Of a DNA stretch of 64,000 nucleotides, positions 1-64,000 are shown in pieces (the first letter of the stretch is position 1; each line of letters opens with the position of its first letter). The DNA comes from a virus. Made by a program: the position numbers and the translations under genes. Below the pieces are notes generated by a model that saw nothing but the letters and a program-made list of their open reading frames with translations, was not told where the DNA came from and ran no database searches. The stretch is taken from IMG/VR virus record IMGVR_UViG_3300021957_000025, positions 1-64,000 of that record. One strand, given 5' to 3'.

Positions 1-77
1 GGTGGATTGAATCTACCGAATGTGAATACCACACCTTTGTCTTTTGCTTCTGTTAAAAATTTACCGAATGTTTTCAT
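1..77 (-). CDS. Nucleotidyltransferase-like protein, N-terminal fragment (runs off the left edge)
   Basis: Only the first 25 or so codons are inside the window. They read MKTFGKFLTEAKDKG, then VVFTFGRFNPP. The FxFGRFNPP stretch is the start of the cytidylyltransferase/nicotinamide-nucleotide-adenylyltransferase-like HIGH fold, where a conserved T/xGH normally follows. Phage proteins of this type transfer a nucleotide to a small phosphorylated substrate. The ATG overlaps the stop of the ligase-like gene to its right in a TAATG junction, so the two are translationally coupled. The HxGH motif lies outside the window, so the assignment rests on this short segment. Confidence 0.6.
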   Translation of the reverse strand, partial: MKTFGKFLTEAKDKGVVFTFGRFNP

Positions 78-1279
78 TACTTGTCCCAGTTCTTAATTGC
101 TGTAAAGTTATTAAATGCAAATTCCATTCTGTCGACAAGCTTTACAGCCTTACCACTTCTATCGATTGCAACATAACCTTCGGGGTTAACTGCTTCGAAT
201 CCTTTGTCCGTTTTCTTGAATGTTCCGATGCTCTTTACTCTATTTAGAGCAACGATTATGATTTGTTTTGCAGACACCAAGTGACCCATAAAACTAGTAA
301 GATTTGTGATAAACTTTTTAAGACTTTTCAACTCTCTTAAAAGGTCTTGACCAATTTCTGTTTTGATTAGTTTATGTTTCTCTGTCTTAACTCCACCGAC
401 AACTTTATCTTTCCAGTAACCTTCAAAGTGTTTAATGTATCCATCAAATGTTGGATTGAATTTACCTTGTCTGATTAATGAGTTGCAGTATGTCTTATAA
501 GATGCACCAGCACCCTTCTTTGTGATTGTTGATTGTATTTCTTGAAACTTCTGTAGGTCTTTCCTAGTGATACCATGAAATGCTTTACCTGTTGCAGTCA
601 ATTCTTGAGTCAATCCAAGTGTTTCCTTTGCAGTCATTGAACTGTTACCAGTGACATCTTTATACGTTGCATCATCTAACCACACATCTGTGCTACTTCC
701 TAACTTGGATATGTTTGCACCAAATGATGCACTCAATCCTTCAATAGTTGAACCTTCGTATGTGGTGTGAAATACAATACCCATCTTAGAGTTTGCGATT
801 ACTTTACCAAGTTGTGATTCTTCATCAACTGCATAGAGGATTGTGTTGGGTTGGAAAGTGATGTACGACTTACCATCTATCGTCTGTGTTTTCTTGTCGT
901 TAGTGTACATCAAGTCACCTTGCATGACTGTATTCCAAGATAGATTAGATAAGTATTTGAATGAGGTTAGGAATTTTTCTTTAAGTTGGCCACCTAGGTC
1001 GGGACTATTCTTTATTTCATCTTCTGAGGTATAAAATAAAGGAGTCTTATTGAATAGGGATTTCTTTGCAACAAAGAATTGATTTGTCTCGGGATGTCTT
1101 CCACAAAAGATAGCAGGAGCTCCGTCCCACTTAACAGTCATATTAACTTTAGAGTTAGAATGACCTTTCATCATGTCTCTTAGACCTTGAAGAAAGTTAA
1201 TTGCACCACGACCACCCTCAATACCTTGATTGATGATTTCGTCTTCTAAATGTTCTAAATGTAGGTTTTTTGCACTCAT
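77..1279 (-). CDS. DUF6267-type protein with nucleotide-ligase-like motifs
   Basis: 400 aa. The family, which I recall as DUF6267 in marine T4-like phages, has no established function. Near residue 50 is VKWDGAPAIFCG, which fits ligase/nucleotidyltransferase motif I (KxDG, the lysine that takes AMP). QGDLMY follows near residue 120. Near the C-terminus EGYVAIDRSGKAVKLVDR has the EG...K-V pattern of motifs IV and V of ATP-dependent ligases. I infer a diverged ATP-grasp-like RNA/DNA ligase or nucleotidyltransferase. The next gene downstream is also nucleotidyltransferase-like and is coupled to this one by TAATG. The start is the ATG behind a TAGACA-17-TATAAT promoter. Confidence 0.65.
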   Translation of the reverse strand: MSAKNLHLEHLEDEIINQGIEGGRGAINFLQGLRDMMKGHSNSKVNMTVKWDGAPAIFCGRHPETNQFFVAKKSLFNKTPLFYTSEDEIKNSPDLGGQLKEKFLTSFKYLSNLSWNTVMQGDLMYTNDKKTQTIDGKSYITFQPNTILYAVDEESQLGKVIANSKMGIVFHTTYEGSTIEGLSASFGANISKLGSSTDVWLDDATYKDVTGNSSMTAKETLGLTQELTATGKAFHGITRKDLQKFQEIQSTITKKGAGASYKTYCNSLIRQGKFNPTFDGYIKHFEGYWKDKVVGGVKTEKHKLIKTEIGQDLLRELKSLKKFITNLTSFMGHLVSAKQIIIVALNRVKSIGTFKKTDKGFEAVNPEGYVAIDRSGKAVKLVDRMEFAFNNFTAIKNWDK

Positions 1280-1286
1280 AGTAGGT

Positions 1287-1315
1287 ATTATACACCAATT
1301 TGGTGTCCTTGTCTA
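1287..1315 (-). promoter_or_regulatory. Sigma70-type promoter with a perfect palindrome in the spacer
   Basis: On the minus strand, -35 TAGACA (1310-1315) and -10 TATAAT (1287-1292) are 17 bp apart, with the ATG 7 nt past the -10. The spacer and first -10 base contain the palindrome ACACCAAATTGGTGT (1292-1306), which looks like an operator or a short hairpin. Confidence 0.6.
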
Positions 1316-1316
1316 C

Positions 1317-1324
1317 TATTTATG
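1317..1324 (-). promoter_or_regulatory. Late-type promoter box CATAAATA
   Basis: Matches the T4 late box (TATAAATA) at 7 of 8 positions and lies 37 nt upstream of the DUF6267-type gene, next to its sigma70-type promoter. The gene may therefore be transcribed both early and late. Confidence 0.45.
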
Positions 1325-1338
1325 TATTTTTTAGCTGT

Positions 1339-1728
1339 CTAAGAACTTGCTAAGGTCGTTTCACCAGCATCAACTCTAGATTGAATGTGGTTAAGGTCTG
1401 TGGTAATTGCATCAATTGAAGTCTGCAAGACTGTAGGTGTATCAGCATTCTGTTCGATTGCATTTGCTGGAGAACCATTTTCTGTTGATGTACGTTCTGT
1501 GTACATATCTACAAACACTTGGTCTAAATCAGTTGTGTTAACACCTTGAGCATTGTGCCAAACTAAAAATGCATCTCTTCCAGCTCCAGTCCATTCTGCT
1601 GGGGATGTATCTGATTTAGTTTCACCTACAAAATATGTTTTTTCAACCCCATTATGCCAATCGAGTTGGTTCTGTAGTGAATTTTTTTTAGTAGTTAATT
1701 CGCTGATTAGGTCTGTAAGTTCTGACAT
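1339..1728 (-). CDS. Hypothetical protein, possible small virion component
   Basis: 129 aa that I do not recognise. The N-terminus (about 1-25) and C-terminus (about 95-125) are heptad-like helices. The middle contains WTGAGRDAFLVWHNAQG. It is acidic, with no signal peptide or membrane segment. Its own late-type box lies 27 nt upstream, and a small coiled-coil protein precedes it, which fits a late minor structural or assembly protein. That role is inference only. Confidence 0.6.
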   Translation of the reverse strand: MSELTDLISELTTKKNSLQNQLDWHNGVEKTYFVGETKSDTSPAEWTGAGRDAFLVWHNAQGVNTTDLDQVFVDMYTERTSTENGSPANAIEQNADTPTVLQTSIDAITTDLNHIQSRVDAGETTLASS

Positions 1729-1755
1729 GTATAACTCCGTATATGTTTACGTAAT

Positions 1756-1763
1756 TATTTATG
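1756..1763 (-). promoter_or_regulatory. Late-type promoter box CATAAATA
   Basis: One mismatch to the T4 late box, 27 nt before the ATG of the 129-aa hypothetical gene. It overlaps the 3' end of the preceding gene. Confidence 0.45.
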
Positions 1764-1935
1764 TTTTAGAGAGCGGTGTCGAGTGCAATTTGTCCTCGAT
1801 TTTGTCAATTTTTTTGGTGAGTTTTTTTGTTGCAGATGTGTCGTGTTCCTTCTTTGCTTCACGAAGTTTCTTTTTTAGTGCAATCTTTTCCTCGATTGCA
1901 CTTATTACATCTGAGGATTTCAAGTTAGTAGTCAT
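1759..1935 (-). CDS. Small coiled-coil protein
   Basis: 58 aa if started at MTTNLKSSDV. It is highly charged (K/E-rich) and predicted to be almost entirely helical, with a heptad-like pattern through KKKLREAKKEHD and KKIDKIEDKLHS. A longer frame starting at 1968 exists, but it overlaps the preceding lipoprotein gene, and the late-type box at 1947-1954 would then lie inside the gene, so I prefer the internal ATG. Function unknown; the context suggests a late small structural or chaperone-like peptide. Confidence 0.5.
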   Translation of the reverse strand: MTTNLKSSDVISAIEEKIALKKKLREAKKEHDTSATKKLTKKIDKIEDKLHSTPLSKT

Positions 1936-1946
1936 AATATCATATG

Positions 1947-1954
1947 TATTTATA
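1947..1954 (-). promoter_or_regulatory. Late-type promoter box TATAAATA
   Basis: Perfect T4 late consensus 11 nt before the ATG at 1935, inside the last codons of the lipoprotein gene. Confidence 0.5.
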
Positions 1955-3470
1955 GCATCTCTGAACACCTATTATATGCTTCGGTGCCAGTAGTGAACTC
2001 AAAGGTTTCATTTGTAGTATAGTCTCTTCCAGTACATTCTTCTATAAGAGTTCCATTGCTCATCTGTTGTCTGAACATCCAGTTTCCTATGGTTGAATTA
2101 CCACCTTCATATAAGTTAAAATCAAAATTATATAGAAGATATAGATTATTCTGTGAACCGCTCATGTTCATATCAATACTAGTGATATCGTTGTATAACT
2201 GAATTAGGTCTGTTGTGTATCTATTTGCCATTATGTAGGCTACATCATCGTTAAAGTAAGGATTATTAACAGTGTCATGTATTCTGTATTCAAATCCTCT
2301 AGTTGATGAGTTGTTGTCACGTACTTTAATCACACTTCTATACTCATCTCTGACAGCCAGTTCTACACTCATATCTCCAGTGAATTTTACGAATGTTTTC
2401 TCGTAGTTGTATCCACCAACTTCTTTTTGTTGTTCTACAGATATGTGTACCCTGTATCCATCTACAATAGTTTCGTTGTCTTTGATGAGTTCTTCATAGT
2501 TCTCTGATATAAGAACCGATGAATTGGCTTCTAGATTTGCCATAGTAATTTCTATAGGTGAACTTTCTTGGTCTAATATTTGACCAGTCGAATTACCCAC
2601 TATACCATTAAAGTTGTGCCTACGGTTATATCTGAACCACTCATCTTCTTGTGTGCTTACAGTCTGATTTTGTATATCAAAAGTAACTGAAGAAAATGTT
2701 TCGTTATTAAGTATCTTACTGATAACATCTTCTGTTAAAAGACCCCTAAATCCCATATTGTATTGGTCTTTAAGAACATTCTCAATCGTGTGTAGTGTGG
2801 TGAGAAAATCTACTACCTTTTCACCTATGGCTTGTTGTGTAGTATCTCCCGAGGCAATGAAATCATCGTAGAAATAGTATCTACTAATATTGAAATTGGT
2901 TTCCAAGTTATAGAGGAATGTGTCTACATCCCCTTGAATTGAGTATGCAATACTATTTGCAGTAGAACCACATCCGTCTGCAACTGATATACTGCTACTC
3001 ATTTGACTATTGATTGCAGTGAGTAACATGGTTGTGAATGGGGTGACATTTGCTTTATACGTACTATCACCGTGTGGGAAGTACATCATAGTATATGCAC
3101 TTTCTACATACCCTCTTGTCGAATCGTATGCACCTATTGGTACTTCTGCAACCCTCGGGCGGGATAATCCACAGTTGGTGGTGAAGTTGCTTATTGCATC
3201 AAAATCTGATTCTAGAAACTCATATTCATTAGTATCAGAATTCCATACACCCGAGGGTTCTCCATCGTCCTGTGTCAAGTTGAAATTGAAATCAACAAAG
3301 ACATTGGCACCTTCTACATATCCATCGATTACCTTAGTTCCGTAAATCGGGGATGATGATACTGGTGGGGTTGATAAAGACTGTAATGATTGTAGTTCGG
3401 GTGAAGAACTTCCACCCCCGCCACAACTAACTAATACAGTAAGTATTGGTATAATAATTAAATTTTTCAT
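1950..3470 (-). CDS. Secreted lipoprotein, possible surface or adhesion protein
   Basis: 506 aa from MKNLIIIPILTVLVSCGGG, a type II signal peptide with lipobox LVSC (Cys16) followed by a G/S-rich linker. The start MKN is chosen because GAGAGG sits 5 nt upstream; MRGLM at 3482 is the alternative. The mature N-terminus has VIDGYVEGANVFVDFNFN, then QDDGEPSG. This resembles the carboxypeptidase-like or Ca-binding repeat found at the start of many bacterial surface proteins, and an NVTPFTTML segment is also common there. Several cysteines suggest a disulfide-forming environment outside the cytoplasm. A phage lipoprotein of this size would sit on the host outer membrane, for example in superinfection exclusion or host surface remodelling, but that is inference. 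Confidence 0.65.
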   Translation of the reverse strand: MKNLIIIPILTVLVSCGGGGSSSPELQSLQSLSTPPVSSSPIYGTKVIDGYVEGANVFVDFNFNLTQDDGEPSGVWNSDTNEYEFLESDFDAISNFTTNCGLSRPRVAEVPIGAYDSTRGYVESAYTMMYFPHGDSTYKANVTPFTTMLLTAINSQMSSSISVADGCGSTANSIAYSIQGDVDTFLYNLETNFNISRYYFYDDFIASGDTTQQAIGEKVVDFLTTLHTIENVLKDQYNMGFRGLLTEDVISKILNNETFSSVTFDIQNQTVSTQEDEWFRYNRRHNFNGIVGNSTGQILDQESSPIEITMANLEANSSVLISENYEELIKDNETIVDGYRVHISVEQQKEVGGYNYEKTFVKFTGDMSVELAVRDEYRSVIKVRDNNSSTRGFEYRIHDTVNNPYFNDDVAYIMANRYTTDLIQLYNDITSIDMNMSGSQNNLYLLYNFDFNLYEGGNSTIGNWMFRQQMSNGTLIEECTGRDYTTNETFEFTTGTEAYNRCSEML

Positions 3471-3495
3471 AAGACCTCTCATAATCTATAGTATT

Positions 3496-3524
3496 ATTAT
3501 ACTACGATGACTATGATTAGTCAA
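3496..3524 (-). promoter_or_regulatory. Strong sigma70-type promoter for the lipoprotein gene
   Basis: -35 TTGACT (3519-3524), a 17-bp spacer and a perfect -10 TATAAT (3496-3501) on the minus strand. The lipoprotein gene follows with a conventional ribosome-binding site, so it is probably an early gene. Confidence 0.65.
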
Positions 3525-3530
3525 TGGGCT

Positions 3531-4259
3531 TTATCGGTTTCGGTAAGTTTCTCTATCAAGCCTTGGGCGTGCTTTTGGGTTAGACCCTTTCTTATAATGG
3601 TCAATAGGTTTTAGACCTTTGGACATATCGATTTGACTTGCAGCTTCAACGATTTTTATATTACCCGACAATGTTATTCTAGGAGTAGCACACTTGTTGG
3701 GTGATACTGCATGAAAGATTGTCGAAGGAAAGATGTATAATGTCCCTTTATCTCTAATTTGTGGTACATAGTCTCGATGATTTTCATAAGCTCCTAGGAG
3801 CTCTTTTAGACATGCATCGCTATTGGTTGCATTCCTATTCTTAAACACAATATGAGAGTTTCCAGTTTCATGTACATAACACCATGAGAAATCAGAACAA
3901 TTAGTACCTTGATGGTCATGGGAATCTTGAAATCCACCCTCATCGTATGTGTTAATCCAAGGCATTTCCATCATACTGGTAATGTCACACTTGGGCCCCA
4001 GTAGACTCAAGAACTGCGTTTGGAACGTATCATAGATGATATCTAATATTGGTGCATAATCTACTTGTAAATTTAGTTCAGAAGCTTGTGACGTTTTACA
4101 ACTACTGTATGTAAATTCTTCTTCACATAATTCATCTAAATTTTTATCCTCAAACCACTCATCAAATGGTGTTGGGTCTAGTTCTATTGCAGTTATAGGA
4201 ACACCCCATAACAAATCATCAGACCTTGAATTCTGAAAAATCTCTTTTTTGTCCATCAT
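3531..4259 (-). CDS. 2OG-Fe(II) dioxygenase-like protein
   Basis: 242 aa starting at MMDKKEIF, chosen because AGAGGAAG lies just upstream; an upstream in-frame ATG at 4292 is less likely. The jelly-roll metal site is visible: DSHDHQG near residue 109 (HxH/D pair), FPSTIFHAVSPN (distal His) and the 2OG-binding Arg in PRITLSGN. An IPTNxY-like segment WINTYDEGG precedes the first ligands. Proteins of this type are common in marine phages, and substrates are mostly unknown (proteins or small molecules). It overlaps the 3' end of the gp41 helicase gene, so it belongs to the uvsX-gp41 transcription unit. Confidence 0.7.
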   Translation of the reverse strand: MMDKKEIFQNSRSDDLLWGVPITAIELDPTPFDEWFEDKNLDELCEEEFTYSSCKTSQASELNLQVDYAPILDIIYDTFQTQFLSLLGPKCDITSMMEMPWINTYDEGGFQDSHDHQGTNCSDFSWCYVHETGNSHIVFKNRNATNSDACLKELLGAYENHRDYVPQIRDKGTLYIFPSTIFHAVSPNKCATPRITLSGNIKIVEAASQIDMSKGLKPIDHYKKGSNPKARPRLDRETYRNR

Positions 4260-5616
4260 TTCTTCCTCTATCAAACACTGGTACTGAATCATCGACGGCT
4301 GAGTCTATCAGTTCTTCTTGTGCTTCTTGTTCACAGTCGTAGAGTTTCATTCTACTTCTGTCGACACCAATAACAAACCTTTTGAATACGGTTGGGTCAT
4401 TGTATCTATTCTTTAATTGTTTGACCACCATTTGGTCTAACTCTTCTAATTCATCACTGGTAATCAGTGCAAACATGAAGTCTGCAGTCGCTGGTAATCC
4501 AAATGATTCTGAAGTATCAGTAAGTTCTACATCTGTAGAACCATATCCACTTCTTGTTGTTTGTGTTGCACTCATGATTGGTACATCAAACTCTACTGCA
4601 AGTCCTCTAAGTTCCTCTGCAATACTCTTTACTAGTGTATATGAGTTTGCACCACTGCCTGGCTTGACTCTTGCACTTGAACATATATTTAGATAGTCGA
4701 TATAAATCATATCGGGTTTGAAATCTTTCTTAATGTTCAGTTCTTGTAATAGATGTCGGAAGTGACCAACATGTGCTGATGCAGTAGGGTACTCTTTGAC
4801 AATCAATTTACCTTTGGTCTTCTCTTTGATTTTGTCAATCTTCTTATCAAATTGTGTCTTAGATAAGTCGGGCAAGTCTTTCATAGGGATGTTCAATGTG
4901 TTTGAATCTATCCTCTCTGCAATCCTTTCCTCTGACATTTCAAGTGTGATATAAAGTACATTCTTGTTCATCATCAAGTTGGCTGATGCCATGTGACACA
5001 TAAACAGTGACTTACCAACACCAGTACCAGCAAGACATATGTTTAGAGTCTTGTTGGGAAGACCACCTTTGGTAACCTTGTTGAAGTATTCCAAGTCAAA
5101 TGGAAGTTTTTCTTCTTCAGTGTGGTAGAATTCGAATCTATCATCTGAGTTTTCAATGAAATCGTGACCAATGTTAGTGTCAAACGATACAGATAAAGCT
5201 TCTTTTAAAAGGTCGGGTATTTCTCCAGTCGAACGTTGGGACTTTTTGTCGATGACTTCGATACTGTCCATGACTGCAATATAGATTGCTCTATCTTGAC
5301 ACCATTTCTCAGTTTCTTCTACCAACCATTCGGTTGGAGTCTCTTCACTGTCCTTACTAATACTATCTACAATAGTTTTTGCGTTCGATAACTGTCCGTC
5401 ATTAAGAGACGTATTGTTATCAAGATTTATGAGAAGTGCTTCCACTGTAGGTGGTTTAGTGTACTTATCGAAGTATGAAACTACTTCGTTGAACACAGTC
5501 TTCTCGTCCGACTCGGAGAAATACTCTTCCTTAAGGAATGGTATTACCTTCCTTGTAAAAGATTCACTCTGAACTAAGTTCTTCAGTATCGTCTGTTCTA
5601 GTCTCACTTGTTCCAT
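4219..5616 (-). CDS. 41: Replicative DNA helicase (DnaB family)
   Basis: 465 aa, similar to T4 gp41 in length (475). It would be the hexameric 5'-3' helicase that unwinds the fork and works with the primase. An N-terminal helical domain (1-150) is followed by the RecA-like motor, with Walker A GTGVGKS at 197-203, Walker B MIYIDYL near 305, and a [11 protein letters not shown]-contacting/sensor region near 350. It overlaps the UvsX gene by 53 bp, so the two are probably coupled. Confidence 0.93.
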
Positions 5617-6619
5617 ACTTAAAATATTCCTGTGCTTTCTTCTCGAGCAGTTCCATCACATCGGGTGTGAAGTACTTCTCGGGATTATTATTAATCGTCT
5701 TTCCGAAATCGGTTTTACCTGTAGGTAGTTTAACACGAGTTCCTTCTTTTGTAAAGACGCCAAATGCAAGTGCCATGTCTAATAGACCATAGTACCTATC
5801 TAATCCTTTTTCATAAGAAAGTCTAACATCCACTATTCTATTTTCTACAGTCAATCTTGACTTTGCATTCTTACAGTGAATGATATTTCCGATTATCTCT
5901 GTCCCATCCTTCTCTTTCTTTTTAGATAGATAGATGATAGACGATGCAGCGTACTTGAGTCCACTACCACCACCCATTTCTTTCTGAGGGAACATAGAAC
6001 CAATCACATCATATGTGTGGTTTGTGACAATCATAGGAACACCAACTCGACCAAGTTTCAAAGTTAGAACTCTAAATGCACCTTTTACAATTTGTGCTCG
6101 AGTCATATCCTTTGTCTCTTTACCTTCTGCAGTATCTTCGATTTCTTTGGTTGTTGATAACATACCAAGTGAATCTAAACACATCATCAAAGGTGGACGT
6201 TTGGATTTTGGGGTTTCAGCATACTTATCCAGTATACTAATCGATTGAGTTCTGAATTCTTGTACAGTAACCACTGGGACAATAATCATCCTAGAGGAAT
6301 CAATTCCCCTAGATTCAATCATATCCTTTGATATTGCTGACTCAGACTCAAAGTATATAACTGCAGAATCGGGATTATCAGATAGGAATTGTTTTACTAT
6401 GCCTAATGCAAAGTATGTTTTACCTGTTGCTGATTCTCCTGCGATTGCAGTAATTTTGTTGTCGGGAAGTCCACCGTATAGTGAACCACTTAATAGTGCA
6501 TTGAAAATGTGACTACCTGTGTCTACAAAGGTATCAACATCTCCAGCTGCAACACCGTCCGAAACAATATTTGCATATTCGTTTCCCGATGCTTTTACTA
6601 AATCTTTAATAAATGACAT
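5564..6619 (-). CDS. uvsX: RecA-like recombinase UvsX
   Basis: 351 aa. Walker A GESATGKT lies at 61-68, Walker [10 protein letters not shown] near 146, and [17 protein letters not shown] is the loop 2 region. T4 UvsX (about 390 aa) forms filaments on ssDNA for recombination-dependent replication. Its partners in this window are UvsY (41.4-41.9 kb), UvsW and gp46/47. The acidic C-terminal tail ([12 protein letters not shown]) matches the regulatory tail seen in RecA/UvsX. It is preceded by a clear sigma70-type promoter and a GGAG ribosome-binding site. Confidence 0.95.
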
Positions 6620-6643
6620 AACACTTCTCCATAATGTATATCC

Positions 6644-6672
6644 ATTATAGACTATGTTTGGGGTTTGTGCAA
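6644..6672 (-). promoter_or_regulatory. Sigma70-type promoter for uvsX
   Basis: -35 TTGCAC (6667-6672), a 17-bp spacer and -10 TATAAT (6644-6649). The -10 is followed by a leader of about 25 nt with GGAG before the ATG, so this is a conventional leadered promoter. Confidence 0.7.
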
Positions 6673-6679
6673 GGGGGTT

Positions 6680-6844
6680 TTAAAGTTTTTTTTCTATATT
6701 AGATAACTTTTTACCAACTTCAGACATTTTTTTGTCGAACCTAGTATGTTCCTTCATCATAGCCTTTAACTCTGACATTCCTAATTCCAAGTGGATTATG
6801 AATCCGAATATTGCACATATCATTGCAATATAGAAACAATCCAT
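6680..6844 (-). CDS. Small membrane protein with cytoplasmic coiled coil
   Basis: 54 aa, MDCFYIAMICAIFGFIIHLE at the N-terminus forming one membrane helix, then a charged helix (ELKAMMKEHTRFDKKM...). The gene fits exactly between the nuclease gene and the uvsX promoter. The layout (one membrane segment plus coiled coil) matches the small proteins at 22.0-22.7 kb and 56.3 kb. No function is recognised. Confidence 0.6.
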   Translation of the reverse strand: MDCFYIAMICAIFGFIIHLELGMSELKAMMKEHTRFDKKMSEVGKKLSNIEKKL

Positions 6845-6858
6845 TGGTGATATAGGCA

Positions 6859-7320
6859 CTACAATACCTCGTCAATCTGTTCTTGAGTGACGACTCCTTT
6901 CTCCATTAGAAGCTTTCTATGCTCCATGTGACGTTCTGTTGTGGTGTCTTTATTCTCACCAGTATATTCCACTGCATGATGGTCAAGAATCATTTGTTTG
7001 TTGACATTGATGACTGATTCATCTTCGTTATGAACAAATAACTCTCCAAGTATGCGTCCGAATTTTCCTTTGTCGTGACTAACGAGGGTAATATTACCTT
7101 CTGATAGAAGATGTGTAAGATGTTTTTTAGATGCTTTACCAAACAATTTCTCCACTAGGTCTCTTGTTCTTGATTCGGGTGTATCTATACCCATTAGACG
7201 CACTCTCTGTTTTTTTAGAACAGTAGAGAAGCCTAAGTCTATGTTGACATCAACTGTGTCGCCATCGACTATTTTAGTTATCGTAACGTGAAATTCACTT
7301 TGTTTAAAATATGTGGCCAT
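6859..7320 (-). CDS. Staphylococcal-nuclease-like (thermonuclease) protein
   Basis: 153 aa from MATYFKQSEF. The SNase fold signature is complete: VDGDTVDV, then RVRLMGIDTPES (Arg and Glu of the active site) and GKFGRILGEL (second Arg). It would cut single- or double-stranded nucleic acid, Ca-dependent in the family. There is no signal peptide, so it acts in the cytoplasm, perhaps in host DNA breakdown. The start is set by the late-type box whose 3' end lies exactly 5 nt before the ATG; an upstream in-frame ATG at 7374 lies inside the IscU gene and is less likely. Confidence 0.85.
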   Translation of the reverse strand: MATYFKQSEFHVTITKIVDGDTVDVNIDLGFSTVLKKQRVRLMGIDTPESRTRDLVEKLFGKASKKHLTHLLSEGNITLVSHDKGKFGRILGELFVHNEDESVINVNKQMILDHHAVEYTGENKDTTTERHMEHRKLLMEKGVVTQEQIDEVL

Positions 7321-7324
7321 GTGA

Positions 7325-7747
7325 TTATTTAGGATAATTGTGTCTGCGATGTTCCAACTTGGTATCGTAATCAATCATTGCCTTTTTGATTGCGTCTTCG
7401 GCAAGAACAGAACAATGAAGTTTAATCGGCGGAAGGTCTAACGCATCAGCGATGTCTTTATCCTTAATTAGTTTAGCTTCTTCGATAGTCTTACCCATCA
7501 TCATATCAACAAACATGGACGAACTTGCAATTGCACTTCCACATCCATAGGTTTTAAACTTTACGTCAATGATTTTTTCATCATCGTCCAGTAATAATTG
7601 CAATTGCATTACATCACCACAGGCTGGTGCGCCTGCAAGTCCTGTTGCAACATGTGGGTCGTCTTTGTCTAATCGACCTACGGAGTGTTTTTTGGGGTTC
7701 GCAAGTACTGCTTCAAATCTTTGAACTACTTCTTTTGAGTATGCCAT
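7325..7747 (-). CDS. iscU: IscU/NifU-like Fe-S cluster scaffold protein
   Basis: 140 aa. The three cluster-ligating cysteines are present: C43 in PACGD, C69 in YGCGSA and C112 in HCSVLAEDAI, with the assembly aspartate D45. The spacing equals that of bacterial IscU (C37, D39, C63, C106). It would take Fe and S from the host cysteine desulfurase and pass clusters to host or phage enzymes. The LPPxK contact for the HscA chaperone is seen as LPPIK. A late-type box sits 5 nt before the ATG. Confidence 0.9.
   Translation of the reverse strand: MAYSKEVVQRFEAVLANPKKHSVGRLDKDDPHVATGLAGAPACGDVMQLQLLLDDDEKIIDVKFKTYGCGSAIASSSMFVDMMMGKTIEEAKLIKDKDIADALDLPPIKLHCSVLAEDAIKKAMIDYDTKLEHRRHNYPK
7326..7333 (-). 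promoter_or_regulatory. Late-type box CCTAAATA, 5 nt from the nuclease ATG
   Basis: Spacing of 5 nt puts the predicted transcription start on the A of ATG 7320 if the T4 late geometry (-13 to -6) applies. The box overlaps the last codons of iscU. Confidence 0.5.
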
Positions 7748-7752
7748 AACGT

Positions 7753-7760
7753 TATTTATC
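7753..7760 (-). promoter_or_regulatory. Late-type box GATAAATA, 5 nt from the iscU ATG
   Basis: Lies at the 3' end of the polymerase gene. No Shine-Dalgarno sequence fits in the 5 nt between box and ATG, which is consistent with a leaderless transcript. Confidence 0.5.
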
Positions 7761-10248
7761 CGAAAAAAGAATCTAGCGAAGCAACTGGTTCAACATTCCA
7801 GCCAATCTTTTCTATAACCACCTTCAATGGTTCTATGAATGACTTGTCGAATTGCATATCATAATCGATATACTTATGCAAGTCGAACTCCTTTGGTAGA
7901 ACGTTCATAAATGATATGACGTTCTCATTGATTGGATTCGGTGTTGTGAGATAAGTGAAGTGTAGTTTCTCTCCACTCTTAATCAACTCATAACGCTTGT
8001 GAATATTCTTCTTAGTTAGATGATGATTGTAAAGTAATGCACCGCGTACGTGTATGGGTGTACCCTTTCCGTAAATCATCGATGGGTCTGCATACTGTCC
8101 TAGGTTATTACAACCCCTAGGTGAAGACATGTCTTCGGGTGGTAACCTACGGAAGTCCATACGAGCATTCTCTACGAAATCCCATAGTTCTTCTTCGTCA
8201 CCTTGCATAACAATCTTGAATGCATCTGTAAGTTTACCTCTAACCCATTGTGGTGTACTGGACTTTGCAGTCTCAATACCCATCATCTTGAGTTTAGGTT
8301 CGGCTAGTCGGACTCCTTCGTTGTCGATGACGTTGAGGATGTATCTTTTCTTTGCAGTCCAAATCCCACGGTCTGCGATGACCTCTCTCCCCATCTCCAT
8401 CTTTTGTTCGAAGGCATTTGTGTATTTTGCAAGTTCTTGGAAACCTTTGTCAAGAACGTCTTCCATGTGTGACTTTGCGATTGAGTCGATGAAGTTTGTA
8501 ATTTTTTGTTTATCAGTCTCATTAGGCATTACCTGCTGTATCAGTTTGTCTAGTGTAATATAAACAGAATCGGTATCCATTGCAACAACATAGTCTTCAT
8601 CTGTCTTAAGTGTGGTATTTAACCAATCATTGATTGTCTTCTCTGCATGTTTAATAATCAGCTGACCCGACAATGTGATTGCCTCTGCAAGTTGTGGGTC
8701 AAAGAATGCAAAGTATTGGTTTGCCAAAGCACCATATGCTGAGTTCAAAGCAATCTTCCTAACCTGTTGGTTATTGTAAGAACGTTTGATTAATGTGTTG
8801 AGTTCGTTCTTACGTTTCCTATCTGTACAAGTTTGTAGTTCCTTCTGATACCCAATCATTTTACCCTTCCACATCTTACGTTCGTCATAGAACTTCTGCA
8901 TAAGTTCGGGAAGGAATCCTTGTTTATCGTTTGAGAACCTAGCCCCGTTTGGTGTGATACCGAGTGCGCCATCAACAATCGTTTCCTTGTTGAATAATTT
9001 TTCTACGGATGTATCGGTCAATCCTCTCTGCATTTTCTCGGGTGAGATATTGTACTGCATGATGATATGTGGATACAGTGAGTTCAAATCGAATGAGACA
9101 ACCCATTCATGTTTACCCACGATAGGTTCTTTGACATATGCACCTTGGATTCTATCACCTTTTGTTTGTGACAGCTTCTGTGGTGGTGTTGCAATTTTCT
9201 GTTCCTTCAGAAAGTTATAGATGATTGTTTCCCAATACTTAACCATACCAAAAGTGTCGTTGTAATTACACTTAGCATTGTAAGACATTGCAAGAATCAA
9301 TTCCATCAAACCTAGTTTCTCCTCTAGGTCTTCTACCAAGGTAACATCCTTTACGTTGTAAGCAAGGAACTTGGAATAATTGTTTCTGTATAGATGGTGA
9401 AGAGAACCTTCCTCTTCATATGATATCTTTGATTTACCTAGTTCCACATTTGCAATGTGGTCTAGTCTGTATGACTCTTGGTTTACAAAAGTATGTTTTT
9501 TGTAAAGCTCTAGGTAATCAATGACATTGATTCCATACAGATTAAAGACCTGTTGGGTAGAACCCCAGTTGGTCTTGAACTCTCTGACATCACACATGTT
9601 CCATGGTGAAAACTTTCTATGTGATTCCGAACCGAATACTCTGTCCACACGATTACAAAGGTAAGTGATGTCAAAAGTATTAACGTTCCAACCAGTAATG
9701 ATGTCGAACTTTTCTTTTCTCCAGTACTTGATGAACTGTTCAAGTAGGTCTTTCTCATCCTGTGCTTCATGATAATGTACGGAAGCTGGTGCTTCGTCCC
9801 ACGGCCCAATTCCGAATGTATGAGCCATAAATCTAAAAGGTTTGATGGTGATTGCGTTTACTTTTTCCAAAGCTTGCATGGGTTCGGGAAACCCATCTTC
9901 ACATTCACACTCAATATCTAGTGTTGCAATCTTGATAACTTTTGGGTCATACTTGATGTCCCCTTGAAACTTATCAGCAATGTATGTATAGATGTATCTA
10001 TCATACCCATGGATTTCCATCCCTGCTGTTCCAGCAAACTTCTCTCGGAACTTTCTTGCACCACCCATTGAACTGAGATTAACAGCCTCAAGGTTCTTCC
10101 CATCCAATGATTTGAATGCAGAAGGTTTTTTGGTTGGGACGTAATGATTAGGACGGTAGTCCACAGACATTTGAACCTGTTTCTTACCTTGATAACCTTT
10201 TACGAGTATTTTGTCGCGAGTTCGACACACATTAGTATAAAAATCCAT
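7756..10248 (-). CDS. 43: DNA polymerase, family B
   Basis: 830 aa (T4 gp43 has 898). Exonuclease motifs: DIECE at 111-115, GWNVNTFDI at 186-194, YNVKD at 297-301. Polymerase motifs: DLNSLYPHI at 387-395 (motif A), KIALNSAYGA near 498-507 (motif B), MDTDS near 557-561 (motif C). It is therefore a proofreading replicative polymerase that works with the gp45 clamp and gp44/62 loader encoded at 23.7-26 kb. A 15-nt palindrome abuts the start codon and could be a translational operator, as T4-type gp43 is known to repress its own mRNA. Confidence 0.97.
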   Translation of the reverse strand: MDFYTNVCRTRDKILVKGYQGKKQVQMSVDYRPNHYVPTKKPSAFKSLDGKNLEAVNLSSMGGARKFREKFAGTAGMEIHGYDRYIYTYIADKFQGDIKYDPKVIKIATLDIECECEDGFPEPMQALEKVNAITIKPFRFMAHTFGIGPWDEAPASVHYHEAQDEKDLLEQFIKYWRKEKFDIITGWNVNTFDITYLCNRVDRVFGSESHRKFSPWNMCDVREFKTNWGSTQQVFNLYGINVIDYLELYKKHTFVNQESYRLDHIANVELGKSKISYEEEGSLHHLYRNNYSKFLAYNVKDVTLVEDLEEKLGLMELILAMSYNAKCNYNDTFGMVKYWETIIYNFLKEQKIATPPQKLSQTKGDRIQGAYVKEPIVGKHEWVVSFDLNSLYPHIIMQYNISPEKMQRGLTDTSVEKLFNKETIVDGALGITPNGARFSNDKQGFLPELMQKFYDERKMWKGKMIGYQKELQTCTDRKRKNELNTLIKRSYNNQQVRKIALNSAYGALANQYFAFFDPQLAEAITLSGQLIIKHAEKTINDWLNTTLKTDEDYVVAMDTDSVYITLDKLIQQVMPNETDKQKITNFIDSIAKSHMEDVLDKGFQELAKYTNAFEQKMEMGREVIADRGIWTAKKRYILNVIDNEGVRLAEPKLKMMGIETAKSSTPQWVRGKLTDAFKIVMQGDEEELWDFVENARMDFRRLPPEDMSSPRGCNNLGQYADPSMIYGKGTPIHVRGALLYNHHLTKKNIHKRYELIKSGEKLHFTYLTTPNPINENVISFMNVLPKEFDLHKYIDYDMQFDKSFIEPLKVVIEKIGWNVEPVASLDSFFG

Positions 10249-10249
10249 A

Positions 10250-10283
10250 CTGTTATTATAACAGAAAGAGGTCTATTCTACAA
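10250..10283 (-). promoter_or_regulatory. gp43 promoter with a hairpin/operator touching the start codon
   Basis: -35 TTGTAG (10278-10283), a 17-bp spacer and -10 TATAAT (10255-10260). The A of ATG 10248 is 7 nt past the -10 (N6), where a sigma70 transcript would start. The palindrome CTGTTATAATAACAG (10250-10264) covers the -10, so it is either a DNA operator or, on a longer readthrough mRNA, a hairpin at the ribosome site. Confidence 0.55.
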
Positions 10284-10494
10284 GTGTTTTTTTGGTTGGA
10301 TGTAGTAATTCTTTTACTGATTTTAGCTTATCTTGAGCATCTGCAAGTTTCTCAACTTCTGCATCTACTGCCTGAACGATATCAGAATGTTCTCCGATAC
10401 CTGCTGGGTTTTGTTGGTAGACTTGAATGTTTGCAGTGTGTACTGCAATATCACCTTCGTACTTCTTTTCTAATGCTCTTAATATATCTGCCAC
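10273..10494 (-). CDS. Small hypothetical protein (GTG start)
   Basis: 73 aa beginning at GTG (MADILRALEKKYEGD). Predicted to be all helical, with a heptad-like second half (VEKLADAQDKLKSVKELL). No recognised family. An AATAAATA late-type box lies 2 nt before the GTG, inside the stop region of the preceding gene. It is the last gene before the polymerase promoter. Confidence 0.6.
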   Translation of the reverse strand: MADILRALEKKYEGDIAVHTANIQVYQQNPAGIGEHSDIVQAVDAEVEKLADAQDKLKSVKELLHPTKKTLVE

Positions 10495-10495
10495 T

Positions 10496-10762
10496 TTATT
10501 TATTTCCAGTTAACACCTTGTAGTTTTGTGCAAGGTTTGGTCTAGGTTCAAAACAAGACACTACTCTGACTTTAGAAATCTTAAAAGTATAGTCCTTTGC
10601 ATAAGGTATCCATGGAGCTAAACCAACTTCCATTTGACCACCTTGAATCTCAACAATACAAGCATGTGCTTCTTCTACTACGTACTTGAATAATTTTTCT
10701 GTCACTTTACCAATAACGACATCTCCGTTTTCTAAACGGAGACATTTGATAGGGTTAGACAT
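10496..10762 (-). CDS. Small Sm-like beta-barrel protein (predicted)
   Basis: 88 aa. The N-terminal MSNPIKCLRLENGDVVIGKVTE resembles an Sm-fold opening strand pair (hydrophobic strand, then GDVVIG), and the whole chain alternates like beta strands. The 153-aa protein at 38.8 kb opens in a similar way (VVKLKTGSEVVGMV). This is a pattern-based guess; the family is conserved but uncharacterised in T4-like marine phages as far as I recall. It overlaps the lysozyme gene by 8 bp. Confidence 0.6.
   Translation of the reverse strand: MSNPIKCLRLENGDVVIGKVTEKLFKYVVEEAHACIVEIQGGQMEVGLAPWIPYAKDYTFKISKVRVVSCFEPRPNLAQNYKVLTGNK
10497..10504 (-). promoter_or_regulatory. Late-type box AATAAATA before the 73-aa gene
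   Basis: Lies 2 nt from the GTG start, not the exact 5-nt spacing seen elsewhere, and in an A/T-rich run, so weaker evidence. Confidence 0.3.
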
Positions 10763-11210
10763 TTAGTACTGACTCCTGTAATTCAACTGAACGTCTTCCG
10801 ACTTGTCTGAACCAACGAGAGTCTTCCATTTCGACTGCCATTTTTTTCCAGTCTTCTGATACAACTGCTTTCCACATGTTGTTGAACTTACCAAAACGAC
10901 TTCCACCTAAGTTGAATGTCATGTTGACTAGTACATGTTGAATGTCTTCGGGTAAAGAATAGAAATCCTTTCCACCTTTTGATTCAAACACATGGATTGT
11001 TTCATCTACGTGTTTATCAAAATCTGCTTCGTAGTATGCATCTACTACTGATTGTGATACTGGAGTTCCTGCTGGTTGTCCATGTTCTGCATCACCTTCT
11101 TTAATTAGATGTCCAACACCAAGTGTTAGATATCCTAATGAGTCTGCGTATACTTCAAGTACCTCGCCCTCATGACGCTTAATTTGTGCTTTCAATACTT
11201 CTTTATTCAT
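10755..11210 (-). CDS. T4-type lysozyme (glycoside hydrolase 24)
   Basis: 151 aa. The catalytic set is visible: RHEGE (Glu14), EVYADSLGYLTLGVGH (Asp near 23 and the Thr/Gly loop of T4 lysozyme), and a C-terminal W..RR...E signature (SRWFRQVGRRSVELQESV). It would cleave the glycan strand of peptidoglycan. There is no signal peptide, so a holin or another membrane breach must let it reach the wall. The lack of a gp5-type OB or beta-helix domain argues for a free endolysin rather than the baseplate lysozyme. Confidence 0.88.
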   Translation of the reverse strand: MNKEVLKAQIKRHEGEVLEVYADSLGYLTLGVGHLIKEGDAEHGQPAGTPVSQSVVDAYYEADFDKHVDETIHVFESKGGKDFYSLPEDIQHVLVNMTFNLGGSRFGKFNNMWKAVVSEDWKKMAVEMEDSRWFRQVGRRSVELQESVLNV

Positions 11211-11226
11211 TGATTAATCCTTACTG

Positions 11227-11391
11227 TTATGCTGGGTCGGGTGGAGTATCAGTCTTCTCTACCCATGTGTAAGTTGAGTAGACTACTTTAAGTTCTTCAA
11301 CAAGGCCTTCTTCACAGGAGAAAATATACATTTCCTGTCCTTCCTCTACCGTGTCGCTTGTTAATCTAAATTTATGATGTTCTAGTGCCAT
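11227..11391 (-). CDS. Small hypothetical protein
   Basis: 54 aa, MALEHHKFRLTSDTVEEGQE to the acidic/proline end DTPPDPA. Beta-rich pattern (EMYIFSCEEGLVEELKVVYSTYTWVEK). The gene fills the gap between the lysozyme gene and the 105-aa gene, overlapping the latter by 20 bp, with GAAGAAGA just upstream as a ribosome site. No function recognised. Confidence 0.55.
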   Translation of the reverse strand: MALEHHKFRLTSDTVEEGQEMYIFSCEEGLVEELKVVYSTYTWVEKTDTPPDPA

Positions 11392-11689
11392 CTTCTTTCT
11401 CCCTCTTCATTTGTTCCTCGACAAGTTCCATTAATATGTCACCCATGAGGTCGTTTAATTCACTATTATTTAGGAGTTCCTCAAGTCCAATATCCGTCTT
11501 TTCCTGGCCATGTGGAAATCTTCTTATAGTTCTTGTGAAGTTAATATTTGGTTTACCTTCTTCGAATTGTATCTTACCATATTGGTATACAAGTCCGTCC
11601 CATTCTCCACCTGTTAGTTCGATGGCTGCATCATCCTCATTGGGATTCTCTACGACCATGTAGACTTTCTTATGAAATAATTCTGTCAT
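11372..11689 (-). CDS. Hypothetical protein
   Basis: 105 aa from MTELFHKKVYMVV, started at the ATG preceded by GAGGAAGAG. The core ELTGGEWDGLVYQYGKIQFEEG looks like a beta-sheet domain; the C-terminus (DLMGDILMELVEEQMKREKED) is a charged helix. It overlaps the P-loop kinase gene, so it may belong to the same transcription unit as the DNA modification cassette. I do not recognise the family. Confidence 0.6.
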   Translation of the reverse strand: MTELFHKKVYMVVENPNEDDAAIELTGGEWDGLVYQYGKIQFEEGKPNINFTRTIRRFPHGQEKTDIGLEELLNNSELNDLMGDILMELVEEQMKREKEDGTRTS

Positions 11690-12206
11690 AAATCTCTTCC
11701 TCAATTTTCATAGATGATTCTATGCAATCGTTATCACGAATCTGCAATTGTCCTAGTAGATTCATGTTTGTTAATATGTTGTTTATCTGACTCCGTCTCC
11801 CCTTCAACCACACTTCGGACTGTGTGTCTCCACGTTCTGCGTGACGATTGTGCTCTTCCGATAACTCTACTGTTAGTACGTAAACGCGTGCTTCGTGATT
11901 GTCTATTAACCATTCTATATCCTTACCTCGAAAGTATCTATCACCTTCGATTAATACATGTTTATATGCAATGTTCATTGCTTCAATGAACTCTCTGAAC
12001 TGTGGTATAGAACCGTGAGAGAGCTTATCAGTTCCACCGAATGTCTCTCCCTCGGGATATTGACCGACTACTAATATGTCACCATGTTCTTGGCACTTAA
12101 ATAGTTTCATTGGTTCAACCAATTTAGGTTCGTCCAATCTAGATATAAGTCTTCTCATAAGAGTCGACTTTCCCGAACATGGAACTCCACCGACCATGAA
12201 TATCAT
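11670..12206 (-). CDS. P-loop kinase, possible DNA-base kinase
   Basis: 178 aa. Walker A GGVPCSGKST lies at 6-15. HVLIEGDRYF near 88 is a plausible Walker B-type strand, and RSQINNIL adds a basic lid-like helix. It resembles small nucleotide/polynucleotide kinases. The stop is directly followed by the TET/JBP gene start region (12206/12207). Phage P-loop kinases have been described that phosphorylate 5-hydroxymethyl bases in DNA as a step of hypermodification, and I infer such a role here from the neighbours. A dNMP kinase is the alternative. Confidence 0.6.
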   Translation of the reverse strand: MIFMVGGVPCSGKSTLMRRLISRLDEPKLVEPMKLFKCQEHGDILVVGQYPEGETFGGTDKLSHGSIPQFREFIEAMNIAYKHVLIEGDRYFRGKDIEWLIDNHEARVYVLTVELSEEHNRHAERGDTQSEVWLKGRRSQINNILTNMNLLGQLQIRDNDCIESSMKIEEEIYDRIIS

Positions 12207-13208
12207 TTAAAAGAAACCGTCCAGTGAACCTTTCTCTTCATACTTTCCAGCATGAGGGCCAATAGGATTCTCTGATTTTCCAGCTCTCCCTTTAGTTGCA
12301 ACATGTTCATCACAATATGCAACACATGATAATCTCACTCCTTCACCAGTGATAGGTGATACACCGTGCAATTCATTTGAATCTGCAATCAGTACGTCTC
12401 CATCATCTGCTTCAATAGCAATACCATATCTAGGGAAACATAAGTATGCACCCCCAAATTCTCCAATACGGAAGACACACATAGTTGTCATTCCGAACTC
12501 TAAATCTTTACCATCCAAATGTGCAGACATCTTTGCAGTCCCACCAGTTGAATATTTGTTTGCAGATAACGCTGTCATAGGAGAACCACCAATGTGGTAT
12601 TTCTCTTCTATACATTCATCTGCAAATGTTCTTTGCATATTCCATATCTCGGGAACTGCAGTCTTTAGTGCTTGTTCATTGACGTTAGCAATCTGTGATA
12701 GGATTTCAAACTTTTCTTTGTTTGCTTTCTTGTCCATCCATCCACTGCCCTTAATCATTCCTGTGAATCTGCCACGTTTATACCCGATTAGAACGGAATG
12801 AATCTCATTTGCTTCTGCAATACGATTGAACTCACCGTTCTTCTTAAGTGGATAATAACTGTTTGGAGTTCTTAGGACATAGTCTTTACCTTCGATTAAT
12901 CCTTTTGCTTTCATTTCTTCGTGGTTGATAGGCCCGGCTGCATTTGCTCTCATTGTAGATGTATCATCAATAGAAAACAATGTGTCTTTAATTAAATGAT
13001 ACTGGTCACCTTTGTATGCTCTCTTTACAATACATGCAAGTAGTGTTTCACCCATGAGTGTACCATGAGGCTTATAAATTTTGATGATGTCGTCTTTAAC
13101 ATCTATAGATGATATAACAGTATCGTAAGAATCTTCATTGAGATACTTACCATTCCATTTGTCGAAGGTTTCTTTAAACCCTAAGTCTGTCTTTGCAGTA
13201 AATTCCAT
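12207..13208 (-). CDS. TET/JBP-family 2OG-Fe(II) dioxygenase, likely 5-methylcytosine hydroxylase
   Basis: 333 aa. The C-terminal half matches the Tet_JBP fold: SAHLDGKD gives the HxD pair (H230, D232), GGAYLCFPRYGIAIEADDGD the conserved strand, DSNELHGVSPI the distal histidine (H281) and VRLSC the 2OG-binding Arg (R292). TET/JBP enzymes oxidise 5mC or T in DNA. The gene overlaps the 3' end of the C5-cytosine methyltransferase by 28 bp, so methylation followed by hydroxylation of phage cytosines is the natural reading. The N-terminal 200 residues are unassigned and may bind DNA. Confidence 0.82.
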   Translation of the reverse strand: MEFTAKTDLGFKETFDKWNGKYLNEDSYDTVISSIDVKDDIIKIYKPHGTLMGETLLACIVKRAYKGDQYHLIKDTLFSIDDTSTMRANAAGPINHEEMKAKGLIEGKDYVLRTPNSYYPLKKNGEFNRIAEANEIHSVLIGYKRGRFTGMIKGSGWMDKKANKEKFEILSQIANVNEQALKTAVPEIWNMQRTFADECIEEKYHIGGSPMTALSANKYSTGGTAKMSAHLDGKDLEFGMTTMCVFRIGEFGGAYLCFPRYGIAIEADDGDVLIADSNELHGVSPITGEGVRLSCVAYCDEHVATKGRAGKSENPIGPHAGKYEEKGSLDGFF

Positions 13209-14458
13209 GGTTCTAATATTTGTCCTTTGATGTTTTCAACTAAGTAGTACATACATAATGGTGCTACCATCAATCCAATTCTTGCACCCTTGTCGTTGTA
13301 ATCACCAGTCATTTTATAATCATTTGGTAGAGTCATTAATCTCACCATTTCTTTTGGTGTGTAAATTCTTTTACCACTATGGTGGAAATGATTACCACCC
13401 ATAAACTTTGGTTGACAACCCTGTTCAGTTAATGAATGAGCTGGTAGATGTTTAGGAACTATTCTTGACATGTAGTAAGAATGCTTTTCATCTTCGGGTT
13501 GTATGTGTCCGTTCTTAATCTGTTCTTGGAACCATGGTTTAACAATGTGGTCTCCAATAGATGTGTATGCTTGATTGTCTCTTTGTTTAAGAACTTCTGC
13601 AACTCCAGTACATGGGCCACAACCTTCAAACTTCTCATCGGGATGCACATCGAATCCATTTACCCAGTGTCCTTTTGATGATTCATCCATTGCAGTTTCT
13701 AAATATTTTGCATCTGTAATATTTTCTTCATCAGTTTCTAAGTCTGAAATTGCATCTTCAATAGATGCAAATTCTTTTACTGGGTCGGGGAAGACTGAAG
13801 ACATACACATCCAAGGCATTCCAATACCTTCGAGTACATCATCACGTACACCAACCATGAATACTCTTTCTCTCTTCTGAGGTACACCATGCTGATGACC
13901 CTTCATGATTTTCCAAGTCACTGAGTATCCTAGTGCTTCAAAATCGTTTACCATCTTGTTTAGATGGTCTCTTGCATAGTCCATTGAAAGACCTTTCACG
14001 TTCTCACATACTATAACTTTAGGCATTAACCCTTCGGCAATCCTAATCATTTCCCATGTTAGGTCTTCAATGTTCTGTTGTTTCATACCATATGCCATCT
14101 TCTCTTGGTTCCATCCTTCTTTCTTGGAACCTGCCATAGAAAATGGTGGACAAGGTGGTGACCCATCCATGATATCTAATTCGTATTTCTTAAGTCCACT
14201 AAGCTCCATGATACCTTCTGCAGTGACTTCTTTGATGTCTCTACATTCGTGTACTGTGTTAGGGAAGTTTTCTAGGTAGGTGTCAACATGTAACTGTTGG
14301 AATTCGTTCATGTAACGAACGTCACCACCTGCTAGTTTGTAACCACATGAAGAACCCCCACCGCCTGCAAAGAAAGTAATGTAATTAAACTGTTTACTTT
14401 CACTGTTACGGTGAAGGTCTTCTAGGTTGTATTGAAAATATTTATTATCACTCATCAT
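13181..14458 (-). CDS. C5-cytosine DNA methyltransferase
   Basis: 425 aa. Motif I FFAGGGGSSCGYKLAG near 29-44 (SAM site); motif IV GSPPCPPFS with nucleophile Cys103; motif VI CENVKG near 151-156; motif VIII QKRERVFMVGVR near 194. The variable target domain (about 210-330) is followed by the closing motifs X/IX near GARIGLMVAPLC. It transfers a methyl group to C5 of cytosine in a short DNA motif. Its coupling to the TET-type gene suggests it makes the substrate for hydroxylation rather than only protecting against restriction. A -10 TATAAT lies 6 nt before the first ATG. Confidence 0.93.
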   Translation of the reverse strand: MMSDNKYFQYNLEDLHRNSESKQFNYITFFAGGGGSSCGYKLAGGDVRYMNEFQQLHVDTYLENFPNTVHECRDIKEVTAEGIMELSGLKKYELDIMDGSPPCPPFSMAGSKKEGWNQEKMAYGMKQQNIEDLTWEMIRIAEGLMPKVIVCENVKGLSMDYARDHLNKMVNDFEALGYSVTWKIMKGHQHGVPQKRERVFMVGVRDDVLEGIGMPWMCMSSVFPDPVKEFASIEDAISDLETDEENITDAKYLETAMDESSKGHWVNGFDVHPDEKFEGCGPCTGVAEVLKQRDNQAYTSIGDHIVKPWFQEQIKNGHIQPEDEKHSYYMSRIVPKHLPAHSLTEQGCQPKFMGGNHFHHSGKRIYTPKEMVRLMTLPNDYKMTGDYNDKGARIGLMVAPLCMYYLVENIKGQILEPWNLLQRQT

Positions 14459-14464
14459 GACTCC

Positions 14465-14470
14465 ATTATA
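14465..14470 (-). promoter_or_regulatory. -10 element TATAAT six nt before the methyltransferase ATG
   Basis: The N6 spacer GGAGTC is itself a possible ribosome site. There is no good -35, so activity would need a phage factor or the assignment is by chance. Confidence 0.4.
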
Positions 14471-14500
14471 CTATATTTAGCACAATTAGAATAGAGTGTT

Positions 14501-15028
14501 TTAAAGATTTTCTAATAGATTTTCGGGTGTGGAAATCTCATAAGGGTCTGACTCTGCATTGTCTTGATAGCCATCTTCGATGAATGCTTTTTCAATTACA
14601 CCATCATTAACAACTACTGCATATCTCCAAGACCTGTATCCAAAACCAAGATTTGATTTAGAACATTCTGCACCAATCAAGTGAGTGAACTCACCGTTAC
14701 CATCGGGAAGAGGGTAAACGTTTTTGATACCTAATGATTCGAACCATGAGTTCATTACGAATGTATCATTAACTGATACACAGTAAATCTCATCAATACC
14801 TTTCTCTTGGAACTTCTCAAAGTTCTCATCGAAGCCAGGCAACTGTTGAGTTGAACATGTTGGTGTAAATGCGCCAGGCAATCCAAATACAATTACTCTT
14901 TTACCAGCAAACTGTTCTACAGTGTCTAATGCTACAAATTCACCACCGACTCTCTGTGGTAGGATTACTTCGGGTACTCTAGTTTCCCCTTCAATAATTT
15001 CCAATCCCATTCTTCTTTCATCTGTCAT
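14501..15028 (-). CDS. Peroxiredoxin (Prx5-like)
   Basis: 175 aa. VFGLPGAFTPTCSTQQLPGF holds the peroxidatic Cys58 in the PxxxTxxC motif; the Arg partner lies in FGYRSWRYAVVV. It reduces H2O2 or alkyl hydroperoxides using thioredoxin or glutaredoxin from the host. No glutaredoxin domain is fused. Next to Hsp20, it forms a small stress-protection pair. Its own promoter is embedded in a 9-bp inverted repeat. Confidence 0.92.
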   Translation of the reverse strand: MTDERRMGLEIIEGETRVPEVILPQRVGGEFVALDTVEQFAGKRVIVFGLPGAFTPTCSTQQLPGFDENFEKFQEKGIDEIYCVSVNDTFVMNSWFESLGIKNVYPLPDGNGEFTHLIGAECSKSNLGFGYRSWRYAVVVNDGVIEKAFIEDGYQDNAESDPYEISTPENLLENL

Positions 15029-15049
15029 AATCTATACTCCATAATAATA

Positions 15050-15087
15050 GATACACCTATTATACAACATAACAGGTGTATCTGTAA
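15050..15087 (-). promoter_or_regulatory. Peroxiredoxin promoter inside an inverted repeat
   Basis: -35 TTACAG (15082-15087), a 17-bp spacer and -10 TATAAT (15059-15064). The arms GATACACCT/AGGTGTATC (15074-15082 and 15050-15058) flank the -10 with a 15-nt gap, so a bound repressor or an RNA hairpin could control it. Confidence 0.55.
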
Positions 15088-15096
15088 GATGGTTTT

Positions 15097-15525
15097 TTAA
15101 GAAATTTTGATTTCTTGAGGTTTGTCTTCTTCGGGTATTACTCTCTCAAGTGATACGCTTAGAATACCATCCTTCATGTCTGCACCTTTAACGACAATAT
15201 CGTCTGCTAGTGTAAACTTTCTAGTGAAATTTCTAGAAGAAAGTCCTTGATGGACGAACTCCCTTGCATTTCCTTGGTCTTTCTGATTACCCATAACGAT
15301 AAGAACTTCTTTCTCTTTTGAGATTGAAATTTCTTTCTTATTGAATCCAGCAACTGCAAGTTCAATTTGGAAGTTTTCCTCATCTACTTTTACAATATTG
15401 TAAGGTGGATAGTTAGAATTAGATTGTACATCTGCACGTTCTAATAGTTGAAGAGTTCTGTCGAACCCGATTGCGAATGGAAATTCTGTTGTGAATTTTC
15501 CGAAGACATCATTGAAATGTGTCAT
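15097..15525 (-). CDS. hsp20: Small heat-shock protein Hsp20 (alpha-crystallin family)
   Basis: 142 aa. The alpha-crystallin domain runs from about residue 40 (YNIVKVDEENFQIELAVAGF) to about 130, with the GFNKKEISI strand and the DGILSVSLERV end typical of the family. It is an ATP-independent holdase and commonly seen in T4-like marine phages, where an assembly role has been suggested. A ribosome site AAGGAG precedes the ATG. Two promoter types lie upstream. Confidence 0.93.
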   Translation of the reverse strand: MTHFNDVFGKFTTEFPFAIGFDRTLQLLERADVQSNSNYPPYNIVKVDEENFQIELAVAGFNKKEISISKEKEVLIVMGNQKDQGNAREFVHQGLSSRNFTRKFTLADDIVVKGADMKDGILSVSLERVIPEEDKPQEIKIS

Positions 15526-15585
15526 AGTTTTTCTCCTTTATTAAGCAAGTTTATAATATGTAACCTCTAATGAGCATTACAATGG

Positions 15586-15635
15586 TATTTATAACACCAT
15601 ACTACTATTATATGGGTTTTTTCTGAAATTTCAAG
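15586..15635 (-). promoter_or_regulatory. Tandem sigma70-type and late-type promoters of hsp20
   Basis: TTGAAA (15630-15635), 16 bp, TATAAT (15608-15613), then a perfect late box TATAAATA at 15586-15593, 60 nt before the ATG. This would give expression both before and after gp55-dependent late transcription. Confidence 0.6.
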
Positions 15636-15641
15636 GGGGTT

Positions 15642-16001
15642 TTATCTTTTATTGCAATATTTTTTTGCATTACTTATTTGTTGAACATTATTTACAACCA
15701 CTACAGACATAAGAATGTTCATCCAGTCGAATGTATCTGAAGTCAATCTGTCTTCTCTTCTATCTATTTCTATAGCAGGTAATAGAATTGCAGTCTTAAC
15801 TGCGAACATTTTACCTACTGAAGGAGACTCTCCTACAAGTGGATTTAGTTCTTTCACACAATCGTATTTAAGTCCACGATATGTTGTGTAGATATCTGCA
15901 AGTTGTAGGGTATAGAATAAAGTCCAATCAAACGTATTAGGTAATTCAGATGGTGTAAACTGTAACTGGTTCAGATTTTCCTTTGACTGTGATTCTATCA
16001 A
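15642..16001 (-). CDS. DUF5658-like small membrane protein
   Basis: About 119 aa, start uncertain. The frame is open upstream to 16253 but there lies inside the cyclase gene; I use the TTG at 16001, and CTG near 15970 is also possible. FDWTLFYTLQLADIYTTYRGL, then KELNPLVG, then a hydrophobic stretch VKTAILLPAI and another near MNILMSVVVVNN match the DUF5658 pattern (membrane helices around an ELNP motif). It is the last gene of the curli/cyclase operon. Function unknown. Confidence 0.5.
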   Translation of the reverse strand: MIESQSKENLNQLQFTPSELPNTFDWTLFYTLQLADIYTTYRGLKYDCVKELNPLVGESPSVGKMFAVKTAILLPAIEIDRREDRLTSDTFDWMNILMSVVVVNNVQQISNAKKYCNKR

Positions 16002-17787
16002 CTTCAGAGAATGCTCTAGATGGACACTGTCGATATGTTGCTTCGCCCAACAGCACGTCCACCCCATCATAATTTCGTGTTTGTCCTTCGAGTCTAGCAC
16101 CAAGGTTGACGGCATCTCCAATGACGGAATAGTCAAATCTAAGTTCTGACCCCATGTTTCCAACGATGCACTCACCAGTGTTAATACCAATGCCAACATT
16201 GATAGGGGGAAGACCGAGTGGTTTGAGTTCTTCATTGAGTTCCTTGGTAGCAATTAGTATTTCTTCTGCAGACTTGACTGCCATCTCGGCATGGTTCGGA
16301 CAGTCCATTGGAGCATTCCAAAAACTCATTATACAATCGCCCATGTATTTGTCTATAGTTCCACCATTATTTAGAATTATCTTAGTCTGTAAGTCCAAGA
16401 ATCTGTTAATCAATTCTACCAATCCTTCGGGGTCATCATTCTTCATGAACGCTTCACTTATTGGGGTGAATCCACATATGTCCATAAACATGAAGGTAAG
16501 TTCCTTTCTATCTCCACCAAGTTTCAATTTTGATGGGTCTTTTTGGAGCTCTTCAATCATGTCGGGGGATAAATACTTTTGGAACTGCTTCTTAATCTGT
16601 TGTTTTTCTTGATATGTAATGTAGTACTTGTTGAAAGAAGCATGTCCGAACACCACCAAGGAGGCAATCGATGAGAAGAAGGTATCGAAAAGAACGAGCT
16701 CTGAAGTCCAAATATAATAACTCCCGCCAATCTGGCATCCTACAAGCAATAGACTCCCTACCCCCGAAAGAAGTGTGGGAGCTTTGTAGACCAAACCCAA
16801 TATCGTTATTAGGACTAACAGAAGAAGAACGGATTCTAAGGATTCAAGATAGTAGGATTGTTGTATTTGAACTCCTGTCAAAACGGTTTGGAGCAGGTTT
16901 GCTTGCACTTCGTGGGGATACATTACTCCCCTTGGGGTTGAAACTGGATTATTCAAACCCTCAGCTGTCAGACCCCATACAAGAATCTTATTCTCAAAAT
17001 TAGATTCGGGTAGGTCAACTGCAGATATTCTATGGAATTTATTCCAATAGGAAACCATTACGTCTGAAGTTGGAGTTGTTGTAATAGGTTTGTCTCTCCC
17101 CATTCTAACCCATTCAACTCCAGCTTCGGGTGTAATCTTAGTTTGATAAGACGGCTGGTCACGTAAGGCACGTAATGTCTCTAAAACTAGAGATGGATAT
17201 ACCTGTCCGTTTGCAGTAACCATAAGGGGTACAGACCGCGTAGTCCCATCAAAATTAGGTGTCCCAGTGACAGCTGGAGTAGCCGTTACAACTCCTATAC
17301 CGTAAGTGTTTTTAGCAAGTATTGGAATGGGTTGGACTATCCCAGTGAAATTCCACAACCAATTCTTTGCATCTCCACCACCAAAAGTAGAGTTACCTAC
17401 GAATGGTAATGCACCTGTATCTTTTTGAATTGTTGGAGCAGCTCCGAGGATTGTAAGTCTATTGACTAACCCCTCAGCAAATAGATTGTCTTGTGAAGGG
17501 TCTCTATCACTTTCCGAAAAAAGAGTAGAGAACAAATGAGTGTTAGAGTAATGAGTGTTAAGAAGAATGTCACGGTAAATACCACGGCGAATAGGATACT
17601 GTCCAAAAGTCTCAAGACTCTTCTCATCAATATCAACAAGTACGATGTCATCGACATAGAATTCACCCTGTTGTTGGTGAAGGTAATCAAACCACGACCA
17701 TGAGATGTTTTCAACAAAATAAGGATTCCATATCTTTAGAGCAAAGATTGCTACGATTGTTATTAATACTGATTTCCACGAAAACAT
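15946..17787 (-). CDS. CHASE2-domain class III adenylate/guanylate cyclase
   Basis: 613 aa from MFSWKSVLI, right after the upstream stop (TAAAATG); an ATG at 17850 is possible but lies in the preceding gene. One N-terminal membrane helix, a periplasmic CHASE2 sensor domain (about 25-310, with DDIVLVDIDEKSL and YPIRRG), three membrane helices (about 315-390), then a cyclase domain. Catalytic residues look complete: metal Asp in FMFMDICGFT (near 431), KYMGDCIMSFW (near 480) with the second Asp, and NLGARLEGQ with the Asn/Arg pair (near 560). It should make cAMP or cGMP in response to a periplasmic signal. Such a cyclase is very unusual in a phage. Confidence 0.88.
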   Translation of the reverse strand: MFSWKSVLITIVAIFALKIWNPYFVENISWSWFDYLHQQQGEFYVDDIVLVDIDEKSLETFGQYPIRRGIYRDILLNTHYSNTHLFSTLFSESDRDPSQDNLFAEGLVNRLTILGAAPTIQKDTGALPFVGNSTFGGGDAKNWLWNFTGIVQPIPILAKNTYGIGVVTATPAVTGTPNFDGTTRSVPLMVTANGQVYPSLVLETLRALRDQPSYQTKITPEAGVEWVRMGRDKPITTTPTSDVMVSYWNKFHRISAVDLPESNFENKILVWGLTAEGLNNPVSTPRGVMYPHEVQANLLQTVLTGVQIQQSYYLESLESVLLLLVLITILGLVYKAPTLLSGVGSLLLVGCQIGGSYYIWTSELVLFDTFFSSIASLVVFGHASFNKYYITYQEKQQIKKQFQKYLSPDMIEELQKDPSKLKLGGDRKELTFMFMDICGFTPISEAFMKNDDPEGLVELINRFLDLQTKIILNNGGTIDKYMGDCIMSFWNAPMDCPNHAEMAVKSAEEILIATKELNEELKPLGLPPINVGIGINTGECIVGNMGSELRFDYSVIGDAVNLGARLEGQTRNYDGVDVLLGEATYRQCPSRAFSEVDRITVKGKSEPVTVYTI

Positions 17788-17788
17788 T

Positions 17789-18058
17789 TTATGAGAATTT
17801 CTTCTGTACCCATTTAAAGACTGTATAAATGGATAGACCATAGAATGCAAGTACAGACATGGGCAATGCTATGTACGCAAGTTCCCATGGTGATAAAAAC
17901 AGAACTTCCCAACCAAAATTTATAGCTGCCTCAACGTCACCCAAAGGTTCAAGTGTTGCTGGCAATGCAATTTCATTCTCTTCAAAGAGGTCTAGTATCT
18001 CATTAAACTGTTCTTCAGTATAACACTCGTAAAACTCGGGTGGGCATTCTGCGTTCAT
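17789..18058 (-). CDS. Small protein with one C-terminal membrane helix
   Basis: 89 aa from MNAECPPEFYECY. The ATG overlaps the stop of the curlin-repeat gene (ATGA) and has CAGGA upstream. An acidic N-terminal half (about 1-50) precedes a membrane helix (ELAYIALPMSVLAFYGLSIY) and a short basic tail. There is no signal peptide or CsgE signature. Coupled between a curlin-like gene and the cyclase, it may be an accessory of either. Function unknown. Confidence 0.6.
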   Translation of the reverse strand: MNAECPPEFYECYTEEQFNEILDLFEENEIALPATLEPLGDVEAAINFGWEVLFLSPWELAYIALPMSVLAFYGLSIYTVFKWVQKKFS

Positions 18059-18693
18059 TCCTGTGTTACCGATAATGTACAACCATTAGAAGTCTGACAG
18101 TTTTGTGTTAGATTATAAATTTGATTTGTGGAACTATCTTGCAATAGGTTTAAAGTTGTTGCATAGTTTCCTTGAAGTGTTATTGTTGAAGTGTGACTTC
18201 CACTACCTTTCTGTGTAACATTAGTGACGGAGTTATCGCTGTTTCCATAATAGTATGTGGTTGAAGTGTGACTTCCACTACCCGATTGAGATAAGTCGTG
18301 GTCTACACCATCGACATGAACGTCTATGTTGTGTAGGTGTGTTCCATTTTGATACACATCCACCTCATTATTATTACCCCATATGTGTCTACCATATGTT
18401 GCACCACCAATCTGTTCTACGTTTTCAGTATTATTGGTTCCATCTACATCACCACCCCAAGCCTTTCCCGACCCCCAATAAGAGACCCAAGAAATGGAAT
18501 TACCATTACCTGTTTGTGTAAAGTTGAATGTGTTGCCACCGTGAGCAAAAGAGAAATCAACTTTGTTGTTGTAACCTGTTTGAATTATAGAGAGGTCTAC
18601 ATCACCACTCTCAACTTGTTCAACATGGACATGATTTTCGTCTGCCCATGTCGACAAGCTTATCAATAAAGTTAATAATAAACTTTTCTTCAT
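18055..18693 (-). CDS. Curlin-repeat secreted protein (CsgA/CsgB-like), second copy
   Basis: 212 aa with signal peptide MKKSLLLTLLISLSTWA. Curlin-type repeats follow the pattern hydrophobic-x-Q-x-G-x-x-N: SIIQTGYNNKVDF, NFTQTGNGNSISW, DLSQSGSGSHTST, NVTQKGSGSHTST and TITLQGNYATTL. These repeats stack as beta-strand pairs in amyloid curli fibres. The middle is rich in H, N and G. A 23-bp direct repeat in the DNA (18185-18207 and 18260-18282) underlies two of the repeats. Export would use the CsgG/CsgF pair encoded just upstream. Confidence 0.82.
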   Translation of the reverse strand: MKKSLLLTLLISLSTWADENHVHVEQVESGDVDLSIIQTGYNNKVDFSFAHGGNTFNFTQTGNGNSISWVSYWGSGKAWGGDVDGTNNTENVEQIGGATYGRHIWGNNNEVDVYQNGTHLHNIDVHVDGVDHDLSQSGSGSHTSTTYYYGNSDNSVTNVTQKGSGSHTSTITLQGNYATTLNLLQDSSTNQIYNLTQNCQTSNGCTLSVTQE

Positions 18694-18705
18694 ATCATAT
18701 TCTTC

Positions 18706-18852
18706 TTAGAATAACCATAAAAATACTAAACATAAGACAACTCCCTCACCGAATGCTAACCACAACATGTGGTAATCATCCAATCTCATAGCTTTCTGAA
18801 ACCCAAATAATTGTGCTTCATGCCATGCACGGAACTTTTCTATAATATTCAT
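18706..18852 (-). CDS. Small membrane protein in the curli operon
   Basis: 48 aa, MNIIEKFRAWHEAQLFG then a charged helix and a membrane helix (AFGEGVVLCLVFLWLF) at the C-terminus. AGGAGA lies 5 nt before the ATG. It fills the only gap between the FecR gene and the second curlin-like gene. No family recognised. Confidence 0.6.
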   Translation of the reverse strand: MNIIEKFRAWHEAQLFGFQKAMRLDDYHMLWLAFGEGVVLCLVFLWLF

Positions 18853-18860
18853 ATATTCTC

Positions 18861-19988
18861 CTAGTTTGTTTGTGTGATAGTAATATTTATAGACGAACCA
18901 TCACCCACTTGTATTAGTGACTCCTTTTCGTCTGTTATGGTTCTAATGGATGCTTGTGCAAACATTGGTAATCTAATGGAAATAACTCCATTAACTTCCC
19001 TGTAGAACCATATCTGGCCCAGACCCTTGTCTACAATTGTATTGTATTGAGTGTCTTTGTCAAACCCCGAACCTGTTCCTTGAATACGAACACTTCCGAA
19101 TGCTTGTCGTTCTCTATCGATACCAACCTTACGGTCAATCTCTAAGACAACGTCCAGTAAATCTTGTAAGAAATCGACATCTAATAAATCTCTATCGAGT
19201 TCTGTATATTCTAATTCATCATCTTCGAAATAGTCTTCTTCTAAATCATTGAACTCTAGGAAGTCTACGTCTAGAATATTACTACTATCATTCTCTGAAC
19301 CACTTTCTTCTGATATCTGTTCTGTCACCTCTTCGGGTGGAGATACAATGAAGTAGTTATCAATTAGATTGGGTGTAATCCCATTCACTACAACTGGTTT
19401 TGTAGGTGAATCATCATAAGTTGAAACCATTGTTGTCTGATATGCTTCATTCATGGTCACCGAACCACCAGCATTACTTACTACAATTTCTCCCGAGGGA
19501 GCACCCCATTTATCGGGGAGCAGAATTATCAATGACCTTCCGATTTCATCAATACTAGTTGTGAAATCTGTGCCTCTGACTGTTATCTGTGCAGTAGGTG
19601 TAGTTATATTTATGTTCGCTTTGTTTATTTTACCACCAAAACCCGAAGCAAATCGAGCGGTGCCTTGTGCCATTCTTATGGCCATCTTTGACTTGGATGG
19701 GTCGGGGTCATAGTAAACCTCGTCTATCCAAACTTTGGAGTGTTCTGTTAAGTCTAGTTCCTCGTCTCCTTGGAACTGAATTTTCATTCTTCCATTCTGA
19801 GTTTGTGCTGTATCATACATTAGCACTTCAGGCATCTCAGATGCTGAGATGACGGTAGTCTCACCGTCTCTCTGCAACCCAGCGTATCCTGTTTGTTCTG
19901 TAATCTCACCTATTGGTTCACCATGAAGTGAACCAATAAGTAAAAGATTAATCGTTATCGTCTTTTTGAACGATGTCAATATTTGCAT
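18861..19988 (-). CDS. Exported FecR-domain protein
   Basis: 375 aa with an N-terminal hydrophobic export signal (TITINLLLIGSLHG). FecR-type beta domain at about 25-190: a DSKVWIDEV-like strand (HSKVWIDEVYYD), RMAQGTARFASGF, and ITTPTAQITVRGTDF, the signature of FecR domains. This is followed by a very acidic linker (about 220-275, LDVDFLEFNDLEEDYFEDDE) and a C-terminal beta region. It lacks a membrane anchor and anti-sigma region, so it is a periplasmic or surface protein. In bacteria, FecR-domain proteins often sit next to CHASE2 cyclases, as here. The start overlaps the curlin-like gene by 41 bp. Confidence 0.82.
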   Translation of the reverse strand: MQILTSFKKTITINLLLIGSLHGEPIGEITEQTGYAGLQRDGETTVISASEMPEVLMYDTAQTQNGRMKIQFQGDEELDLTEHSKVWIDEVYYDPDPSKSKMAIRMAQGTARFASGFGGKINKANINITTPTAQITVRGTDFTTSIDEIGRSLIILLPDKWGAPSGEIVVSNAGGSVTMNEAYQTTMVSTYDDSPTKPVVVNGITPNLIDNYFIVSPPEEVTEQISEESGSENDSSNILDVDFLEFNDLEEDYFEDDELEYTELDRDLLDVDFLQDLLDVVLEIDRKVGIDRERQAFGSVRIQGTGSGFDKDTQYNTIVDKGLGQIWFYREVNGVISIRLPMFAQASIRTITDEKESLIQVGDGSSINITITQTN

Positions 19989-20676
19989 TAGAAGTCACGA
20001 AAGTCACATCGATAATACCACTACAAGATTGTCCAGTTGGGCATCCTGTATCTGAACCACTCTTCTGAATGATGTCGATATCATTACTTGAACCAGTTAA
20101 GATTGCAGTAATGCTGTTATCAGTTGCATCTGATTGATTAGTGTTAATGTCATTAGATGAACCTGTAACAGTCCAGTTCCAAACAGCATTGTCACTATCT
20201 ATCTTAGTAGTGAATATGTTTGATGAACCAGCAACTACTAAATCCCAGTTAAGGTATTCAGCACTAGCATCTGCACCAATATCAATATCAAATGTATTAG
20301 ACGAACCTGTAACAGTACCTAACATATTTAACTCGTCAGCACTATTTTGACCAATGTTCCAGTCCATAACATTTGAATCACCAGTGAAGGTGAGGTTTAT
20401 AGTTGCTGAGTCAGCAATCATAGGCCCGAATAGTTTGTTACTGTCTCCAAATTGGACAAGTGTAAACGTATTAGATGCACCAGTTAAAACCATATCAGCA
20501 GATGTTCCCGAGAAATCATCTAGACCAACTTTGTTTCCATATCCTTTCTGTGTAAAATCTAGTACTAAACCAGTACCACTTTGATTCAACCATATTTCAT
20601 TGTCGTCTGCTCCAGCAAATGCTGTAGTAGAAAACCCTAATGTTAAACATAATGTAATGAATAATTTATTCTTCAT
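19948..20676 (-). CDS. Curlin-repeat secreted protein (CsgA/CsgB-like), first copy
   Basis: 242 aa with signal peptide MKNKLFITLCLTLGFSTTAFA. Repeats of the curlin type: DFTQKGYGNKVGL, TLVQFGDSNKL, DWNIGQNSAD, and many TGSSN/TGASN turns spaced about 22 residues apart, ending with DIIQKSGS and DIVQKDDND. It should form a beta-solenoid amyloid-type fibre subunit. It overlaps the CsgG gene by 11 bp, so production of subunit and channel is coupled. The C-terminus has a CPTGQSC pair that could form a disulfide. Confidence 0.82.
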   Translation of the reverse strand: MKNKLFITLCLTLGFSTTAFAGADDNEIWLNQSGTGLVLDFTQKGYGNKVGLDDFSGTSADMVLTGASNTFTLVQFGDSNKLFGPMIADSATINLTFTGDSNVMDWNIGQNSADELNMLGTVTGSSNTFDIDIGADASAEYLNWDLVVAGSSNIFTTKIDSDNAVWNWTVTGSSNDINTNQSDATDNSITAILTGSSNDIDIIQKSGSDTGCPTGQSCSGIIDVTFVTSNANIDIVQKDDND

Positions 20677-21574
20677 TTTGTTTATCCTCTATTTGATGTC
20701 CCTCGTTTCTTCCATGAGTTCCGTGTGGATGTCGATGACCATCTTTAATTACCCAAAAACTTCTATCGTGTCCTTGGTATATTAGTTCTAAGACAGCTAG
20801 TTCAATTGCAGAACGAGTTGCTTTCGTAACTCCTTCATTCGCTGCTATACCGTCTTCCATTTCCACCAACTTCGTATCCATATCCACGAAGCGGAATACA
20901 TCATAACCACCGCCTGTACTTAAAATCGTCTTTGTAGTCTGTACATTTAGTAAAATTTCACCAGTTAAAGTTGATATTCCTCTCAACGATACCGTGACAA
21001 CATCTCTACGATAGGAAACACTTGAACCAATACCTAAGTATCTTGCGCCTCGCCCACCACTTTCAATGTTTGTATCATAACCAATTATCCCACCGTCAAG
21101 TAGGATACCAGCAAACAAGAGAGGTTGAATGCCCGTTGGAGCATCCTCATTACCTTCCTGTCTTGCAAAGTCTTCTCTAGTAGAACGAATGATTTGTCTC
21201 TCTCTTACAAGTGCGTCTAAACTTGTACGTTCTACTACTCTAAACCATTTACCTTTTCCAGCAGTCTTAAGTGCATCAATTAAAAATGATTCTGCACCTT
21301 GTGTGACTGCAGTAGAGAATGATGCAATGTTATCCATTCTCTTCCTTTGTCCTGTCTTATCTAAGAACCCATACACTGCAACTACTGGCATATTGTCAGC
21401 AGGTGGTAAGTCTGCAAGTTCTTGGTACGTAGGTATATTTACTACTTCTGCCTGTTCGACACATTCACCTACTCGTTCCATAACCAATGATGTACAGGAA
21501 TCCGTCATGCTTGGTATGGCAGCACACCCGCTGATGAGCAAGACTAACAGTCCTACTATTCCTAAGTTTTTCAT
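20666..21574 (-). CDS. csgG: CsgG-type outer-membrane curli secretion channel
   Basis: 302 aa (bacterial CsgG about 277). Lipoprotein signal with lipobox LISGC (Cys17). Family signatures: VAVYGFLDKTGQRK, FRVVERTSLDALVRERQIIRS, LLFAGILLDGGIIGYDTNIESGG split over two stretches, and RRDVVTVSLRGISTLTGEIL. CsgG forms a nine-fold pore in the outer membrane that exports curli subunits. The C-terminus has a His-rich extra tail (DGHRHPHGTHGRNEGHQ). It follows CsgF with no gap. Confidence 0.95.
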   Translation of the reverse strand: MKNLGIVGLLVLLISGCAAIPSMTDSCTSLVMERVGECVEQAEVVNIPTYQELADLPPADNMPVVAVYGFLDKTGQRKRMDNIASFSTAVTQGAESFLIDALKTAGKGKWFRVVERTSLDALVRERQIIRSTREDFARQEGNEDAPTGIQPLLFAGILLDGGIIGYDTNIESGGRGARYLGIGSSVSYRRDVVTVSLRGISTLTGEILLNVQTTKTILSTGGGYDVFRFVDMDTKLVEMEDGIAANEGVTKATRSAIELAVLELIYQGHDRSFWVIKDGHRHPHGTHGRNEGHQIEDKQNEE

Positions 21575-22033
21575 TTAAAAACTACCAGTACCGATTGGTA
21601 TATCTAAAGTTGTAGTTGTTCCATCACTTGCTACAATGGTTAGACGAATGAATTCCACACCGTCTTCTCCAACCATCTGTTCGTATGTAACTGTATTACC
21701 TTCTATAGTGAAGACACCGTATGTTACAGCTTCACCGTTAGAGAACATATTCTCTACTAATTGTTTTGCAAGTTGAGCATAGATTCTGCTCTCTACGTTC
21801 CTTAAAAATTTGGCAAGTGTCGTGTTATTTGCTTCTCTATCTGCCTTTGCAATTGCATCTTCAACGTCTTGTGCTATCTTATCACGTCTTGATTTCTCTT
21901 GGTTCTCAATGGTAAGATAATGTGCTGATTGACCTACCCCATTAAAACTAGGACTCTTAAATCCAAATACAATTTCATCTGCATTTACAGACATACACAT
22001 CATCATTAAAATTATACTACTTACTATTCTCAT
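21575..22033 (-). CDS. csgF: CsgF-type curli assembly protein
   Basis: 152 aa, signal peptide MRIVSSIILMMMCMSVNA. The mature N-terminus DEIVFGFKSPSFNGVGQS is the conserved CsgF segment that plugs into the CsgG pore and directs fibre nucleation at the cell surface; in E. coli CsgF this is the FQFRNPNFGGNP region. A C-terminal beta domain follows. It overlaps the preceding membrane protein gene by 17 bp and is directly followed by csgG. CsgE, the third curli factor, is not seen. Confidence 0.9.
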   Translation of the reverse strand: MRIVSSIILMMMCMSVNADEIVFGFKSPSFNGVGQSAHYLTIENQEKSRRDKIAQDVEDAIAKADREANNTTLAKFLRNVESRIYAQLAKQLVENMFSNGEAVTYGVFTIEGNTVTYEQMVGEDGVEFIRLTIVASDGTTTTLDIPIGTGSF

Positions 22034-22286
22034 TTTTAGCTGCCTCTTTCTTAGCGTTCTCTTTATATTCGAGAACTACGTCTACCTTTTGTTGGAGACG
22101 AATCAAATCTTGGTCTAACATTCTGACTTGGTCGATGACTTTTATTAGTGCAAAATGTTGCTTCTCAATTTCGGGTTCTAGCTTCTCACCTACAAACCAC
22201 CAAATGTAATAGATGAAATAACCCAACCCAACTGCCATAACGATTGGAAATCCGTAATCACTTATTACCGCTACAAGACTTTCCAT
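22017..22286 (-). CDS. Membrane protein with coiled-coil tail
   Basis: 89 aa from MESLVAVISDYGFPIVMAVG. The ATG overlaps the stop of the tiny gene before it (TAATG). One membrane helix (about 12-32) is followed by a long charged coiled coil (EIEKQHFALIKVIDQVRMLDQ...). Similar in layout to the 98-aa protein at 22.4-22.7 kb, and probably a distant paralogue. It could act as a holin-like pore or a scaffold for the curli machinery; neither is shown by the sequence. Confidence 0.6.
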   Translation of the reverse strand: MESLVAVISDYGFPIVMAVGLGYFIYYIWWFVGEKLEPEIEKQHFALIKVIDQVRMLDQDLIRLQQKVDVVLEYKENAKKEAAKNENSK

Positions 22287-22393
22287 TAGATGAACAATAA
22301 CCCTAACAGAAATCCTATGTTGAGACCCAGTGAACACATGAGAACAAAGTCCCTAGTAAATGTGTATTCAACCATTACTATTTCATTTCTCAT
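22286..22393 (-). CDS. Tiny membrane peptide
   Basis: 35 aa, MRNEIVMVEYTFTRDF then a hydrophobic helix (MCSLGLNIGFLLGLLFI). Both ends share bases with neighbours: ATG over the stop of the previous gene (TAATG) and its own stop over the next ATG (TAATG). This tight coupling is the main reason to call it a gene. Confidence 0.5.
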   Translation of the reverse strand: MRNEIVMVEYTFTRDFVLMCSLGLNIGFLLGLLFI

Positions 22394-22689
22394 TAGTCAC
22401 GTCTCACATCTAGTTTTCCATCTTCTATAAAATTTTCTGCACGTGCTACACGTTCTATATCGGGACGGAGTTCCAATGCAGCGGAAACTAGCATGTCAAT
22501 CTTAATCATTTCATTTGACATGGTTCTTGCACGGTTCTCTAGTGAGTTGCAAAACATTGTTAACGTTTTAATGTCGTCAACTACGCCTTCTAGAATTTGT
22601 TTGATGACTATGAAGATAAAAAATCCCATCACAAGGCTCCCTGCAATCGGGGCTCCCACTTCACCTATCAAAACAAATATATCATTCAT
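22393..22689 (-). CDS. Membrane protein with coiled-coil tail, first gene of the curli operon
   Basis: 98 aa from MNDIFVLIGEVGAPIAGSLV, with one membrane helix (about 10-32) and a helical charged tail. The frame is open further upstream, through the terminator, so the internal ATG is used. A late-type box lies exactly 5 nt before this ATG. No family is recognised. Confidence 0.65.
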   Translation of the reverse strand: MNDIFVLIGEVGAPIAGSLVMGFFIFIVIKQILEGVVDDIKTLTMFCNSLENRARTMSNEMIKIDMLVSAALELRPDIERVARAENFIEDGKLDVRRD

Positions 22690-22694
22690 GCAAT

Positions 22695-22702
22695 TATTTA
22701 TT
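22695..22702 (-). promoter_or_regulatory. Late-type box AATAAATA driving the curli/cyclase operon
   Basis: Lies 5 nt from the ATG at 22689 and 26 nt past a strong terminator. This marks the start of a new transcription unit that reaches at least to the cyclase, since I see no terminator in between. Confidence 0.55.
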
Positions 22703-22728
22703 CTTTTCACTTTCTTATACGCCAAAAA

Positions 22729-22750
22729 AAGGGACTCTTTTGAGTCCCTT
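22729..22750 (-). terminator. Rho-independent terminator
   Basis: On the minus strand a 9-bp stem AAGGGACTC / GAGTCCCTT with an AAAA loop is followed by a run of T. It ends the unit containing the SAP-like membrane protein gene at 22.8-23.0 kb. Confidence 0.85.
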
Positions 22751-22769
22751 CTCAAGACATCGTAAAGAG

Positions 22770-23018
22770 TTATTTCAATTGTTCACGAATTTCGCTGATG
22801 ACTGCAGCCTTTGCGCCAGATTTCTTAACCTTAAGGTTCTTCTTCTCTGCAAGTTCTACCAATTGATTCTTAGTTAATTTTTTTAACTCTGAAACCGTTG
22901 GTGCCTTTGGCTTGGATGGTGTAGTCTTCTTAGATACTGAAGATTTTTTCTTCTTATCTTTGACAACGAAAAACACGAATGCAACAGCCAGTATTGCTAC
23001 TATTACTATTCCGTCCAT
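22770..23018 (-). CDS. Membrane-anchored HeH/SAP-like protein
   Basis: 82 aa. An N-terminal membrane helix (MDGIVIVAILAVAFVFFVV) is followed by a Lys-rich linker and a helix-extended-helix domain (TVSELKKLTKNQLVELAEKK then VSEIREQL-like end). HeH/SAP/Rho-N-type domains bind nucleic acid, so it may tether DNA or RNA to the inner membrane. It ends at the terminator before the curli operon. Confidence 0.7.
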   Translation of the reverse strand: MDGIVIVAILAVAFVFFVVKDKKKKSSVSKKTTPSKPKAPTVSELKKLTKNQLVELAEKKNLKVKKSGAKAAVISEIREQLK

Positions 23019-23036
23019 AATGTTCTCCTAATTAAA

Positions 23037-23231
23037 TTACTTATCAAGTAATGGGTTCTTGTCCTTTGCTTTACCTATTGCTAGAGCAAAGACTTCTATG
23101 TATTTATAGCACTTTGCCCAAAGAGCATCGTCTTTTGGTGTGTCCGTCATCATTACAATGACTGAACATATAGAAATAATCGCTGGTATTGCTGACATGA
23201 ATGCCCAAATACTACTTATAAAATCCCACAT
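23037..23231 (-). CDS. Small membrane protein
   Basis: 64 aa, MWDFISSIWAFMSAIPAIIS plus a second hydrophobic stretch, then a charged C-terminus (KAKDKNPLLDK). A GATAAATA late-type box lies 29 nt upstream and GGAGAAAA sits just before the ATG. Function unknown; a holin-like role is possible because of size and late promoter, but not demonstrated. Confidence 0.6.
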   Translation of the reverse strand: MWDFISSIWAFMSAIPAIISICSVIVMMTDTPKDDALWAKCYKYIEVFALAIGKAKDKNPLLDK

Positions 23232-23260
23232 ATGTTTTCTCCGTTAGTTGTTAACAGAGG

Positions 23261-23268
23261 TATTTATC
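23261..23268 (-). promoter_or_regulatory. Late-type promoter box GATAAATA
   Basis: Lies 29 nt before the ATG of the 64-aa membrane protein, at the stop of regA. Confidence 0.45.
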
Positions 23269-23678
23269 TATTTAGACCCACCAATAGAGTATTTTGTGGT
23301 CAATTTCCAGTTGGTTTTCTCTTTGTATGGAATGATTTTGATTTGGGATAGGGGTGCAGTAGGTTCTACTATCTTAGAAGGGTCAACCAAAGTAATGAGT
23401 TTCCATTGTTCTAGAAGCTTACAGATAGTATTTCTTCTACCAATATCAGACTCATCTATGTTTGTAGGTTTACCATCGAGTTTGAACAACTCTTTGAAGT
23501 GAGTGATGTAGTAATGACCACGCTTATGTAGGATATGACATGATTGGAATAGTTCCTGTTCTCTTCTAGACGCAACACCTATGCGTGATAGTGTTTCCCT
23601 TATCTTTAGGAAATCATCTTTTTCGGGGAAGGTTACTTCGACTAATTCTGAAACTATTTTTTCTTGTGCATCATCCAT
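23268..23678 (-). CDS. regA: Translational repressor RegA
   Basis: 136 aa from MDDAQEKIV; a GTG four codons upstream is also possible. The T4 RegA pattern is kept: DDFLKIRETLSRIGVASR, then QSCHILHKRGHYYITHFKELFKLDG split by the limit but continuous, then a WKL..KY.IG C-terminus. RegA binds the start region of several early mRNAs and blocks translation. The position downstream of gp62 equals the T4 order 45-44-62-regA-43. It overlaps gp62. Confidence 0.92.
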   Translation of the reverse strand: MDDAQEKIVSELVEVTFPEKDDFLKIRETLSRIGVASRREQELFQSCHILHKRGHYYITHFKELFKLDGKPTNIDESDIGRRNTICKLLEQWKLITLVDPSKIVEPTAPLSQIKIIPYKEKTNWKLTTKYSIGGSK

Positions 23679-24063
23679 TGTTATTACCACCAGTATTCAT
23701 TCTGTTTTTCAACTCACGTAATTCTTTATCAGATAGAAGCGTATAAAGTTCTTTAGCTTCTCGGGTTGACATCTGATAATATTCTTTTACGACATCGAGT
23801 TTTTTACTAACATATGGTTTAGACCACTTAGAAAATCTTTGTCGTTTTCGTAAAGTATTTAGGAAAAACACATATTGAAGACGGTTGTCTACACCGTGAC
23901 GACAATTCATTTCGTTAGTAAAGAAAACAGAATCTTGGTGGTAAGACAAAGATTTGTTTATTAGGAATGGTTGATATGCTTTCTCTTCGATATCATCAAC
24001 CATGATATCAGTTTTATCGGAAGAGACCGACTTGACAAAATCGAATGGATTCCGTTTTTGCAT
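23671..24063 (-). CDS. 62: Clamp-loader small subunit
   Basis: 130 aa (T4 gp62 187). It begins MQKRNPFDFVKSV and shows the conserved MNCRHGVDNRLQYVFFLNTL and RFSKWSKP segments of marine gp62 proteins. It forms the loader with gp44 to open and place the gp45 clamp. Context between gp44 and regA supports it; sequence similarity to T4 is weak. Confidence 0.8.
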   Translation of the reverse strand: MQKRNPFDFVKSVSSDKTDIMVDDIEEKAYQPFLINKSLSYHQDSVFFTNEMNCRHGVDNRLQYVFFLNTLRKRQRFSKWSKPYVSKKLDVVKEYYQMSTREAKELYTLLSDKELRELKNRMNTGGNNNG

Positions 24064-24064
24064 C

Positions 24065-24325
24065 TTAAGTATTTCTTATGTAAGAATCGAGTAGTTCTTG
24101 ACCACTAAGAGCTTCACCGAAGTAAATAATCTCACCGCTTGACTTTATTGTTCTTTGTACGACACCGTTGTTGTATTCAACGTCCAGTACTGAACCATCA
24201 TTACGTCTAGTGTCGTACCACATTGAAGTGAATGAATGTGCATGGATGGATTTAACACCACTAGCCCATTCTTCAGCTTCTAGTAATAGTCTTTGTCGTT
24301 CTACTCTCTCGTTATGTTCTGTCAT
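24065..24325 (-). CDS. Hypothetical protein between gp44 and gp62
   Basis: 86 aa. N-terminal charged helix (NERVERQRLLLEAEEWA), then a beta-rich region (SMWYDTRRNDGSVLDVEYNNGVVQRTIKSSGE split at residue 60). It overlaps the gp44 stop by 4 bp (ATGA). T4 has no gene here; the family is unknown to me. It may assist or regulate the clamp loader. Confidence 0.65.
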   Translation of the reverse strand: MTEHNERVERQRLLLEAEEWASGVKSIHAHSFTSMWYDTRRNDGSVLDVEYNNGVVQRTIKSSGEIIYFGEALSGQELLDSYIRNT

Positions 24326-25260
24326 TTGAACTTACATTCTCCCATGATTTCAGTTAGACAAGCAACAAAGTTTATCTCTGAATCCATTGCAAATGCAGAC
24401 TTGTATTGATAGTCTGCAATAATTAACACACACGCTGGAATTGATTGGGGCTCCAATTGTAATTCTAACGCATTGAAAACTTTTCTGAATAATGTATTAA
24501 AGTCATTATCTGAATTAGTACCAACCCATTTTCTCATGGCTGACCAATTCTTTTCTTTGATGTTATTAATCAAGGGGGTTAACTTCTCTTCGGAGAGAGT
24601 TGAAATTAACCCACTATCAATAACACCACTTGCACCGTATCGTTGAATCTCATTGAGGACTCTTCGAAAATCGGGGAAGAATTTCATGATGAGTTCTGCA
24701 AGAACTCTTTCATCGGCCTCAATGTTTTCTTGTACACATATTCGTATACATCTATCCAACATCTGTTGTGCAAGTTGTGGTTTTAGTTTTGGTGTGATAC
24801 CAAAATCAATAACTGTAGTTCTAGAATGTAATGGTGGAATAATCCTATTCTTGTAATTACATGTAAAGATAAATCTACAGTTGGATGAGAACTCTTCTAT
24901 AAAGTTTCTCAAAGCTGGTTGAACTGAGTCTGCAGAAATGTAATCTGCTTCGTCAAGGATTACGACCTTTGCACCACCCGATAATGAAACCGAAGATGCA
25001 AAGTTCTTAATCTTTGTTCTGAGTGTGTCAATCAAACGTCCTTCATCAGAACCGTTGATTACTATAAAGTCTGCATCGAGTTCGTTACACAATGCTTTTG
25101 CAACTGTCGTTTTACCGACACCTGCTGACCCACACAATAATAGATTAGGTACTTCTCCATTCTTGACAAATTCCTTAAAGGTATCTTTAAGTTCCTTTGG
25201 CAGTATCGTCTCTTCAATTGTTTGCGGACGATACTTTTCTACATAGAGAAACTCATTCAT
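24322..25260 (-). CDS. 44: Clamp-loader ATPase subunit
   Basis: 312 aa from MNEFLYVEKYRPQTIEE (T4 gp44 319). Walker A CGSAGVGKTTVAK near 45, Walker B VVILDEAD near 95 and sensor 1 region FIFTCNY, followed by the SRT arginine finger region LHSRTTVIDF. AAA+ subunit of the loader for gp45. The first in-frame ATG at 25302 lies in the leader region and lacks homology, so the MNEF start is used. Confidence 0.94.
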   Translation of the reverse strand: MNEFLYVEKYRPQTIEETILPKELKDTFKEFVKNGEVPNLLLCGSAGVGKTTVAKALCNELDADFIVINGSDEGRLIDTLRTKIKNFASSVSLSGGAKVVILDEADYISADSVQPALRNFIEEFSSNCRFIFTCNYKNRIIPPLHSRTTVIDFGITPKLKPQLAQQMLDRCIRICVQENIEADERVLAELIMKFFPDFRRVLNEIQRYGASGVIDSGLISTLSEEKLTPLINNIKEKNWSAMRKWVGTNSDNDFNTLFRKVFNALELQLEPQSIPACVLIIADYQYKSAFAMDSEINFVACLTEIMGECKFK

Positions 25261-25371
25261 AAGAACAAACCCCCCACCGAGTTTGCAGTGCAGTCCACCC
25301 AATGATGAGTGGGGACTACTCCCGCGTATATTGCAGAGACTGGCACAATATTCACACTACTATTATATAGG
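25261..25371 (-). promoter_or_regulatory. GC-rich leader between gp45 and gp44
   Basis: 111 nt with a TATAAT-like -10 near the right end (GTATAACCTATATAATAG) and an unusually G/C-rich stretch before gp44. AGTCCCC and GG-bulged-T-GGACT can pair (7 bp with one bulge). In T4, RegA controls gp44 translation, so a binding site here is plausible. The fold is by eye. Confidence 0.4.
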
Positions 25372-26043
25372 TTATACATTGTATTTGCTATCTGGCTCCA
25401 GTGCAATAAAATACTCTAAGTCTACATCTGCATTATTGAAATGAGATATACCTTTTGATGATACTTGAACATCATAGTTACCATCTAGAATTTTAAGATT
25501 CTCCATCTTGAAATTCATTTCATAAGATGTCCCATCACTTTCTGCTTCTACAATTCTTGAGAATGTATTAGAAGTAGGACTCTTCTTATCTGTAACAACT
25601 AATGTTACTGTAGTACCATCTGATTTGAGAATCAAATCATTAACACCTAGAACAGCTGCAGCTTTCTTAAGGTCGGTCAATAGTGTTGACGTTACTTTGA
25701 AAGTAATCTCTGCCTCTGGCATGGTTATCATCTTCTCGGGTGCAGTTACCATACCTTCCGCTGCATAGAAATATGCAAGAGAGGAATTGTTATCTGCCAC
25801 AGACAATGAGGAATCATTGAATTGGAAGTCGGGGTCGTCCATTAAAGACGTTGCACCTAAGAATTCTGGCAGGTTGTAGATACTGAAGTCTTGAGGAAAG
25901 TCCTCAGCCACAGTTGCTACTGCAAGAATGTTTTTCATATTGGAAATAGTTTCCAGTTTGTTGCCTGTTTTGACTCGAATGCCCGAGTTGATTGTTGAGA
26001 AGTTCTTTAGAACATCCTTCGTATCATTACTAATTTTCATCAC
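25372..26043 (-). CDS. 45: Sliding clamp, also late-transcription coactivator
   Basis: 223 aa (T4 gp45 228). MKISNDTKDVLKNFSTINSGI and FSIYNLPEFLGATSLM are conserved marker segments of the T4-type clamp. Trimeric ring for gp43 processivity; in T4 it also activates late promoters together with gp55 and gp33. gp55 is encoded at 37.2 kb; gp33 is not in this window. Confidence 0.93.
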   Translation of the reverse strand: MMKISNDTKDVLKNFSTINSGIRVKTGNKLETISNMKNILAVATVAEDFPQDFSIYNLPEFLGATSLMDDPDFQFNDSSLSVADNNSSLAYFYAAEGMVTAPEKMITMPEAEITFKVTSTLLTDLKKAAAVLGVNDLILKSDGTTVTLVVTDKKSPTSNTFSRIVEAESDGTSYEMNFKMENLKILDGNYDVQVSSKGISHFNNADVDLEYFIALEPDSKYNV

Positions 26044-26327
26044 TAGTTAGTCTCCTTATAGGTATCGTGGTTGTACAATGCAAGGAATCCATAGTGGATA
26101 ACCTTGAGAAGGTCAGCACGATTATATCCGCCCTTCTTGCCGTATCGTTGTGCATATTTCATCACGTTACCGATACAAAATCCTTCACCGTGTCCACCGT
26201 CCATGATAAACTCAGTTGCCTGAAACTTATCTTTGGAGTAGTGTTCACCGTATGTCTTGTCTACGTAGAGTTTGAACTCTTTGAGCAGCCTCTCTTCGTT
26301 GTATTTGTAATCTATTTGTCTTGGCAT
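26043..26327 (-). CDS. DUF3310-like protein
   Basis: 94 aa. The family core is visible: FCIGNVMKYAQRYGKKGGYNRADLLKVIHYG (read in two stretches), i.e. GN.xKY..R...K....DL.K. DUF3310 proteins occur in many phages; the related T7 gp1.7 is a nucleotide kinase. A perfect promoter with the -10 six nt from the ATG precedes it, so transcription of the clamp genes probably starts here. Confidence 0.75.
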   Translation of the reverse strand: MPRQIDYKYNEERLLKEFKLYVDKTYGEHYSKDKFQATEFIMDGGHGEGFCIGNVMKYAQRYGKKGGYNRADLLKVIHYGFLALYNHDTYKETN

Positions 26328-26333
26328 GGTTCT

Positions 26334-26362
26334 ATTATACTACCCTTGTTCTGATTGTGCAA
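26334..26362 (-). promoter_or_regulatory. Sigma70-type promoter with +1 at the ATG
   Basis: -35 TTGCAC (26357-26362), a 17-bp spacer and -10 TATAAT (26334-26339), then AGAACC and ATG at 26327. No other leader exists unless transcription starts further upstream. Confidence 0.65.
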
Positions 26363-27632
26363 TAGTGTTTTCTAACAAAGTTTTCTTTTGTATAGGGTTT
26401 ATTTCTCTATACATTATATTGTATCCACTTCCACCTTGAGCTTGTATAAGCAAATTCATATTATCTAATTTTTTCTCAAACTCAATTTTATTTTTTGCAA
26501 AATTGTTCCAGTATTCGATTCCAGTGTGATAATATAATACCACTAAATCTTTCTTAGACCTTACGGCTTTAGAAGATAAGGACTTAGACCATTCATTAAA
26601 GAATCCTCTTAACATTCCACTAGAAGTTATAATGCAATGTGTAGTTTTGTCCTTGTATTCATTGTTTGCTTCTTCTTGAGCAGCTGCTTTTGTGGTTTTA
26701 ACAAATTTCTCATTTGGTGCAAGGCCACTTGGTTTTAAAAGCTGTTTCTTTATTTTAGCCTTCAATGATTTTAAGTCGTTAGAAGAAAAACCATGTCTTT
26801 TTAATTTGACAGTCACAACTGGGTCGTCATGCTTCTTATTATTATCTTTACAATATTGAACGATAGTGTTGACGATAGTTGTAGTGTCTTGAGCTTTAGG
26901 TTTAAAGTCATGTTCTGCATTATCTAACTGACCAATCTCTTGGAGTTCAGTCTCAATAAGTTTTGACCACATTGATTCGGGTATAAAAATAACTGGTAAA
27001 GTTATATCAGAGTCTTCACCAAAATATTTCTTACCAGCTGCACATGTATGGTTTTTACTAAGTCTTGTGTGTTTACCCTTTCCTTTAAAGTTCTCTAGAA
27101 CAATCAAGTGTTTCTCAGATAGTTCTCCAGTCCAAAAGGAAGGGTCGTCCATTAATTTGTCATATATTTTTTTGACATGTGAAGGGTCAACTCCATCTTC
27201 TTCTCTAACTTGATATGTATCCCACCCAAGTATTTCTTTTAAAGCGTAATCACCAGTTTCATAAAATTTACTTTCAAGTGCTTCTAGACATTGAATAAAG
27301 AATTTTGATTCTGCTTTGAATGCACCCGAGTTAGATTCATTGTAGTATTCTTTACTTAGTTTTGCATCGTTATCATGTAGATAATCTTGTTCAAACTTCC
27401 TACACTCTGCTTCAGTTCCAGTAAATAAAACTTGATACTCTGAATCATATGTAGCCAAATCTTTCTTATAAGCTGAACTGTGAGTCACCACCGTTCCTTG
27501 ATAAGTTCCATCGGGGTAACCAATTTTACTTCCCATGTATTTGTTCCTACCCCTCTTCTGAACTACTACAAGATAGCAGTGATAGAGGCAATCTGCCTCT
27601 AACACACTATTACATTTCCAATTAATCATCAT
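26340..27632 (-). CDS. GIY-YIG-like N-terminal domain protein
   Basis: 430 aa from MMINWKCNSV. The N-terminal 100 residues read CYLVVVQKRGRNKYMGSK, then GYPDGTYQGTVV, SAYKKDL and E..KFEQDYL, matching the GIY...YIG, G, R/K and E spacing of a diverged GIY-YIG nuclease. The C-terminal 300 residues are unassigned, K-rich and include SGYNIMY. It overlaps the CobS-like gene stop and may be a homing-type or DNA repair nuclease, or a modified inactive fold. Confidence 0.55.
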   Translation of the reverse strand: MMINWKCNSVLEADCLYHCYLVVVQKRGRNKYMGSKIGYPDGTYQGTVVTHSSAYKKDLATYDSEYQVLFTGTEAECRKFEQDYLHDNDAKLSKEYYNESNSGAFKAESKFFIQCLEALESKFYETGDYALKEILGWDTYQVREEDGVDPSHVKKIYDKLMDDPSFWTGELSEKHLIVLENFKGKGKHTRLSKNHTCAAGKKYFGEDSDITLPVIFIPESMWSKLIETELQEIGQLDNAEHDFKPKAQDTTTIVNTIVQYCKDNNKKHDDPVVTVKLKRHGFSSNDLKSLKAKIKKQLLKPSGLAPNEKFVKTTKAAAQEEANNEYKDKTTHCIITSSGMLRGFFNEWSKSLSSKAVRSKKDLVVLYYHTGIEYWNNFAKNKIEFEKKLDNMNLLIQAQGGSGYNIMYREINPIQKKTLLENTIAQSEQG

Positions 27633-28851
27633 TGCTGTCACCTTCTGTAGTTTCCTCAGCATTCAAGTCTACCCCAGCATCAATCTTGGAGTAGAGGTCG
27701 AGGATACTATTTCTAGTTTCTTCATCGAACCTTGAGATACACATTGTGATTGACTTCAACTTGTCATTGAACATTCTGAATGCATTGACAATGTGAACCA
27801 ACCTTCTAGTCGTGACAACATCATCGATACCACCTTCGTAGTATGTCTTTCTGATTATGTCAGCCCAGTCGACAAGCTTCTCAACGAAGTCTTCATCAAC
27901 GGCACCAGTCAATTCCATTTCTTTTGCAAGGATTGACTTCTCAGTTTTCACTGGTGGATATTCTTGTTGCATCGTGATTGCAAATCTTTCCAACATTGCT
28001 TCATTCATGATTTGAGTCCCGATGAATTTACCATCGTCTGACCCTTGACCTTTCGTGTTTGCAGTTGCAAGGATTGTGAAACCTTCTTTAGGTGAAACCC
28101 ACTCACCAGTTTTCTTGATTAGGTATCCTTTACCTTCAAGAACTGATTGTAGACACATCAACTTGTTTGAACCCAAGTCAACTTCGTCAAGAAGTAACAC
28201 GGCACCTTTTCTCATTGCTTTGATAACTGGGCCTTCTCTGAAGACAACGTTACCATTAACAAGAGTGTGACCACCCATCAAATCATCTTCATCGGTTTCG
28301 ATGGTGATGTTGACTCTGTAAAGTTCTCTCTTCAATTGAGCACAAGTTTGTTCAATCATAAGAGTTTTACCATTACCACTCAGACCAGTAACGAATACTG
28401 GAAAGAAGATTTTGGATTTAATAATATTTTTGACATCTTTGAAATGTCCAAAAGGAACATAGTTAGACATCTTCTCGGGAATGATTTTAATTCCATCATC
28501 GAGTAGATTAACTGACTCTGTTTGTGCAGCCACTGGCATATTACTTGGGGAAGCAATTGACACCACTGGTGCTGGAGCAACAACACTAGTTGCACTCTCT
28601 GAATATCCACCGTTGTAACCACCGATTACAGCTTGAAGATTGTACAACAAAGGCCCAGTCTCTTGAGCTTCTTTGAAGTTATACTTCGAGGATTTTATCC
28701 ATGAAGGGAAATATCCATCAAAGGCATCTTTGATTTCTTTCCTTCCAAAGGATTCTTGGTTAGGGAATTTGTTGACCAGTTCTCCCAAGAACTCCACCCT
28801 ATCGGGTGTGTAAGAAAATTTCTTACCGTTTACGTCAATTGAATTTATCAT
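27622..28851 (-). CDS. cobS: CobS-like MoxR-type AAA+ ATPase
   Basis: 409 aa from MINSIDVNGKK, behind GGAGAGAC. Walker A GLSGNGKT near 154-161, then GGHTLVNGNVVFREGP and Walker B AVLLLDEVDLG, sensor ATANTKGQGS. It resembles CobS of cobaltochelatase, which is widespread in T4-like marine phages, but no CobN is present. Such AAA+ proteins work with a VWA partner, here the 791-aa protein two genes upstream. The role in phage infection is unsettled; remodelling of a metalloprotein or protein complex is likely. Confidence 0.88.
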   Translation of the reverse strand: MINSIDVNGKKFSYTPDRVEFLGELVNKFPNQESFGRKEIKDAFDGYFPSWIKSSKYNFKEAQETGPLLYNLQAVIGGYNGGYSESATSVVAPAPVVSIASPSNMPVAAQTESVNLLDDGIKIIPEKMSNYVPFGHFKDVKNIIKSKIFFPVFVTGLSGNGKTLMIEQTCAQLKRELYRVNITIETDEDDLMGGHTLVNGNVVFREGPVIKAMRKGAVLLLDEVDLGSNKLMCLQSVLEGKGYLIKKTGEWVSPKEGFTILATANTKGQGSDDGKFIGTQIMNEAMLERFAITMQQEYPPVKTEKSILAKEMELTGAVDEDFVEKLVDWADIIRKTYYEGGIDDVVTTRRLVHIVNAFRMFNDKLKSITMCISRFDEETRNSILDLYSKIDAGVDLNAEETTEGDSNDD

Positions 28852-28888
28852 AGTCTCTCCGTTTTTCAATTCTTTTCTCATCTTTTAT

Positions 28889-28918
28889 AGTATATCAAAA
28901 AGCCGATGGCACTGTCAA
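28889..28918 (-). promoter_or_regulatory. Early promoter, GCCTTGACA family
   Basis: TTGACA (28913-28918), an 18-bp spacer and TATACT (28889-28894). It shares GCCTTGACA and TGCC plus TTTTTGATATACTAT with the promoter at 31822-31851. Confidence 0.65.
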
Positions 28919-28920
28919 GG

Positions 28921-29193
28921 CTATTTCAGCGACTCGAATCTAGTTCCCATCTTCTCCACACATTTAATAATACCCTTCTTATTCTTCTCAGTAAGATACT
29001 TCTCACCTTTATTGACCCAAATTCTGAATGCAAAACACTCCTTCTCTTCAGTCTTGCACTCATTAATCTTTGGACACTCATGGAAGGTGCATGGGGCAGG
29101 CCCAACATCCATCACTGCATCAGCAAACTTTGAATAGTCTGTATTGTGATTAATGTAATATGCATCGTCTACTCTAAGTGGTTCTCTATTCAT
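28921..29193 (-). CDS. Cysteine-containing small protein
   Basis: 90 aa. Five cysteines in CTFHECPKINECKTEEKEC followed by FAFRIWVNKG suggest a small zinc-binding or disulfide domain. It lies between the CobS-like gene and the VWA gene and overlaps the stop of the latter (ATGA-type). I recall similar short proteins in marine myoviruses but no function. Confidence 0.6.
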   Translation of the reverse strand: MNREPLRVDDAYYINHNTDYSKFADAVMDVGPAPCTFHECPKINECKTEEKECFAFRIWVNKGEKYLTEKNKKGIIKCVEKMGTRFESLK

Positions 29194-31568
29194 TATGAAA
29201 TCTCCTTTATAAATTCATTTGTTAAAAATCTTGAAGTTGTTTTTGCTTTCTGATTTCTCTTGAAAGCAGCCATCACTTTTGACTTCTTGGCGTCAACCAA
29301 GTCGTTATCTAATTCGTCTGAACCATCAACACCAAGTGAAGAAGTTGCAGTCAAAAACATTTTGTTGTAGCCGTGACAATCAACAACCAAACCATTCTTT
29401 CTAATCTCACTCCAAAGTTGTCTGTCATTGTCCCACCATGTATCTTTTAAAGAAGTGTAACCTAGGACTTCACCCATGTCTCTCTTCTTGTCTAGAACAA
29501 AGTAACCAGTGATAGTGACGTTGCAAGTTTTAGAAATCCAAGACAATAAGTTCTGAGTCTTTTGGAAAGCAGATTGATTATAGTATCTACTTCTTTTTTT
29601 GTCACCGTAAGGGAAAACTTTGTTTGAGTATGGGTCAATTATTTCTTCAATAGTTTGCACACCCCAAGAGTCAATCCCTTGCTCTTTGGCCCATTCATTC
29701 TTTGCATCTGATGAAACATTTAGTAATGGACTTCCGTGTGAGAATCCATCGGTGATTACAGTCAAGATACTTTTCTCAATTCCGTAAGCACTGTTGAACT
29801 CGGGTAACAATTTTCTCATTGCAACCAAGCAATGGTCAAGTGGTGTACCACCAAGTCTGTAAGCCATTGGTCTGATATCTGTGTCGAACCAAAAGTATGG
29901 ATTTGTTTCACAGTCTATTGCAAACTCACCATCGTAAAATGCATTGTGCAACTCTTCAGTTTTATTTGTACTTCTCCAACCCAACTTACCTAGGAAGTGA
30001 CACATCCATAATGAAGCAACGTTGTTCATCATTTCTCTATACTTCTTGTTGTTCATTTCGTTAGAGAACAATTCAACTAGGAAACCTTCGTCACCCATTC
30101 CTGTCCACTCTTCTCTATTGTAAGCATCTGTGAAGAGATAAACTCTGTGAGGGATGTTTGCTTTTCTGCAGAACTCTGAAAGAATGATTGCTTGTTCTAG
30201 TAACTCAGCACAACTGTTTCCAATTGAACCACTCCAATCAAGTAAAACATTTAGACCATGATTCTGTCCATCAGGCAAGTAAGTAACTCTTTTGAAAACA
30301 TCATCAACGATTTGGTATTTTGCAAGTTTGTTCATATCTAACTTACCAGTTTTACCACTGAAAGCTTTAACACTTCTCTGTGCAGTCTGCTTCATTTCAA
30401 ACTCTTTTGCCATGTGAGCAACAAGTTTTTTGTTCTTGTCAATAAGTTTCTTTGCAGTGTACTGAATCTTAGGAATGTTTTTCTCAGACTCAGATGGTCT
30501 TTCTGTGGAGTATTCATTGAAGAATGCTTTCCAGTCTGCAAGAACTTTGTCATGACCAACCACGATATTCATATCATTGTTTTTGAAAGTATCTCTTAGG
30601 TTGATTTGCTCTCTCCAAACGTTTTTATCATCGATGAACATTTCTTCATTGTTATGTGCATGGTGTTCAGTGAGTGATTCTCTAGCACCACCCTCACCAT
30701 CGTAATCATTTTTACTTGCAACACCACCTTCTTTAGAAGCACCAGTAGTTTTCTTCTCTGACTCTGACTCTTCTATATCATCCTCTTCACCGTCTAAGTC
30801 TTGGTCACCGTCTCCAAGTTCGGGTGCTTCGGGAAGTGAATCTTCTGTCTCTTCTTCATCATCAGCTTCTGAATCTGAAGTATCATCATTCCATTCGTCA
30901 CCATCATCTGACTCATCCCAATCACCTTGGTCTTCATCTTCTATATCTTCATCATCAAGGTCGAACATTTTAGGAACGATTGATTCATCATTCTCATCTC
31001 TAACTTCGTTTTCTTTTGACCAGTTGTAGATTGCTTCAGCACAAACTTCAACGTCTTCCCAAGAAGTACAAGCCTCTGCCATGTTCAAGAACTTATACTC
31101 TTGGTCGGTCAACTCAATTTGAACCCTAGAACCACACTTAGTAATCAAGTTGATTTTGTCAATGCATGAAAGTGTGTTCAAGTCTCTTCCGTTAAGACCG
31201 AAGAAATCCTTTTCCATCAACTCATTGTATGCAGTGTAGAAAGATTTTCTTAATCCTTGGAATTTGTTCTTGATTGCTTTCTCAATTCTAACATCTTCAA
31301 CAACGTTGAGATATCCTTTGAGTGTTTTGTTTTTAGACAATGCATTGTGAAGTCCCTCGTAAGGTGTATTCAATGCATGTCCAACTTCGTGACCCATGAA
31401 CAGGTCATAAAGTTCGTTACTGATATCATCTTTGAAAGTAGGACAAGCAAGTATCCTATTCTTTACATCAAAGTATGCAGTTGGTATTGGTTTATGAACA
31501 ATAGTAATGTTCTCTGTTGCCATTAGTTTGGCAAGTTGGTCTTTTTGGTTTCTTTTTGTCTCAGTCAT
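29193..31568 (-). CDS. Metalloprotease-like/VWA-domain protein (CobT-like partner of CobS)
   Basis: 791 aa. Near residue 58 HEVGHALNTP is an HExxH-type zinc site. An acidic linker (about 200-280, rich in D/E/S) is followed by a VWA domain with the MIDAS motif DWSGSIGNS near 442 and the conserved TDGFSHGSP near 612. Acidic linker plus VWA is the CobT/ChlD design, in which a MoxR-type ATPase acts on a VWA protein. The additional protease-like motif is unusual. The first ATG is 7 nt after a TAGCAT -10. Confidence 0.8.
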   Translation of the reverse strand: MTETKRNQKDQLAKLMATENITIVHKPIPTAYFDVKNRILACPTFKDDISNELYDLFMGHEVGHALNTPYEGLHNALSKNKTLKGYLNVVEDVRIEKAIKNKFQGLRKSFYTAYNELMEKDFFGLNGRDLNTLSCIDKINLITKCGSRVQIELTDQEYKFLNMAEACTSWEDVEVCAEAIYNWSKENEVRDENDESIVPKMFDLDDEDIEDEDQGDWDESDDGDEWNDDTSDSEADDEEETEDSLPEAPELGDGDQDLDGEEDDIEESESEKKTTGASKEGGVASKNDYDGEGGARESLTEHHAHNNEEMFIDDKNVWREQINLRDTFKNNDMNIVVGHDKVLADWKAFFNEYSTERPSESEKNIPKIQYTAKKLIDKNKKLVAHMAKEFEMKQTAQRSVKAFSGKTGKLDMNKLAKYQIVDDVFKRVTYLPDGQNHGLNVLLDWSGSIGNSCAELLEQAIILSEFCRKANIPHRVYLFTDAYNREEWTGMGDEGFLVELFSNEMNNKKYREMMNNVASLWMCHFLGKLGWRSTNKTEELHNAFYDGEFAIDCETNPYFWFDTDIRPMAYRLGGTPLDHCLVAMRKLLPEFNSAYGIEKSILTVITDGFSHGSPLLNVSSDAKNEWAKEQGIDSWGVQTIEEIIDPYSNKVFPYGDKKRSRYYNQSAFQKTQNLLSWISKTCNVTITGYFVLDKKRDMGEVLGYTSLKDTWWDNDRQLWSEIRKNGLVVDCHGYNKMFLTATSSLGVDGSDELDNDLVDAKKSKVMAAFKRNQKAKTTSRFLTNEFIKEIS

Positions 31569-31574
31569 AAGTAT

Positions 31575-31604
31575 ATGCTATCATTAGCTGCATGGCATTG
31601 TCAA
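31575..31604 (-). promoter_or_regulatory. Early promoter with +1 near the ATG
   Basis: TTGACA (31599-31604), an 18-bp spacer and TAGCAT (31575-31580), six nt before ATG 31568. GCCTTGACAATGCC is shared with the two neighbouring early promoters. Confidence 0.6.
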
Positions 31605-31607
31605 GGC

Positions 31608-31793
31608 CTAGAGCGTAATAAATTTTCTCCTTGATTTAGAGAATTGTTTCATTGGAGATTTGAAGATGATTTCTTCTTTGGTTCCAGTCTTGATGTATCC
31701 AACTAGTTGTCCAGCATCGTTGACTATGTAAGTATGGTTTGGAACTGTAGTCTTTGACTCAGTCCAGTCCGTAATCTCTTTTAGGTACTTCAT
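31608..31793 (-). CDS. Small conserved phage protein
   Basis: 61 aa. The string PNHTYIVNDAGQLVGYIKTG and the basic end SKSRRKFITL are features I associate with conserved small proteins of T4-like marine phages. Beta-rich, basic C-terminus, function unknown. Read from an early promoter with GGATGAGGG as ribosome site. Confidence 0.65.
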   Translation of the reverse strand: MKYLKEITDWTESKTTVPNHTYIVNDAGQLVGYIKTGTKEEIIFKSPMKQFSKSRRKFITL

Positions 31794-31821
31794 CCCTCAT
31801 CCTTTTTCATAATATACACAT

Positions 31822-31851
31822 AGTATATCAAAAAGCTTAGGGCATTGTCAA
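31822..31851 (-). promoter_or_regulatory. Early promoter, GCCTTGACA family
   Basis: TTGACA (31846-31851), 18 bp, TATACT (31822-31827), almost identical in both elements and part of the spacer to the one at 28889-28918. Confidence 0.65.
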
Positions 31852-31858
31852 GGCCTGA

Positions 31859-32530
31859 TTAGCGGGGGGTGTAGGAGTTTTGTCTGTGGATTTGGTGTTG
31901 GTTTTGGTCTAGTTCGATGGGTGAATCGGGGATAATTCTGTCTTCGATGTCTGTGAACCACATGGATATGGTGTGTCTTGGGCCTCTTCTTACTGTCTCA
32001 ACCCCATGTTCAAGGTATAGACCTTGAAAAAGAAGTCCCTCACCCGCCTGTGGTGGGTGCTCATGGCCTATTGGGAAGGTCTCACTGGGTGGAAAGTAGG
32101 TCTGTCCACCGTTATAATTGTCATTTAGATATAGAATACACGTCCATTCCCTAGAGTTTCCTTCTTGGGGGACAGCACCCTCATTGATTTCTGAGTTGGA
32201 ATAGGTATCAAAGTGTGGTTTCTGAACTCCACCTATGTCCCATTCATTGAGTGCTAACATTTCGGGATAGAAATGTTGTCCTGTTTCTTTAAAGATGTGG
32301 GATGTACATGCCTGTGCAGAACGTCTAAAGATATCACGAACCCATGGTGTCTTTATGTGACAAAAGTCTATGGCACGATAATCAGAACCGTCACCAACTG
32401 TTCTTAAGTGTTTATGCTGTAGATGATAGTGTATTAGACTCAGACTGTCCTTCTGACTCAGAAGGTTGGGAATCACTATTGGCTGCAGCACTGTTTTGGA
32501 TGTACTTTGCAAATGCTTGTCGTTCTTCAT
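31859..32530 (-). CDS. Prolyl-4-hydroxylase-like 2OG-Fe(II) oxygenase
   Basis: 223 aa. Family residues: HFDTYS (HxD), NYNGGQTYFP, GEGLLFQGLYLEHGVETV (distal His) and RRGPRHTISMWF with the 2OG Arg. Start MKNDKHLQSTSKT lies 119 bp inside the deformylase gene in another frame; VIPNLLSQKDS near the N-terminus is a normal family opening, so the long overlap seems real. Confidence 0.82.
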   Translation of the reverse strand: MKNDKHLQSTSKTVLQPIVIPNLLSQKDSLSLIHYHLQHKHLRTVGDGSDYRAIDFCHIKTPWVRDIFRRSAQACTSHIFKETGQHFYPEMLALNEWDIGGVQKPHFDTYSNSEINEGAVPQEGNSREWTCILYLNDNYNGGQTYFPPSETFPIGHEHPPQAGEGLLFQGLYLEHGVETVRRGPRHTISMWFTDIEDRIIPDSPIELDQNQHQIHRQNSYTPR

Positions 32531-33029
32531 ATTTTATTCTCTTTGCACGTTCTTTGGGACGTGACTTCAATGCTCTATCTAACTTCAATCTAGATGCACG
32601 TTGTAGGAAGATGATACCATTTAGATGGTCAACTTCATGTTGGACACATCTAGAGGCAAGACCTTCTAGACTGACCACTTTATCTTCACCCTGTGCATTC
32701 TGATACTTCAACTCAATCAACTTTGCACGTTTTATCATAAGGTATATATCGGGGAACGATAAGCACCCTTCTTTCATCAAGTCGGTCTCTTGTGATACCT
32801 TTGTTATTTCGGGATTGAAAAATGCAACTATCCCTTGGTCTTGAGATTTCATTACAAAAACTCTTGCATCCAATCCTACTTGGTTTGCACTTAGACCGAT
32901 TCCACCAAACCTTTCCATTGCTTCTGTTAAAGATTTTTCAATCTCTTCAGCATCGGTACGATTTTCGAAATCAAATACGAGGGGTGGGGTTCTTAAAACC
33001 TTACTGGCTTCTTCTATCAATTGATACAT
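32412..33029 (-). CDS. def: Peptide deformylase
   Basis: 205 aa. All three motifs are present: GGIGLSANQVG (I), EGCLSFP (II, Cys metal ligand) and QHEVDHLNG (III, HExxH-type). It removes the formyl group from nascent proteins. The extra C-terminal tail of about 40 S/A/E-rich residues is translated from DNA that also codes the N-terminus of the oxygenase. Phage deformylases are known in marine phages. Confidence 0.93.
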   Translation of the reverse strand: MYQLIEEASKVLRTPPLVFDFENRTDAEEIEKSLTEAMERFGGIGLSANQVGLDARVFVMKSQDQGIVAFFNPEITKVSQETDLMKEGCLSFPDIYLMIKRAKLIELKYQNAQGEDKVVSLEGLASRCVQHEVDHLNGIIFLQRASRLKLDRALKSRPKERAKRIKYEERQAFAKYIQNSAAANSDSQPSESEGQSESNTLSSTA

Positions 33030-33031
33030 AA

Positions 33032-34375
33032 TTACTTCTTTAGTAGGCCGTTATATTTTACGGCGAGGTTATAAAATTGTCCGAGTTTCTTAAGTCCAGC
33101 ATGTCCTGCTTTGTTAGTCCTCACTGACATCTGCATGGTGTACGTTGTATCTTTCGATGCAAGGTGTAGGAACCAATTCTGTTTCGATGATTTAGAAGCT
33201 TCTGCTTTAATGAACTTAACTACTGGTAAAAATACTCCGAGTTCATCATCATCTGTAACCTGTTCATACGTAGAACCGATACCCTTAATTACTTTAGTTG
33301 GTACGCCTGGGGCTTCACGTAAAATCTCTTTCTTTATATAGTCAAATGATTTACCACCCTGTTTACCATTCTTATTGAATAGGTCTATCAGTGCTTGTCT
33401 GACTATCTCTAAGTGTTCGTTATAGTACTGTTCGTACTTACCATTATTATTCTTATCAAAATCCTTTAGGACTTGTTGGGTAATCTTTCTATCTTTACTG
33501 TCATAGGTTTTTGCAGAAGGCATACCCTCAATCTTAGAGAACACTTCTTTGTGTAACTTTGCAGATAACTTAGGTACTTGATTCCCCTCTTTAAATGCTT
33601 GGAAGATTGGGTTTACGTATGTGTTGAGTTTAGGTTCTGAAGTTTTCTTACCACCTGCTTTAAGAGAGGTTCCTAAGATTGCACCATCCGTAAACTGAAG
33701 GAAGATGTCGCCTGGATGTTTGGATGGAACACCAGCTGGTTTTGCACGGTATCCCCAAAAAACATTCTTGATTGACTTCGCTTTCATTTCATCATAGATA
33801 TACTTTGTAATACCTATTGCATTCTCTACTTTCTCTTGAAACTTGGATGAGTCTTCTGCTTGTGCAATGAAGTCCTTTGCAGATTGTTTATCTGAACTAC
33901 CTACACACTTTAATTTATCTACATTCTGTTCAAGTATCCACTCATAGAATGATGAAACTGAACTAGGTTTGTAGCCTTTCTCCCATGCAATACAAGGGAA
34001 CAACTCTGTGATACTTGAGTTTAGTGTTGTCTCATTCATGCCACCACTCTTAGGTTTAAACATGATGATTGCACGGTCTCCATTCAATGATGGGATGAAG
34101 ATAGGGTCAAAACTTGATAGTGAACTTCCCTTTACCTCGGCATGAATGTCTGCATTCCGTAACTTCTTTTCTACCTCGTCTCTATCACCATCTCTGTCTT
34201 GTGTCTTAACAACAAAAACTGTAGTCTTACTATTAGATTTCTTATGTTTCTCAATGGTCAATCCATCGGTTACTTCTGAAGGCAAGTCTTTTACTTCTAA
34301 TGCTTCATCGAGTGTTGGGATATCTAATTTGATATCTTCCAGTTTTGGGTCGAGTAGTTGTGAGAATGATTTCAT
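33032..34375 (-). CDS. Nuclease-like conserved protein (predicted PD-(D/E)xK fold)
   Basis: 447 aa. The stretch near residue 220, GDIFLQFTDGAILGTSLKAG, has the D...SLK spacing seen in restriction-type nucleases. The N-terminal 100 residues (TTVFVVKTQDRDGDRDEVEKK) may be a separate domain, and the C-terminus is beta-rich. No motif is decisive. A late-type box lies 5 nt from the ATG, and the gene ends 3 nt before the deformylase gene. Confidence 0.5.
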   Translation of the reverse strand: MKSFSQLLDPKLEDIKLDIPTLDEALEVKDLPSEVTDGLTIEKHKKSNSKTTVFVVKTQDRDGDRDEVEKKLRNADIHAEVKGSSLSSFDPIFIPSLNGDRAIIMFKPKSGGMNETTLNSSITELFPCIAWEKGYKPSSVSSFYEWILEQNVDKLKCVGSSDKQSAKDFIAQAEDSSKFQEKVENAIGITKYIYDEMKAKSIKNVFWGYRAKPAGVPSKHPGDIFLQFTDGAILGTSLKAGGKKTSEPKLNTYVNPIFQAFKEGNQVPKLSAKLHKEVFSKIEGMPSAKTYDSKDRKITQQVLKDFDKNNNGKYEQYYNEHLEIVRQALIDLFNKNGKQGGKSFDYIKKEILREAPGVPTKVIKGIGSTYEQVTDDDELGVFLPVVKFIKAEASKSSKQNWFLHLASKDTTYTMQMSVRTNKAGHAGLKKLGQFYNLAVKYNGLLKK

Positions 34376-34380
34376 AATAC

Positions 34381-34388
34381 TATTTATC
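34381..34388 (-). promoter_or_regulatory. Late-type box GATAAATA, 5 nt from ATG
   Basis: Sits at the stop of gp46; the spacer to ATG 34375 is 5 nt with no Shine-Dalgarno sequence. Confidence 0.5.
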
Positions 34389-36104
34389 CTAATCTGCCAG
34401 TCTAGAGAAGTTTTTATGTTTCTCGAATCTTAATACATTACTGAACTTATCATATAATGTATCACCTTTATGACTAATGATAAATGCATTTACTCCATCT
34501 GTCAAGGTGTTTAACAGCTTTAAAAATTCATCTGTACCAGCAACATCTAAAGATGAGTCAAAGACTTCGTCTAGGATTAGTAAATTGGTGTTCACACTGT
34601 TCTTCATTCTTGCTACACTTCTCCATGTGAATAGAAGTGCAAGGTCGATTCTCATCTTCTCACCCTGTGAAAAGTTTTCGTATTTGAATACGTCTCTGAA
34701 TCTTGATTTAATTGTTTCGTCAAATGATTCATCTAACTCAAACCCAACATAAAACTCTAACTGTGCAAGATACTTATTAATAAGCTTATTCATAATAGGA
34801 ACATACTGCTTAATAATCTTTTCCTTTACACCTTGGTCTCTAAGTAGAGTTGTTGCAATGTCATAGTAGTGAGTTCTGTCCACTAAAGCTTTGTGTTTAG
34901 TATGCAGAACATCTAACTCATCTTCACCTTTGGTTATTCTCTCATGTACATCTGTACCACCATCGGATTCGATTTTTAATTCTTCAATTTCACCATTGAT
35001 TTTTTGAATGTATTTTTGATTGGATAAGATTTCAGTTTGATGTAGACCTACTTGTCTTTGAATATTGTCGATGTCGGTTTGGATATCACTGATTTCGATG
35101 ATTCGTTTTGAAGCAGCCCCGACTCCATCTTCAATCTGTTGGAGTGCATGTGCAATCTCCGTTGCCTTCTTAGTCTTTGATTCGAGGTGTTCCTTTTTAT
35201 GCTCTTCATCTAACCCTTGTTTACATGTTGGACATTCATCATTCTCTTCATAGAACTCAACTTCTTTTAATGCTTTCTTTCTTGCATTAGTAAGTTGTTT
35301 CTCCATATCTTGTAAGTCTTTTAACTTTTTAGTAATGGAATCTTTATCGGAAATTGTTAACTGTATAGTTGTAATCTCTTCACTGTTAGTATCTATAACT
35401 TCTAACAGCTCACCTATATGAATGTTGGTGTCTACTACTGTTTGTTCGAACTGAGTAATCTTTGCCATTCTATTTTCTGTCATGACCTTGACTTGTTCAT
35501 TAAGACCACTGAGTCTTTCCTCTAGAATCTCAACTTGATGTTGAGTATCCTTTAAATCAATTTGATGTGCAGCCTTTTTCTTTCTCAATAGTTGCATCAT
35601 GGTGGTGAAGATATTAATATCTAGCAAGTCTTCTACAAGTTTTCTCCTATCCTTTGCTCTAAGTTGCATGAAGGGGGTGAAGTTTGCAGAACCTAAGATT
35701 GCAACCTGTGTAAACGAACGATAAGACATCTTAAGAATATGTTTCTCTATATGGTCTTGATAATCTCTTACTGTTGCATCTTGATTGACAAGTACTGAGT
35801 TAACATATAGTTCAAAGATGTTTGGTTTTGCACCACGAATAATTTTATATTGTTTCTTACCAATTGAAAACTCAATCTCTACTACTAAAGCTTTCTCATT
35901 GATACTATTAATAAGAAGTTCTTTCTTTAGATTCCTAAATCCACGTCCATACAATCCGAAACATAATGCATCTAAAAGTGTGGACTTACCAGCTCCATTG
36001 TCTCCTAGAATAAGTGTCGTTTGATGTCCGTTTAATTCTATCTCTGTAAATGTATTACCCGATGAAAGTAAATTCTTCCATCGTACCTTCTCAAAATTTA
36101 TCAT
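34389..36104 (-). CDS. 46: Recombination nuclease subunit, SMC/Rad50-like
   Basis: 571 aa (T4 gp46 560). Walker A GDNGAGKST at 34-42, zinc-hook CPTC near 293 between long coiled coils (about 170-400), signature FSQGEKMRIDLAL near 475 and Walker B LLILDEVFD near 505. With gp47 it resects DNA ends for recombination-dependent replication and host DNA degradation. Overlaps gp47 by 4 bp. Confidence 0.95.
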   Translation of the reverse strand: MINFEKVRWKNLLSSGNTFTEIELNGHQTTLILGDNGAGKSTLLDALCFGLYGRGFRNLKKELLINSINEKALVVEIEFSIGKKQYKIIRGAKPNIFELYVNSVLVNQDATVRDYQDHIEKHILKMSYRSFTQVAILGSANFTPFMQLRAKDRRKLVEDLLDINIFTTMMQLLRKKKAAHQIDLKDTQHQVEILEERLSGLNEQVKVMTENRMAKITQFEQTVVDTNIHIGELLEVIDTNSEEITTIQLTISDKDSITKKLKDLQDMEKQLTNARKKALKEVEFYEENDECPTCKQGLDEEHKKEHLESKTKKATEIAHALQQIEDGVGAASKRIIEISDIQTDIDNIQRQVGLHQTEILSNQKYIQKINGEIEELKIESDGGTDVHERITKGEDELDVLHTKHKALVDRTHYYDIATTLLRDQGVKEKIIKQYVPIMNKLINKYLAQLEFYVGFELDESFDETIKSRFRDVFKYENFSQGEKMRIDLALLFTWRSVARMKNSVNTNLLILDEVFDSSLDVAGTDEFLKLLNTLTDGVNAFIISHKGDTLYDKFSNVLRFEKHKNFSRLAD

Positions 36105-37171
36105 AAATAAGTGTGTTCATCCAATGCCTCGTTATACAAAGTTTTCATTATCTCATCGAGTTTTTCTTTCTTACCTTGTATCTCTAACCCCTCAACATAC
36201 TTGGATAATATAGTTAGGGTATCGTCTACTCCTTCGATTTCTTCATCATCAAAGAAGTCCATGTGCTTATTATCATCAACAACTGCAACGTGTAATGGAT
36301 TAGAAGCATGTACCTTATCAAGGAATGAGTCAAACCAATACGGATTGTCTTTGTTAACAACAATAATTTTTACAAACTTGCCGTCGAATTTTGAGTAGTC
36401 TAAGTCCTGTAGCTCTTCAAAATCTTTTATCTTACCATCATCATAATAACCTTTCTCAAACATAGTGAGAGGATTATGTACTGGAGTAATCTCTTTTGTT
36501 TCTGTATCAAAAATATGGAAGTACTTCTTGTCATTGTAATCAGACCAAGTAAATTCCATTTGAGAACCTAGGTATCTAACATTCTTTACTTCTGACTTGT
36601 GATGGAAGTGACCACTGTACACCTGTTCAAATCTCTTAAGATAGGATATGTCTAGTCCATGCTGACATGTCATGTTGGGTAATAGTAATGCACCTTCTAT
36701 CTCAAAGTGTCCCATACAATGAGTTGCAGCTGCCGTCTGCATGAAATCTACCATGTCTGCATAGTTCTCGGGGTTAATCCATGGAACTAATGCAATAGGA
36801 AAATCATCATATTCCTTTACAATAGGGTCGGCATATACGGTAATATTAGGTTGATTGTATAACAATAGTTCGGGACTATTGACATCATTTGTGTTCTTAT
36901 AATATGTATCATGGTTACCTAGAATCAAGTCCATCTTGATTCCCCTTTCATTCATGGGTTCAACAAAGTGTTCGATGTTTGCTTTCATCGATGCAAAGTT
37001 TACGTACTTGCGTCTATCAAAGTAATCACCCATATGGATAATCTGTTTGATGTTATGCTCATCTAGATATGGGAAGAATACCTCTTCATAAAAACGTCCT
37101 TGATACTTGGACATCTCAACCATATCTGAACGGACACCACAATGGGTATCATTTAATATCGCTATCTTCAT
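36101..37171 (-). CDS. 47: Recombination nuclease subunit, Mre11-like
   Basis: 356 aa (T4 gp47 339). Phosphoesterase motifs: LNDTHCG, HMGDYFDRR, LGNHDTYY and YSGHFHHK. Catalyses DNA cleavage as partner of gp46. ATGA overlaps on both sides with gp55 and gp46 indicate one translational unit. Confidence 0.95.
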   Translation of the reverse strand: MKIAILNDTHCGVRSDMVEMSKYQGRFYEEVFFPYLDEHNIKQIIHMGDYFDRRKYVNFASMKANIEHFVEPMNERGIKMDLILGNHDTYYKNTNDVNSPELLLYNQPNITVYADPIVKEYDDFPIALVPWINPENYADMVDFMQTAAATHCMGHFEIEGALLLPNMTCQHGLDISYLKRFEQVYSGHFHHKSEVKNVRYLGSQMEFTWSDYNDKKYFHIFDTETKEITPVHNPLTMFEKGYYDDGKIKDFEELQDLDYSKFDGKFVKIIVVNKDNPYWFDSFLDKVHASNPLHVAVVDDNKHMDFFDDEEIEGVDDTLTILSKYVEGLEIQGKKEKLDEIMKTLYNEALDEHTYL

Positions 37172-37725
37172 TCAGTAAAGTTTTCTAAGTTCTTGTTTAC
37201 TTTCTTTTTTTTGTTTTTGGATTTACGTGGTTCGTATTCTACACGATTCATATTCTCTTGCATCCACTCCACGTTAGAGTTAACTAATGATGGGTCATGT
37301 TGACCATCGATAGTTGCAAATGAATCCATAGTAATAGATGATTCCATGATTTGTTTTTGCTTGATGTAGACTTGTTTCTTTTCTTTCTGAATCCTTCTTA
37401 AGAAAGCGTAATAACAAATCTGTGTAACATATGCAAATGCATTGTTGGATTTTTCAACGTTGAAGTTACCAATGTATTGGATACAATTTTCGATTGCATC
37501 GCAAATCATTTCGTCACGGTAAGTATAGTTGATGAAATTGGGTCGAGTGGATAATCGGGTTGCAATCTTATAGATACACTCACCAATATATTCAGTCATT
37601 CGAGGGGGGGTTTTCCCAGCAGAAGTTGCTTCTTTTACAGAGGAGTTAAACTCTGCGACTGCAGCTGTAAACTCTTTGTTATTGACATAGTGTTCTGCTT
37701 TTTTGGGGTCTTTTTTCGTAGTCAT
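37168..37725 (-). CDS. 55: Late-promoter sigma factor
   Basis: 185 aa, the same length as T4 gp55. The NAFAYVTQICYYAFLRRIQKE segment is the conserved sigma region 2-like helix that recognises the TATAAATA -10 box; IIxYxxRDEMICDAIENC-like residues precede it (NYTYRDEMICDAIENCI). Its presence supports the late-type boxes listed in this annotation as real. A sigma70-type promoter with the -10 six nt from the ATG lies upstream. Confidence 0.92.
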   Translation of the reverse strand: MTTKKDPKKAEHYVNNKEFTAAVAEFNSSVKEATSAGKTPPRMTEYIGECIYKIATRLSTRPNFINYTYRDEMICDAIENCIQYIGNFNVEKSNNAFAYVTQICYYAFLRRIQKEKKQVYIKQKQIMESSITMDSFATIDGQHDPSLVNSNVEWMQENMNRVEYEPRKSKNKKKKVNKNLENFTE

Positions 37726-37731
37726 GTATAC

Positions 37732-37759
37732 ATTATACCTGTTTATCGTAGTATTGTAA
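37732..37759 (-). promoter_or_regulatory. Sigma70-type promoter of gp55
   Basis: TTACAA (37754-37759), a 16-bp spacer and TATAAT (37732-37737), six nt before ATG 37725, giving a predicted leaderless message. Confidence 0.6.
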
Positions 37760-37779
37760 GGGGCTTTTTAAATTAAATT

Positions 37780-37787
37780 TATTTATA
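37780..37787 (-). promoter_or_regulatory. Late box TATAAATA upstream of gp55
   Basis: Perfect consensus 54 nt before the ATG, inside an A/T hairpin with GGCTTTT/AAAAGCC arms. It may give gp55 positive feedback in the late phase, or the hairpin is a weak terminator. Confidence 0.45.
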
Positions 37788-37826
37788 AAAGCCTATAGAC
37801 AACTGAGGAAAGTATGATAAAATGAA

Positions 37827-37846
37827 TATGTCCCGCGGGGGATATA
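37827..37846 (-). terminator. Stem-loop, possible weak terminator
   Basis: TATATCCC pairs with GGGACATA (8 bp with one mismatch) around a CCGC loop, followed by T-rich sequence. It lies 11 nt past the stop of the 72-aa gene and is the G/C-richest spot of the surrounding region. Confidence 0.5.
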
Positions 37847-37856
37847 CTTAGCTAGA

Positions 37857-38075
37857 CTACTTCTCTGTTACGAACTCATTCAATTGTCTTGCAGTCCTAA
37901 TAACTTCTTCACCAGTGATTTCTCTTAGTGGTAAAGGTTTCTTATCATTTGGGAACGAATCGTTGTGAGCGTAGACGGCGTCAACTTCCCTTTGATAATT
38001 AGAGGTTAAGATACCTTCTGATAGGGATAGTAGTTCGGCTCGGATTTCAAAGCCTGATTTTGTTGTGTTTGACAT
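37857..38075 (-). CDS. Small conserved phage protein
   Basis: 72 aa. MSNTTKSGFEIRAELLSLSEGIL is a pattern I associate with conserved small T4-like marine phage proteins; the C-terminus (TGEEVIRTARQLNEFVTEK) is a helix. CAGGAGAAA precedes the ATG. Function unknown. Confidence 0.7.
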   Translation of the reverse strand: MSNTTKSGFEIRAELLSLSEGILTSNYQREVDAVYAHNDSFPNDKKPLPLREITGEEVIRTARQLNEFVTEK

Positions 38076-38136
38076 ATGTTTCTCCTGTGTGTATATGTGT
38101 GTGTTGTAAAATTATTCTTACCTAGTATATAGGTGT

Positions 38137-38307
38137 TTACAAGAATAAGTTTATTAAAGAGAATGCTAATAGCATGAATCCGAAAACACAGACTTGGACT
38201 ATGGTAGCCCAAAAGATTTGTTTCATAGGATGTATTTCTACTATACGTTCCATCCATTTTTCTGAAGGGGAAAGGTTTACAATCTGTAATAGTTTATCTT
38301 CTTTCAT
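38137..38307 (-). CDS. Small membrane protein (micro-ORF chain, gene 5)
   Basis: 56 aa, MKEDKLLQIVNLSPSEKWME then a C-terminal membrane helix (IFWATIVQVCVFGFMLLAFS). The ATG overlaps the previous stop (ATGA). Last member of five overlapping mini-genes. Confidence 0.6.
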   Translation of the reverse strand: MKEDKLLQIVNLSPSEKWMERIVEIHPMKQIFWATIVQVCVFGFMLLAFSLINLFL

Positions 38308-38423
38308 AATGTTTGTATGTGTTTTTTAAATTGTTCGTAGTCTCTCACTGCACGTAACGCTCCTGGCTCTCTATCTAGAAATACCCAAGAGGTAAGTAAA
38401 ATGAATACTATACTATATTTCAT
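38304..38423 (-). CDS. Small protein with N-terminal hydrophobic segment (micro-ORF chain, gene 4)
   Basis: 39 aa, MKYSIVFILLTSWVFLDREP then a basic helix (RAVRDYEQFKKHIQ). It could be a signal-anchor peptide. It overlaps its neighbours by 4 bp on each side (ATGA junctions). Confidence 0.55.
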   Translation of the reverse strand: MKYSIVFILLTSWVFLDREPGALRAVRDYEQFKKHIQTL

Positions 38424-38503
38424 CTTGGGTTGTAAAGGTAGAGGGCGATTACAATTAGTATCTGAAAAGTCAGACCACTAATCAGTAACCACAAATCAGA
38501 CAT
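38420..38503 (-). CDS. Tiny membrane peptide (micro-ORF chain, gene 3)
   Basis: 27 aa, almost all one membrane helix (LWLLISGLTFQILIVIALYL). Supported by overlaps with both neighbours rather than by length. Confidence 0.45.
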   Translation of the reverse strand: MSDLWLLISGLTFQILIVIALYLYNPR

Positions 38504-38597
38504 TAGGAACCAACGCAAATATAGAACCACAGAAAAGCAGACAGAGACAAATAATCTCCGTCTGCTCTCGTAGTTTGTTAAGTTTCTTGGTTGACAT
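38496..38597 (-). CDS. Tiny membrane peptide (micro-ORF chain, gene 2)
   Basis: 33 aa, MSTKKLNKLREQTE then a Cys-containing hydrophobic helix (IICLCLLFCGSIFALV). The ATG is coupled to the stop of gene 1 (TAATG). Confidence 0.5.
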   Translation of the reverse strand: MSTKKLNKLREQTEIICLCLLFCGSIFALVPNV

Positions 38598-38755
38598 TAC
38601 TTCGAAGCTATGATAACTAAGAATGGTAACGCAAATGGAAGAGTCATCAGCACTAGAAATTCGATAGTGTCACAGATTGCACAAACACGTTTGTCCTCTT
38701 TGACTTCTCTAGCTTTTCGCACCATGCTCTTCGCAATCAATGTTGCTGTTGACAT
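38597..38755 (-). CDS. Small membrane protein (micro-ORF chain, gene 1)
   Basis: 52 aa, MSTATLIAKSMVRKAREVKE, a CAIC pair, then a membrane helix (FLVLMTLPFALPFLVIIA). AAAGGA 6 nt before the ATG gives the ribosome entry for the whole chain. Confidence 0.6.
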   Translation of the reverse strand: MSTATLIAKSMVRKAREVKEDKRVCAICDTIEFLVLMTLPFALPFLVIIASK

Positions 38756-38842
38756 GGTTTTCCTTTAAGGTTAAGTTATAAAAATATTGTATAATAGTAT
38801 ATAGACACGGATTATACGCACTTATTTAGACAAATAAAAATC

Positions 38843-39304
38843 CTAATGAATTATTTTTTCGGGGTCGAAGTCTTCAAGGTCGAAGTCTTCATCGATTAAG
38901 TCCATGTCTTCGGGGACAAGGGACTCCATTACTTTTGTTAAATATTCTCTACGTACATCATCGGGTACATTCCTTTTGTTGGTTAGTGGTATGCTTTGTG
39001 TCTCTACCATCTCTAACCATCTTGATGAAGCTTCATCATAGAATGGAACAAACTGTTGATTCATATTACTACGGTATAGTATTTGGTCATTTGGAATAAC
39101 GATGATTGGGTCATCACTAAGAGGTGCATACGGATAGAAGGTTGCAAGAGTTTCAAGTTTATTTTGCACGGTTAACTGACACATCATAGGTAGTGTTATC
39201 TCAATACCTTTAGTTGTGTCTCTTACCATACCCACCACTTCACTACCAGTTTTTAGTTTTACAACTTCGTATTTTTGTGGTGTTAAATCTGAGGGTCGTG
39301 TCAT
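38843..39304 (-). CDS. Conserved hypothetical protein with Sm-like N-terminus
   Basis: 153 aa. YEVVKLKTGSEVVGMVRD, then GIEITLPMMCQL, follows the strand pattern of an Sm-like barrel. The acidic C-terminus (DLIDEDFDLEDFDPEKI) could contact a basic partner. It overlaps the UvsW gene by 4 bp. I recall similar proteins beside uvsW in marine T4-like phages; no function is known to me. Confidence 0.65.
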   Translation of the reverse strand: MTRPSDLTPQKYEVVKLKTGSEVVGMVRDTTKGIEITLPMMCQLTVQNKLETLATFYPYAPLSDDPIIVIPNDQILYRSNMNQQFVPFYDEASSRWLEMVETQSIPLTNKRNVPDDVRREYLTKVMESLVPEDMDLIDEDFDLEDFDPEKIIH

Positions 39305-40758
39305 TTTAAATCGAACTGCCTTATCTCGTATGTAAAGTTTTCTTCGTTGTATATATTTATACGTTCTTTAAGGTGATTGAGAGTATGATTGTTACATTGT
39401 AAGTCATCTGATATATCAAATAACCTCATCTCTGTTTTACCGTCAGCCTTACGAAGTCCTCTACCTATAGATTGAAGGTTTCTGATTCGACTTTTACTTG
39501 GGGATGCGAAGACAATATTGTCTATTCGTTTGATGTTAACACCTGTAGAGAAAGTTCCGTATGATGCTAGTATGACGTTATTGTCACTTCTCTCTACTAT
39601 TTCTCTAACTGCTTCTCGGTCTTCTACATCTGTCCCACCATTGACATAGTGGAGCGTTCCCTTTCTTCGTGTGACCATGGGGTTGAACATTTCCCATAGT
39701 GGTTGTCCATGTTTCTCAATGTATTGAAATAGTACTAGGGTATTACCTTTCAGTGACCCCACAAGATTAGTTATGAAATGATTTCTTTCTTGGTGTGATA
39801 CTAGATAATCCATCTCATCTTGGTATGACATTTTTTTCTGTTTAGTATGACGAAGTATGACACATTCTATTTTTAAATTTGCAATCGTTCCCGAATCCAT
39901 CAACTCCTTTGTGCTTATGACCTTTTTGACAGGGCCGAATAAACCTTCTAGTTGTAGTCTGTGTACTTCTGTTCCGTCCAGTGTACCAGTACATCCAATA
40001 CGTACAGCAGTAGTCTTCATCTTTTCAAGTATACCTTTCAGTACATTTGCTTTGAATAGATGAGCTTCGTCTCCTATTACAACATCGAATGATTGCATTA
40101 CTTCCTTTGGTGCTTTACTGAATGACTGCCATGTGGTAACTGTGATTGGTGCATCGAAAACTTCTTGACCATGATAGATTTTACAGATAGGGTCTTTGTA
40201 TCCGTAGTCTTTAAAATCCTTAGTCATCTGTTCCACTAATGATGTGGTGGGTACGATGATGACTGTCTTAGAGTCATAGTATCTTGCAAGTAAATAAATG
40301 ATTAGAGACTTACCACTTGCAGTGGGTGATAATAATAGTTGCCTACCATATTGAACTGCAGTTTTAAAAGCTTCTAACTGGTAATCTCTTGGTGCAAATG
40401 GAAGGTCTAATATACTAATCCAATCTTCTATTGATATCGGCCCGTTGTTTCTTTCCTTCTTACCAATAACATCTTGAATACCTTCAAACTCGTAACCTCG
40501 TTCTCTGCAGAACTCATCTACGTATGGAAGTAACCCAATATAAATCTTGTGTGTTTTGATTGAGAAAAGATATACTTTACCGTCCCACCATTTGTTTTTA
40601 TAACTTGGCATGAACTTTGCGTTCGGTACAGCAAAGGAAAAATAGTCGTGAAGGTCTTTGGCTAGACCATCATCACAGTCTACCCTCATGAAACATTCGT
40701 CCACCTTTGATACTGTGACTTTCATTTTATCTGTAAGGATGTCCACAAAACCAGCCAA
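39301..40758 (-). CDS. uvsW: Recombination DNA-RNA helicase UvsW
   Basis: 485 aa (T4 UvsW 503). Superfamily 2 motifs: SPTASGKSLII near 142 (Walker A), VIGDEAH (II), GCTGTLDG (III), and LQSIGRGLRKADGK (VI, arginine fingers). It unwinds branched DNA and R-loops and helps move replication from origin- to recombination-dependent. The N-terminal 100 residues match the small DNA-binding domain in T4 UvsW. Confidence 0.94.
   Translation of the reverse strand: MAGFVDILTDKMKVTVSKVDECFMRVDCDDGLAKDLHDYFSFAVPNAKFMPSYKNKWWDGKVYLFSIKTHKIYIGLLPYVDEFCRERGYEFEGIQDVIGKKERNNGPISIEDWISILDLPFAPRDYQLEAFKTAVQYGRQLLLSPTASGKSLIIYLLARYYDSKTVIIVPTTSLVEQMTKDFKDYGYKDPICKIYHGQEVFDAPITVTTWQSFSKAPKEVMQSFDVVIGDEAHLFKANVLKGILEKMKTTAVRIGCTGTLDGTEVHRLQLEGLFGPVKKVISTKELMDSGTIANLKIECVILRHTKQKKMSYQDEMDYLVSHQERNHFITNLVGSLKGNTLVLFQYIEKHGQPLWEMFNPMVTRRKGTLHYVNGGTDVEDREAVREIVERSDNNVILASYGTFSTGVNIKRIDNIVFASPSKSRIRNLQSIGRGLRKADGKTEMRLFDISDDLQCNNHTLNHLKERINIYNEENFTYEIRQFDLK
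39354..39361 (-). promoter_or_regulatory. Late box TATAAATA in the 3' end of uvsW
   Basis: Perfect match 49 nt before the ATG of the 153-aa gene. Could drive that gene late; also possible chance match in coding DNA. Confidence 0.35.
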
Positions 40759-41434
40759 CTAAACTGGTTCGGGTTCCACTGGTGACAGGCGTCACTTGAT
40801 GGTGTACAAAAGATGGGAACAATAATAATGACCCCTTTTGTTTTGCAGAGTTAGGAATCTGACGGTAGTAATCCCTCATGTCTCTAGTGTAATCTTTTGA
40901 AGTAAGTGTGTCCTTTGAACGAACATCTTCTATCCATTGAAAGTTACCACCCTCGTATTCATCGGGGTCTGTCAATTGTATGGACATACTTAACTTTCTA
41001 ATCATACCATTGTTTTCATACGGTACGTCACCAGCATCTTGATGCCATGTGTAAAACCCACCACGTTCACCTTGTTGTGCATGATATGTTGTATGTTGAA
41101 GTGGTTCAGCATATTCTATGTCGACATTCCATCCACTCTGTTTAGAACCCATAGTAACAGCTTGTTCTATCCTTGTCCAAACGTCTCCTAGAAGCTTTCC
41201 ATGGTCTCCATGTAACCATCTAATATCTGATGCTCTTATGTTATCAACGACTTTACCACCTGCTCCATTGGCTCTTTTATTGATTACCTCAGCATCGGGG
41301 TCTAATCCTACTCTTCCACCTTGCCCTACTGCACCTTCCTCTAAATCGAATTCTGCAGCTTTACCATTAATAAATTCAACTTCATCTGAAGTTAAAAGTG
41401 AAGGGTATGTGAATAGGTAGTTACGTAAATTCAT
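40727..41434 (-). CDS. PKHD-type 2OG-Fe(II) hydroxylase
   Basis: 235 aa from MNLRNYLFTYPSLL, the ATG being fused to the uvsY stop (TAATG). Signature GGFYTWHQDAG (HxD), EYEGGNFQW, LLLFPSFVHHQVTPVTSGTR (distal His and 2OG Arg). PKHD-family members occur in T4-like cyanophages; substrates unknown. Confidence 0.85.
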   Translation of the reverse strand: MNLRNYLFTYPSLLTSDEVEFINGKAAEFDLEEGAVGQGGRVGLDPDAEVINKRANGAGGKVVDNIRASDIRWLHGDHGKLLGDVWTRIEQAVTMGSKQSGWNVDIEYAEPLQHTTYHAQQGERGGFYTWHQDAGDVPYENNGMIRKLSMSIQLTDPDEYEGGNFQWIEDVRSKDTLTSKDYTRDMRDYYRQIPNSAKQKGSLLLFPSFVHHQVTPVTSGTRTSLVGWFCGHPYR

Positions 41435-41877
41435 TATTGACCTGCCATGAATTTTCTCCAATCAATCGTGTTCTTGATTGTTTGGTGTCTCCATGTGATG
41501 TTCTGCATACATTCTTTAAGGAAGTCTACAGTAACTTTTAGATACTCAATCTTTGCATTGAGTTGTTGTAAATCTGTATCGGCATTGAAAAAGATGTTCA
41601 TATCATTCTTCATAATTTTAAGACCATCGAATGGGTCGGGGTTCCAACCTAGTTCCTTTATTCTATCATCATCCATTTTACCATTGAACCACAACCACTT
41701 ATCTTTAAGTAAAGTATTGTATTGTTCTTGGTATCTTTTGTGAACTAGTATTTTAGTAGTGAGTAAGTCTTGGTATTTTGCATGAAGCTTAGGTACTTCT
41801 AAGGATGCAGTATCCAATTCAATGTCATCTATTTCACAGTCACTTGCCCACTGGGCTTTCAATTCTTCTAAAGTCAT
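41434..41877 (-). CDS. uvsY: Recombination mediator UvsY
   Basis: 147 aa (T4 UvsY 137). Helical protein with VPKLHAKYQDLLTTKIL, LKDKWLWFNGK and the C-terminal RHQTIKNTIDWRKFMAG, the conserved T4-type pattern. It loads UvsX on ssDNA bound by the single-strand binding protein. The -10 TATAAT lies six nt before its ATG. Confidence 0.9.
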   Translation of the reverse strand: MTLEELKAQWASDCEIDDIELDTASLEVPKLHAKYQDLLTTKILVHKRYQEQYNTLLKDKWLWFNGKMDDDRIKELGWNPDPFDGLKIMKNDMNIFFNADTDLQQLNAKIEYLKVTVDFLKECMQNITWRHQTIKNTIDWRKFMAGQ

Positions 41878-41883
41878 AATAAT

Positions 41884-41903
41884 ATTATATCACGAAAACG
41901 TGA
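41884..41903 (-). promoter_or_regulatory. uvsY -10 element with adjacent inverted repeat
   Basis: TATAAT (41884-41889) six nt from ATG 41877; the inverted repeat TCACGTTTTCGTGA sits just upstream (41890-41903 approximately). No good -35 at 17 bp, so an activator or a middle-type promoter is possible. Confidence 0.4.
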
Positions 41904-41905
41904 AT

Positions 41906-42442
41906 CTAACTAGTGGTTTCTATGTCGTAGTAAGTAAATTTAAACTCAATAGTTGCAACCACAGATTCACCATCTGCACCCGATTCAAACTCTAATCCAC
42001 TTAGACCGATTGGAAAGCAGTCATGGAATCTAAAGTATCTATTGGGTATGTTTTTGTTTGTTGTTGTAATAAGAGTGATATCAGATACTTCTGAGCCTGC
42101 ATCTCCCTTATCCGAAGACGTTCCTATTAGATTTCTACTGGTACCAACATAGGTCTCATAATCTTTAGGGTCTTTAATTGGTACAATTGCATTCATCCAT
42201 TCGTACACTTCTTTGAAGTTCTCTAGGTCTTCATCCACCAAGAAGTCTACAGATAGATTTTCAAATGTAACTTTGTCGCCTGGAAAATATGCATCCAACC
42301 CAACCCCAGCACCGTGTGCTAATTCTGAGAATGACACGCCTGGAATATTACACTTCTTGACAAAGTATTCTGCAGTTGGTATCCTATCAATAAGAAGTCT
42401 AAAGTTGTTCTTATTGAGAAGAGATTTGTTGATATCACCCAT
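41906..42442 (-). CDS. Tail-tube-like protein (gp19 fold, candidate initiator)
   Basis: 178 aa. FRLLIDRIPTAEYFVKKCNI, then PGVSFSEL and a beta pattern with VTFENLSVDFLVDEDLENF, parallel gp19 of this genome (165 aa at 49 kb) in its opening and strand order. It is probably a tail-tube paralogue such as a tube initiator or terminator. T4 gp54, the tube initiator, is longer (320 aa), so the assignment is tentative. Confidence 0.65.
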   Translation of the reverse strand: MGDINKSLLNKNNFRLLIDRIPTAEYFVKKCNIPGVSFSELAHGAGVGLDAYFPGDKVTFENLSVDFLVDEDLENFKEVYEWMNAIVPIKDPKDYETYVGTSRNLIGTSSDKGDAGSEVSDITLITTTNKNIPNRYFRFHDCFPIGLSGLEFESGADGESVVATIEFKFTYYDIETTS

Positions 42443-42653
42443 GGACTCTTGTTATCCGTTTGTTAGTAGTGATGTCGTGATAATCGTCACCCCTATACTC
42501 TCTTGTTGTAGTTTCTTCACATAGATATCCTTCTTGGATATAAGTGGTTACAGTTTTTCTAGAGATTACATTTGTGTTCTCTCGACCTTGTGGAAATGTT
42601 TTTGCTTCCCATGGGCCCTCTAAAACTTGTACACTCTTTTCATAATTTGACAT
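42435..42653 (-). CDS. Small conserved phage protein
   Basis: 72 aa, beta-rich and charged (WEAKTFPQGRENTNVISRKT, EETTTREYRGDDYHD). Overlaps the tail-tube-like gene by 8 bp. A CCTAAATA box lies 19 nt upstream and GGAGAAC gives a ribosome site. Function unknown, likely late. Confidence 0.6.
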   Translation of the reverse strand: MSNYEKSVQVLEGPWEAKTFPQGRENTNVISRKTVTTYIQEGYLCEETTTREYRGDDYHDITTNKRITRVHG

Positions 42654-42671
42654 ATTGTTCTCCGTATATAC

Positions 42672-43469
42672 TTATTTAGGTGTTTTGATATGCCAGAACC
42701 TACGGAAGTGAACATAATTTGGTGGTATTGATGCAAACTTACATGCCTTATTTGGATTCTTAGGATGCACATCTTCCAGTGTCCAACTGTATACGTCTCT
42801 TCTATAGACTTCGTTAGGTATGATTATACCAAAGTCATTATCCAAATCTTCATCATCATATCTTGCGTATATCTTACCTATCTCATCTAAGTATTCTTCT
42901 ACATGTGTATCATTAAATGAAGCTTCCCACTGGTCGAACCCATTAAAGACTCTACAATTTCTCTTCTTTGCTTCGCCTGGAGCTCCATGTACAGCAGACA
43001 TCTTTTCTTGTCTAAACCATGGTGCCGGCATTGGTAATGTATTGACTGCAGTCTCTAAAAACATTTCATCAGTATGATTAAATGCTCTTCTCAAATCATC
43101 GTAGATATTTTTAACGTGATACAGAGTACCAAAGTGAATAATCAAATCCCACTTTCTTCTGAACGACCATTCTTCATTATGATTGATACATAACTTCTCT
43201 GAGTCTGTGTCTATTGAATCTAATAATTCCTGTCTTGCATCTGCATAGGATACAGTTGCACCTAACTTTTCAAAGTGTCTACCAATTAGTCCATGTGCAG
43301 TTCCTAGTTCTAGGATAGTCTTCCCATCAAACCAATCTTCACCTTTACAATCGATAACCTTTTTAACTCGTGCTTCCGTTGGAAGGTACATTGTGTGTTC
43401 GTCATCTGTGATTGGATTCTTCCATTTAAAGAAACCTTCCAACCCCTCACCATACTTAATCATCTTCAT
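42672..43469 (-). CDS. Class I SAM-dependent methyltransferase
   Basis: 265 aa from MKMIKYGEGLEGFF, set by the box 5 nt upstream. Motif I ILELGTAHGLIGRHF near 60, acidic loop ATVSYADARQ, and WDLIIHFGTLYHV (motif IV-like region). It resembles small-molecule or sugar-type methyltransferases of the UbiE/tRNA-cmo5U group more than DNA methyltransferases. The gene sits directly after the capsid gene terminator. Substrate unknown. Confidence 0.75.
   Translation of the reverse strand: MKMIKYGEGLEGFFKWKNPITDDEHTMYLPTEARVKKVIDCKGEDWFDGKTILELGTAHGLIGRHFEKLGATVSYADARQELLDSIDTDSEKLCINHNEEWSFRRKWDLIIHFGTLYHVKNIYDDLRRAFNHTDEMFLETAVNTLPMPAPWFRQEKMSAVHGAPGEAKKRNCRVFNGFDQWEASFNDTHVEEYLDEIGKIYARYDDEDLDNDFGIIIPNEVYRRDVYSWTLEDVHPKNPNKACKFASIPPNYVHFRRFWHIKTPK
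42673..42680 (-). promoter_or_regulatory. Late-type box CCTAAATA
   Basis: Lies 19 nt before the ATG of the 72-aa gene, at the stop of the methyltransferase gene. Leader carries CGGAGAAC. Confidence 0.45.
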
Positions 43470-43474
43470 ACAGG

Positions 43475-43482
43475 TATTTATC
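43475..43482 (-). promoter_or_regulatory. Late-type box GATAAATA, 5 nt from ATG
   Basis: Lies between a terminator stem (43492-43511) and ATG 43469 with exactly 5 nt to the start codon. Confidence 0.55.
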
Positions 43483-43491
43483 GCCAAAAAA

Positions 43492-43511
43492 AACCCCTCG
43501 TGAGAGGGGTT
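43492..43511 (-). terminator. Rho-independent terminator of the capsid operon
   Basis: Minus strand AACCCCTC-TCAC-GAGGGGTT followed by at least six T. Located 36 nt after the stop of the major capsid gene. Confidence 0.9.
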
Positions 43512-43547
43512 TTAGTATTCCAATTAAGGAATGAGAACCTAAGTTCC

Positions 43548-44852
43548 TTACAGAATGTTAGACACTGCCATCTTTCTGTAGTACTGGTTAGTTCCATTGG
43601 ATGCAAGTCCGTCAGCAGGTACATTACCTACGAATGGATTTGAAACCATACCATATCTAGTTTTGAAACCGATTTTTGGTTGGAATGTGTTCTCACCTAC
43701 TGCACGAACCATTTGTAATGGAACGTATGGGCAATAGAAAAGACCAGCATCATAAGGGTTAGTTCCTCTATAACCTACTGTTAAGTAGTCAACACCAGCA
43801 TATGGGTCAACATATACTTTAACTCTTCCGTTTAGAAGACCAGCAAAAGTATTACCAGTATCGTCAACGTTTAAGTTTGTGTTAAGAGCAGGAGTGTAAT
43901 CTAATACACCTGCCATTGAAAGAGCAGAAGCTACATCACTTGAACAAAGGATAAAGTTACCTTTTCCTCTTCTTGTATCTTTAGCGATGAAGTTTGATTC
44001 TCTTTCGATTTGGAACAATAATCCTTTGAATTTCTCAACAGACCATCTACCGTTAGCATCAACATCTAAGTTGAAAGTACCTGCTGAAGCTGTTGAAGCT
44101 GCACCAGTTTTTGCTTGTAAGTTAACATTTCTGATAACTTCACGGTTGATTTCTGCAAGAATTTCTGATGAAAGAATATTTGCAAGTTCTGATTCTGCGT
44201 CAAGACCGTGGATTGCTTTGAGGTCTTGTGCAAGTTCGAGTGTGTACTCAGCTTTTAATGCTCTGGATTTAGCAGTGACAGTAGCTTTCTCGATTGAGAA
44301 TGCCATCTCTGCAAAGTGATTTCCTGCTGCATCACCTAATGCTTCAGCAGAAGCAGTACTCATACCACCACTTGTAGTGGATGCGTATGAAGGAGATGAT
44401 GTGTCGAAAGGGTCACCTATTGGGTCTGAACCTAGTGAAGTACCTGTTCCTTGAGGAGATGCAGAGTAATCAGTTCTTGCTTCGTTATGAAGTGCTTCTG
44501 ATTTTGCAGCTCTATCGGCGTCAGTATCATCGTTATATCTTGCTTTCATAGCAAAGATAAGTCCAGTTGGGCCTGTCATTGGTTGAACACCACAAATGTC
44601 GTATGCAACGAGATTTGGCATAGCACGTCTTACTAATGAAATCAAAATAGGATTCCAGTTTGCAACCGCGCTTCCAGTAGCATTTAAAGGTGCTGCTTCT
44701 TCCAAGTTTCCTTGCTCTTCGAAAAGGGCCTTCTCTTGGTTTTCAAGAATAACAGCAGTAACAGCACGCTTGTAGTTGTCTTCGATTTTTGGCAAATCGG
44801 AGTGTTCTAGAATTGGCTCCCACTTTTCTTGTAAGTTTTCTGATAAAAACAT
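43548..44852 (-). CDS. 23: Major capsid protein
   Basis: 434 aa. HK97-fold T4-type capsid subunit. Marker segments: PNLVAYDICGVQPMTGPTGLI, FSIEKATVTAKSRALKAEYT, ELAQDLKAIHGLDAE and a C-terminal KTRYGMVSNPFV. Cleavage by gp21 near residue 60 (LNATG) is likely, as in T4. The N-terminus begins with MFLSENLQEKWEPIL, a region removed on maturation. Confidence 0.97.
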   Translation of the reverse strand: MFLSENLQEKWEPILEHSDLPKIEDNYKRAVTAVILENQEKALFEEQGNLEEAAPLNATGSAVANWNPILISLVRRAMPNLVAYDICGVQPMTGPTGLIFAMKARYNDDTDADRAAKSEALHNEARTDYSASPQGTGTSLGSDPIGDPFDTSSPSYASTTSGGMSTASAEALGDAAGNHFAEMAFSIEKATVTAKSRALKAEYTLELAQDLKAIHGLDAESELANILSSEILAEINREVIRNVNLQAKTGAASTASAGTFNLDVDANGRWSVEKFKGLLFQIERESNFIAKDTRRGKGNFILCSSDVASALSMAGVLDYTPALNTNLNVDDTGNTFAGLLNGRVKVYVDPYAGVDYLTVGYRGTNPYDAGLFYCPYVPLQMVRAVGENTFQPKIGFKTRYGMVSNPFVGNVPADGLASNGTNQYYRKMAVSNIL

Positions 44853-44870
44853 TTTATTTTTCCTTTAAAT

Positions 44871-46211
44871 TTAACCTAATGGTTTTAGTTTAGTTATTGC
44901 TTGAGTGTACTGTTGCATGTCGGGAGCAAGTAGTGGTTCTTTCTTTTCAGAAAGTTCCCCTGTTCCTTCTTCTACAATAGTATCCTCAACTAGTTTATCA
45001 CTCTCTTTTGGAAAGTAAGCTTCAGCGATTTCTGCAATCTTCTCAGCGAAGTCTGCTTCATCTTTGAAGTCTACACCATTAGATAATGATTCTAGCTTCT
45101 CTTTTTGTGACTCGGACAAACTGTCACCAGCTGCCTTAACCACGTTACTTCTCTTGAGGGCATCTAACTCTTCTGTGACATCAATATTTTTACTGACTTC
45201 ACCATCAAGCTTTTGCTCCATCTCATCGAGACGATTTGCGAGTTCATCGATAACGTTGTACTTATCTTCTGGCACGTCAACATAGTGTTCTGTGAACAAT
45301 GTTTTCAAACCATCGATGAAGTTCTCTGTCATCTCTGCTCTCAATCCTCTTTCTATTGCAAGTTCGTTTTCTTTCGTCCACTCGTCTGCAACATATGAAA
45401 GATATTTGTCAACGCCTTCCGCAAGGTCAGCTTTGACTTTTTCCACTGAGGATTTTAATTCTTCTGAATATTGGGTTTCTAAAGACTCTTTAATCTCTTC
45501 TATTTTAGATGAGACTGCAGCCTTGAAGATAGTTCTTGCTTTCTCAGCACTTTCTTCCGAAAGGTCTAGTGCTTCAGAGATTTTAGATAGGTCGTCTTCT
45601 ACTTCAATCTCGACTAGGTTTGCTTCGAGCTCTGCAGAAGTTTCTTCGTCAACGATTTCCTCTTTGACTTCTTCTTCCTCTTCTTCTTTTTCAGACCACT
45701 TTTCAGCAAGTTCTGCAACTGCTTCTTCGTCCATAGACTTTAGTGATTCTACAATTTTTCTAGCTACTTCTGCTTTAGTCAAGGTCTCGTCAACTTCGTC
45801 TTCTGATATAGAACTGAATCTACTTTGAAGTTCTTCCTTAGTCATTTCCTTCATGTTGTTGACGATAGCTTTGATTGATTCCATTTTTGTTGCCTTAACA
45901 ACATCTTTAGACTCTTCTTCTTCTGAAACTTTTGCAAGTTTAGGTTGACTGTCACCTTTTCCAGCATTCTTTTGATGTGCATCACCACTAACTGGTTTCA
46001 CATTTTCTGCTTTCTTCTGTGCATCAACTGCTTTGTCAACAGGATTTTCTTCGGGTTTGACGACTTCAGCTTTACCGCTTTCGATTTTCTCGGCATCTGA
46101 TGAACCTTGCTTAACAGGTTTCGCGTCACCTTTTTGAGCACCATCTGTAGGTTGCTTCTCTTCAGAAACTTCTACTTCTGTACTTTCTAGGTTATTTTCT
46201 AACTCTGCCAT
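44871..46211 (-). CDS. 22: Prohead scaffolding protein (gp22-like)
   Basis: 446 aa. Very acidic and helical, with long coiled-coil stretches and K/E-rich repeats, matching the scaffold core in position between gp21 and gp23. C-terminal LLAPDMQQYTQAITKLKPLG resembles the conserved end of marine gp22. Longer than T4 gp22 (269 aa) because of an extra E/K/A-rich N-terminal 200 residues. Confidence 0.82.
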   Translation of the reverse strand: MAELENNLESTEVEVSEEKQPTDGAQKGDAKPVKQGSSDAEKIESGKAEVVKPEENPVDKAVDAQKKAENVKPVSGDAHQKNAGKGDSQPKLAKVSEEEESKDVVKATKMESIKAIVNNMKEMTKEELQSRFSSISEDEVDETLTKAEVARKIVESLKSMDEEAVAELAEKWSEKEEEEEEVKEEIVDEETSAELEANLVEIEVEDDLSKISEALDLSEESAEKARTIFKAAVSSKIEEIKESLETQYSEELKSSVEKVKADLAEGVDKYLSYVADEWTKENELAIERGLRAEMTENFIDGLKTLFTEHYVDVPEDKYNVIDELANRLDEMEQKLDGEVSKNIDVTEELDALKRSNVVKAAGDSLSESQKEKLESLSNGVDFKDEADFAEKIAEIAEAYFPKESDKLVEDTIVEEGTGELSEKKEPLLAPDMQQYTQAITKLKPLG

Positions 46212-46239
46212 GTTTTTCTCCTGTTTGAGTTTACTTTTT

Positions 46240-46247
46240 TATTTATA
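46240..46247 (-). promoter_or_regulatory. Late box TATAAATA before the scaffold gene
   Basis: Perfect consensus 28 nt from the ATG at 46211, with a CAGGAGAAA ribosome site; a conventional leadered late promoter. Confidence 0.6.
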
Positions 46248-46249
46248 TG

Positions 46250-46903
46250 TTATAGGCTTTCAACAAACCTTTTCCATAGATTTAACTTGGTTTCTTCCAA
46301 TTTATTCAGTTTAGCACCCCTTAATTCGGTTCGCATCTTCTCTGAATCAACTGCTTTCAATATACCATTAGACATAATCCACTCTACACCTTCGTATATA
46401 CCTTCAACGAAGGCCTCGGGTGCAGAAGGGTCTGCAACTATATCGGCTGCTGTTGCTAATTGAAAGTCCCCTTTTACGTATTGAGCTCCACCTTTTTCTT
46501 CCAAGGAACCTAATCCTCTAGATGATACTCCTAGTTTGGCACCGTCATCAATCAAATTTCTTACGATTTGACCGTTTGGTGTGCTCAAAATCTTTGCACG
46601 TCCCACATAATTGTTACCATCTTCTTCTAAAGATGTGATTAAGTGTGACACTTTGTCAAGATTAATAGTCGGGCCCTCGGGATGTCCGAGTTCTCCAAAT
46701 GCTCTATCTTTCTCAACGAATTCTTTTCTGTAACGGTTTACTTCTTTTTCCATTATCTCTTTAGGATATACACGTCCGTTACGGTTCTTAATTTCAGACT
46801 GCATGAAAACACCTTCGATGAAGTATTCCTTCTGTCCCTTTGCGTTTTCTTCGATGACAACTGGTGTCATTTGATAATCGTTATACTCTGATATTAATTT
46901 CAT
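46250..46903 (-). CDS. 21: Prohead maturation protease
   Basis: 217 aa (T4 gp21 212). Serine protease of the herpesvirus-assemblin-like fold: GELGHPEG (catalytic His) and VSSRGLGSL (catalytic Ser) are visible. It cleaves scaffold and capsid after prohead assembly. The N-terminal segment FIEGVFMQSEIKNRNGRVYP is family-typical. Confidence 0.94.
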   Translation of the reverse strand: MKLISEYNDYQMTPVVIEENAKGQKEYFIEGVFMQSEIKNRNGRVYPKEIMEKEVNRYRKEFVEKDRAFGELGHPEGPTINLDKVSHLITSLEEDGNNYVGRAKILSTPNGQIVRNLIDDGAKLGVSSRGLGSLEEKGGAQYVKGDFQLATAADIVADPSAPEAFVEGIYEGVEWIMSNGILKAVDSEKMRTELRGAKLNKLEETKLNLWKRFVESL

Positions 46904-47189
46904 GTATTATTTCCTCTATGTTTATTCCTTCTTCAGACATGTTTGACATAATCTTTCTAATGTCTTTCATCTCTTTTTCAGCAGATTTCAAATCTTTGTA
47001 AGGTGAATCACCACTAAACAAATTCCCATCCATATAAACATCTACTTTATTTCTTTTGTTCTGTACAAAAGAAACTGAAACTTTCTTTCCACCAATCTTT
47101 AAAACATCAACCTTGAGCTCCTTTGAACCACTAGGCAATTTTAGTTTTGCCTCGTTCAACTCAGATTGTACTGTTCTAAATGACTTCAC
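46881..47189 (-). CDS. Prohead core-type protein (gp68 position)
   Basis: 102 aa from the GTG at 47189, preceded by AGGAG and lying 1 nt after the stop of the gp67-like gene (TAAGGTG). MKSFRTVQSELNEAKLKLP then a basic beta region (VDVLKIGGKKVSVSFVQNKR) and a helix. The position between core gene and protease equals T4 gene 68. Similarity to T4 gp68 is not obvious. A longer ATG start at 47240 lies inside the upstream gene. Confidence 0.6.
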   Translation of the reverse strand: MKSFRTVQSELNEAKLKLPSGSKELKVDVLKIGGKKVSVSFVQNKRNKVDVYMDGNLFSGDSPYKDLKSAEKEMKDIRKIMSNMSEEGINIEEIIHEINIRV

Positions 47190-47190
47190 C

Positions 47191-47367
47191 TTACTCTCCT
47201 GTAGGTTCCTGTGGTGTATCCATCCAGTCGACTTGAGCATTAACTCTCTTCATGTCTACTGCATCTGCAGCTGCTTTCTTAATTCCATCACCGATAGAAC
47301 CTTTTGCAGCTTCAAGTTGACCTGCTTCTATTTGGTCAACGATTTGTTTTGATATTTCACTACTCAT
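47191..47367 (-). CDS. 67: Prohead core protein (gp67-like)
   Basis: 58 aa, MSSEISKQIVDQIEAGQLEA, ending DWMDTPQEPTGE. The short helical AIKSNDLVAARK-like N-terminus (IVDQIEAGQLEAAKG) and the position between portal and protease match T4 gp67, although T4 gp67 is longer and has a very acidic tail. TAGGAG precedes the ATG. Confidence 0.7.
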   Translation of the reverse strand: MSSEISKQIVDQIEAGQLEAAKGSIGDGIKKAAADAVDMKRVNAQVDWMDTPQEPTGE

Positions 47368-47376
47368 AATTTACTC

Positions 47377-48915
47377 CTAAAAACCACCGAAGTCGTCATC
47401 GTCTTCGTTACCACCCTCTTCATTGCCACCTTCATCTTTAATCTGTTGGTCAATGATACGGATATCTTCTTCTGTCTGTCTCAGTATATACTTTCTAACA
47501 TACTCGTCTGAATAGTATTTACCAACATAGTCAGCTGCCTGTGAGAGAGTATCTAGTCTCTCTCTTAAAATCTCTGCATCCTTCAACTCTGTAAAATGGT
47601 TGTCGGTTGCATAATCATACAAGAGAAAGTCCTTGAATTTATCGAACTCTTCTCCTGTTACAATTTCCTTAAGTACTAATTGTGTCTTAAGAATATCTGT
47701 AAAAACTCTTCCAAACTTCTTCTGAAGTCTGTTTGTGAACTTATTAAACTTAAGTTCATCTCTAGAAATCTCTGAAGCACGACCCATGTTAAACCCATTG
47801 TCTGCTTCCATTCTAGATGAAGGTACATTTAGAGACTGATATAACTTCTTCTTGAAGTATTCGATATCATCTATATCTGCTAGGTTTTGTCCGCCTGGCA
47901 ATGTAGTAATCTCTGTTCCTCTACCACCTTCTCTTCTAGGCAACCAAAAATCTTCCAACATACTCATATGTTTTCTATCATCTTTGATTTCACCTGTATC
48001 TGCATTGTAAACCAACTTGTTCTTGTATCGGTTCATTACATCAGCAAGATACTGTTCTGCTTTTGCTTTCGGAAGGTTACCTACGTCAATGTAGAATATT
48101 CTTCTTTCGGGAGCTCTTGATATCCTATAGATAACAAGTGCATCTTCCATCATTGATAACTGATTTGCAGTCTTCAATGCCTTGTGCAGATACCCGATGA
48201 CTACGTTCTTAGTGTAGTCAAGTAATCCCGAAGTCGTATAAGTAACTGCCTCGGGTGCAATTCGTACAGTGTTTCCTTCCGCTGCACTGGATTTATCAAA
48301 ACCCTTATCATTGAAAACGAAAAACTCTTCTATCGCTGAAATCCTTTCGACCTTAGTCTTGGGGTCTCTTTCTTTCTCAATGTTTCTGACCTTCTTAATT
48401 TTAATAGGGTCAATGTTTCTTAGGTCTACTATACCACCTTTAGGTTTTTTAGCGTCAACGACCTTATGGAAGTATACCCTTCCATCTACGTACCATTTTC
48501 GGAAAATTTCATGAGAGTTCTGATTGAACTTCATCATTGATAGGATGTTGTAAAACTCGTTTTGTATCTTTGTTTTGATACTATCAGAGAGTTTAACATC
48601 TCTGAGGTCGAGTGTGACTATCCTATCAGAACTATCCGATGTGATACACTCATTAACTATATCTTCGATTGCAGAATCACATTCTGGCACCAAAGATACT
48701 TCACGATATCTACGAATGAGTTCTGCCTCATTCTTGATACCACCTTCCATGTCGATGTAAGCACCGTATGCTCCACCACCCACGAAACCACTTTGTTGTT
48801 GAATGACGGGCGTACCGTCATCGTCAACTGGTGGAACGAAAGAAGGTGCCTTCGGCAACTCCTTCGCTCTTAGTTCATCCTTTTTACGGGATATTTCAAA
48901 TCCTAAAAATTCCAT
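47377..48915 (-). CDS. 20: Portal vertex protein
   Basis: 512 aa (T4 gp20 524). Core segments: ELIRRYREVSLVPECDSAIE, SHEIFRKWYVDGRVYFHKVV, FYIDVGNLPKAKAEQYL and FNMGRASEISRDELKFNKF. Dodecameric DNA channel and initiator of head assembly. The late-type box lies 5 nt before its ATG. Confidence 0.96.
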   Translation of the reverse strand: MEFLGFEISRKKDELRAKELPKAPSFVPPVDDDGTPVIQQQSGFVGGGAYGAYIDMEGGIKNEAELIRRYREVSLVPECDSAIEDIVNECITSDSSDRIVTLDLRDVKLSDSIKTKIQNEFYNILSMMKFNQNSHEIFRKWYVDGRVYFHKVVDAKKPKGGIVDLRNIDPIKIKKVRNIEKERDPKTKVERISAIEEFFVFNDKGFDKSSAAEGNTVRIAPEAVTYTTSGLLDYTKNVVIGYLHKALKTANQLSMMEDALVIYRISRAPERRIFYIDVGNLPKAKAEQYLADVMNRYKNKLVYNADTGEIKDDRKHMSMLEDFWLPRREGGRGTEITTLPGGQNLADIDDIEYFKKKLYQSLNVPSSRMEADNGFNMGRASEISRDELKFNKFTNRLQKKFGRVFTDILKTQLVLKEIVTGEEFDKFKDFLLYDYATDNHFTELKDAEILRERLDTLSQAADYVGKYYSDEYVRKYILRQTEEDIRIIDQQIKDEGGNEEGGNEDDDDFGGF

Positions 48916-48920
48916 ACTAT

Positions 48921-48928
48921 TATTTATA
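48921..48928 (-). promoter_or_regulatory. Late box TATAAATA, 5 nt from the portal ATG
   Basis: Perfect consensus with the ATAGT spacer, giving predicted +1 at the A of ATG 48915. Confidence 0.6.
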
Positions 48929-48957
48929 CCACCTAAAAGTGGTGTTATTCACTGTTC

Positions 48958-49455
48958 TTAAAGAACTCTTTCCCAGTGAGAGAAGGTTAAATCAACTGTA
49001 AATTCCTCTACTGCATCTACTGTGTCATAACCTAATGTTATTTCACCGATGTTTTTAGGGAACATGTTGAAGAACTCATATCTCGCTAGTACAGAGTCGT
49101 CTTTGTTTAACTGTTCTACAAACGCTCTACTTAATAAGTAGTCCGTTGTTGTAGCACCTTCACCACTGTCCATTGCTTGAATTTCAGTCTGCCATGCTTC
49201 TAGAGCAGTTCTTGCTGAAAATTCCATGTCATTGATGATGGTTATTGACCAGTCTGCAAAAGTACGTTCTCCTGCTAGTTTAAGGTTATGTCCTCTGAAA
49301 GGAATGATGACTTCGCCTAAAGTTCCTGCTGGGATGTTTGCACCCTTACACATGAACTCGATATTGTTACCAGCTCTAGGTAGGAATACTCTAAATCGGT
49401 TAGCTCTTGGGCCACCACCGACTAGTTGTGCTTTAAATTGGTCTATTGTTGCCAT
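48958..49455 (-). CDS. 19: Tail tube protein
   Basis: 165 aa (T4 gp19 163). FRVFLPRAGNNIEFMCKGA, IPFRGHNLKLAGERTFADW and the C-terminal EFTVDLTFSHWERVL match the family. It stacks as hexamers in the tail core. Confidence 0.93.
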   Translation of the reverse strand: MATIDQFKAQLVGGGPRANRFRVFLPRAGNNIEFMCKGANIPAGTLGEVIIPFRGHNLKLAGERTFADWSITIINDMEFSARTALEAWQTEIQAMDSGEGATTTDYLLSRAFVEQLNKDDSVLARYEFFNMFPKNIGEITLGYDTVDAVEEFTVDLTFSHWERVL

Positions 49456-49466
49456 GTTTTATCTCC

Positions 49467-51461
49467 TTAAACTGCACCATATATTTCACTAAACTCAACC
49501 CCCGACCTTGCAGCCACGAAGTTAAGAGTGATAAAGTTAATACTTCTAGAAGGTTTCACAAAGATAGAACATACAAATTCGTTTCTATCGATGACTGAAT
49601 CAGTGTTGTTTGTTTCGTCACAAACTACTGAGAAATCTACTAGTCCTCTTCTGTTTTTAACATCTCTTAAGAAAGGTTCAACAGCTGCTCTGAATTGAGC
49701 TCTTGTGAATGCATCGTTGAATTCAAAGAGTTGTGATTTAGCTGCAGTTGATATTGCCTTTTCTAGGACGATGAACAATCTTCTTACATTGATTCTGTCG
49801 AATGCAGAAGGACTTGTTAATGCAGTCTTATCACCATAAAGGATTGTACCTTGGCCTGGGAATGTTACTACTGGGTTGACTCTTGCTCTGTACAAGTCAT
49901 CTCTTGATGATTGTGAAGGATTGAATGCAAGTTTTGTGATACCTAGGTATTGTCCTCTAGAGAATCCTGCTGGTGAGAACCATGCATCTCTAAGAAGGTC
50001 TGACCTTGCCATGATGCCTGCTGTGTGACCATTAGCTGGTACGTAACAGTACTTATCATTGAATCGGTCATACTGGTATGTCCAACCGCTGTCGATTACG
50101 GCATATGAACTTGAAGACATTGTACTTGCAGTTGTAATAACGTTAGATGCTTGTGTTGACTCTGAAGTAACACCAACAACGTCTGCACGTCTTGGAGAAA
50201 CGATTGCAATACAATCCTTTCTATTTTCTGCAACTAATACTGCTTGGTTAGCAAGTGTTGTCCAGTCTGCAATTGTATCTTGGTCTGTACCACTACCGTT
50301 ATCACATCTTGTTGAACCAACAATCAAGAATGAGATGTCATGTAAATCCCCATCTTTGAAATGGTCTTCCCATGCACCGTACTTCTGAGCTGCAGTTGGA
50401 GTTCTTCCATCTGCACCATTTGCTAGGGATGCTGTCATTGGTAATGTTGGAAACAAGAATGATGTTGTAGCAGATGCCAAGTGAGTTCTGTCTTGGTTTG
50501 CTGGAGTAATCATTGCAGTGTTATGTCCACTCCAATATACCCATTCTGATTTGTTACCAATTACTTTTTTGTAATAATTTGATTGGCCTGATGCGTCTTT
50601 AGCATCTGATGCCATTGACACGAATGCATATGTTTCTAAAATGCTGTGAGGTATTCCAGTGATTGTTCCATCTTCATCAGCAACTACTACGTGTATTTCG
50701 TCATTTGAACCACCAGCTGCAAGTGCAGATGCACTCTTGCCTGGAGCTTTGTCGAAAGATGAGTAGAATTCCCAGTATCTATTAACTGCTGTTCCACTTG
50801 CCACTGTAGCAATTAGACCCGAACCTGTTGGTTGACCTATTGCTTCGACTGTGATGTTGTCTGAGTTGATTGCTGTAACTCTGTACTGTTGTGTGATTGC
50901 ACCGAATGTGACGATGTCTCTTACTTTACATAATGCACCACCACCAGTTGCAAGAGTGATAACTGTTTGACCAGCTGCTTCCTCTCCACTAGTTGTAGTC
51001 GCTGCATCATTGTAATATGCATCGGATGAAGCACATACTGAAACTTTAAGTGAATTACCTAAAGAACCAGCACATCTAGATGTCCACTGTCCTACTGTAC
51101 CAACGAGAGCTCCACTCTCGTATGATTGAACATATTCATCGTGATTTTTTAGAAGTGAAGAATTTGACCCACCACTGTTTGCACTAAACAAACCTGTTGA
51201 GTTAACTCTTACTACTCTTAATGATGAACCATATCTTAAAAATGCTTCTGCTGAATAGAAGTCTTCTGCTCCAGCGTTAGTATTAGCTGGTTCTGAAAAC
51301 TCATCGACTAAACCCTTTGCGTCTGAAACTGTCTTTACTTCATCAACAGGGCCCCATTGGAATGAACCAGCGAAAGCACCACTTGTGCTTGATACTGCTG
51401 GTACAACATTTGTAAGGTCAACCTCTTTGACCTGTACGCCTGGTGATACTTGAAATGCCAT
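49467..51461 (-). CDS. 18: Contractile tail sheath protein
   Basis: 664 aa (T4 gp18 659). N-terminus SPGVQVKEVDLTNVVPAVSS and the C-terminal core (FNPSQSSRDDLYRARVNPVV, INVRRLFIVLEKAI, NFITLNFVAARSGVEF) are conserved sheath features. The middle (about 100-400) is variable. Confidence 0.96.
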   Translation of the reverse strand: MAFQVSPGVQVKEVDLTNVVPAVSSTSGAFAGSFQWGPVDEVKTVSDAKGLVDEFSEPANTNAGAEDFYSAEAFLRYGSSLRVVRVNSTGLFSANSGGSNSSLLKNHDEYVQSYESGALVGTVGQWTSRCAGSLGNSLKVSVCASSDAYYNDAATTTSGEEAAGQTVITLATGGGALCKVRDIVTFGAITQQYRVTAINSDNITVEAIGQPTGSGLIATVASGTAVNRYWEFYSSFDKAPGKSASALAAGGSNDEIHVVVADEDGTITGIPHSILETYAFVSMASDAKDASGQSNYYKKVIGNKSEWVYWSGHNTAMITPANQDRTHLASATTSFLFPTLPMTASLANGADGRTPTAAQKYGAWEDHFKDGDLHDISFLIVGSTRCDNGSGTDQDTIADWTTLANQAVLVAENRKDCIAIVSPRRADVVGVTSESTQASNVITTASTMSSSSYAVIDSGWTYQYDRFNDKYCYVPANGHTAGIMARSDLLRDAWFSPAGFSRGQYLGITKLAFNPSQSSRDDLYRARVNPVVTFPGQGTILYGDKTALTSPSAFDRINVRRLFIVLEKAISTAAKSQLFEFNDAFTRAQFRAAVEPFLRDVKNRRGLVDFSVVCDETNNTDSVIDRNEFVCSIFVKPSRSINFITLNFVAARSGVEFSEIYGAV

Positions 51462-51500
51462 ACTTTTTCTCCTGTTAATGTAAAAAGTTGTTTACTGTTT

Positions 51501-51508
51501 TATTTATA
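51501..51508 (-). promoter_or_regulatory. Late box TATAAATA before the sheath gene
   Basis: Perfect consensus 39 nt from ATG 51461, with a CAGGAGAAA ribosome site. Located just after the terminase gene end. Confidence 0.6.
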
Positions 51509-51544
51509 ACTTTTAATTTCCTACTAATAGCATTATTACTATTA

Positions 51545-53131
51545 CTACATGTTTTTGTGATACCATCTATCACCTTGATTATCTACAAACGATGCAGCTT
51601 GTTCAGTTGTCTCTCCAAATACACCTGCTGGAAGCAAGTCATCTTGAATAATCTTCTGTTGTTCTGCATACAACAAGTCTTTAACTTGTGTGTCTGTTAA
51701 GTGATAAAAATATTCTGTGGTGATAAACCAACTAAACATGACAACATTCATTACCATGTCATCGTGATATCCTCTATCAGCTTCAAAACTAGTACCTTTA
51801 TTTATGAAGGTCATAAGCTCGGTGATAGTAGGTCTATCTACGAGTTCTAATCTATGTTCTTCTAACAACTCTTTCATTGTAGAACAACCGATTCGTTTAA
51901 TCTTTCTCGACATCGTAACTCCGATGTCTTCTGCTTTTGCAAAACCTTGAGTAAAGACGTTCTCGTATTCTATATCATAGTGTAATTGGTTTGCCACCAT
52001 AGCACCTTCATTATTATTCTCAATTATAACAATTGGTTTATTATAAGGTGTTACAAACTTATTTATAATATCGGGGAAGAGAAGGGGACTTATCATGTTA
52101 TCTCGATATACAGCAACCTGTTTAAAGGGTTGTGTGGACACATCGAAGATAGTAAATGTAGACCAATCCATACCTCTACCCTTGGCAACATCAACTGTAC
52201 ATATGTACTCATGTCCTTCTGCTGGTCTATTATACATAACAAACCCATCTTTCTCATACTCTCCATCTACTGCTTTCATTTCCAATAGTGTGTTACTATT
52301 AATAAGAGTATTACCAGTTCCTAGGAATGAGTTACCATATTCCTGCTCGAACTGTGCTTCAGATGTGTTTGCAATAGTCTGTTCTTTCCATTCCTCATCT
52401 CGGCCCGGCACATCAAACCAGTTAATAAGAAAGTCTTTGTACTCTGATTGTCCGTGTACTGCACTCTCATATATTTTATGAAACATATTACCAACACCGT
52501 TTGCAGTAGATGTAATGATAACCTTAGATTCTTTACCCGATGTTACCACTGGATATGTTGCAGTATAGAAAGTTGCAGCGTCTTCTACGAATGCAAACTC
52601 ATCTAGATATAGTAAGTTAATAGACATACCACGAATCGAACTTGAAGATGTCGCAGCTGCAACAACCTTCGAGTCGTTTGCAAATTCTATAGAACCTTTG
52701 TTAAGAATCTTAACGCCGGGCTGTAAAAAGAAAGGAACTGATTCTAGCATGGTAACAATACGTGCAATCATCTCTCTTGCAATTGCACCTTTGTTTGCAA
52801 GAACCGCTACAGTAACCTCGGGATGAAATACTAGATACCACAATAAGTATGCACATGATGTGATTGACTTACCACTCTGTCTTGATGCAAGAACTACATT
52901 GAATCGATTGGTGTTGTAGTGATTTATAAGTTTGTCTTGATAACCACGGAGTTTGAACGGCACCATACCTTCATCTAGTGAGATAATCTGTGTGTAGTTT
53001 TCAATGAAATGACAAGGGTCTTCAGAACACTTGACGTATTCTGCAAGTTCTTCTTTGGTATACTGGATATCAATCCCAGCTCTCTTGATGAGATTATTAC
53101 CTAAGTACCCCTCATTTGTTGGTTGTACCAT
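51545..53131 (-). CDS. 17: Terminase large subunit
   Basis: 528 aa (T4 gp17 610). Walker A ASRQSGKSITS near 84, Walker B LLYLDEFAF near 175 and coupling motif STANG; RNase H-type nuclease Asp in CTVDVAKGRGMDWS and YHDDMVMN. Powers DNA packaging through the gp20 portal. Confidence 0.96.
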   Translation of the reverse strand: MVQPTNEGYLGNNLIKRAGIDIQYTKEELAEYVKCSEDPCHFIENYTQIISLDEGMVPFKLRGYQDKLINHYNTNRFNVVLASRQSGKSITSCAYLLWYLVFHPEVTVAVLANKGAIAREMIARIVTMLESVPFFLQPGVKILNKGSIEFANDSKVVAAATSSSSIRGMSINLLYLDEFAFVEDAATFYTATYPVVTSGKESKVIITSTANGVGNMFHKIYESAVHGQSEYKDFLINWFDVPGRDEEWKEQTIANTSEAQFEQEYGNSFLGTGNTLINSNTLLEMKAVDGEYEKDGFVMYNRPAEGHEYICTVDVAKGRGMDWSTFTIFDVSTQPFKQVAVYRDNMISPLLFPDIINKFVTPYNKPIVIIENNNEGAMVANQLHYDIEYENVFTQGFAKAEDIGVTMSRKIKRIGCSTMKELLEEHRLELVDRPTITELMTFINKGTSFEADRGYHDDMVMNVVMFSWFITTEYFYHLTDTQVKDLLYAEQQKIIQDDLLPAGVFGETTEQAASFVDNQGDRWYHKNM

Positions 53132-53550
53132 TATTCTTTATTCTTTTTTAGAAACTTTTGTAGTTCTGAAGTTGAACCTACGTATAGGTGATTGTGTTGT
53201 GTACCAATTTTCTGACCTTCTTCGTCCTTTTCTAATTCTTTAATTTTCTTCTGTAGGTCTAAAAGTTTTTCTGCAGTATCACCGACTGTTTTCAGAAGCT
53301 GCCCAGCAACCTCGTATGCACGTGGATGTTCCGTTTCTTTTGCAACATCCAATATACCATCGATTGCATCTTGTCCACGCTCTACTAAACCATACAAGTT
53401 TTCACGAGCATATTTGTAATCGTTTACTATGGATTCTCCCCTGTCTTTAGTAGTGGGAAGTTGTTTAGGAAGTATCTCTACCTCTTGTTTGATTTCAGTG
53501 TTGATATCTAGGATATCATCTAACTGTTTATCTATCGTATCTTTTGCCAT
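53131..53550 (-). CDS. 16: Terminase small subunit
   Basis: 139 aa (T4 gp16 164). Helical, with coiled coil near 90-115 (LLDLQKKIKELEKDEEGQK). It overlaps gp17 by one base. Position and composition match marine gp16. Confidence 0.85.
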   Translation of the reverse strand: MAKDTIDKQLDDILDINTEIKQEVEILPKQLPTTKDRGESIVNDYKYARENLYGLVERGQDAIDGILDVAKETEHPRAYEVAGQLLKTVGDTAEKLLDLQKKIKELEKDEEGQKIGTQHNHLYVGSTSELQKFLKKNKE

Positions 53551-53552
53551 TA

Positions 53553-54626
53553 TTAACTCGCATCTGTAGTCCTATCGCCTGCAAAACTTCTAGTAGAACC
53601 ATCATCATAAAACGTTACTGTCTCTGCAACAACAAAGGTGTCATCGGGATTGACCGAACCAACAAACTTAAGATTGGTTTTTGCATCTAGTGTCACTGCA
53701 CTTGATACTACAATACTTTGTTTGTCCTCAGCAATAGAGGATATAGTTGGATTCGTTCCTAAATTGGTACCGAACACTTCATCGTTTACACTTATCTTTG
53801 TATTTATTGCTGTTGGGAATGTTATTGTGGTGGACGAAGATACTGCATTTGAAACAGCTGCAAAAGCTGGTTCATATGATTTGACCTCTTTAACCAATCC
53901 ACTGTCTTCTATTTCACTGGTAGTGAATAGACCACTTGCAGTCTTAACTTGTCCTTGCACTCCGTCTGATATGTATGTTCTTTCGATAACATTCTTAATA
54001 ATTTCACCAGTATATACTGGGCCGAAGAAGTACAGTTTCATCTGAAACTCCAATGTGTATTCTATAACACGTCTTTCTTCGAACGTACCTTCGTATTGGT
54101 CTTCCATTGATACGGAACTTAGAATAATTGGAACATCTCTATGGTCTGTCATAGAATCAATCATCTTCATAGTAACCGTATATTCGGGTTGGAAATATGG
54201 CAGTATTTGTTCTACTATTTGTAGTGCATCATTCATGTTCTTTGCAAGAATTGATAGACTAAATGTTAAATTGTATGGTGCTGGTTGATACTGAAATCCT
54301 CTCTTTCCTGTATCTGAACTTTCCAAATCGGATTTAGTATGTCGTATTAGTTTATTTTGTTGTCTAGATGCATCATATTCAAACCCTGTAAGTTCGAATG
54401 CAAGTCTAGGCATACTAATTGCAGTTCTCATACCATCACCAAGGTCAGCATCTTCTGCTAGTCTTTGCAAGAACTTTTGTTTTGGCCCGTATGATATTGG
54501 TACCTTTTGTTCTGTTAGAACTGTACCATCTGATTTGGTTTTCTTAATTGTAATGTTATTGAACAGTGTTCCAAAAATGGATACTGCTCGTTTGAAAGTT
54601 TCATTATAAAAATAGGTACCGAACAT
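53553..54626 (-). CDS. 15: Tail sheath stabiliser (gp15)
   Basis: 357 aa (T4 gp15 272). MFGTYFYNETFKRAVSIFGT and the VEQILPYFQPEYTVTMK segment are conserved. The C-terminal 120 residues (after about 240) are an extension rich in T and S, absent in T4. Terminates the tail and joins it to the neck. Confidence 0.92.
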   Translation of the reverse strand: MFGTYFYNETFKRAVSIFGTLFNNITIKKTKSDGTVLTEQKVPISYGPKQKFLQRLAEDADLGDGMRTAISMPRLAFELTGFEYDASRQQNKLIRHTKSDLESSDTGKRGFQYQPAPYNLTFSLSILAKNMNDALQIVEQILPYFQPEYTVTMKMIDSMTDHRDVPIILSSVSMEDQYEGTFEERRVIEYTLEFQMKLYFFGPVYTGEIIKNVIERTYISDGVQGQVKTASGLFTTSEIEDSGLVKEVKSYEPAFAAVSNAVSSSTTITFPTAINTKISVNDEVFGTNLGTNPTISSIAEDKQSIVVSSAVTLDAKTNLKFVGSVNPDDTFVVAETVTFYDDGSTRSFAGDRTTDAS

Positions 54627-55489
54627 TATGTGACCTCACCGAATGGGTTAGTCTCTGAGAAATCTAAGTATCCATCTGCCTTGTCTTCAAAGTCTTTATT
54701 CTGTGCATCACCATCATTAGCAAACGTTAGCACGTCTGTAATCGATTCTATGACCACTGTCTTACCACTTGATGCACCAACTAGGGTGTCACCAACTGCA
54801 AGTGTTCTAGTGACATCTTTGATAGTAAGTTTACGGATATTCCCAGTTGGGCCAGGTGTCCAACCAATGACTTCACCTGTTGCAGCTCCACTATAATTAA
54901 GAACCTCTTGAATCACAAAGTCTCCACTTGTATTTGAAACTTGCATTTCTATAGTATAGGCTTGTTCGTTCTCCACTAAGTCTACCACTGTTCCAGTATC
55001 GAAATCTTCTCCACTGTATTCGAATAATTCACACTGCAGTTTGAATACAAACAGTTTTCCAACTTGATAGAATGGATTCTCATGTTCTACGAATTTTATT
55101 TCGAACATTGAACCACTCATAGGGAAGTAAATTAAATCACCTTCGTTGGGTCTCAATGATGTTGTAAGGTTTGAATCTAGTGATATGAATCTTTCCCATG
55201 TTCTTAGGGATATAACGAATGTTGCTTGGTCTCTTACTTGTACACCGAACTTGGACATGAGGTCTCCATCACCTTCAAATCCATCTGTATTTTCTAGATA
55301 CATCTCTACTGAGTACGCATCTCCAAATTTAGACTGCACATCTTCACCAAGAATCGTGTCTTCTTCTACAATCTCTCTTGGTAGATAATACGTCTCGTGT
55401 CCAAACATCCTAAGTGACTCAACAACGATGTCTTCATATAACATCTGTTCAGTATTAACTGCATGGTTAAAAAATACATTTGTCGGCAT
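54626..55489 (-). CDS. 14: Neck protein gp14
   Basis: 287 aa (T4 gp14 256). NVFFNHAVNTEQMLYEDIVV and GHETYYLPREIVEEDTILGE are typical. Forms the head-tail neck with gp13. Shares its last base with the gp15 start. Confidence 0.92.
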   Translation of the reverse strand: MPTNVFFNHAVNTEQMLYEDIVVESLRMFGHETYYLPREIVEEDTILGEDVQSKFGDAYSVEMYLENTDGFEGDGDLMSKFGVQVRDQATFVISLRTWERFISLDSNLTTSLRPNEGDLIYFPMSGSMFEIKFVEHENPFYQVGKLFVFKLQCELFEYSGEDFDTGTVVDLVENEQAYTIEMQVSNTSGDFVIQEVLNYSGAATGEVIGWTPGPTGNIRKLTIKDVTRTLAVGDTLVGASSGKTVVIESITDVLTFANDGDAQNKDFEDKADGYLDFSETNPFGEVT

Positions 55490-55493
55490 GTTT

Positions 55494-56309
55494 TTATCCC
55501 ATTAAGTCCATGACTGGCATTTCAAAATTCAGTCTTGACTCTTCTTCTAATCTTGTAATTTCCTCTTGTGCTTCGGACTTCATCTGTGCAGCGTCTAATG
55601 TAACACCGCCCGGCAATGCAATTCCCGAAAACTTTGATAGGTTTTCACCCCACTGATACTTAACTAATGCAGTACAGTATTTCTTCAACCACATGTCATT
55701 GTATACGTCTGTCATGTCTGTTGGGTCAATCTTTCTATAACATTCAATGATTAAGAACTCACCAGCAGTCAAACTGGATGCATCCAAATCTAGATACAAT
55801 CTATTAGAATGCATGTTGTATCTTAAAGGTGTTCTTCCAACTAGAATATTATTCATCATTGAAAGGTTCTGTTGCATCATTTCATAATGTAAAACGTTGG
55901 TTGAAGATAAGTCATACATGTCATTCAATCTTAATTGATATCTTAAGTCAAACATATTAAGGTTTGATTTATCATTGAATGGTAAAATGTTTATAACAGA
56001 TAGTACATGTTCGGGTAAGGTAAGATAGTTCTGTTGTTCTTTGTAAGTTTGTCCATCTATCACATGTCCACCTGCTGTAGCTGCAGAATGGGATTCGTTT
56101 GTTGTGAATGAGTCTATCTGATTTTGAGTTAGTTCGTGCTTAAGAAAACACTTCACACTACCATCATAGCAGTATTCTCTAAAGTATTGAAGGCCTTCGT
56201 CAATTCTGTCATCGAACTGGTCATCATCCACGTTGATTTCCAACACAGGTGCGCCTAGTCTTCTCTTGACATACTCTTTGAGGGTTGCTTTTGAATTGGG
56301 TTCTGCCAT
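55494..56309 (-). CDS. 13: Neck protein gp13
   Basis: 271 aa (T4 gp13 309). LKEYVKRRLGAPVLEINVDD, QFDDRIDEGLQYFREYCYDG and KKYCTALVKYQWGENLSKF are conserved gp13 blocks. ACAGGAAA precedes the ATG and a late-type box lies 22 nt upstream. Confidence 0.93.
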   Translation of the reverse strand: MAEPNSKATLKEYVKRRLGAPVLEINVDDDQFDDRIDEGLQYFREYCYDGSVKCFLKHELTQNQIDSFTTNESHSAATAGGHVIDGQTYKEQQNYLTLPEHVLSVINILPFNDKSNLNMFDLRYQLRLNDMYDLSSTNVLHYEMMQQNLSMMNNILVGRTPLRYNMHSNRLYLDLDASSLTAGEFLIIECYRKIDPTDMTDVYNDMWLKKYCTALVKYQWGENLSKFSGIALPGGVTLDAAQMKSEAQEEITRLEEESRLNFEMPVMDLMG

Positions 56310-56331
56310 AATAGTATTTCCTGTTTAATAC

Positions 56332-56339
56332 TATTTATG
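56332..56339 (-). promoter_or_regulatory. Late-type box CATAAATA before gp13
   Basis: 22 nt from ATG 56309 with an AGGAAA ribosome site between; starts the gp13-gp17 unit. Confidence 0.5.
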
Positions 56340-56345
56340 CGTTTT

Positions 56346-56606
56346 TTATTCTTGGAAATAAGTCTTTGACGTAAGTTTGTCTATTTTGTCCGAAATACGA
56401 TTCATTTGGTCAAGCAGTTTAGTCATGTCGCGTTCTATCTCCTCTCTTGTGACATAATCTTTTGCTATTTCTTCACGTGTTTTATTGAGGAGAATACCTT
56501 GACGCGAAACTTCTGCTAAAGACGTTCTTAACAAGAATCCTATAGGTACTATGATGAACACCGTAACGATGTTGAATAAGATATAAGGTGTGATAGTAAT
56601 TTCCAT
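56346..56606 (-). CDS. Membrane protein with coiled-coil tail
   Basis: 86 aa. Membrane helix at 8-28 (YILFNIVTVFIIVPIGFLL), then a charged coiled coil (EEIAKDYVTREEIERDMTKL...). Same plan as the proteins at 6.7, 22.1 and 22.5 kb. A TCTAAATA box sits 5 nt before its ATG. A holin or inner-membrane scaffold role is conceivable. Confidence 0.65.
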   Translation of the reverse strand: MEITITPYILFNIVTVFIIVPIGFLLRTSLAEVSRQGILLNKTREEIAKDYVTREEIERDMTKLLDQMNRISDKIDKLTSKTYFQE

Positions 56607-56611
56607 ACTAC

Positions 56612-56619
56612 TATTTAGA
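56612..56619 (-). promoter_or_regulatory. Late-type box TCTAAATA, 5 nt from ATG
   Basis: Spacer GTAGT to ATG 56606; no ribosome site. Confidence 0.5.
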
Positions 56620-56623
56620 AAAT

Positions 56624-57334
56624 CTAGTTCAGTATGGGGTTGCCTTTCGAGTCTAATTCGAAAACAAATTCATCTTCCGCTGGTAATTCCTGCCAAGGCT
56701 TTCTTGCGTCTGCAGAGTCACCAATGTATTGTACCCTACAATTAAAGGAGATTGAGTATCGGTCTTTGTCTGTGGGATTAGGTTCTACCATATGCATTGC
56801 ACCACTAGGAAACATTACGAGTCTCCCAGTTTCTGGCTTGTATCCTATACTCTCTTGATGTCTTTGTACTGACGGATGGTCTGCAACTATCTTAGCATCG
56901 GTATTAATCATACTGAGGTCTCCCTCGTCACCGTCACCATGTACATAAAACACTCCACTATACCAACAACCATTATGTAAATGAGGTGTGTTCCATGCCC
57001 CTTTATCATTAATGTTTGCCCAAGTATTGTCTATACAAATCTGAGCTGCAGAGGGGTTGACCCCAAAATACAATTGTACTTCTTCTCTCAATGCAGTTTG
57101 TATGCATCTAATAATCTTTGCAAAAGACGGATGCTGTTCTATTCCATCGTGAGACTGCCATCCAGTGTATCTGTTTGATATCTGTCTCCCCTTTGGGTCT
57201 CTTTGTCTCCACGCATTCATCTCATCTCTAAGAAAATTAAGATATTCGATGTCAACAGCACCGTTACCATACCTTTCTTTATCAAGTAGGTCTCTTTCAA
57301 ATATTACTGTGGGGAATGCTAATCTAACACTCAT
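56624..57334 (-). CDS. 2OG-Fe(II) oxygenase (putative, tail-region copy)
   Basis: 236 aa. TPHLHNGCWYSGVFYVHG gives the first metal ligands (HxH type), GRLVMFPSGAMHMVEPNPTD the distal His, and RYSISFNC the 2OG Arg. N-terminus LAFPTVIFERDL is typical of the PF13759-like phage group. Overlaps the DUF6065-type gene by 4 bp. Confidence 0.82.
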   Translation of the reverse strand: MSVRLAFPTVIFERDLLDKERYGNGAVDIEYLNFLRDEMNAWRQRDPKGRQISNRYTGWQSHDGIEQHPSFAKIIRCIQTALREEVQLYFGVNPSAAQICIDNTWANINDKGAWNTPHLHNGCWYSGVFYVHGDGDEGDLSMINTDAKIVADHPSVQRHQESIGYKPETGRLVMFPSGAMHMVEPNPTDKDRYSISFNCRVQYIGDSADARKPWQELPAEDEFVFELDSKGNPILN

Positions 57335-58197
57335 GATTCTTCTCCTATTTCGGGATTATGCATAGGACATTCGGGTGGTGGATTATCTTCTTTAAACATT
57401 CTACCCTTTTCATTCCAATACTTAATTCTTCGGTATGCCCCAGCCATTCCTTCTATATGTCTTTTCTCTTCTCTAAGTTCGGGTGACCTATTCCATTCAT
57501 CCATAGTTTTAATTTTTTCACCGTCTTCACCCACTCTATGTGTGGTTCTTACAGAACGGTTTTCTTGCCAAGATTTATTATCGTATGTTATATATGATGC
57601 ATTCCAAGTCTCTCTTCTGTAAGGTATTACTTGAACTAATGGTGTTCCTGCCTTAATTGTAAAGGATTTACTTGTCTTAGGATAGAATATGATTTGTGAA
57701 TTATCCATGTTAACATTAAATGTATCTGTATCTATGATACCTTGCCATGTTGCAAAATGAGTATTCTGAAACAAGAATGGGTCTAGGTATAGACAAGAAT
57801 AGCCAGGCGGTGTTATAATATTCCAAGGACTTCTCATTTTGAATGCATCCATGGTGGGTGCATCTTCTTTCGGTAAATACGTAAAACTCTGACCCACTTG
57901 AGCTGCTGGATGTGTCGGGGAATGATATGGGTTCTCGGGGTCTGTCATAGCATGAGCTGCACCCTCGGTAGGAAGAATCACTTTCATATCTGCTTTTGCA
58001 CAGATATACCATCCACTCTTTAACCAGTCATCCATTGCTGGACATGACCTAATGGTGTGTGTTTTATTTCCACGAACTACTTCTTGAACTTTCATAGTCT
58101 TCCACCAATCGGGAACAACCTTCTTTGCTAAGACTGGTTTCCATAATTCTGTGGTTCTCTTATCGTAAGTTGTGAATTCAATCGTAGGCATCTTCAC
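57331..58197 (-). CDS. DUF6065-type protein
   Basis: 288 aa. Marker segments KKVVPDWWKTMKVQE, SPWNIITPPGYSCLYLDPFL and KAGTPLVQVIPYRRETW. I recall this as DUF6065, found in T4-like marine phages beside 2OG oxygenases, as here with one on each side. No function is known; the PPGYS...QVIPYRRE pattern looks like a double-stranded beta-helix. Confidence 0.75.
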   Translation of the reverse strand: MKMPTIEFTTYDKRTTELWKPVLAKKVVPDWWKTMKVQEVVRGNKTHTIRSCPAMDDWLKSGWYICAKADMKVILPTEGAAHAMTDPENPYHSPTHPAAQVGQSFTYLPKEDAPTMDAFKMRSPWNIITPPGYSCLYLDPFLFQNTHFATWQGIIDTDTFNVNMDNSQIIFYPKTSKSFTIKAGTPLVQVIPYRRETWNASYITYDNKSWQENRSVRTTHRVGEDGEKIKTMDEWNRSPELREEKRHIEGMAGAYRRIKYWNEKGRMFKEDNPPPECPMHNPEIGEES

Positions 58198-58882
58198 CCC
58201 ATAAAGTTTTTATACTAATTTCATCTCCTCTTATTACCAAAGAACGTCTATCCATATATCGTGCCTTTGGAGATGGTGCATCTGCACCATGTGGAATTCT
58301 TCCGTCAAACATTAACAGTCTGTTCGGTTTAAAATATATCTCTTGTGTTTGGTGATTCTTAATGTGGTTTGCTCTTCCATGGATTCCTTGTTGCATTTCA
58401 TTATACAGTCTTAATGAACCGCCCCATGAATCATTCCAAAATCTATTTGGATAATATAGAAATGAAAGATTCCAACTATCATTGGAGTCACAATCTGCAT
58501 GTGTGGTTCCTTCAAGTCCTTGAGTCTGTGAGTTCAATCCAAAGTATTGAAATCTTTCCCACATAAATCCAAAATCTGTTTGAAGTTTTCTATTAAACCA
58601 AGACATTAGGTAGGTATCGCTTGGTTCTATACCGTGTTCTAGTTCTAGGTTCTCACCTCTAAAAAAACCAGCACCCCAAAAACTATGATGAGGCAATCCT
58701 GTAGGACTCCCACTACCAACTTGATTTGTCTTAGACCAATATTGTTTACGTGTAATCTGCTTGTCTATAGCATGATGCATTGTTGTGGATAGATAATTAT
58801 CAAGGACATACACATTCTTCAAAGGCATATCTTTGATATGAAAGGGTTCGTTAATGAACTCTAACTCTACATCATCGAACAT
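58178..58882 (-). CDS. 2OG-Fe(II) oxygenase
   Basis: 234 aa. THADCDSND (HxD), WGGSLRLYNE, RLLMFDGRIPHGADAPS (distal His) and MDRRSLVIRG (2OG Arg). Start MFDDVELEFINEPFHI. It overlaps the DUF6065-type gene by 20 bp. Confidence 0.82.
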   Translation of the reverse strand: MFDDVELEFINEPFHIKDMPLKNVYVLDNYLSTTMHHAIDKQITRKQYWSKTNQVGSGSPTGLPHHSFWGAGFFRGENLELEHGIEPSDTYLMSWFNRKLQTDFGFMWERFQYFGLNSQTQGLEGTTHADCDSNDSWNLSFLYYPNRFWNDSWGGSLRLYNEMQQGIHGRANHIKNHQTQEIYFKPNRLLMFDGRIPHGADAPSPKARYMDRRSLVIRGDEISIKTLWGEDAYD

Positions 58883-58885
58883 AAT

Positions 58886-59443
58886 CTATGCTCTAGTATC
58901 TTCGGGTATGTATGGACTTGGTAACTCACTTACGTAAGCATCAAAATCTTTAAGAAAATCTTCTCTAGTGGATTGAACTTCTTCAACAAGTTGAAATAAA
59001 ACACAATTGACTGCGTCTGCATACTCCATGGCTCTTCTTGCATTGTTTCTATGGGGATGGTTTGAACCCTCTCTCCCAGCATAGGTTGCTTCACTCAAAT
59101 CTTTAAATCTGTACTGAGCGCATTCTTCGTCAACATACTTGTCGACTTGCCTGAATAGGTTATCCACAATTTGACTATTAAGACTATGACCCATAGGTGG
59201 TTCACTATTCTCAATATATTGTTCAATAATTTCACACTCTTCTTTTGAGAGTGCAACTTTTTTTTGTTGGTCGAATCCTAGACCATCTTCCCAACGTTCA
59301 ATTTTAACTTCGATATCATCATAGATGACAACATCATATTCAAACTCAAAAGCAGGTTTATCAACGTTTTCGTAGTTATACTCTAATCCGTTTGGTTTAC
59401 GGACAAATATTGTACCATCGCTGTCGTATATAAATGCATTCAT
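58886..59443 (-). CDS. Hypothetical protein
   Basis: 185 aa. The N-terminus MNAFIYDSDGTIFVRKPNG is beta-rich; the C-terminal half is helical (RRAMEYADAVNCVLFQLVEE...), ending with SELPSPYIPEDTRA. The second half loosely resembles tail-fibre assembly chaperones. Lies next to the glycosyltransferase and repeat-protein genes, so a tail-related role is possible. Confidence 0.55.
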   Translation of the reverse strand: MNAFIYDSDGTIFVRKPNGLEYNYENVDKPAFEFEYDVVIYDDIEVKIERWEDGLGFDQQKKVALSKEECEIIEQYIENSEPPMGHSLNSQIVDNLFRQVDKYVDEECAQYRFKDLSEATYAGREGSNHPHRNNARRAMEYADAVNCVLFQLVEEVQSTREDFLKDFDAYVSELPSPYIPEDTRA

Positions 59444-59474
59444 AATTATAGTTCCTCGTTACTATTATAACATA

Positions 59475-61052
59475 TTAATTGCCAATTGGCAACTTTCTTT
59501 TAACTTTTAAAAAGTCCTCTAGATTATTTATGGTGGAATAATCCATCCCCTTTACCCAAGGGCCCCCACGTGTATAGTGGATACCACTATAATCATACTT
59601 CTCTTCGTGGTTATCATACCCTTCTACAAAGATATAGTGTTCGGGTATAGGAGAAATCTTGTCTGTCCATTCGAATTGATGTAATTGTTTTCCTGTCCAT
59701 GTGTTAACAACTTCGGGGGTCAACTTCTTACAATCTTCATGTCCGTTATTGAACACCATCATACTAGACCATAGCTTCTTTGGATAGTCGATGTTTACTT
59801 CACCATCAAACTTTGTATCATCATGTTTGTATTGTGGATACTTAATACATGCAACAGCATCGTTTGGATTTAGATAGTAGAACATTGGTAGTATACTTTT
59901 CTTAAAGATAAAATCATCATCAATAAAGATACTAAATCCTTCGTAATTCTCTAAGTAAGGTATTAAGAATCTACTGTATGTAAATTCAGTACTTTGATTT
60001 GCATACTCTCTAGTATACTCGGGAATCTCAGCAATGTCAAGTATTTTAACTTCGGGTTCCCATCTGACTTGGTCATGCATCCATCCATTACCGAAACCGC
60101 TTTTGATAGTTTCTAACAATGCAAACTTAGAACACTTAGACAAATCTCCATGTCTGCTATCATGTCCAATATAGATTGTTAGGGGTTTACCTTTTGCAAG
60201 TTCATAAACTTGTTTGTTGAATTCATGCACTTCATCTCTAAAATCTAAGTCCATCAATGCAGTATTGTATTCAATGCAACCATCAACATATGTGAATGAG
60301 CAATGATATGCTTTATCTAATCTTTTTAACTTATTATACCACATTTCTAGAACTTGGTCTAGGCTTGAAGGTTCAACCTTTACAACATCATAATCATCTA
60401 AGACCATGATTTCCATATCATTATTGTTCAATTCTTCAAACACACCACTTCTAATAGAGCCTGGGTGTATTCTAAATGTATATGTTGGTTCGGTATTTAA
60501 TCCTGTGATTCCATTGTTTATAACATATCCTTGAATTGGAGCTCTAAGACCTTCCTCTTGAATACTTTGAATCAACCAATGTGCTTTTGCACCATGATAA
60601 TACATTGATAGTAATGAACCTTCAGATTGCTGATTTCTATCCACACCTTCCCAATCAATTAATGTATCTAAATTAACATAACCATCTGCATCTTTCATAT
60701 CCATTCCAGCATGGCCAGGAATTGGTGTCCTAGGTTTCTCTGCATATCCTACTGGTAAGAATTTGTGATAAGTTACAGACTCGTTTTTTAAACCATTAAA
60801 CCCACCAAACCTATTTTCCTTTCTAAGGTATTCAAAGTCTGACCACTTTGCAATTTTTACTGGTGGTAATATCTCATCAAATAACCATTCAAGAATTTTA
60901 TATATTTCTGTGGTTTTATCAAAGCCTGGTTCTATATTAAACGCACCTAAATGGAAATTACCAATACTCTGTCTGTCCTTCATTGACATGGACTTAAAGT
61001 CTTGGGGTATTATATGTTCTTTTGCTTCTTCAAGGGTAGTAATTTTCTTCAT
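59475..61052 (-). CDS. ParB-like domain fused to a GT-A glycosyltransferase
   Basis: 525 aa from MKKITTLEEAKEHI, chosen because the box lies 5 nt upstream and a terminator stands before it; the frame is open further only as a shadow of the repeat gene. Residues about 145-235 resemble a ParB/Srx-type domain (HWLIQSIQEEGLRAPIQGYV, then FRIHPGSIRSGVFEEL). Residues 291-520 are GT8-like: LTIYIGHDSRHGD, FTYSRFLIPYL, FIDDDFIF (metal DxD, 378-380) and IHYTRGGPW. It may transfer a sugar to a virion protein or to modified DNA bases. Confidence 0.7.
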   Translation of the reverse strand: MKKITTLEEAKEHIIPQDFKSMSMKDRQSIGNFHLGAFNIEPGFDKTTEIYKILEWLFDEILPPVKIAKWSDFEYLRKENRFGGFNGLKNESVTYHKFLPVGYAEKPRTPIPGHAGMDMKDADGYVNLDTLIDWEGVDRNQQSEGSLLSMYYHGAKAHWLIQSIQEEGLRAPIQGYVINNGITGLNTEPTYTFRIHPGSIRSGVFEELNNNDMEIMVLDDYDVVKVEPSSLDQVLEMWYNKLKRLDKAYHCSFTYVDGCIEYNTALMDLDFRDEVHEFNKQVYELAKGKPLTIYIGHDSRHGDLSKCSKFALLETIKSGFGNGWMHDQVRWEPEVKILDIAEIPEYTREYANQSTEFTYSRFLIPYLENYEGFSIFIDDDFIFKKSILPMFYYLNPNDAVACIKYPQYKHDDTKFDGEVNIDYPKKLWSSMMVFNNGHEDCKKLTPEVVNTWTGKQLHQFEWTDKISPIPEHYIFVEGYDNHEEKYDYSGIHYTRGGPWVKGMDYSTINNLEDFLKVKRKLPIGN

Positions 61053-61057
61053 ACATG

Positions 61058-61065
61058 TATTTAGT
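61058..61065 (-). promoter_or_regulatory. Late-type box ACTAAATA, 5 nt from ATG
   Basis: Located between a terminator stem and ATG 61052; spacer CATGT. Confidence 0.55.
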
Positions 61066-61076
61066 GAGCAAAAAAA

Positions 61077-61096
61077 ACCCCTCTTTCGAGGGGTTT
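61077..61096 (-). terminator. Rho-independent terminator of the repeat-protein genes
   Basis: Minus strand AACCCCTC-GAAA-GAGGGGTT and a run of T. GNRA-type loop. Located 20 nt past the stop of the 480-aa repeat protein. Confidence 0.9.
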
Positions 61097-61116
61097 GTTC
61101 ACTGTCGGGTAAGTTC

Positions 61117-62559
61117 CTATGATGTAATTGGGGTTGCAGGCCACTGTTGTGAACCAACTCCATCCCATCTTGCTTCGGGGGTTTGACCCTGTCTTGCATA
61201 CGTGAATGGACTTCTATGTTGATACGTAAATGGAGTCTGACCAGTTCTTTGATATGTGAACGGACTTCTATGTTGATACGTAAACGGTGTTCGACCCTGT
61301 CTTGCATACGTGAATGGAGACCTGTGCTGATAAGTGAACGGTGTTTGACCTGTTCTCTGATAAGTAAACGGAGTCTGTGCATTACGTATATTAGGTTCTT
61401 GAGCAGCTGCAATGTATGGATACGGTTGCTGTGCATCTCTAATATTAGGTTCTTGAGCATTCACTGGATTCTGATAAGTGAACGGTGACCTATGCTGATA
61501 TGTAGCAGGTTGACGTGCATTACTAGGATTCTGATAAGTGAACGGACTTCTATATTGATAAGTAAACGGAGTCTGAGCATTACGTATATTAGGCTCCTGT
61601 TGACTTCTAATATTAGGTTCTTGTGCATTTCTAATATTAGGTTCTTGAGCAGATACAGGGTTCCTATATGTAAATGGAGACCTATGACTGTACGTAAACG
61701 GAGTCTGAGCATTACGTATATTAGGCTCCTGTTGACTTCTAATATTAGGTTCTTGTGCAGAACGTATATTAGGTTCTTGAGCAGATACAGGGTTCCTATA
61801 TGTAAATGGAGACCTATGACTGTACGTAAACGGTGTTTGACTGTTTCTAATATTAGGTTCCTGTTGACTTCTAATATTAGGTTGTTGAGCAGCTCTAATG
61901 TTCGGTTCTTGTGCAGATACAGGGTTCCTATAAGTGAAAGGTGACCTGTGCTGATAAGTGAACGGAGTCTGAGCATTACGTATATTAGGTTCCTGTTGAC
62001 TTCTAATATTAGGTTGTTGTGCTGACCTTATGTTTGGTTCTTGTGCAGATACAGGGTTCCTGTAAGTGAACGGACTTCTATATTGATAAGTAAACGGTGC
62101 TTGATTACTTCTAATATTAGGTTCTTGCTGACTTCTAATATTAGGTTCTTGTGCCGAACGTATATTAGGTTCTTGTGCAGATACAGGGTTCCTGTACGTA
62201 AATGGTGACCTATGGTTATAAGTAAACGGAGACCTATGACTGTACGTAAATGGACTCCTTGCATTATTAGGTTGTCTCGCAGACATAGGATGTCTGTAAG
62301 TAAACGGATTCTGAAACGTAAACGGTTGCTGAGCATTCGCTGGATATCTTGCACTATATGTAAATGGTGCTTGGAACGTAAACGGTTGCTGTGCATTCGC
62401 GGGATATCTTGCACTATACGTAAATGGTGTCTGTACATTTGCAGCGTTAGGTTGCTGTCCATTCGCTGGATATCTTGCACTATAAGTGAAAGGATTTTGC
62501 GATGCCACAGATTGCTGTCTGTTAGCAGTGTATGGTTGTTGTCTGTTACCTATTGGCAT
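61117..62559 (-). CDS. R/P/Q-rich tandem-repeat protein with 44-residue units
   Basis: 480 aa. After the start MPIGNRQQPYTANRQQS, the chain is built of short phrases ending in P: xxPFTYxHRS, PFTYRNPVSAQEP, NIRSAQEPNIRSQQEP, NIRNAQTP. The phrases make a 44-residue unit repeated at exact 132-bp spacing (see the repeat entry). No Cys, few Lys, Arg-rich, with a unique end (EARWDGVGSQQWPATPITS). No signal peptide or known fold. Location among late virion genes suggests a structural fibre or coat component, as inference. Confidence 0.75.
   Translation of the reverse strand: MPIGNRQQPYTANRQQSVASQNPFTYSARYPANGQQPNAANVQTPFTYSARYPANAQQPFTFQAPFTYSARYPANAQQPFTFQNPFTYRHPMSARQPNNARSPFTYSHRSPFTYNHRSPFTYRNPVSAQEPNIRSAQEPNIRSQQEPNIRSNQAPFTYQYRSPFTYRNPVSAQEPNIRSAQQPNIRSQQEPNIRNAQTPFTYQHRSPFTYRNPVSAQEPNIRAAQQPNIRSQQEPNIRNSQTPFTYSHRSPFTYRNPVSAQEPNIRSAQEPNIRSQQEPNIRNAQTPFTYSHRSPFTYRNPVSAQEPNIRNAQEPNIRSQQEPNIRNAQTPFTYQYRSPFTYQNPSNARQPATYQHRSPFTYQNPVNAQEPNIRDAQQPYPYIAAAQEPNIRNAQTPFTYQRTGQTPFTYQHRSPFTYARQGRTPFTYQHRSPFTYQRTGQTPFTYQHRSPFTYARQGQTPEARWDGVGSQQWPATPITS
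61651..62190 (-). repeat. 132-bp tandem repeat array
   Basis: The marker agatacaggg (plus strand) occurs at 61651, 61783, 61915, 62047 and 62179, always 132 bp apart (44 codons). Units differ in a few bases and in the PNIR/PFTY phrase content. Flanking, less regular repeats extend to both sides. Confidence 0.9.
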
Positions 62560-62606
62560 CTGTAACTCCTGTTAATTTAGTATTATATCTTTTCATAGTC
62601 ATCGGC

Positions 62607-64000
62607 TTATGGTTCACAGAAGTTACCCCCACCAAACGGACTTCCATACGAGAAGTAGTAGGTGAATGGGAATCTAGCGTTATACTGTTGTGGTGACTGT
62701 GAGATAACAGGTTGTCTAGCATTTGCAATATACGGTACTCTATAAGTGAACGGACTCCTTGAATTGGATATTGAAGGTTGTCTTGCATTAGCAATGTAAG
62801 GTACTCTGTATGTAAATGGATTCCTTGCACTATTCGGTTGTCTTGCATTAGCAATGTACGGCACTCTGTATGTAAATGGGTTCCTCGCATTATTCGGTTG
62901 TCTTGCATTACTTGGTTGTTGATAAGTAAATGGTGCTTGGAATGTAAACGGTTGTTGAGCATTCTTAATCGTAGGTTGCTGAGCATTCTTAATCGTAGGT
63001 TGCTGTGCAGATACAGGACTTCTATACGTAAATGGAGACCTATGACTGTACGTATATGGAGACCTATGACTATAAGTTAACGGACTTCTATGTTGGTACG
63101 TAGAAGGTTGCCTTGCACTACGTATGTTTGGCTCTTGAGCAGATACAGGACTTCTATACGTAAATGGAGACCTATGTTGATACGTAAACGGAGACCTATG
63201 ACTATATGTTAAAGGTGACCTATGCTGATATGTAGAAGGTTGACGTGCATCTCTAATATTAGGTTCTTGTGCAGATACAGGACTTCTATAAGTGAACGGA
63301 GACCTATGTTGATAAGTAAACGGAGACCTGTGACTATATGTTAACGGTGACCTATGTTGATACGTAGCAGGTTGTCTTGCATCACGTATATTAGGCTCTT
63401 GTCCATTCACTGGACTTCTATATGTAAATGGAGACCTATGACTGTACGTATATGGAGACCTGTGACTATATGTTAACGGTGACCTATGTTGATACGTAGA
63501 AGGTTGACGTGCATCTCTAATATTAGGTTCTTGAGCATTCACTGGACTTCTATATGTAAATGGAGACCTATGACTGTACGTATATGGAGACCTATGATTA
63601 TAAGTTAACGGACTTCTATGTTGATACGTAGAAGGTTGTCTTGCATCACGTATATTAGGCTCTTGTCCATTCACTGGATTTCTATAAGTGAAAGGTGTTT
63701 GACTATTACGTATATTAGGTTCTTGTCCATTCACTGGGTTTCTATAAGTGAAAGGAGACCTATGTTGATACGTAAATGGTGTTTGTCCCTGTCTAGCATA
63801 TGTAAAAGGACTTCTATGTTGATACGTAGAAGGTTGTCTTGCATTTGCTATATAAGGGTACGGTTGTTGTGCTGACCTTATGTTTGGTTCTTGTCCATTC
63901 GCTATATAAGGATACGGTTGTTGTGCATCTCTTATGTTTGGTTGTTGTGCATTTGCAATATAAGGATACGGTTGTTGTGCATCCCTTATGTTTGGTTGTT
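62607..64000 (-). CDS. R/P/Q-rich tandem-repeat protein, partial (start beyond right edge)
   Basis: At least 464 codons; the frame is still open at the right edge, so the true start is outside. Same phrase set as the neighbour (HRSPLTYSHRSPYTYSHRSP, QEPNIRDARQPSTYQ) plus PYPYIANAQQP phrases at its N-terminal side. It ends in a unique tail ...FPFTYYFSYGSPFGGGNFCEP. Units are again 132 bp apart. Two adjacent paralogues imply duplication. Role unknown, probably a late structural protein. Confidence 0.75.
   Translation of the reverse strand, partial: QPNIRDAQQPYPYIANAQQPNIRDAQQPYPYIANGQEPNIRSAQQPYPYIANARQPSTYQHRSPFTYARQGQTPFTYQHRSPFTYRNPVNGQEPNIRNSQTPFTYRNPVNGQEPNIRDARQPSTYQHRSPLTYNHRSPYTYSHRSPFTYRSPVNAQEPNIRDARQPSTYQHRSPLTYSHRSPYTYSHRSPFTYRSPVNGQEPNIRDARQPATYQHRSPLTYSHRSPFTYQHRSPFTYRSPVSAQEPNIRDARQPSTYQHRSPLTYSHRSPFTYQHRSPFTYRSPVSAQEPNIRSARQPSTYQHRSPLTYSHRSPYTYSHRSPFTYRSPVSAQQPTIKNAQQPTIKNAQQPFTFQAPFTYQQPSNARQPNNARNPFTYRVPYIANARQPNSARNPFTYRVPYIANARQPSISNSRSPFTYRVPYIANARQPVISQSPQQYNARFPFTYYFSYGSPFGGGNFCEP
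63009..63690 (-). repeat. 132-bp tandem repeat array in the second repeat gene
   Basis: The ggact/ggatt marker lies at 63016, 63148, 63280, 63412, 63544 and 63676, all 132 bp apart, so both genes share one unit length. The next marker, at 63736, is only 60 bp on, where a shortened unit begins. Confidence 0.88.

Follow-up and report, generated by a model that had tools for sequence, protein, structure and literature searches.

Gene clusters for cytosine hypermodification that combine a TET dioxygenase and a C5-methyltransferase with a glycosyltransferase were reportedly described in phages by Burke et al. in 2021. In the 5hmC pathway of T4, hmC is made on the nucleotide by dCMP hydroxymethylase and is tailored in DNA at its hydroxymethyl group by AGT and BGT, and in the thymidine hypermodification of M6 and ViI the base is U, dUMP hydroxymethylase supplies the hydroxymethyl group through the nucleotide pool, and a kinase acts at the DNA level on the 5-hydroxymethyl-pyrimidine. 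JBP enzymes oxidise thymine to hmU. The kinase purified from phage M6, a 5hmdU DNA kinase, phosphorylates hmU in DNA (PMC6449724). Clusters of TET and methyltransferase genes are known from phages, as are DNA-base kinases, and an association of TET with a kinase is annotated in actinophages (Wooper). In the literature searched, which was covered in part and incompletely for key works, we found no paper on a 5hmC DNA kinase or on 5-phosphomethylcytosine, and no description of the combination with a C5 methyltransferase, of a swap of kinase for glycosyltransferase, or of a predicted phosphorylated cytosine.

The locus described here resembles the clusters of Burke et al. in its methyltransferase-TET pair predicted to act on DNA and in the presence of TAGT in the same slot of close relatives; however, a P-loop kinase replaces the glycosyltransferase, and the predicted product carries a phosphate, not a sugar. 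With the M6 and ViI systems it would share a DNA-level kinase for a 5-hydroxymethyl-pyrimidine, with phrog_800 membership and the P-loop, GxD and EG motifs in common, but the base here would be C, supplied by a methyltransferase and TET, and PF18724 was not found. Tailoring of 5hmC in DNA at the hydroxymethyl group would be common to this locus and T4, although PF00303 was not found in the large relatives of the virus.

The whole stretch of DNA that was analyzed (64,000 nucleotides, hereafter the window) belongs to a record of 65 kb that covers part of the genome of a T4-like marine virus of bacteria, with genes for a late sigma factor, clamp, clamp loader and gp46/47-type nuclease. The three genes of the cassette are transcribed from the minus strand in the order methyltransferase, TET, kinase (14458-11670), and all of the ORFs lie where the first-pass annotation had placed them between 11670 and 14458. 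The features are as follows:

14501..15028, minus strand: peroxiredoxin gene that flanks the cassette on its 5' side and is given no role in the pathway (PF08534, 6e-27)
13181..14458, minus strand: C5-cytosine DNA methyltransferase, 425 aa (PF00145, E 9e-49; PPC with catalytic Cys103)
12207..13208, minus strand: TET/JBP Fe(II)/2-oxoglutarate dioxygenase, 333 aa (PF12851 Tet_JBP, 1.6e-12; H230, D232, H281, R292)
12206..12209, minus strand: tailoring slot, where the kinase start adjoins the TET stop codon with zero gap
11670..12206, minus strand: P-loop kinase, 178 aa (PF18751 Ploopntkinase3, 1.2e-7; Walker A GGVPCSGKST, FGGTD, EGDR, R121/R125)
11372..11704, minus strand: conserved ORF of 104-110 aa that overlaps the end of the kinase gene, function not assigned to the pathway (phrog_3998, 1.3e-6)

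The claimed overlap of the methyltransferase and TET genes was confirmed and measures 28 bp. The kinase ATG (12206) comes immediately after the stop codon of TET, so the abutment of these two genes that had also been claimed is real in the window, but it does not stand as a rule, since a ParB-like gene intervenes in most relatives. The cassette genes are real and all three are under purifying selection, based on their retention in dozens of viral contigs and their low dN/dS against near relatives (0.04-0.12 for the kinase, 0.10-0.17 for the TET and 0.10-0.14 for the methyltransferase). The ORF at 11372..11704 had no Pfam match; it forms the 3' border of a variable slot and is present beside kinase, glycosyltransferase and empty slots alike. 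A scan for the late-promoter sequence CTAAATA gave matches at chance level.

Cys103 of the methyltransferase, its catalytic residue, lies within PPC as the first-pass annotation had stated, and inspection of the sequence also revealed ENV and QKRER motifs; the top solved-structure match was 8yf3 (E 7.3e-68). The TET scored 47.4 bits against PF12851 (cut-off 34.9). Consistent with the residues that the first-pass annotation had singled out in this oxygenase, H230, D232, H281 and R292 were invariant in 10 of 10 aligned phage TETs with identities down to 27%. A sequence search of the PDB with the TET returned nothing usable. The methyltransferase and TET genes were adjacent in nearly all of the relatives where both would be visible, which number in the dozens. 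The steps from C to 5mC to 5hmC are well supported by family and context and fit known phage systems, the chemistry from 5mC to 5hmC being a strong prediction from sequence. The TET product is very probably, and most simply, 5hmC in DNA, given that the same TET lineage feeds AGT and TAGT, enzymes acting on 5hmC. Dinucleotide ratios did not reveal the target of the methyltransferase, CpG and GpC both being depleted alike in kinase, glycosyltransferase and empty loci.

Viral contigs were scanned four times, which yielded more than 150 loci, many of them overlapping. Their architectures have a constant methyltransferase-TET core and constant flanks, with a gene or genes right after TET that vary. 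In the window and its nearest relatives the slot holds the kinase alone. The commonest slot contains a ParB/Srx-fold protein and a kinase; this protein, absent between TET and kinase in the window, was assigned to its fold with AlphaFold2 and Foldseek and matched ParB/Noc CTPases, SbnI and sulfiredoxin. Other slots carry two kinases in tandem (L061, L063, L065 and L066), a kinase with a gene resembling a type II restriction enzyme (L062 and L068; PADLOC 2.1e-7), or a kinase with a gene that has a weak HNH match (L147), and the slot gene of L141 has a weak HNH match as well. The glycosyltransferase modules comprise TAGT (PF20691, 8.9e-11), T4 alpha-glucosyltransferase (PF11440, 1.7e-73) and GT8, sometimes accompanied by an epimerase or cytidylyltransferase. 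The slot is empty in L204-L212, and in L151-L153 a kinase was present without a methyltransferase or TET within the short contig, an arrangement that counts against a cassette of all three genes.

In order to count slot contents, TETs were dereplicated at 99% identity, which left 53 that could be classified. A kinase followed 37 of these and a glycosyltransferase 10, six had nothing in the slot and none had both (Fisher p 4e-7 for the exclusivity of kinase and glycosyltransferase, kinship ignored). Relatedness lowers the effective sample to two switches rather than 53 independent cases: on the TET tree there were at least two switches between kinase and glycosyltransferase, one of them inside the 8-row clade of the window itself. 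The TETs of L023, which has a kinase, and of L026, which has an epimerase and TAGT, are 90% identical. Among the large records, the kinase bearers (G001, G002, G003, G007 and Methylophilales phage Melnitz, the closest cultured relative) were without TAGT and the TAGT bearers (G004, G005 and G006) were without a kinase; no TAGT was found in the window record. The AGT search of the large records gave zero matches, controls included, and hence carries no weight. Kinase and glycosyltransferase are mutually exclusive in this lineage, but not universally, because two distant phages differ: L073 combines a distant paralogue of the kinase with a cytidylyltransferase and a putative glycosyltransferase upstream of TET, and Caulobacter phage Cr30 has a kinase and a sub-threshold TAGT-like match. 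In T-even phages, the substrate of AGT and TAGT is 5hmC or glucosyl-hmC in DNA (PMC13216743), and by sequence the kinase occupies the tailoring position used by such predicted 5hmC-DNA glycosyltransferases in sister phages. At this level of comparison, three things can be regarded as established: the families to which the enzymes belong, the inheritance of the genes together, and the replacement of kinase by glycosyltransferase between relatives.

The kinase scored 31.9 bits against PF18751 (cut-off 27) and belongs to phrog_800 (PHROGs, 1.3e-12, residues 3-156). Also in phrog_800 (2e-39) is gp54 of Pseudomonas phage M6, which we take to be the purified M6 kinase; it matches PF18748, '5-hmdU DNA kinase' (7.7e-18), and its neighbours are an amino-acid:DNA transferase (ADDT) gene and a HMUDK_hel gene. 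The P-loop, GxD, EG and the lid arginine R121 are common to the window kinase and M6 gp54, and in an alignment of 10 sequences G7, G12, K13, T15, D60 and R121 were present in all 10 and G58, E87 and G88 in nine. The window record and its relatives had no PF18748 match at E<=0.001 in a search in which M6 did match, an HMM of the window kinase's family gave no significant detection of M6 gp54 (E 22), and a profile-to-sequence alignment had a mediocre probability of 93.7. Since the direct HMM search missed M6 gp54, the relation is remote, and we regard the kinase as a distant relative of a phage 5hmdU DNA kinase based on phrog_800, the profile-to-sequence alignment and the motifs. The label of phrog_800 itself, 'terminase small subunit', was rejected as probably a positional misannotation. 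Searching PDB sequences with the kinase yielded nothing usable; its confident AlphaFold2 model (pLDDT 92.5) has a small P-loop kinase fold, and a fold search of the PDB with it recovered only generic small P-loop kinases. When 84,980 prokaryote genomes were scanned with the kinase alignment, zero relatives were confirmed, and at this sensitivity the kinase family looks to be phage-borne.

We consider it probable that the locus is a DNA-level cytosine hypermodification cassette in which methyltransferase, TET and kinase act in that order, and the first-pass annotation, which had made this proposal, is supported by the pairing of methyltransferase with TET and by the occurrence of AGT or TAGT in the kinase's slot in close relatives. 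Also in its favor are the kinase homologues that lie near TET and ADDT genes in Gordonia phage Wooper and in Cr30. The methyltransferase would convert C to 5mC within its target sequence in polymerised DNA, and TET would hydroxylate 5mC to 5hmC in that DNA. The kinase would then transfer a phosphate from ATP to the 5-hydroxymethyl group, yielding 5-phosphomethyl-C (or the pyrophosphate), at the point where sister phages are predicted to glycosylate 5hmC. From its position in the slot and its remote homology, we infer with moderate confidence that 5hmC in DNA is the substrate of the kinase. The charged base may be a shield against restriction or CRISPR nucleases, a protective role that is plausible only by analogy, or it may be passed on to a further enzyme that has so far escaped recognition. 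In favor of this hmC route over the nucleotide route of T4, no gene of the thymidylate-synthase family (PF00303) was found in five large relatives or in Melnitz, and the same family was found in Cr30 and controls.

To our knowledge, ADDT (PF18724) is the one transferase family that follows such kinases. It was absent from the window record, which is partial, from four large kinase-bearing relatives and from Melnitz, in a search in which M6 and Cr30 were positive, and no HMUDK_hel was found in kinase-bearing relatives. The further substituent that had been predicted to follow the phosphate therefore failed to gain support, and the phosphate may be the last group added, or it may be followed by an enzyme that these searches did not recognise. 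That this enzyme, acting on TET-made 5hmC in DNA, represents the first DNA base kinase of the cytosine type, with 5-phosphomethylcytosine (or the pyrophosphate) as the final virion base in place of glycosylation in this marine phage group, is a possibility that we advance tentatively and rate at somewhat under an even chance.

Two alternatives concern the substrate of the TET and kinase. The TET might oxidise thymine to hmU, with the kinase as an hmU DNA kinase and the methyltransferase as an independently protective enzyme. Such a route probably operates in two other phages, given their TET, kinase and ADDT in the absence of a detected C5 methyltransferase: in Gordonia phage Wooper, gp1-gp4 are in the order ParB-like, TET-like, ADDT and PF18751 kinase, the last labelled '5-hmU DNA kinase' by its depositors, and in Cr30 the TET, ADDT and kinase homologue lie within about 9 kb, the kinase about 5-8 kb from TET and ADDT. 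Both resemble the window in that a TET and a member of this kinase family occur together, and Wooper has a ParB-like gene as well; hmU is also the substrate of the superfamily's best-known kinases (PMC6449724, PMC6457204). However, the window has a C5 methyltransferase, which overlaps the TET gene and accompanies TET in nearly all relatives, and hmC-acting T4-type AGT and TAGT come straight after the same TET in close relatives, which makes a thymine substrate unlikely here. It is quite unlikely that the kinase instead phosphorylates free nucleotides, whether as a dNMP kinase of the T4 gp1 kind or as a salvage enzyme, and that it sits beside modification genes by chance or recycles modified dNMPs. 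Its fold does match NRK1 and guanylate, adenylate and gluconate kinases (TM about 0.5-0.6), but these matches are too broad to discriminate; the kinase swaps with DNA glycosyltransferases, its homologues sit with TET and ADDT, and no hmdCMP pool is needed if TET forms the base within the DNA polymer. A search with the kinase HMM did not recover T4 gp1, even with the filters off and a threshold of E 100.

The slot genes of relatives raise a different prospect, of a cassette resembling restriction-modification in which ParB-like, ParB-HNH and PD-(D/E)xK-like nucleases of the slot cut unmodified DNA and the kinase completes the protective mark. The restriction enzyme-like gene of L062 and L068, the weak HNH matches in L147 and L141 and the structural matches of the ParB-like model all lend themselves to it; yet in the window the space between TET and kinase holds no gene of this sort, and ParB/Srx folds are also those of CTPases, kinases and regulators, so we judge it very unlikely. 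An RNA-repair or end-healing kinase, or one with some other substrate unrelated to base modification, is highly improbable: polynucleotide kinases do occur among P-loop kinases of this size and Cr30 has an RlaP-type RNA-repair nucleotidyltransferase at a distance of a few kb, but the slot-gene tables contain no consistent RNA-ligase neighbour and the TET neighbour is consistent.

If the favored reading, phosphorylation of 5hmC in DNA, is true, the phosphate would be a third tailoring of 5hmC in DNA, beside sugars and plain 5hmC. The commercial 5hmU DNA kinase that has been studied did not phosphorylate 5hmC (PMC6457204), which weighs against the proposed third step; in view of that result, a 5hmC DNA kinase would be new and, if specific, useful for 5hmC labelling or mapping. 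The swapping of tailoring modules behind a constant methyltransferase-TET core is what one would expect if phages were in an arms race with modification-dependent restriction. Because the cultured phage Melnitz carries homologues, the claim is directly testable. Melnitz genes 5-8 include the same methyltransferase (gene 5, 53% identity), TET (gene 6, 53%) and kinase (57%), although, unlike in the window, a 427-aa gene lies between TET and kinase. Their annotation goes no further than 'methylase' and 'hypothetical', and the Melnitz paper mentions the methylase and does not contain the word 'kinase' (PMC9004378).

Relative to close relatives, the synonymous divergence of the window kinase gene (11670-12206) was 0.65-0.92, two to three times the values of 0.29-0.40 obtained for the adjacent TET/JBP dioxygenase (TET) and methyltransferase genes (12207-14458), and on the basis of this difference in the sequences we suggest that the kinase was exchanged separately from its two neighbors. 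Two kinases were found in tandem, as a duplication, in the variable position after TET on related viral contigs, for example at loci L061 (5335-6401) and L063 (9000-10108); the second copy is about 40% identical and could put on a second phosphate.

Other genes also occupy this position or adjoin the kinase. A restriction-enzyme-like gene (PADLOC REase_II 2.1e-7) lies between TET and the kinase at L062 (3474-3995) and L068 (9025-9555), an order that would make a methyltransferase-TET-REase-kinase cassette. The kinase is adjoined by a ParB/Srx-fold protein at L011 (9086-10222) and in many relatives, and kinase-adjacent proteins of L147 (4065-5549) and L141 (1384-2817) have a weak HNH match at the C-terminal end, the latter with a very weak GmrSD_N match besides. 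These kinase-adjoining proteins may act as nucleases, CTPases or regulators. At L024-L027 and L069, the glycosyltransferase module TAGT is preceded by an NAD-epimerase gene that appears truncated (166 aa, C-terminal part only). At L024-L027, TAGT is followed by an ORF of 251-263 aa that, judged by eye, may have the fold of a class I methyltransferase or of a spermidine-synthase-like protein.

Proteins of phrog_800, the PHROGs family that contains the window kinase, and Cr30 gp114, M6 gp54, Saguaro gp7 and Phipps gp1 are probable DNA-base kinases. Across hundreds of phage records, such proteins are annotated as "terminase small subunit" or as "adenylate kinase"; weak matches were identified in 363 records, for the most part mycobacteriophages.

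The window phage also carries a curli-like operon, with the following genes:

Curli-like operon of the window (15946-22033, all on the minus strand)
CsgG (PF03783, 3e-48)
CsgF (PF10614, 1e-13)
FecR-domain protein
Two curlin-like Asn/Gln/Gly-repeat proteins (one with a weak Curlin_rpt match, 0.022)
Protein with CHASE2 and class III nucleotide cyclase domains (PF05226, 3e-28; PF00211, 3e-15)

The two repeat proteins look like curlins. In Melnitz, the nearest cultured relative, csgF and csgG were reported to be present and csgA and csgB absent. Homologues of the CHASE2/cyclase protein were found in many related contigs.

Follow-up and report, generated by a model that had tools for sequence, protein, structure and literature searches.

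Type VIII secretion (curli-type) cassettes with a FecR gene and an adenylate cyclase gene have been described in podo- and myoviruses (PMC9599517, 2022), and curli genes are also discussed in PMC7029224 and PMC9004378. The accessible part of PMC9599517 reads FecR as an iron regulator, already proposes that FecR and the cyclase act in regulation, and describes the same pelagiphage system as the one analysed here. The cyclase of phage HTVC008M (AGE60353.1) has the same gene order and domain layout and is 40.5 % identical over 97 % of the protein, but belongs to a separate clade and has no overlapping DUF5658-like gene downstream. The cyclase of Methylophilales phage Melnitz (QZI94833.1) also has the same gene order, including FecR, and is 34 % identical; it differs in a longer C-terminus and, across its lineage, in an Asn to Ser and a Ser554 to Asp replacement. 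Sinorhizobium meliloti CyaD1 (SMc02176), likewise an adenylyl cyclase of the CHASE2 receptor type, also lies beside a FecR-domain protein (SMc02177), but is bacterial and has its Clr receptor present; without CHASE2 it is constitutively active (PMC5498481). Pseudomonas aeruginosa CyaB (3r5g) and Spirulina CyaC (1wc1) share the fold and the adenine-type pocket, but carry other sensor domains and are not phage proteins.

The window, a 64,000-nucleotide stretch of a virus record, contains the following features of such a cassette.

22393..22755, minus strand: small membrane protein 2, conserved upstream of csgF (relatives in HTVC008M and Melnitz)
22017..22337, minus strand: small membrane protein, conserved upstream of csgF (relatives in HTVC008M and Melnitz)
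21575..22033, minus strand: CsgF (PF10614, E 1e-13)
20666..21574, minus strand: CsgG outer-membrane secretion channel (PF03783, E 3.4e-48)
19948..20676, minus strand: curlin-like protein 1 (synteny and similarity; Curlin_rpt E 0.69)
18861..19988, minus strand: FecR-domain exported protein with acidic linker and C-terminal beta domain (PF04773, E 4.7e-10; model and fold matches)
18055..18693, minus strand: curlin-repeat protein 2 (weak Curlin_rpt, E 0.022; syntenic relatives in HTVC008M and Melnitz)
17789..18058, minus strand: small single-helix membrane protein, stop one base before the cyclase ATG (ORF position, relatives)
15946..17787, minus strand: CHASE2-class III cyclase gene, 613 aa (Pfam, conservation in three viral clades, AlphaFold model)
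16795..17760, minus strand: CHASE2 sensor domain, residues 10-331 of the 613 (PF05226, E 2.6e-28, 99.7 bits)
15958..16506, minus strand: class III cyclase catalytic domain, residues 428-610 (PF00211, Guanylate_cyc, E 3e-15)
15642..16235, minus strand: overlapping gene in frame +1, predicted signal peptide and DUF5658-like, 197 aa (stop-free frame, conserved ATG, hydrophobic N-terminus, DUF5658)

CsgF, CsgG, the curlin-like protein and FecR lie upstream of the cyclase in the order known from the pelagiphage cassette. The curlin repeats of the window proteins fall under the Pfam cut-off, and a Pfam search with the small membrane protein at 17789..18058 returned no family. Searches of phage records with tblastn found cyclase relatives in HTVC008M and four Melnitz strains, where the gene is annotated as a cyclase and adjoins csgF, csgG, curlin and FecR genes, and three IMG/VR queries returned hundreds of related stretches with the cyclase. 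Upstream DNA of 6.5 kb or more was available at 96 distinct viral loci, and 92 of these have the order CsgF, CsgG, curlin, FecR, cyclase. Each of the three viral clades and the bacterial set forms a separate group in the tree. The existence of the cyclase and its cassette is not news, because both are published and widespread; the first-pass annotation had called such an enzyme unusual for a phage, whereas the cassette is standard in pelagimyophages and the window cyclase is a further case of a described system. Judged from gene order alone, control of the curli genes by the cyclase, also suggested there, is plausible. Cyclase matches in Acinetobacter 'phage' records were set aside as bacterial contamination, being surrounded by bacterial isc and mfd genes. 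A promoter scan of the cyclase region gave hits at chance level, and an Rfam search of the window gave no family. The second curlin protein of HTVC008M (L002:7670-8992) has an extra PA14 domain (E 2.7e-6) that was not seen in the window protein.

The CHASE2 cyclase gene proposed from the open reading frame is real, as judged by the Pfam matches to both domains; the PF00211 scores of 60.6 and 56.7 bits exceed the curated cut-off of 21.9 and place the enzyme in class III. Its ATG at 17787 lies one base past the stop of the upstream reading frame, and was preferred over a TTG at 17850 because the longer version would overlap that frame; CHASE2 residue numbers are shifted by 21 relative to the TTG-start version. 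The AlphaFold model (mean pLDDT 88) has the layout of a CHASE2 receptor: a single membrane helix at the N-terminus is followed by a loop domain of 290 residues, by three further membrane helices (the four helices span residues 4-20, 312-335, 338-363 and 370-402) and then by the cyclase domain. CHASE2 domains are generally periplasmic, and the predicted topology agrees with the earlier proposal that the sensor would face the periplasm. The modelled catalytic domain matches CyaB (3r5g) with Z 26.8 and CyaC (1wc1) with Z 26.5.

The active-site residues were located in alignments of relatives, at first 81 viral proteins and then 217 distinct ones in three clades.

16480..16482, minus strand: metal-binding D436 codon (alignment of relatives)
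16336..16338, minus strand: metal-binding D484 codon (alignment of relatives)
16348..16350, minus strand: adenine-specifying K480 codon (alignments and comparison with PDB cyclases)
16126..16128, minus strand: adenine-specifying S554 codon (alignments)
16105..16107, minus strand: transition-state N561 codon (alignment of relatives)
16093..16095, minus strand: transition-state R565 codon (alignment of relatives)

Within the window clade D436 is kept in 84/85 proteins, D484, K480 and S554 each in 85/85, and N561 and R565 in 84/84 of the proteins in which that region is present, so the complete catalytic set (D436, D484, N561, R565) seen in the first-pass annotation is confirmed as intact and conserved. 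All six residues are essentially invariant in the HTVC008M clade as well. The nucleotide pocket is intact in the model and of the adenine type, like those of CyaB and CyaC: the Lys plus Thr/Ser pair of class IIIb enzymes is present as K480/S554, invariant in two viral clades, and the bacterial relatives have Lys at the first position and Ser or Thr at the second. ATP is the predicted substrate because the guanylyl cyclase Cya2 (2w01) has Glu where this cyclase has Lys. Of the two products named at the outset, cAMP or cGMP, the residue pair thus speaks for cAMP and against cGMP. In the window and HTVC008M clades, conservation along the protein is highest in the catalytic domain; pairwise dN/dS there is about 0.05-0.18, dS being near saturation for many pairs. 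On these alignments the cyclase is predicted to be catalytically competent and to make cAMP from ATP.

The Melnitz lineage (L003 and L226-L305) departs from this pattern, as 60 of its 61 cyclases carry both N561S and S554D. The loss of the Asn appears to be derived there, because L277, an early branch of the lineage, keeps the normal residues at 554 and 561 and all 21 bacterial rows of the alignment retain the Asn. The cassette operon is still present in these phages, which indicates that catalysis may be dispensable in the Melnitz lineage.

In the window clade the cyclase gene appears to share its 3' end with an overlapping gene for a second protein, whose first 290 nt lie inside it. Frame +1 was scanned over the final 300 nt of the cyclase gene at 78 distinct loci of this clade. 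It has a mean of 0.36 stops and is free of them in 76 %, whereas recoding the same protein by the codon usage of the clade gives an expectation of 7.4 stops and no stop-free case; in the other two clades observation and expectation match closely (9.5 vs 11.1 and 7.2 vs 7.1). In 73 of the 78 loci an ATG is placed 280-320 nt ahead of the end of the cyclase gene, in 51 with a Shine-Dalgarno-like motif; it opens a reading frame that is usually 196-208 aa long. The N-terminus encoded by this frame has a mean hydrophobicity of 2.35, higher than the 1.27 of recoded controls, and exceeds their 95th percentile in 44 % of cases. DUF5658 matches the second half in 35 of 42 relatives (best E 2.1e-6). Within the overlap, the third positions of the cyclase codons show no uniform drop in conservation, so the open frame is kept more clearly than its sequence is conserved. 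From these sequence features the frame is probably a conserved gene for an exported DUF5658-like protein.

Full-length bacterial relatives of the cyclase are mostly alphaproteobacterial, with about 29-37 % identity. A FecR gene lies within 3 kb of the cyclase in 22 of 80 such relatives, a minority among contigs of which many are short, and no CsgG, CsgF or curlin gene was found near any of the 80. FecR matches number 92 in about 108 Mb across 21 of these bacterial genomes, which corresponds to roughly 0.007 chance neighbours per locus, or 0.6 in 80 loci, against the 22 seen; the two counts were made with different FecR profiles, and some of the genomes are close relatives and hence not independent. 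Many of the FecR proteins encoded beside bacterial cyclases are adhesin-like, secreted and longer than 1,000 aa. The FecR-cyclase couple therefore looks like an older signalling pair, because bacterial CHASE2 cyclases often stand beside FecR without curli.

In fold comparisons the modelled FecR domain of the phage protein is similar to the cell-surface signalling domain of PupR (Z 15.9) and, at residues 23-123, to a domain that anchors an adhesin at the cell surface (5ix9, Z 8.7). The beta domain starts about 25 residues from the N-terminus in the model, after one hydrophobic helix, so that the protein lacks the N-terminal cytoplasmic anti-sigma domain of a canonical FecR; for this reason the iron-regulatory interpretation given in the accessible part of PMC9599517 was not adopted. 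Instead, FecR is proposed as the input to CHASE2, on the grounds of the bacterial pairing, the PupR- and adhesin-like folds and the lack of room for an anti-sigma domain. Against this counts that SMc02177 is dispensable for perception of the plant signal in S. meliloti (PMC5498481).

With about an even chance of being right, our best explanation is that the enzyme is a class IIIb inner-membrane adenylyl cyclase forming the output of a FecR-CHASE2 signalling pair carried with the curli-type (type VIII) cassette. The input to CHASE2 would be the exported FecR, either by itself or bound to the CsgG/CsgF channel and the curlin-like subunits; once the periplasmic domain was switched, the cyclase would make cAMP from ATP, and the cAMP would signal, in the course of infection, how far the surface structure is assembled or anchored. 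The receptor searches described below and the active-site changes of the Melnitz lineage count against this explanation. An alternative, which we consider fairly unlikely, makes the enzyme a passenger or scaffold whose CHASE2-membrane part matters while catalysis is weak or unused. The derived active-site changes of the Melnitz lineage favour it, as does the failure to find a cAMP receptor in the searches described below, but the invariant active site and best-conserved catalytic domain of the window and HTVC008M clades argue the other way. That the enzyme makes cGMP or a different cyclic nucleotide, for example to confuse cyclic-nucleotide defence, is very unlikely. The nucleotide specificity of class III cyclases can be altered, and the failure to find a cAMP receptor would suit this reading too; against it stand the invariance of K480/S554 in two clades, the Ser or Thr of the bacterial relatives and, for defence in particular, the cassette, in which no link to defence genes was seen.

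Bacterial adenylyl cyclases typically signal through cAMP to CRP-type regulators, and the reprogramming of host transcription that the first-pass annotation raised as a possibility could run through a CRP- or Clr-type protein, as with CyaD1 and Clr in S. meliloti (PMC5498481). Receptors were sought in 60 sampled genomes of 0.8-1.6 Mb from a family which we take to be SAR11, reached through a 16S probe sequence that 21 of the 60 carry. PF00027 occurs in two of them (one FNR-like protein in the first, two proteins of about 1,000 aa in the second), and in none of 18 phage records, among which HTVC008M and Melnitz are complete. The same search does find cNMP-binding proteins in other small low-GC marine genomes (L342-L347, SAR86), a point in favour of a CRP-type reader. 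PF00211 also occurs in two of the 60, but both matches were rejected as host genes because they sit on phage contigs with the same cassette, so the family appears to have no chromosomal class III cyclase. These csg-FecR-cyclase contigs (L391, L392) are apparently phage DNA that was binned together with host sequence; the gene set of one is podovirus-like. No class III cyclase occurs in two 1.3-Mb genomes, labelled OM43-like because of a match of the methanol-dehydrogenase type. Each of the two has a single PF00027 protein, and inspection of one showed a membrane protein instead of a regulator (L394:986-2224, YihY-like with a C-terminal cNMP-type domain, adjoining a methanol dehydrogenase-like gene). 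The capsid protein of the window is 67 % identical to that of Melnitz and 64.5 % to that of HTVC008M. Signalling through the usual receptor is thus quite unlikely, with the proviso that SAR11 may not be the host of this phage. The same near-absence of PF00027 proteins, set beside an intact enzyme under selection, makes it possible, if doubtful, that cAMP acts on some other receiver of host or phage origin. This would be compatible with FecR-CHASE2 signalling and concerns its output side; the argument is one of elimination, and carries the same proviso about the host.

More tentatively than the signalling pair itself, and at somewhat less than even confidence, we suggest that these phages bring a complete cAMP-making sensor to hosts without a class III cyclase or CRP-type receptor, which would imply an undescribed receiver, and that in the window clade part of the cyclase gene is used a second time, to encode the signal peptide and the N-terminal half of another exported protein of the cassette. 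The accessible part of PMC9599517 mentions neither hosts without cyclase or CRP nor the active-site loss in Melnitz, and likewise neither FecR-cyclase pairs without curli nor the overlapping gene. The missing receiver matters in that a second messenger would be under strong purifying selection while the best-known host group apparently lacks its standard maker and reader. The pairing of FecR with CHASE2 in bacteria without curli gives a concrete and testable sensor hypothesis, distinct from the published iron-regulator reading.

Some further features of the window and its relatives were recorded. A curlin-like pattern first seen in 119 of 140 FecR tails was discarded as circular, having been derived from those tails. 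The curlin half-repeat of the literature occurs in 7 of 29 non-redundant tails, none of them in the window clade, compared with no occurrence elsewhere in FecR and 0.45 % of shuffled tails, and Pfam Curlin_rpt matches 1 of 100 tails; a curlin-like FecR tail is kept as a mere hint. One of the alignments (A4) included an erroneous row, L146. Tandem repeats of the QEPNIR/SPFTY type with 24- and 132-base periods extend over 61117-63734 (minus strand), encoding repeat proteins in more than one open frame. A NifU-type iron-sulfur scaffold protein and several 2OG-Fe(II) oxygenases are encoded at 7325-7747, 3531-4292, 56624-57334 and 40727-41461 (minus strand). At 12207-14458 (minus strand) a C-5 cytosine DNA methyltransferase (E 9e-49) adjoins a TET/JBP-type oxygenase (E 1.6e-12), and the two are likely a cytosine hypermodification pair.

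Follow-up and report, generated by a model that had tools for sequence, protein, structure and literature searches.

What are the two adjacent proline-periodic genes at one end of a phage contig, and do the enzymes encoded beside them act on their products? The window, the whole 64,000-bp stretch of DNA analysed, covers positions 1-64000 of a viral contig that is 65,155 bp long and comes from an uncultured T4-like marine phage. An earlier note on this DNA had proposed a phage origin, which is supported. It had also recognised two adjacent repeat genes: ORF1 and ORF2 are indeed neighbours on the minus strand, which carries all genes of the region, and their prolines recur mainly at steps of 8 and 6 residues.

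Anatomy of the repeat proteins

ORF1 (61117..62559, minus strand) encodes a type-B P-repeat protein of 480 aa, in which repeats run nearly end to end and are accompanied by a conserved C-terminus, TPEARWDGVGSQQWPATPITS. ORF2 (62607..64000, minus strand) encodes a type-A P-repeat protein of 526 aa composed of an N-terminal domain (MATGSQKVKTPAGWNSTQGAWVKTGSSTWKAVDQIYIKTPTGWN), repeats, and a Gly/aromatic C-terminus; its start is at contig position 64187, beyond the window, and 463 of its 526 aa fall inside. Tandem Repeats Finder (score threshold of 50) detects a minus-strand array of about five 132-nt (44-aa) units in each gene, at 61559..62231 in ORF1 and at 63016..63686 in ORF2. At period 132 the two arrays score 866 and 890, respectively, and the ORF2 array reaches 1042 at period 264. 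Spacings between prolines are 8 (33 times), 6 (22), and 10 (4) in ORF1, and 8 (37 times), 6 (23), and 2 (4) in ORF2. Both proteins contain 13% Pro and little Gly (1.7% in ORF1, 2.8% in ORF2), their low-complexity composition is rich in Q/R/N/Y, and ORF1 contains no Lys.

One scan of viral contigs returned 208 related stretches, and a second returned 128. Across 97 unique relatives, the unit follows the grammar P-x-[TINS]-[YRAGF]-(two optional residues)-[RQ]-x. In units of 6 or 8 residues, the position two before the proline is R or Q in 98-99% of cases. Proline spacing in these relatives is even in 92-95% of cases, and only 23-40% of spacings, mostly the 6s, are divisible by 3. The clade carries four repeat-protein types, A-D. 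Type A, to which ORF2 belongs, has a GWN...AWVKT N-terminal domain with invariant columns in an alignment of 27 members, and some members end in a Hint/intein-like domain. In two such relatives (L033 and L042), PF14890 matches the C-terminus at E about 1e-7 with 32.1 and 31.1 bits, under the cutoff of 35.8; no Hint domain was found in the window's ORF2. Type B, to which ORF1 belongs, conserves a C-terminus of the form RWDG...QQWP.

No family in Pfam, PHROG, NCBIfam, or the PDB accounts for ORF1 or ORF2, and no solved relative was found by sequence. Searches of cultured phages with whole ORF1, the type-A N-terminus, the type-B C-terminus, and one type-D protein gave no matches or chance-level ones. 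ORF2 returned only weak low-complexity matches to cultured phages at E 10, including Vibrio phage F23s1 at 1e-7; the BLAST low-complexity filter restricts the power of such whole-protein searches. No description of the repeat-protein family turned up in the libraries searched, in agreement with the earlier note, which knew of no matching family. Cementoin (PF10511), the trappin transglutaminase-substrate domain built of GQ[DE]PVK hexapeptides, scores 29.1 and 28.6 bits over the whole proteins against a cutoff of 27, with no aligned stretch counted for ORF1, and this score is probably attributable to simple hexapeptide periodicity. It was rejected along with low-scoring matches to HU, OB_DEPS-1, phrog_37541, and others, which reflect periodicity or composition and lack an aligned stretch.

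The chain had been described as rigid and rod-like, a description that these data do not uphold. AlphaFold2 modeling of ORF1 with 32 homologues gave a pLDDT of 34 and no secondary structure, and thus demonstrates neither a rod nor disorder. AlphaFold2 frequently fails on trimeric fibre repeats, and low confidence is therefore not proof of disorder. The prolines fall at even steps and not at multiples of 3, which are not favoured beyond the 6s, and a collagen or polyproline-II register is therefore unlikely. Neither the Gly-X-Y triplets nor the 3-multiple prolines of collagen-like and hydroxyproline-rich repeats were found, and the Gly content falls short of that of Gly-rich (polyglycine-II) adhesins. 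The even register would be compatible with an extended beta-type alternation.

The repeats had also been called exact. Their spacing is exact and both genes hold period-132 arrays, but the units themselves differ at 14-29 of 132 nt, as against 2-7 of 44 residues. In all 16 unit pairs dN is lower than dS, with a median ratio of about 0.1, and codon use within the repeats is varied, with four Pro codons for example. Diverged repeat DNA with retained protein indicates that the protein is under selection and is not the product of recent DNA expansion; expansion at the DNA level only is ruled out by dN/dS.

Changes in unit number, which the earlier note had predicted, are seen between close relatives. 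Among contigs with flanks 98.7-99.9% identical, ORF1-type proteins measure 496, 540, or 584 aa, or in another group 416 or 372 aa, and ORF2-type proteins measure 585 or 497 aa. Each step equals one or two whole 44-aa units (44 or 88 residues), although the comparison draws on short-read assemblies, in which shorter forms may be collapsed repeats. The 540-aa ORF1-type and 585-aa ORF2-type forms each turn up in more than one contig, with flanks that are near-identical, and this agreement among several assemblies counts against random misassembly. Variation of copy number by whole units is supported by the sequences, with some short-read repeat collapse possible. Assembly errors are frequent in tandem arrays, and close contigs do differ in unit number, which could suggest that the repeats are a DNA-level artefact of recombination or misassembly with no role as protein. 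This suggestion is barely credible: it is contradicted by the selection on the repeats, by the concordance of independent assemblies, and by the more than 200 related stretches in viral contigs and the motif grammar common to the 97 unique repeat proteins.

Position in the genome and linkage to a cassette

The nearest cultured relatives by capsid protein are Melnitz (67%), HTVC008M (64.5%), and Mosig (64%). In a gp13 tree, the repeat-bearing phages form one side of a branch adjoining HTVC008M, Melnitz, and Mosig, with support of 78/68, which is not firm. P-repeats are absent from the host-recognition regions of these three phages, and by its sequences the P-repeat family belongs to a single uncultured clade adjoining the pelagimyophages. 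The sole match in genome collections is a MAG contig labelled Sphingobacteriales, which resembles a binned phage contig.

Gene order around the repeats is fixed: VrlC-like C18, C19, C20, type C, type D, C14, (C15), three or four copies of C12 (tail fibres), C13, C11, type A, and type B, followed by the cassette C1, C2, C3, C4, C5 and then C9, gp13, gp14, and gp15. In all long loci, the genes for types A-D are interspersed with those for tail fibres in the interval from VrlC-like C18 to gp13/14; types C and D are found several kb further upstream than A and B, past the tail-fibre genes. This order is kept across 42 non-redundant loci while the enzymes diverge to 40-47% identity. Some loci have small additional genes that separate A from B, and the order of A and B is reversed in one MAG contig.

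In the window, gp13 (head-tail adaptor), gp14 (neck), and gp15 (tail sheath stabiliser) occupy 53553..56309 on the minus strand, which anchors the module within the structural region. The interval from VrlC to gp14 constitutes the host recognition cluster of pelagimyophages (Zaragoza-Solas et al., PMC7029224), and the repeat genes fall within it by location, among tail fibres and between VrlC and the neck genes. C9 (56346..56606, minus strand), conserved in order, is a small protein of 86 aa with an N-terminal hydrophobic stretch. Both this setting and the invariable oxygenase and glycosyltransferase cassette had been missed by the earlier note.

C1 (59475..61052, minus strand) is a 525-aa protein with a C-terminal GT-A (GT8/GT24-type) glycosyltransferase domain and an N-terminal half without an assigned fold. 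A longer ORF of 661 aa was rejected for C1, as its start falls in the wrong frame of the repeats. The AlphaFold2 model has a mean pLDDT of 83 and a GT-A fold, and the DxD motif is present as an invariant DDD within FxDDD, in an alignment that spans residues 287-525 and barely covers the N-terminal half. The domain matches WbbM, GT8, glycogenin, GlyE, LgtC, and UGGT at tied Z scores of 13-14 (rmsd 3.2-4.0 over 180-215 residues). The window's C1 scores 21.7 bits against PF01501, under the gathering score of 24.3, and 18 of 21 C1 members match it at E of 0.01 or lower. LPS-enzyme folds (LgtC, WbbM) tie with protein-modifying ones, and the modeled C1 may use LPS or a protein as its acceptor.

Two further members of the cassette are 2OG-Fe(II) oxygenases. 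C3 (58178..58882, minus strand) carries an invariant HxD...H motif and Arg (H128, D130, H198, and R212 in 17 members) and matches PF13640 over its cutoff. Its best PDB profile matches are prolyl 4-hydroxylase (E 0.0047) and then HIF prolyl hydroxylase (E 0.11), both weak and limited to the core. C5 (56624..57334, minus strand) carries an invariant HxH...H motif and Arg (H118, H120, H181, and R192) and belongs to PF13759/TIGR02466, with 95.4 bits for TIGR02466 (cutoff 62.5) and 76 bits for PF13759 (cutoff 27). The remaining members are C2 (58886..59443, minus strand), a 185-aa protein that is always part of the cassette, and C4 (57331..58197, minus strand), a 288-aa phrog_7084 protein with relatives among cyanophages and tailed viruses of haloarchaea. 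No Pfam family matches C4 over cutoff, and its PDB profile match has an E of 0.62.

A repeat gene lies directly upstream of C1 in 401 of 401 interpretable loci, which represent 96 distinct C1 proteins (70 clusters at 95% identity and 16 at 60%), and the full C1-C5 set is present in all 81 loci with enough room. In the sister lineage, 30 Mosig-like loci extend 4 kb or more beyond gp13 on its upstream side, and these have neither repeats nor C1. Only one clade is represented, and the linkage may thus partly reflect common descent, or a single ancestral arrangement that was retained.

The gap between ORF1 and C1 contains a terminator-like hairpin (CCCCTCGAAAGAGGGG-T8) and then a late-promoter-like CTAAATA, at approximately 61058..61095 on the minus strand. 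Such a hairpin occurs in 17 of 42 loci, the window included, and a late-promoter-like [ACT]TAAATA lies upstream of C1 in 32 of 42. The structural half of the window contains 13 minus-strand TAAATA sites, of which 6 lie no more than 60 nt from a gene start, where 0.7 would be expected. Late transcription of the cassette, in step with the structural genes, is thus probable, and these promoter-like motifs probably place the repeat genes in the same period.

Proposed function and rival readings

The tail-fibre setting and the constant oxygenase and sugar-transfer neighbours together point to proteins that probably bind the host as tail components and may be chemically decorated. We tentatively favour, at somewhat less than even confidence, the fuller proposal that both proteins are tail-fibre or adhesin chains made late in infection, with bodies that the adjoining cassette modifies. 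This proposal builds on the observed anatomy of the sequences, purifying selection on the repeats, their location, their strict linkage to the cassette, and the conserved catalytic residues of its enzymes; from these we infer presence in the virion, a role in host recognition, and late timing. ORF1 and ORF2 would be made late as tail-fibre/adhesin-type proteins of the host-recognition cluster. Each body would be a series of P-x-[TINS]-[YRA]-(xx)-[RQ]-x units in which the two-residue register is kept as 44-aa units come and go. The resulting chain would be extended, adjustable in length, and folded at its ends. During synthesis, the two 2OG-Fe(II) oxygenases and the GT-A glycosyltransferase, with C2 and C4, would hydroxylate and/or glycosylate the chains, and the target residue could be Pro, Tyr, Thr, or Arg. 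Such modification might stiffen the fibre, protect it, or tune its binding. A narrower chemical scheme, in which the invariant prolines (or Tyr/Arg) in chains of types A-D receive hydroxyl groups from the oxygenases and a sugar is then supplied by C1, is plausible but unlikely. Nothing on proline hydroxylation of phage fibres was found in the open-licence literature.

A somewhat doubtful but serious alternative accepts the repeat proteins as fibre or adhesin parts and holds that the neighbouring enzymes act elsewhere, sharing the cluster only through history. The glycosyltransferase would then alter host surface sugars against coinfection, and the oxygenases would act on metabolites or on 2-oxoglutarate balance. 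There is precedent for both activities: a GT8 of the pelagimyophage cluster was proposed to modify the host O-chain (Zaragoza-Solas et al., PMC7029224), and cyanophage 2OG oxygenases were proposed to modulate 2OG levels (Sullivan et al., PMC3037559). HTVC008M, Mosig, and Sf-FP1 have 2OG oxygenases in the equivalent place together with Gly-rich proteins and no P-repeats, so the oxygenases there do not need a P-repeat substrate. The tie of the C1 fold with LgtC and WbbM and the terminator between the repeat and cassette units in 17 of 42 loci point the same way. However, C1, with its own N-terminal half, always stands behind a repeat gene (96 of 96 distinct proteins), the order of the five cassette genes is kept over 40-47% divergence, and C1 lies in a late-type unit, which is late for a block on coinfection.

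Rather improbable is a role outside the virion, in which disordered late proteins function within the dying cell or around it and might serve as a scaffold for assembly, a glue for progeny, or a decoy. The unordered AlphaFold2 model of ORF1, the Q/R/N/Y low-complexity composition, and searches that found no characterised virion homologue would suit such proteins. Yet in all loci the genes for types A and B have tail-fibre genes on one side and neck genes on the other, the non-repeat ends of the proteins are conserved and include Hint-like domains in some members, and modelling of trimeric fibre repeats by AlphaFold2 often fails.

Comparison with known systems

The favoured reading, in which the cassette modifies fibre-like chains, has a model in mimivirus, where L230, a lysyl hydroxylase and hydroxylysyl glucosyltransferase, acts with the collagen L71, so that a virus modifies its own repeat protein (PMC9546862). 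In both cases, one virus encodes a Pro-containing repeat protein, a 2OG hydroxylase, and a glycosyltransferase; the likeness is that of a model and not of membership. Here Gly-X-Y is absent, ORF1 has no Lys, and the enzymes are separate proteins of other subfamilies whose activity is predicted only.

The pelagimyophage host recognition cluster shares the position between VrlC and the neck genes, the tail fibres, and a GT8-type glycosyltransferase. That cluster is hypervariable, whereas the order in the P-repeat clade is fixed, and the four P-repeat proteins were not found described in PMC7029224. C3 and C5 fall in the same superfamily as the cyanophage 2OG-Fe(II) oxygenases (T4-GC families, PMC3037559) and EGLN3-like phage oxygenases (PMC12774648). 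No substrate for those enzymes was found in the literature examined, whereas the repeat proteins are a candidate substrate encoded in direct linkage with C3 and C5. 2OG-Fe(II) oxygenases of marine T4-like phages are common and mostly unexplained, and a constantly linked repeat protein offers a concrete, testable substrate. If the proposal is correct, hydroxylation and glycosylation would be part of building and varying host-binding fibres in marine phages. Under the narrower chemical scheme, the chains would be to phages what hydroxyproline-rich glycoproteins are elsewhere, and some marine-phage 2OG oxygenases would have a virion protein as substrate. Length changes by whole units would add a simple route to variation in fibre length.

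Gly-rich tail-fibre adhesins of polyglycine-II type from pelagimyophages and cyanophages, such as the adhesin-like HTVC008M gp065 and Mosig_00062, resemble the repeat proteins in slot, as the last fibre-like genes before the oxygenases and gp13. A Gly-rich ORF was sought in the 30 control loci and none was found, and the comparison of adhesin slots thus rests on HTVC008M, Mosig, and Sf-FP1. Sequence similarity to the repeat proteins was not found. The bodies of both groups are long and of low complexity, with 33% Gly in HTVC008M gp065 as against 1.7-2.8% Gly and 13% Pro in ORF1 and ORF2.

Repeat-protein variation among relatives

The type-A P-repeat proteins of three related loci (L033:5617-7938, L042:5888-7987 and L563:8582-9796) end in a C-terminal Hint/intein-like domain, which is marked by VHNF or VAHNF near the C-terminus. 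The type-A protein of the window, ORF2, contains no Hint/intein-like domain. The type-A C-terminus seems to have undergone gain and loss of this domain.

Types C and D are further repeat proteins encoded at a second locus several kilobases upstream. In some phages (L152:4323-7050), they lose the regular proline spacing and still retain the PYIANAQQP and PFTYRNP vocabulary, a combination of sequence features that suggests repeat decay at this locus.

The module in a MAG contig

The whole module is found in L563 (JAAXIF010000105.1, 121 kb), a contig from a MAG labelled Sphingobacteriales. In this contig, the order of A and B is swapped, and the type-B protein is only 190 aa long. L563 is probably phage DNA that binning placed in a bacterial genome; alternatively, it may hint at the host.

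Neighboring and inserted genes

Relatives of C4 (phrog_7084; window 57331-58197) occur in cyanophages and also in dozens of tailed viruses of haloarchaea, among them HF1, HF2, HRTV, and HCTV. In HF2, baseplate genes lie close to the C4 relative.

Related phages have tryptophan-halogenase-like genes among their oxygenase and structural genes (L091:6467-8023 in Synechococcus phage Sf-FP1; gp079 of HTVC008M), and the halogenase-like products are possibly another modifier of virion proteins.

Some contigs (L012, L014, L020, L029, L031, L083, and L084) carry an inserted gene for a small acyl-carrier-protein-like product of about 71-73 aa with the motif DDLGADSLHTVELV; this gene separates gp14, the neck gene, from gp15. 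In L068 and L115, the tail-fibre cluster contains an inserted amidinotransferase-like gene between C14 and the C12 tail-fibre genes; its product of about 293 aa has the N-terminal start MLCSRDEWSPLREIVVG.
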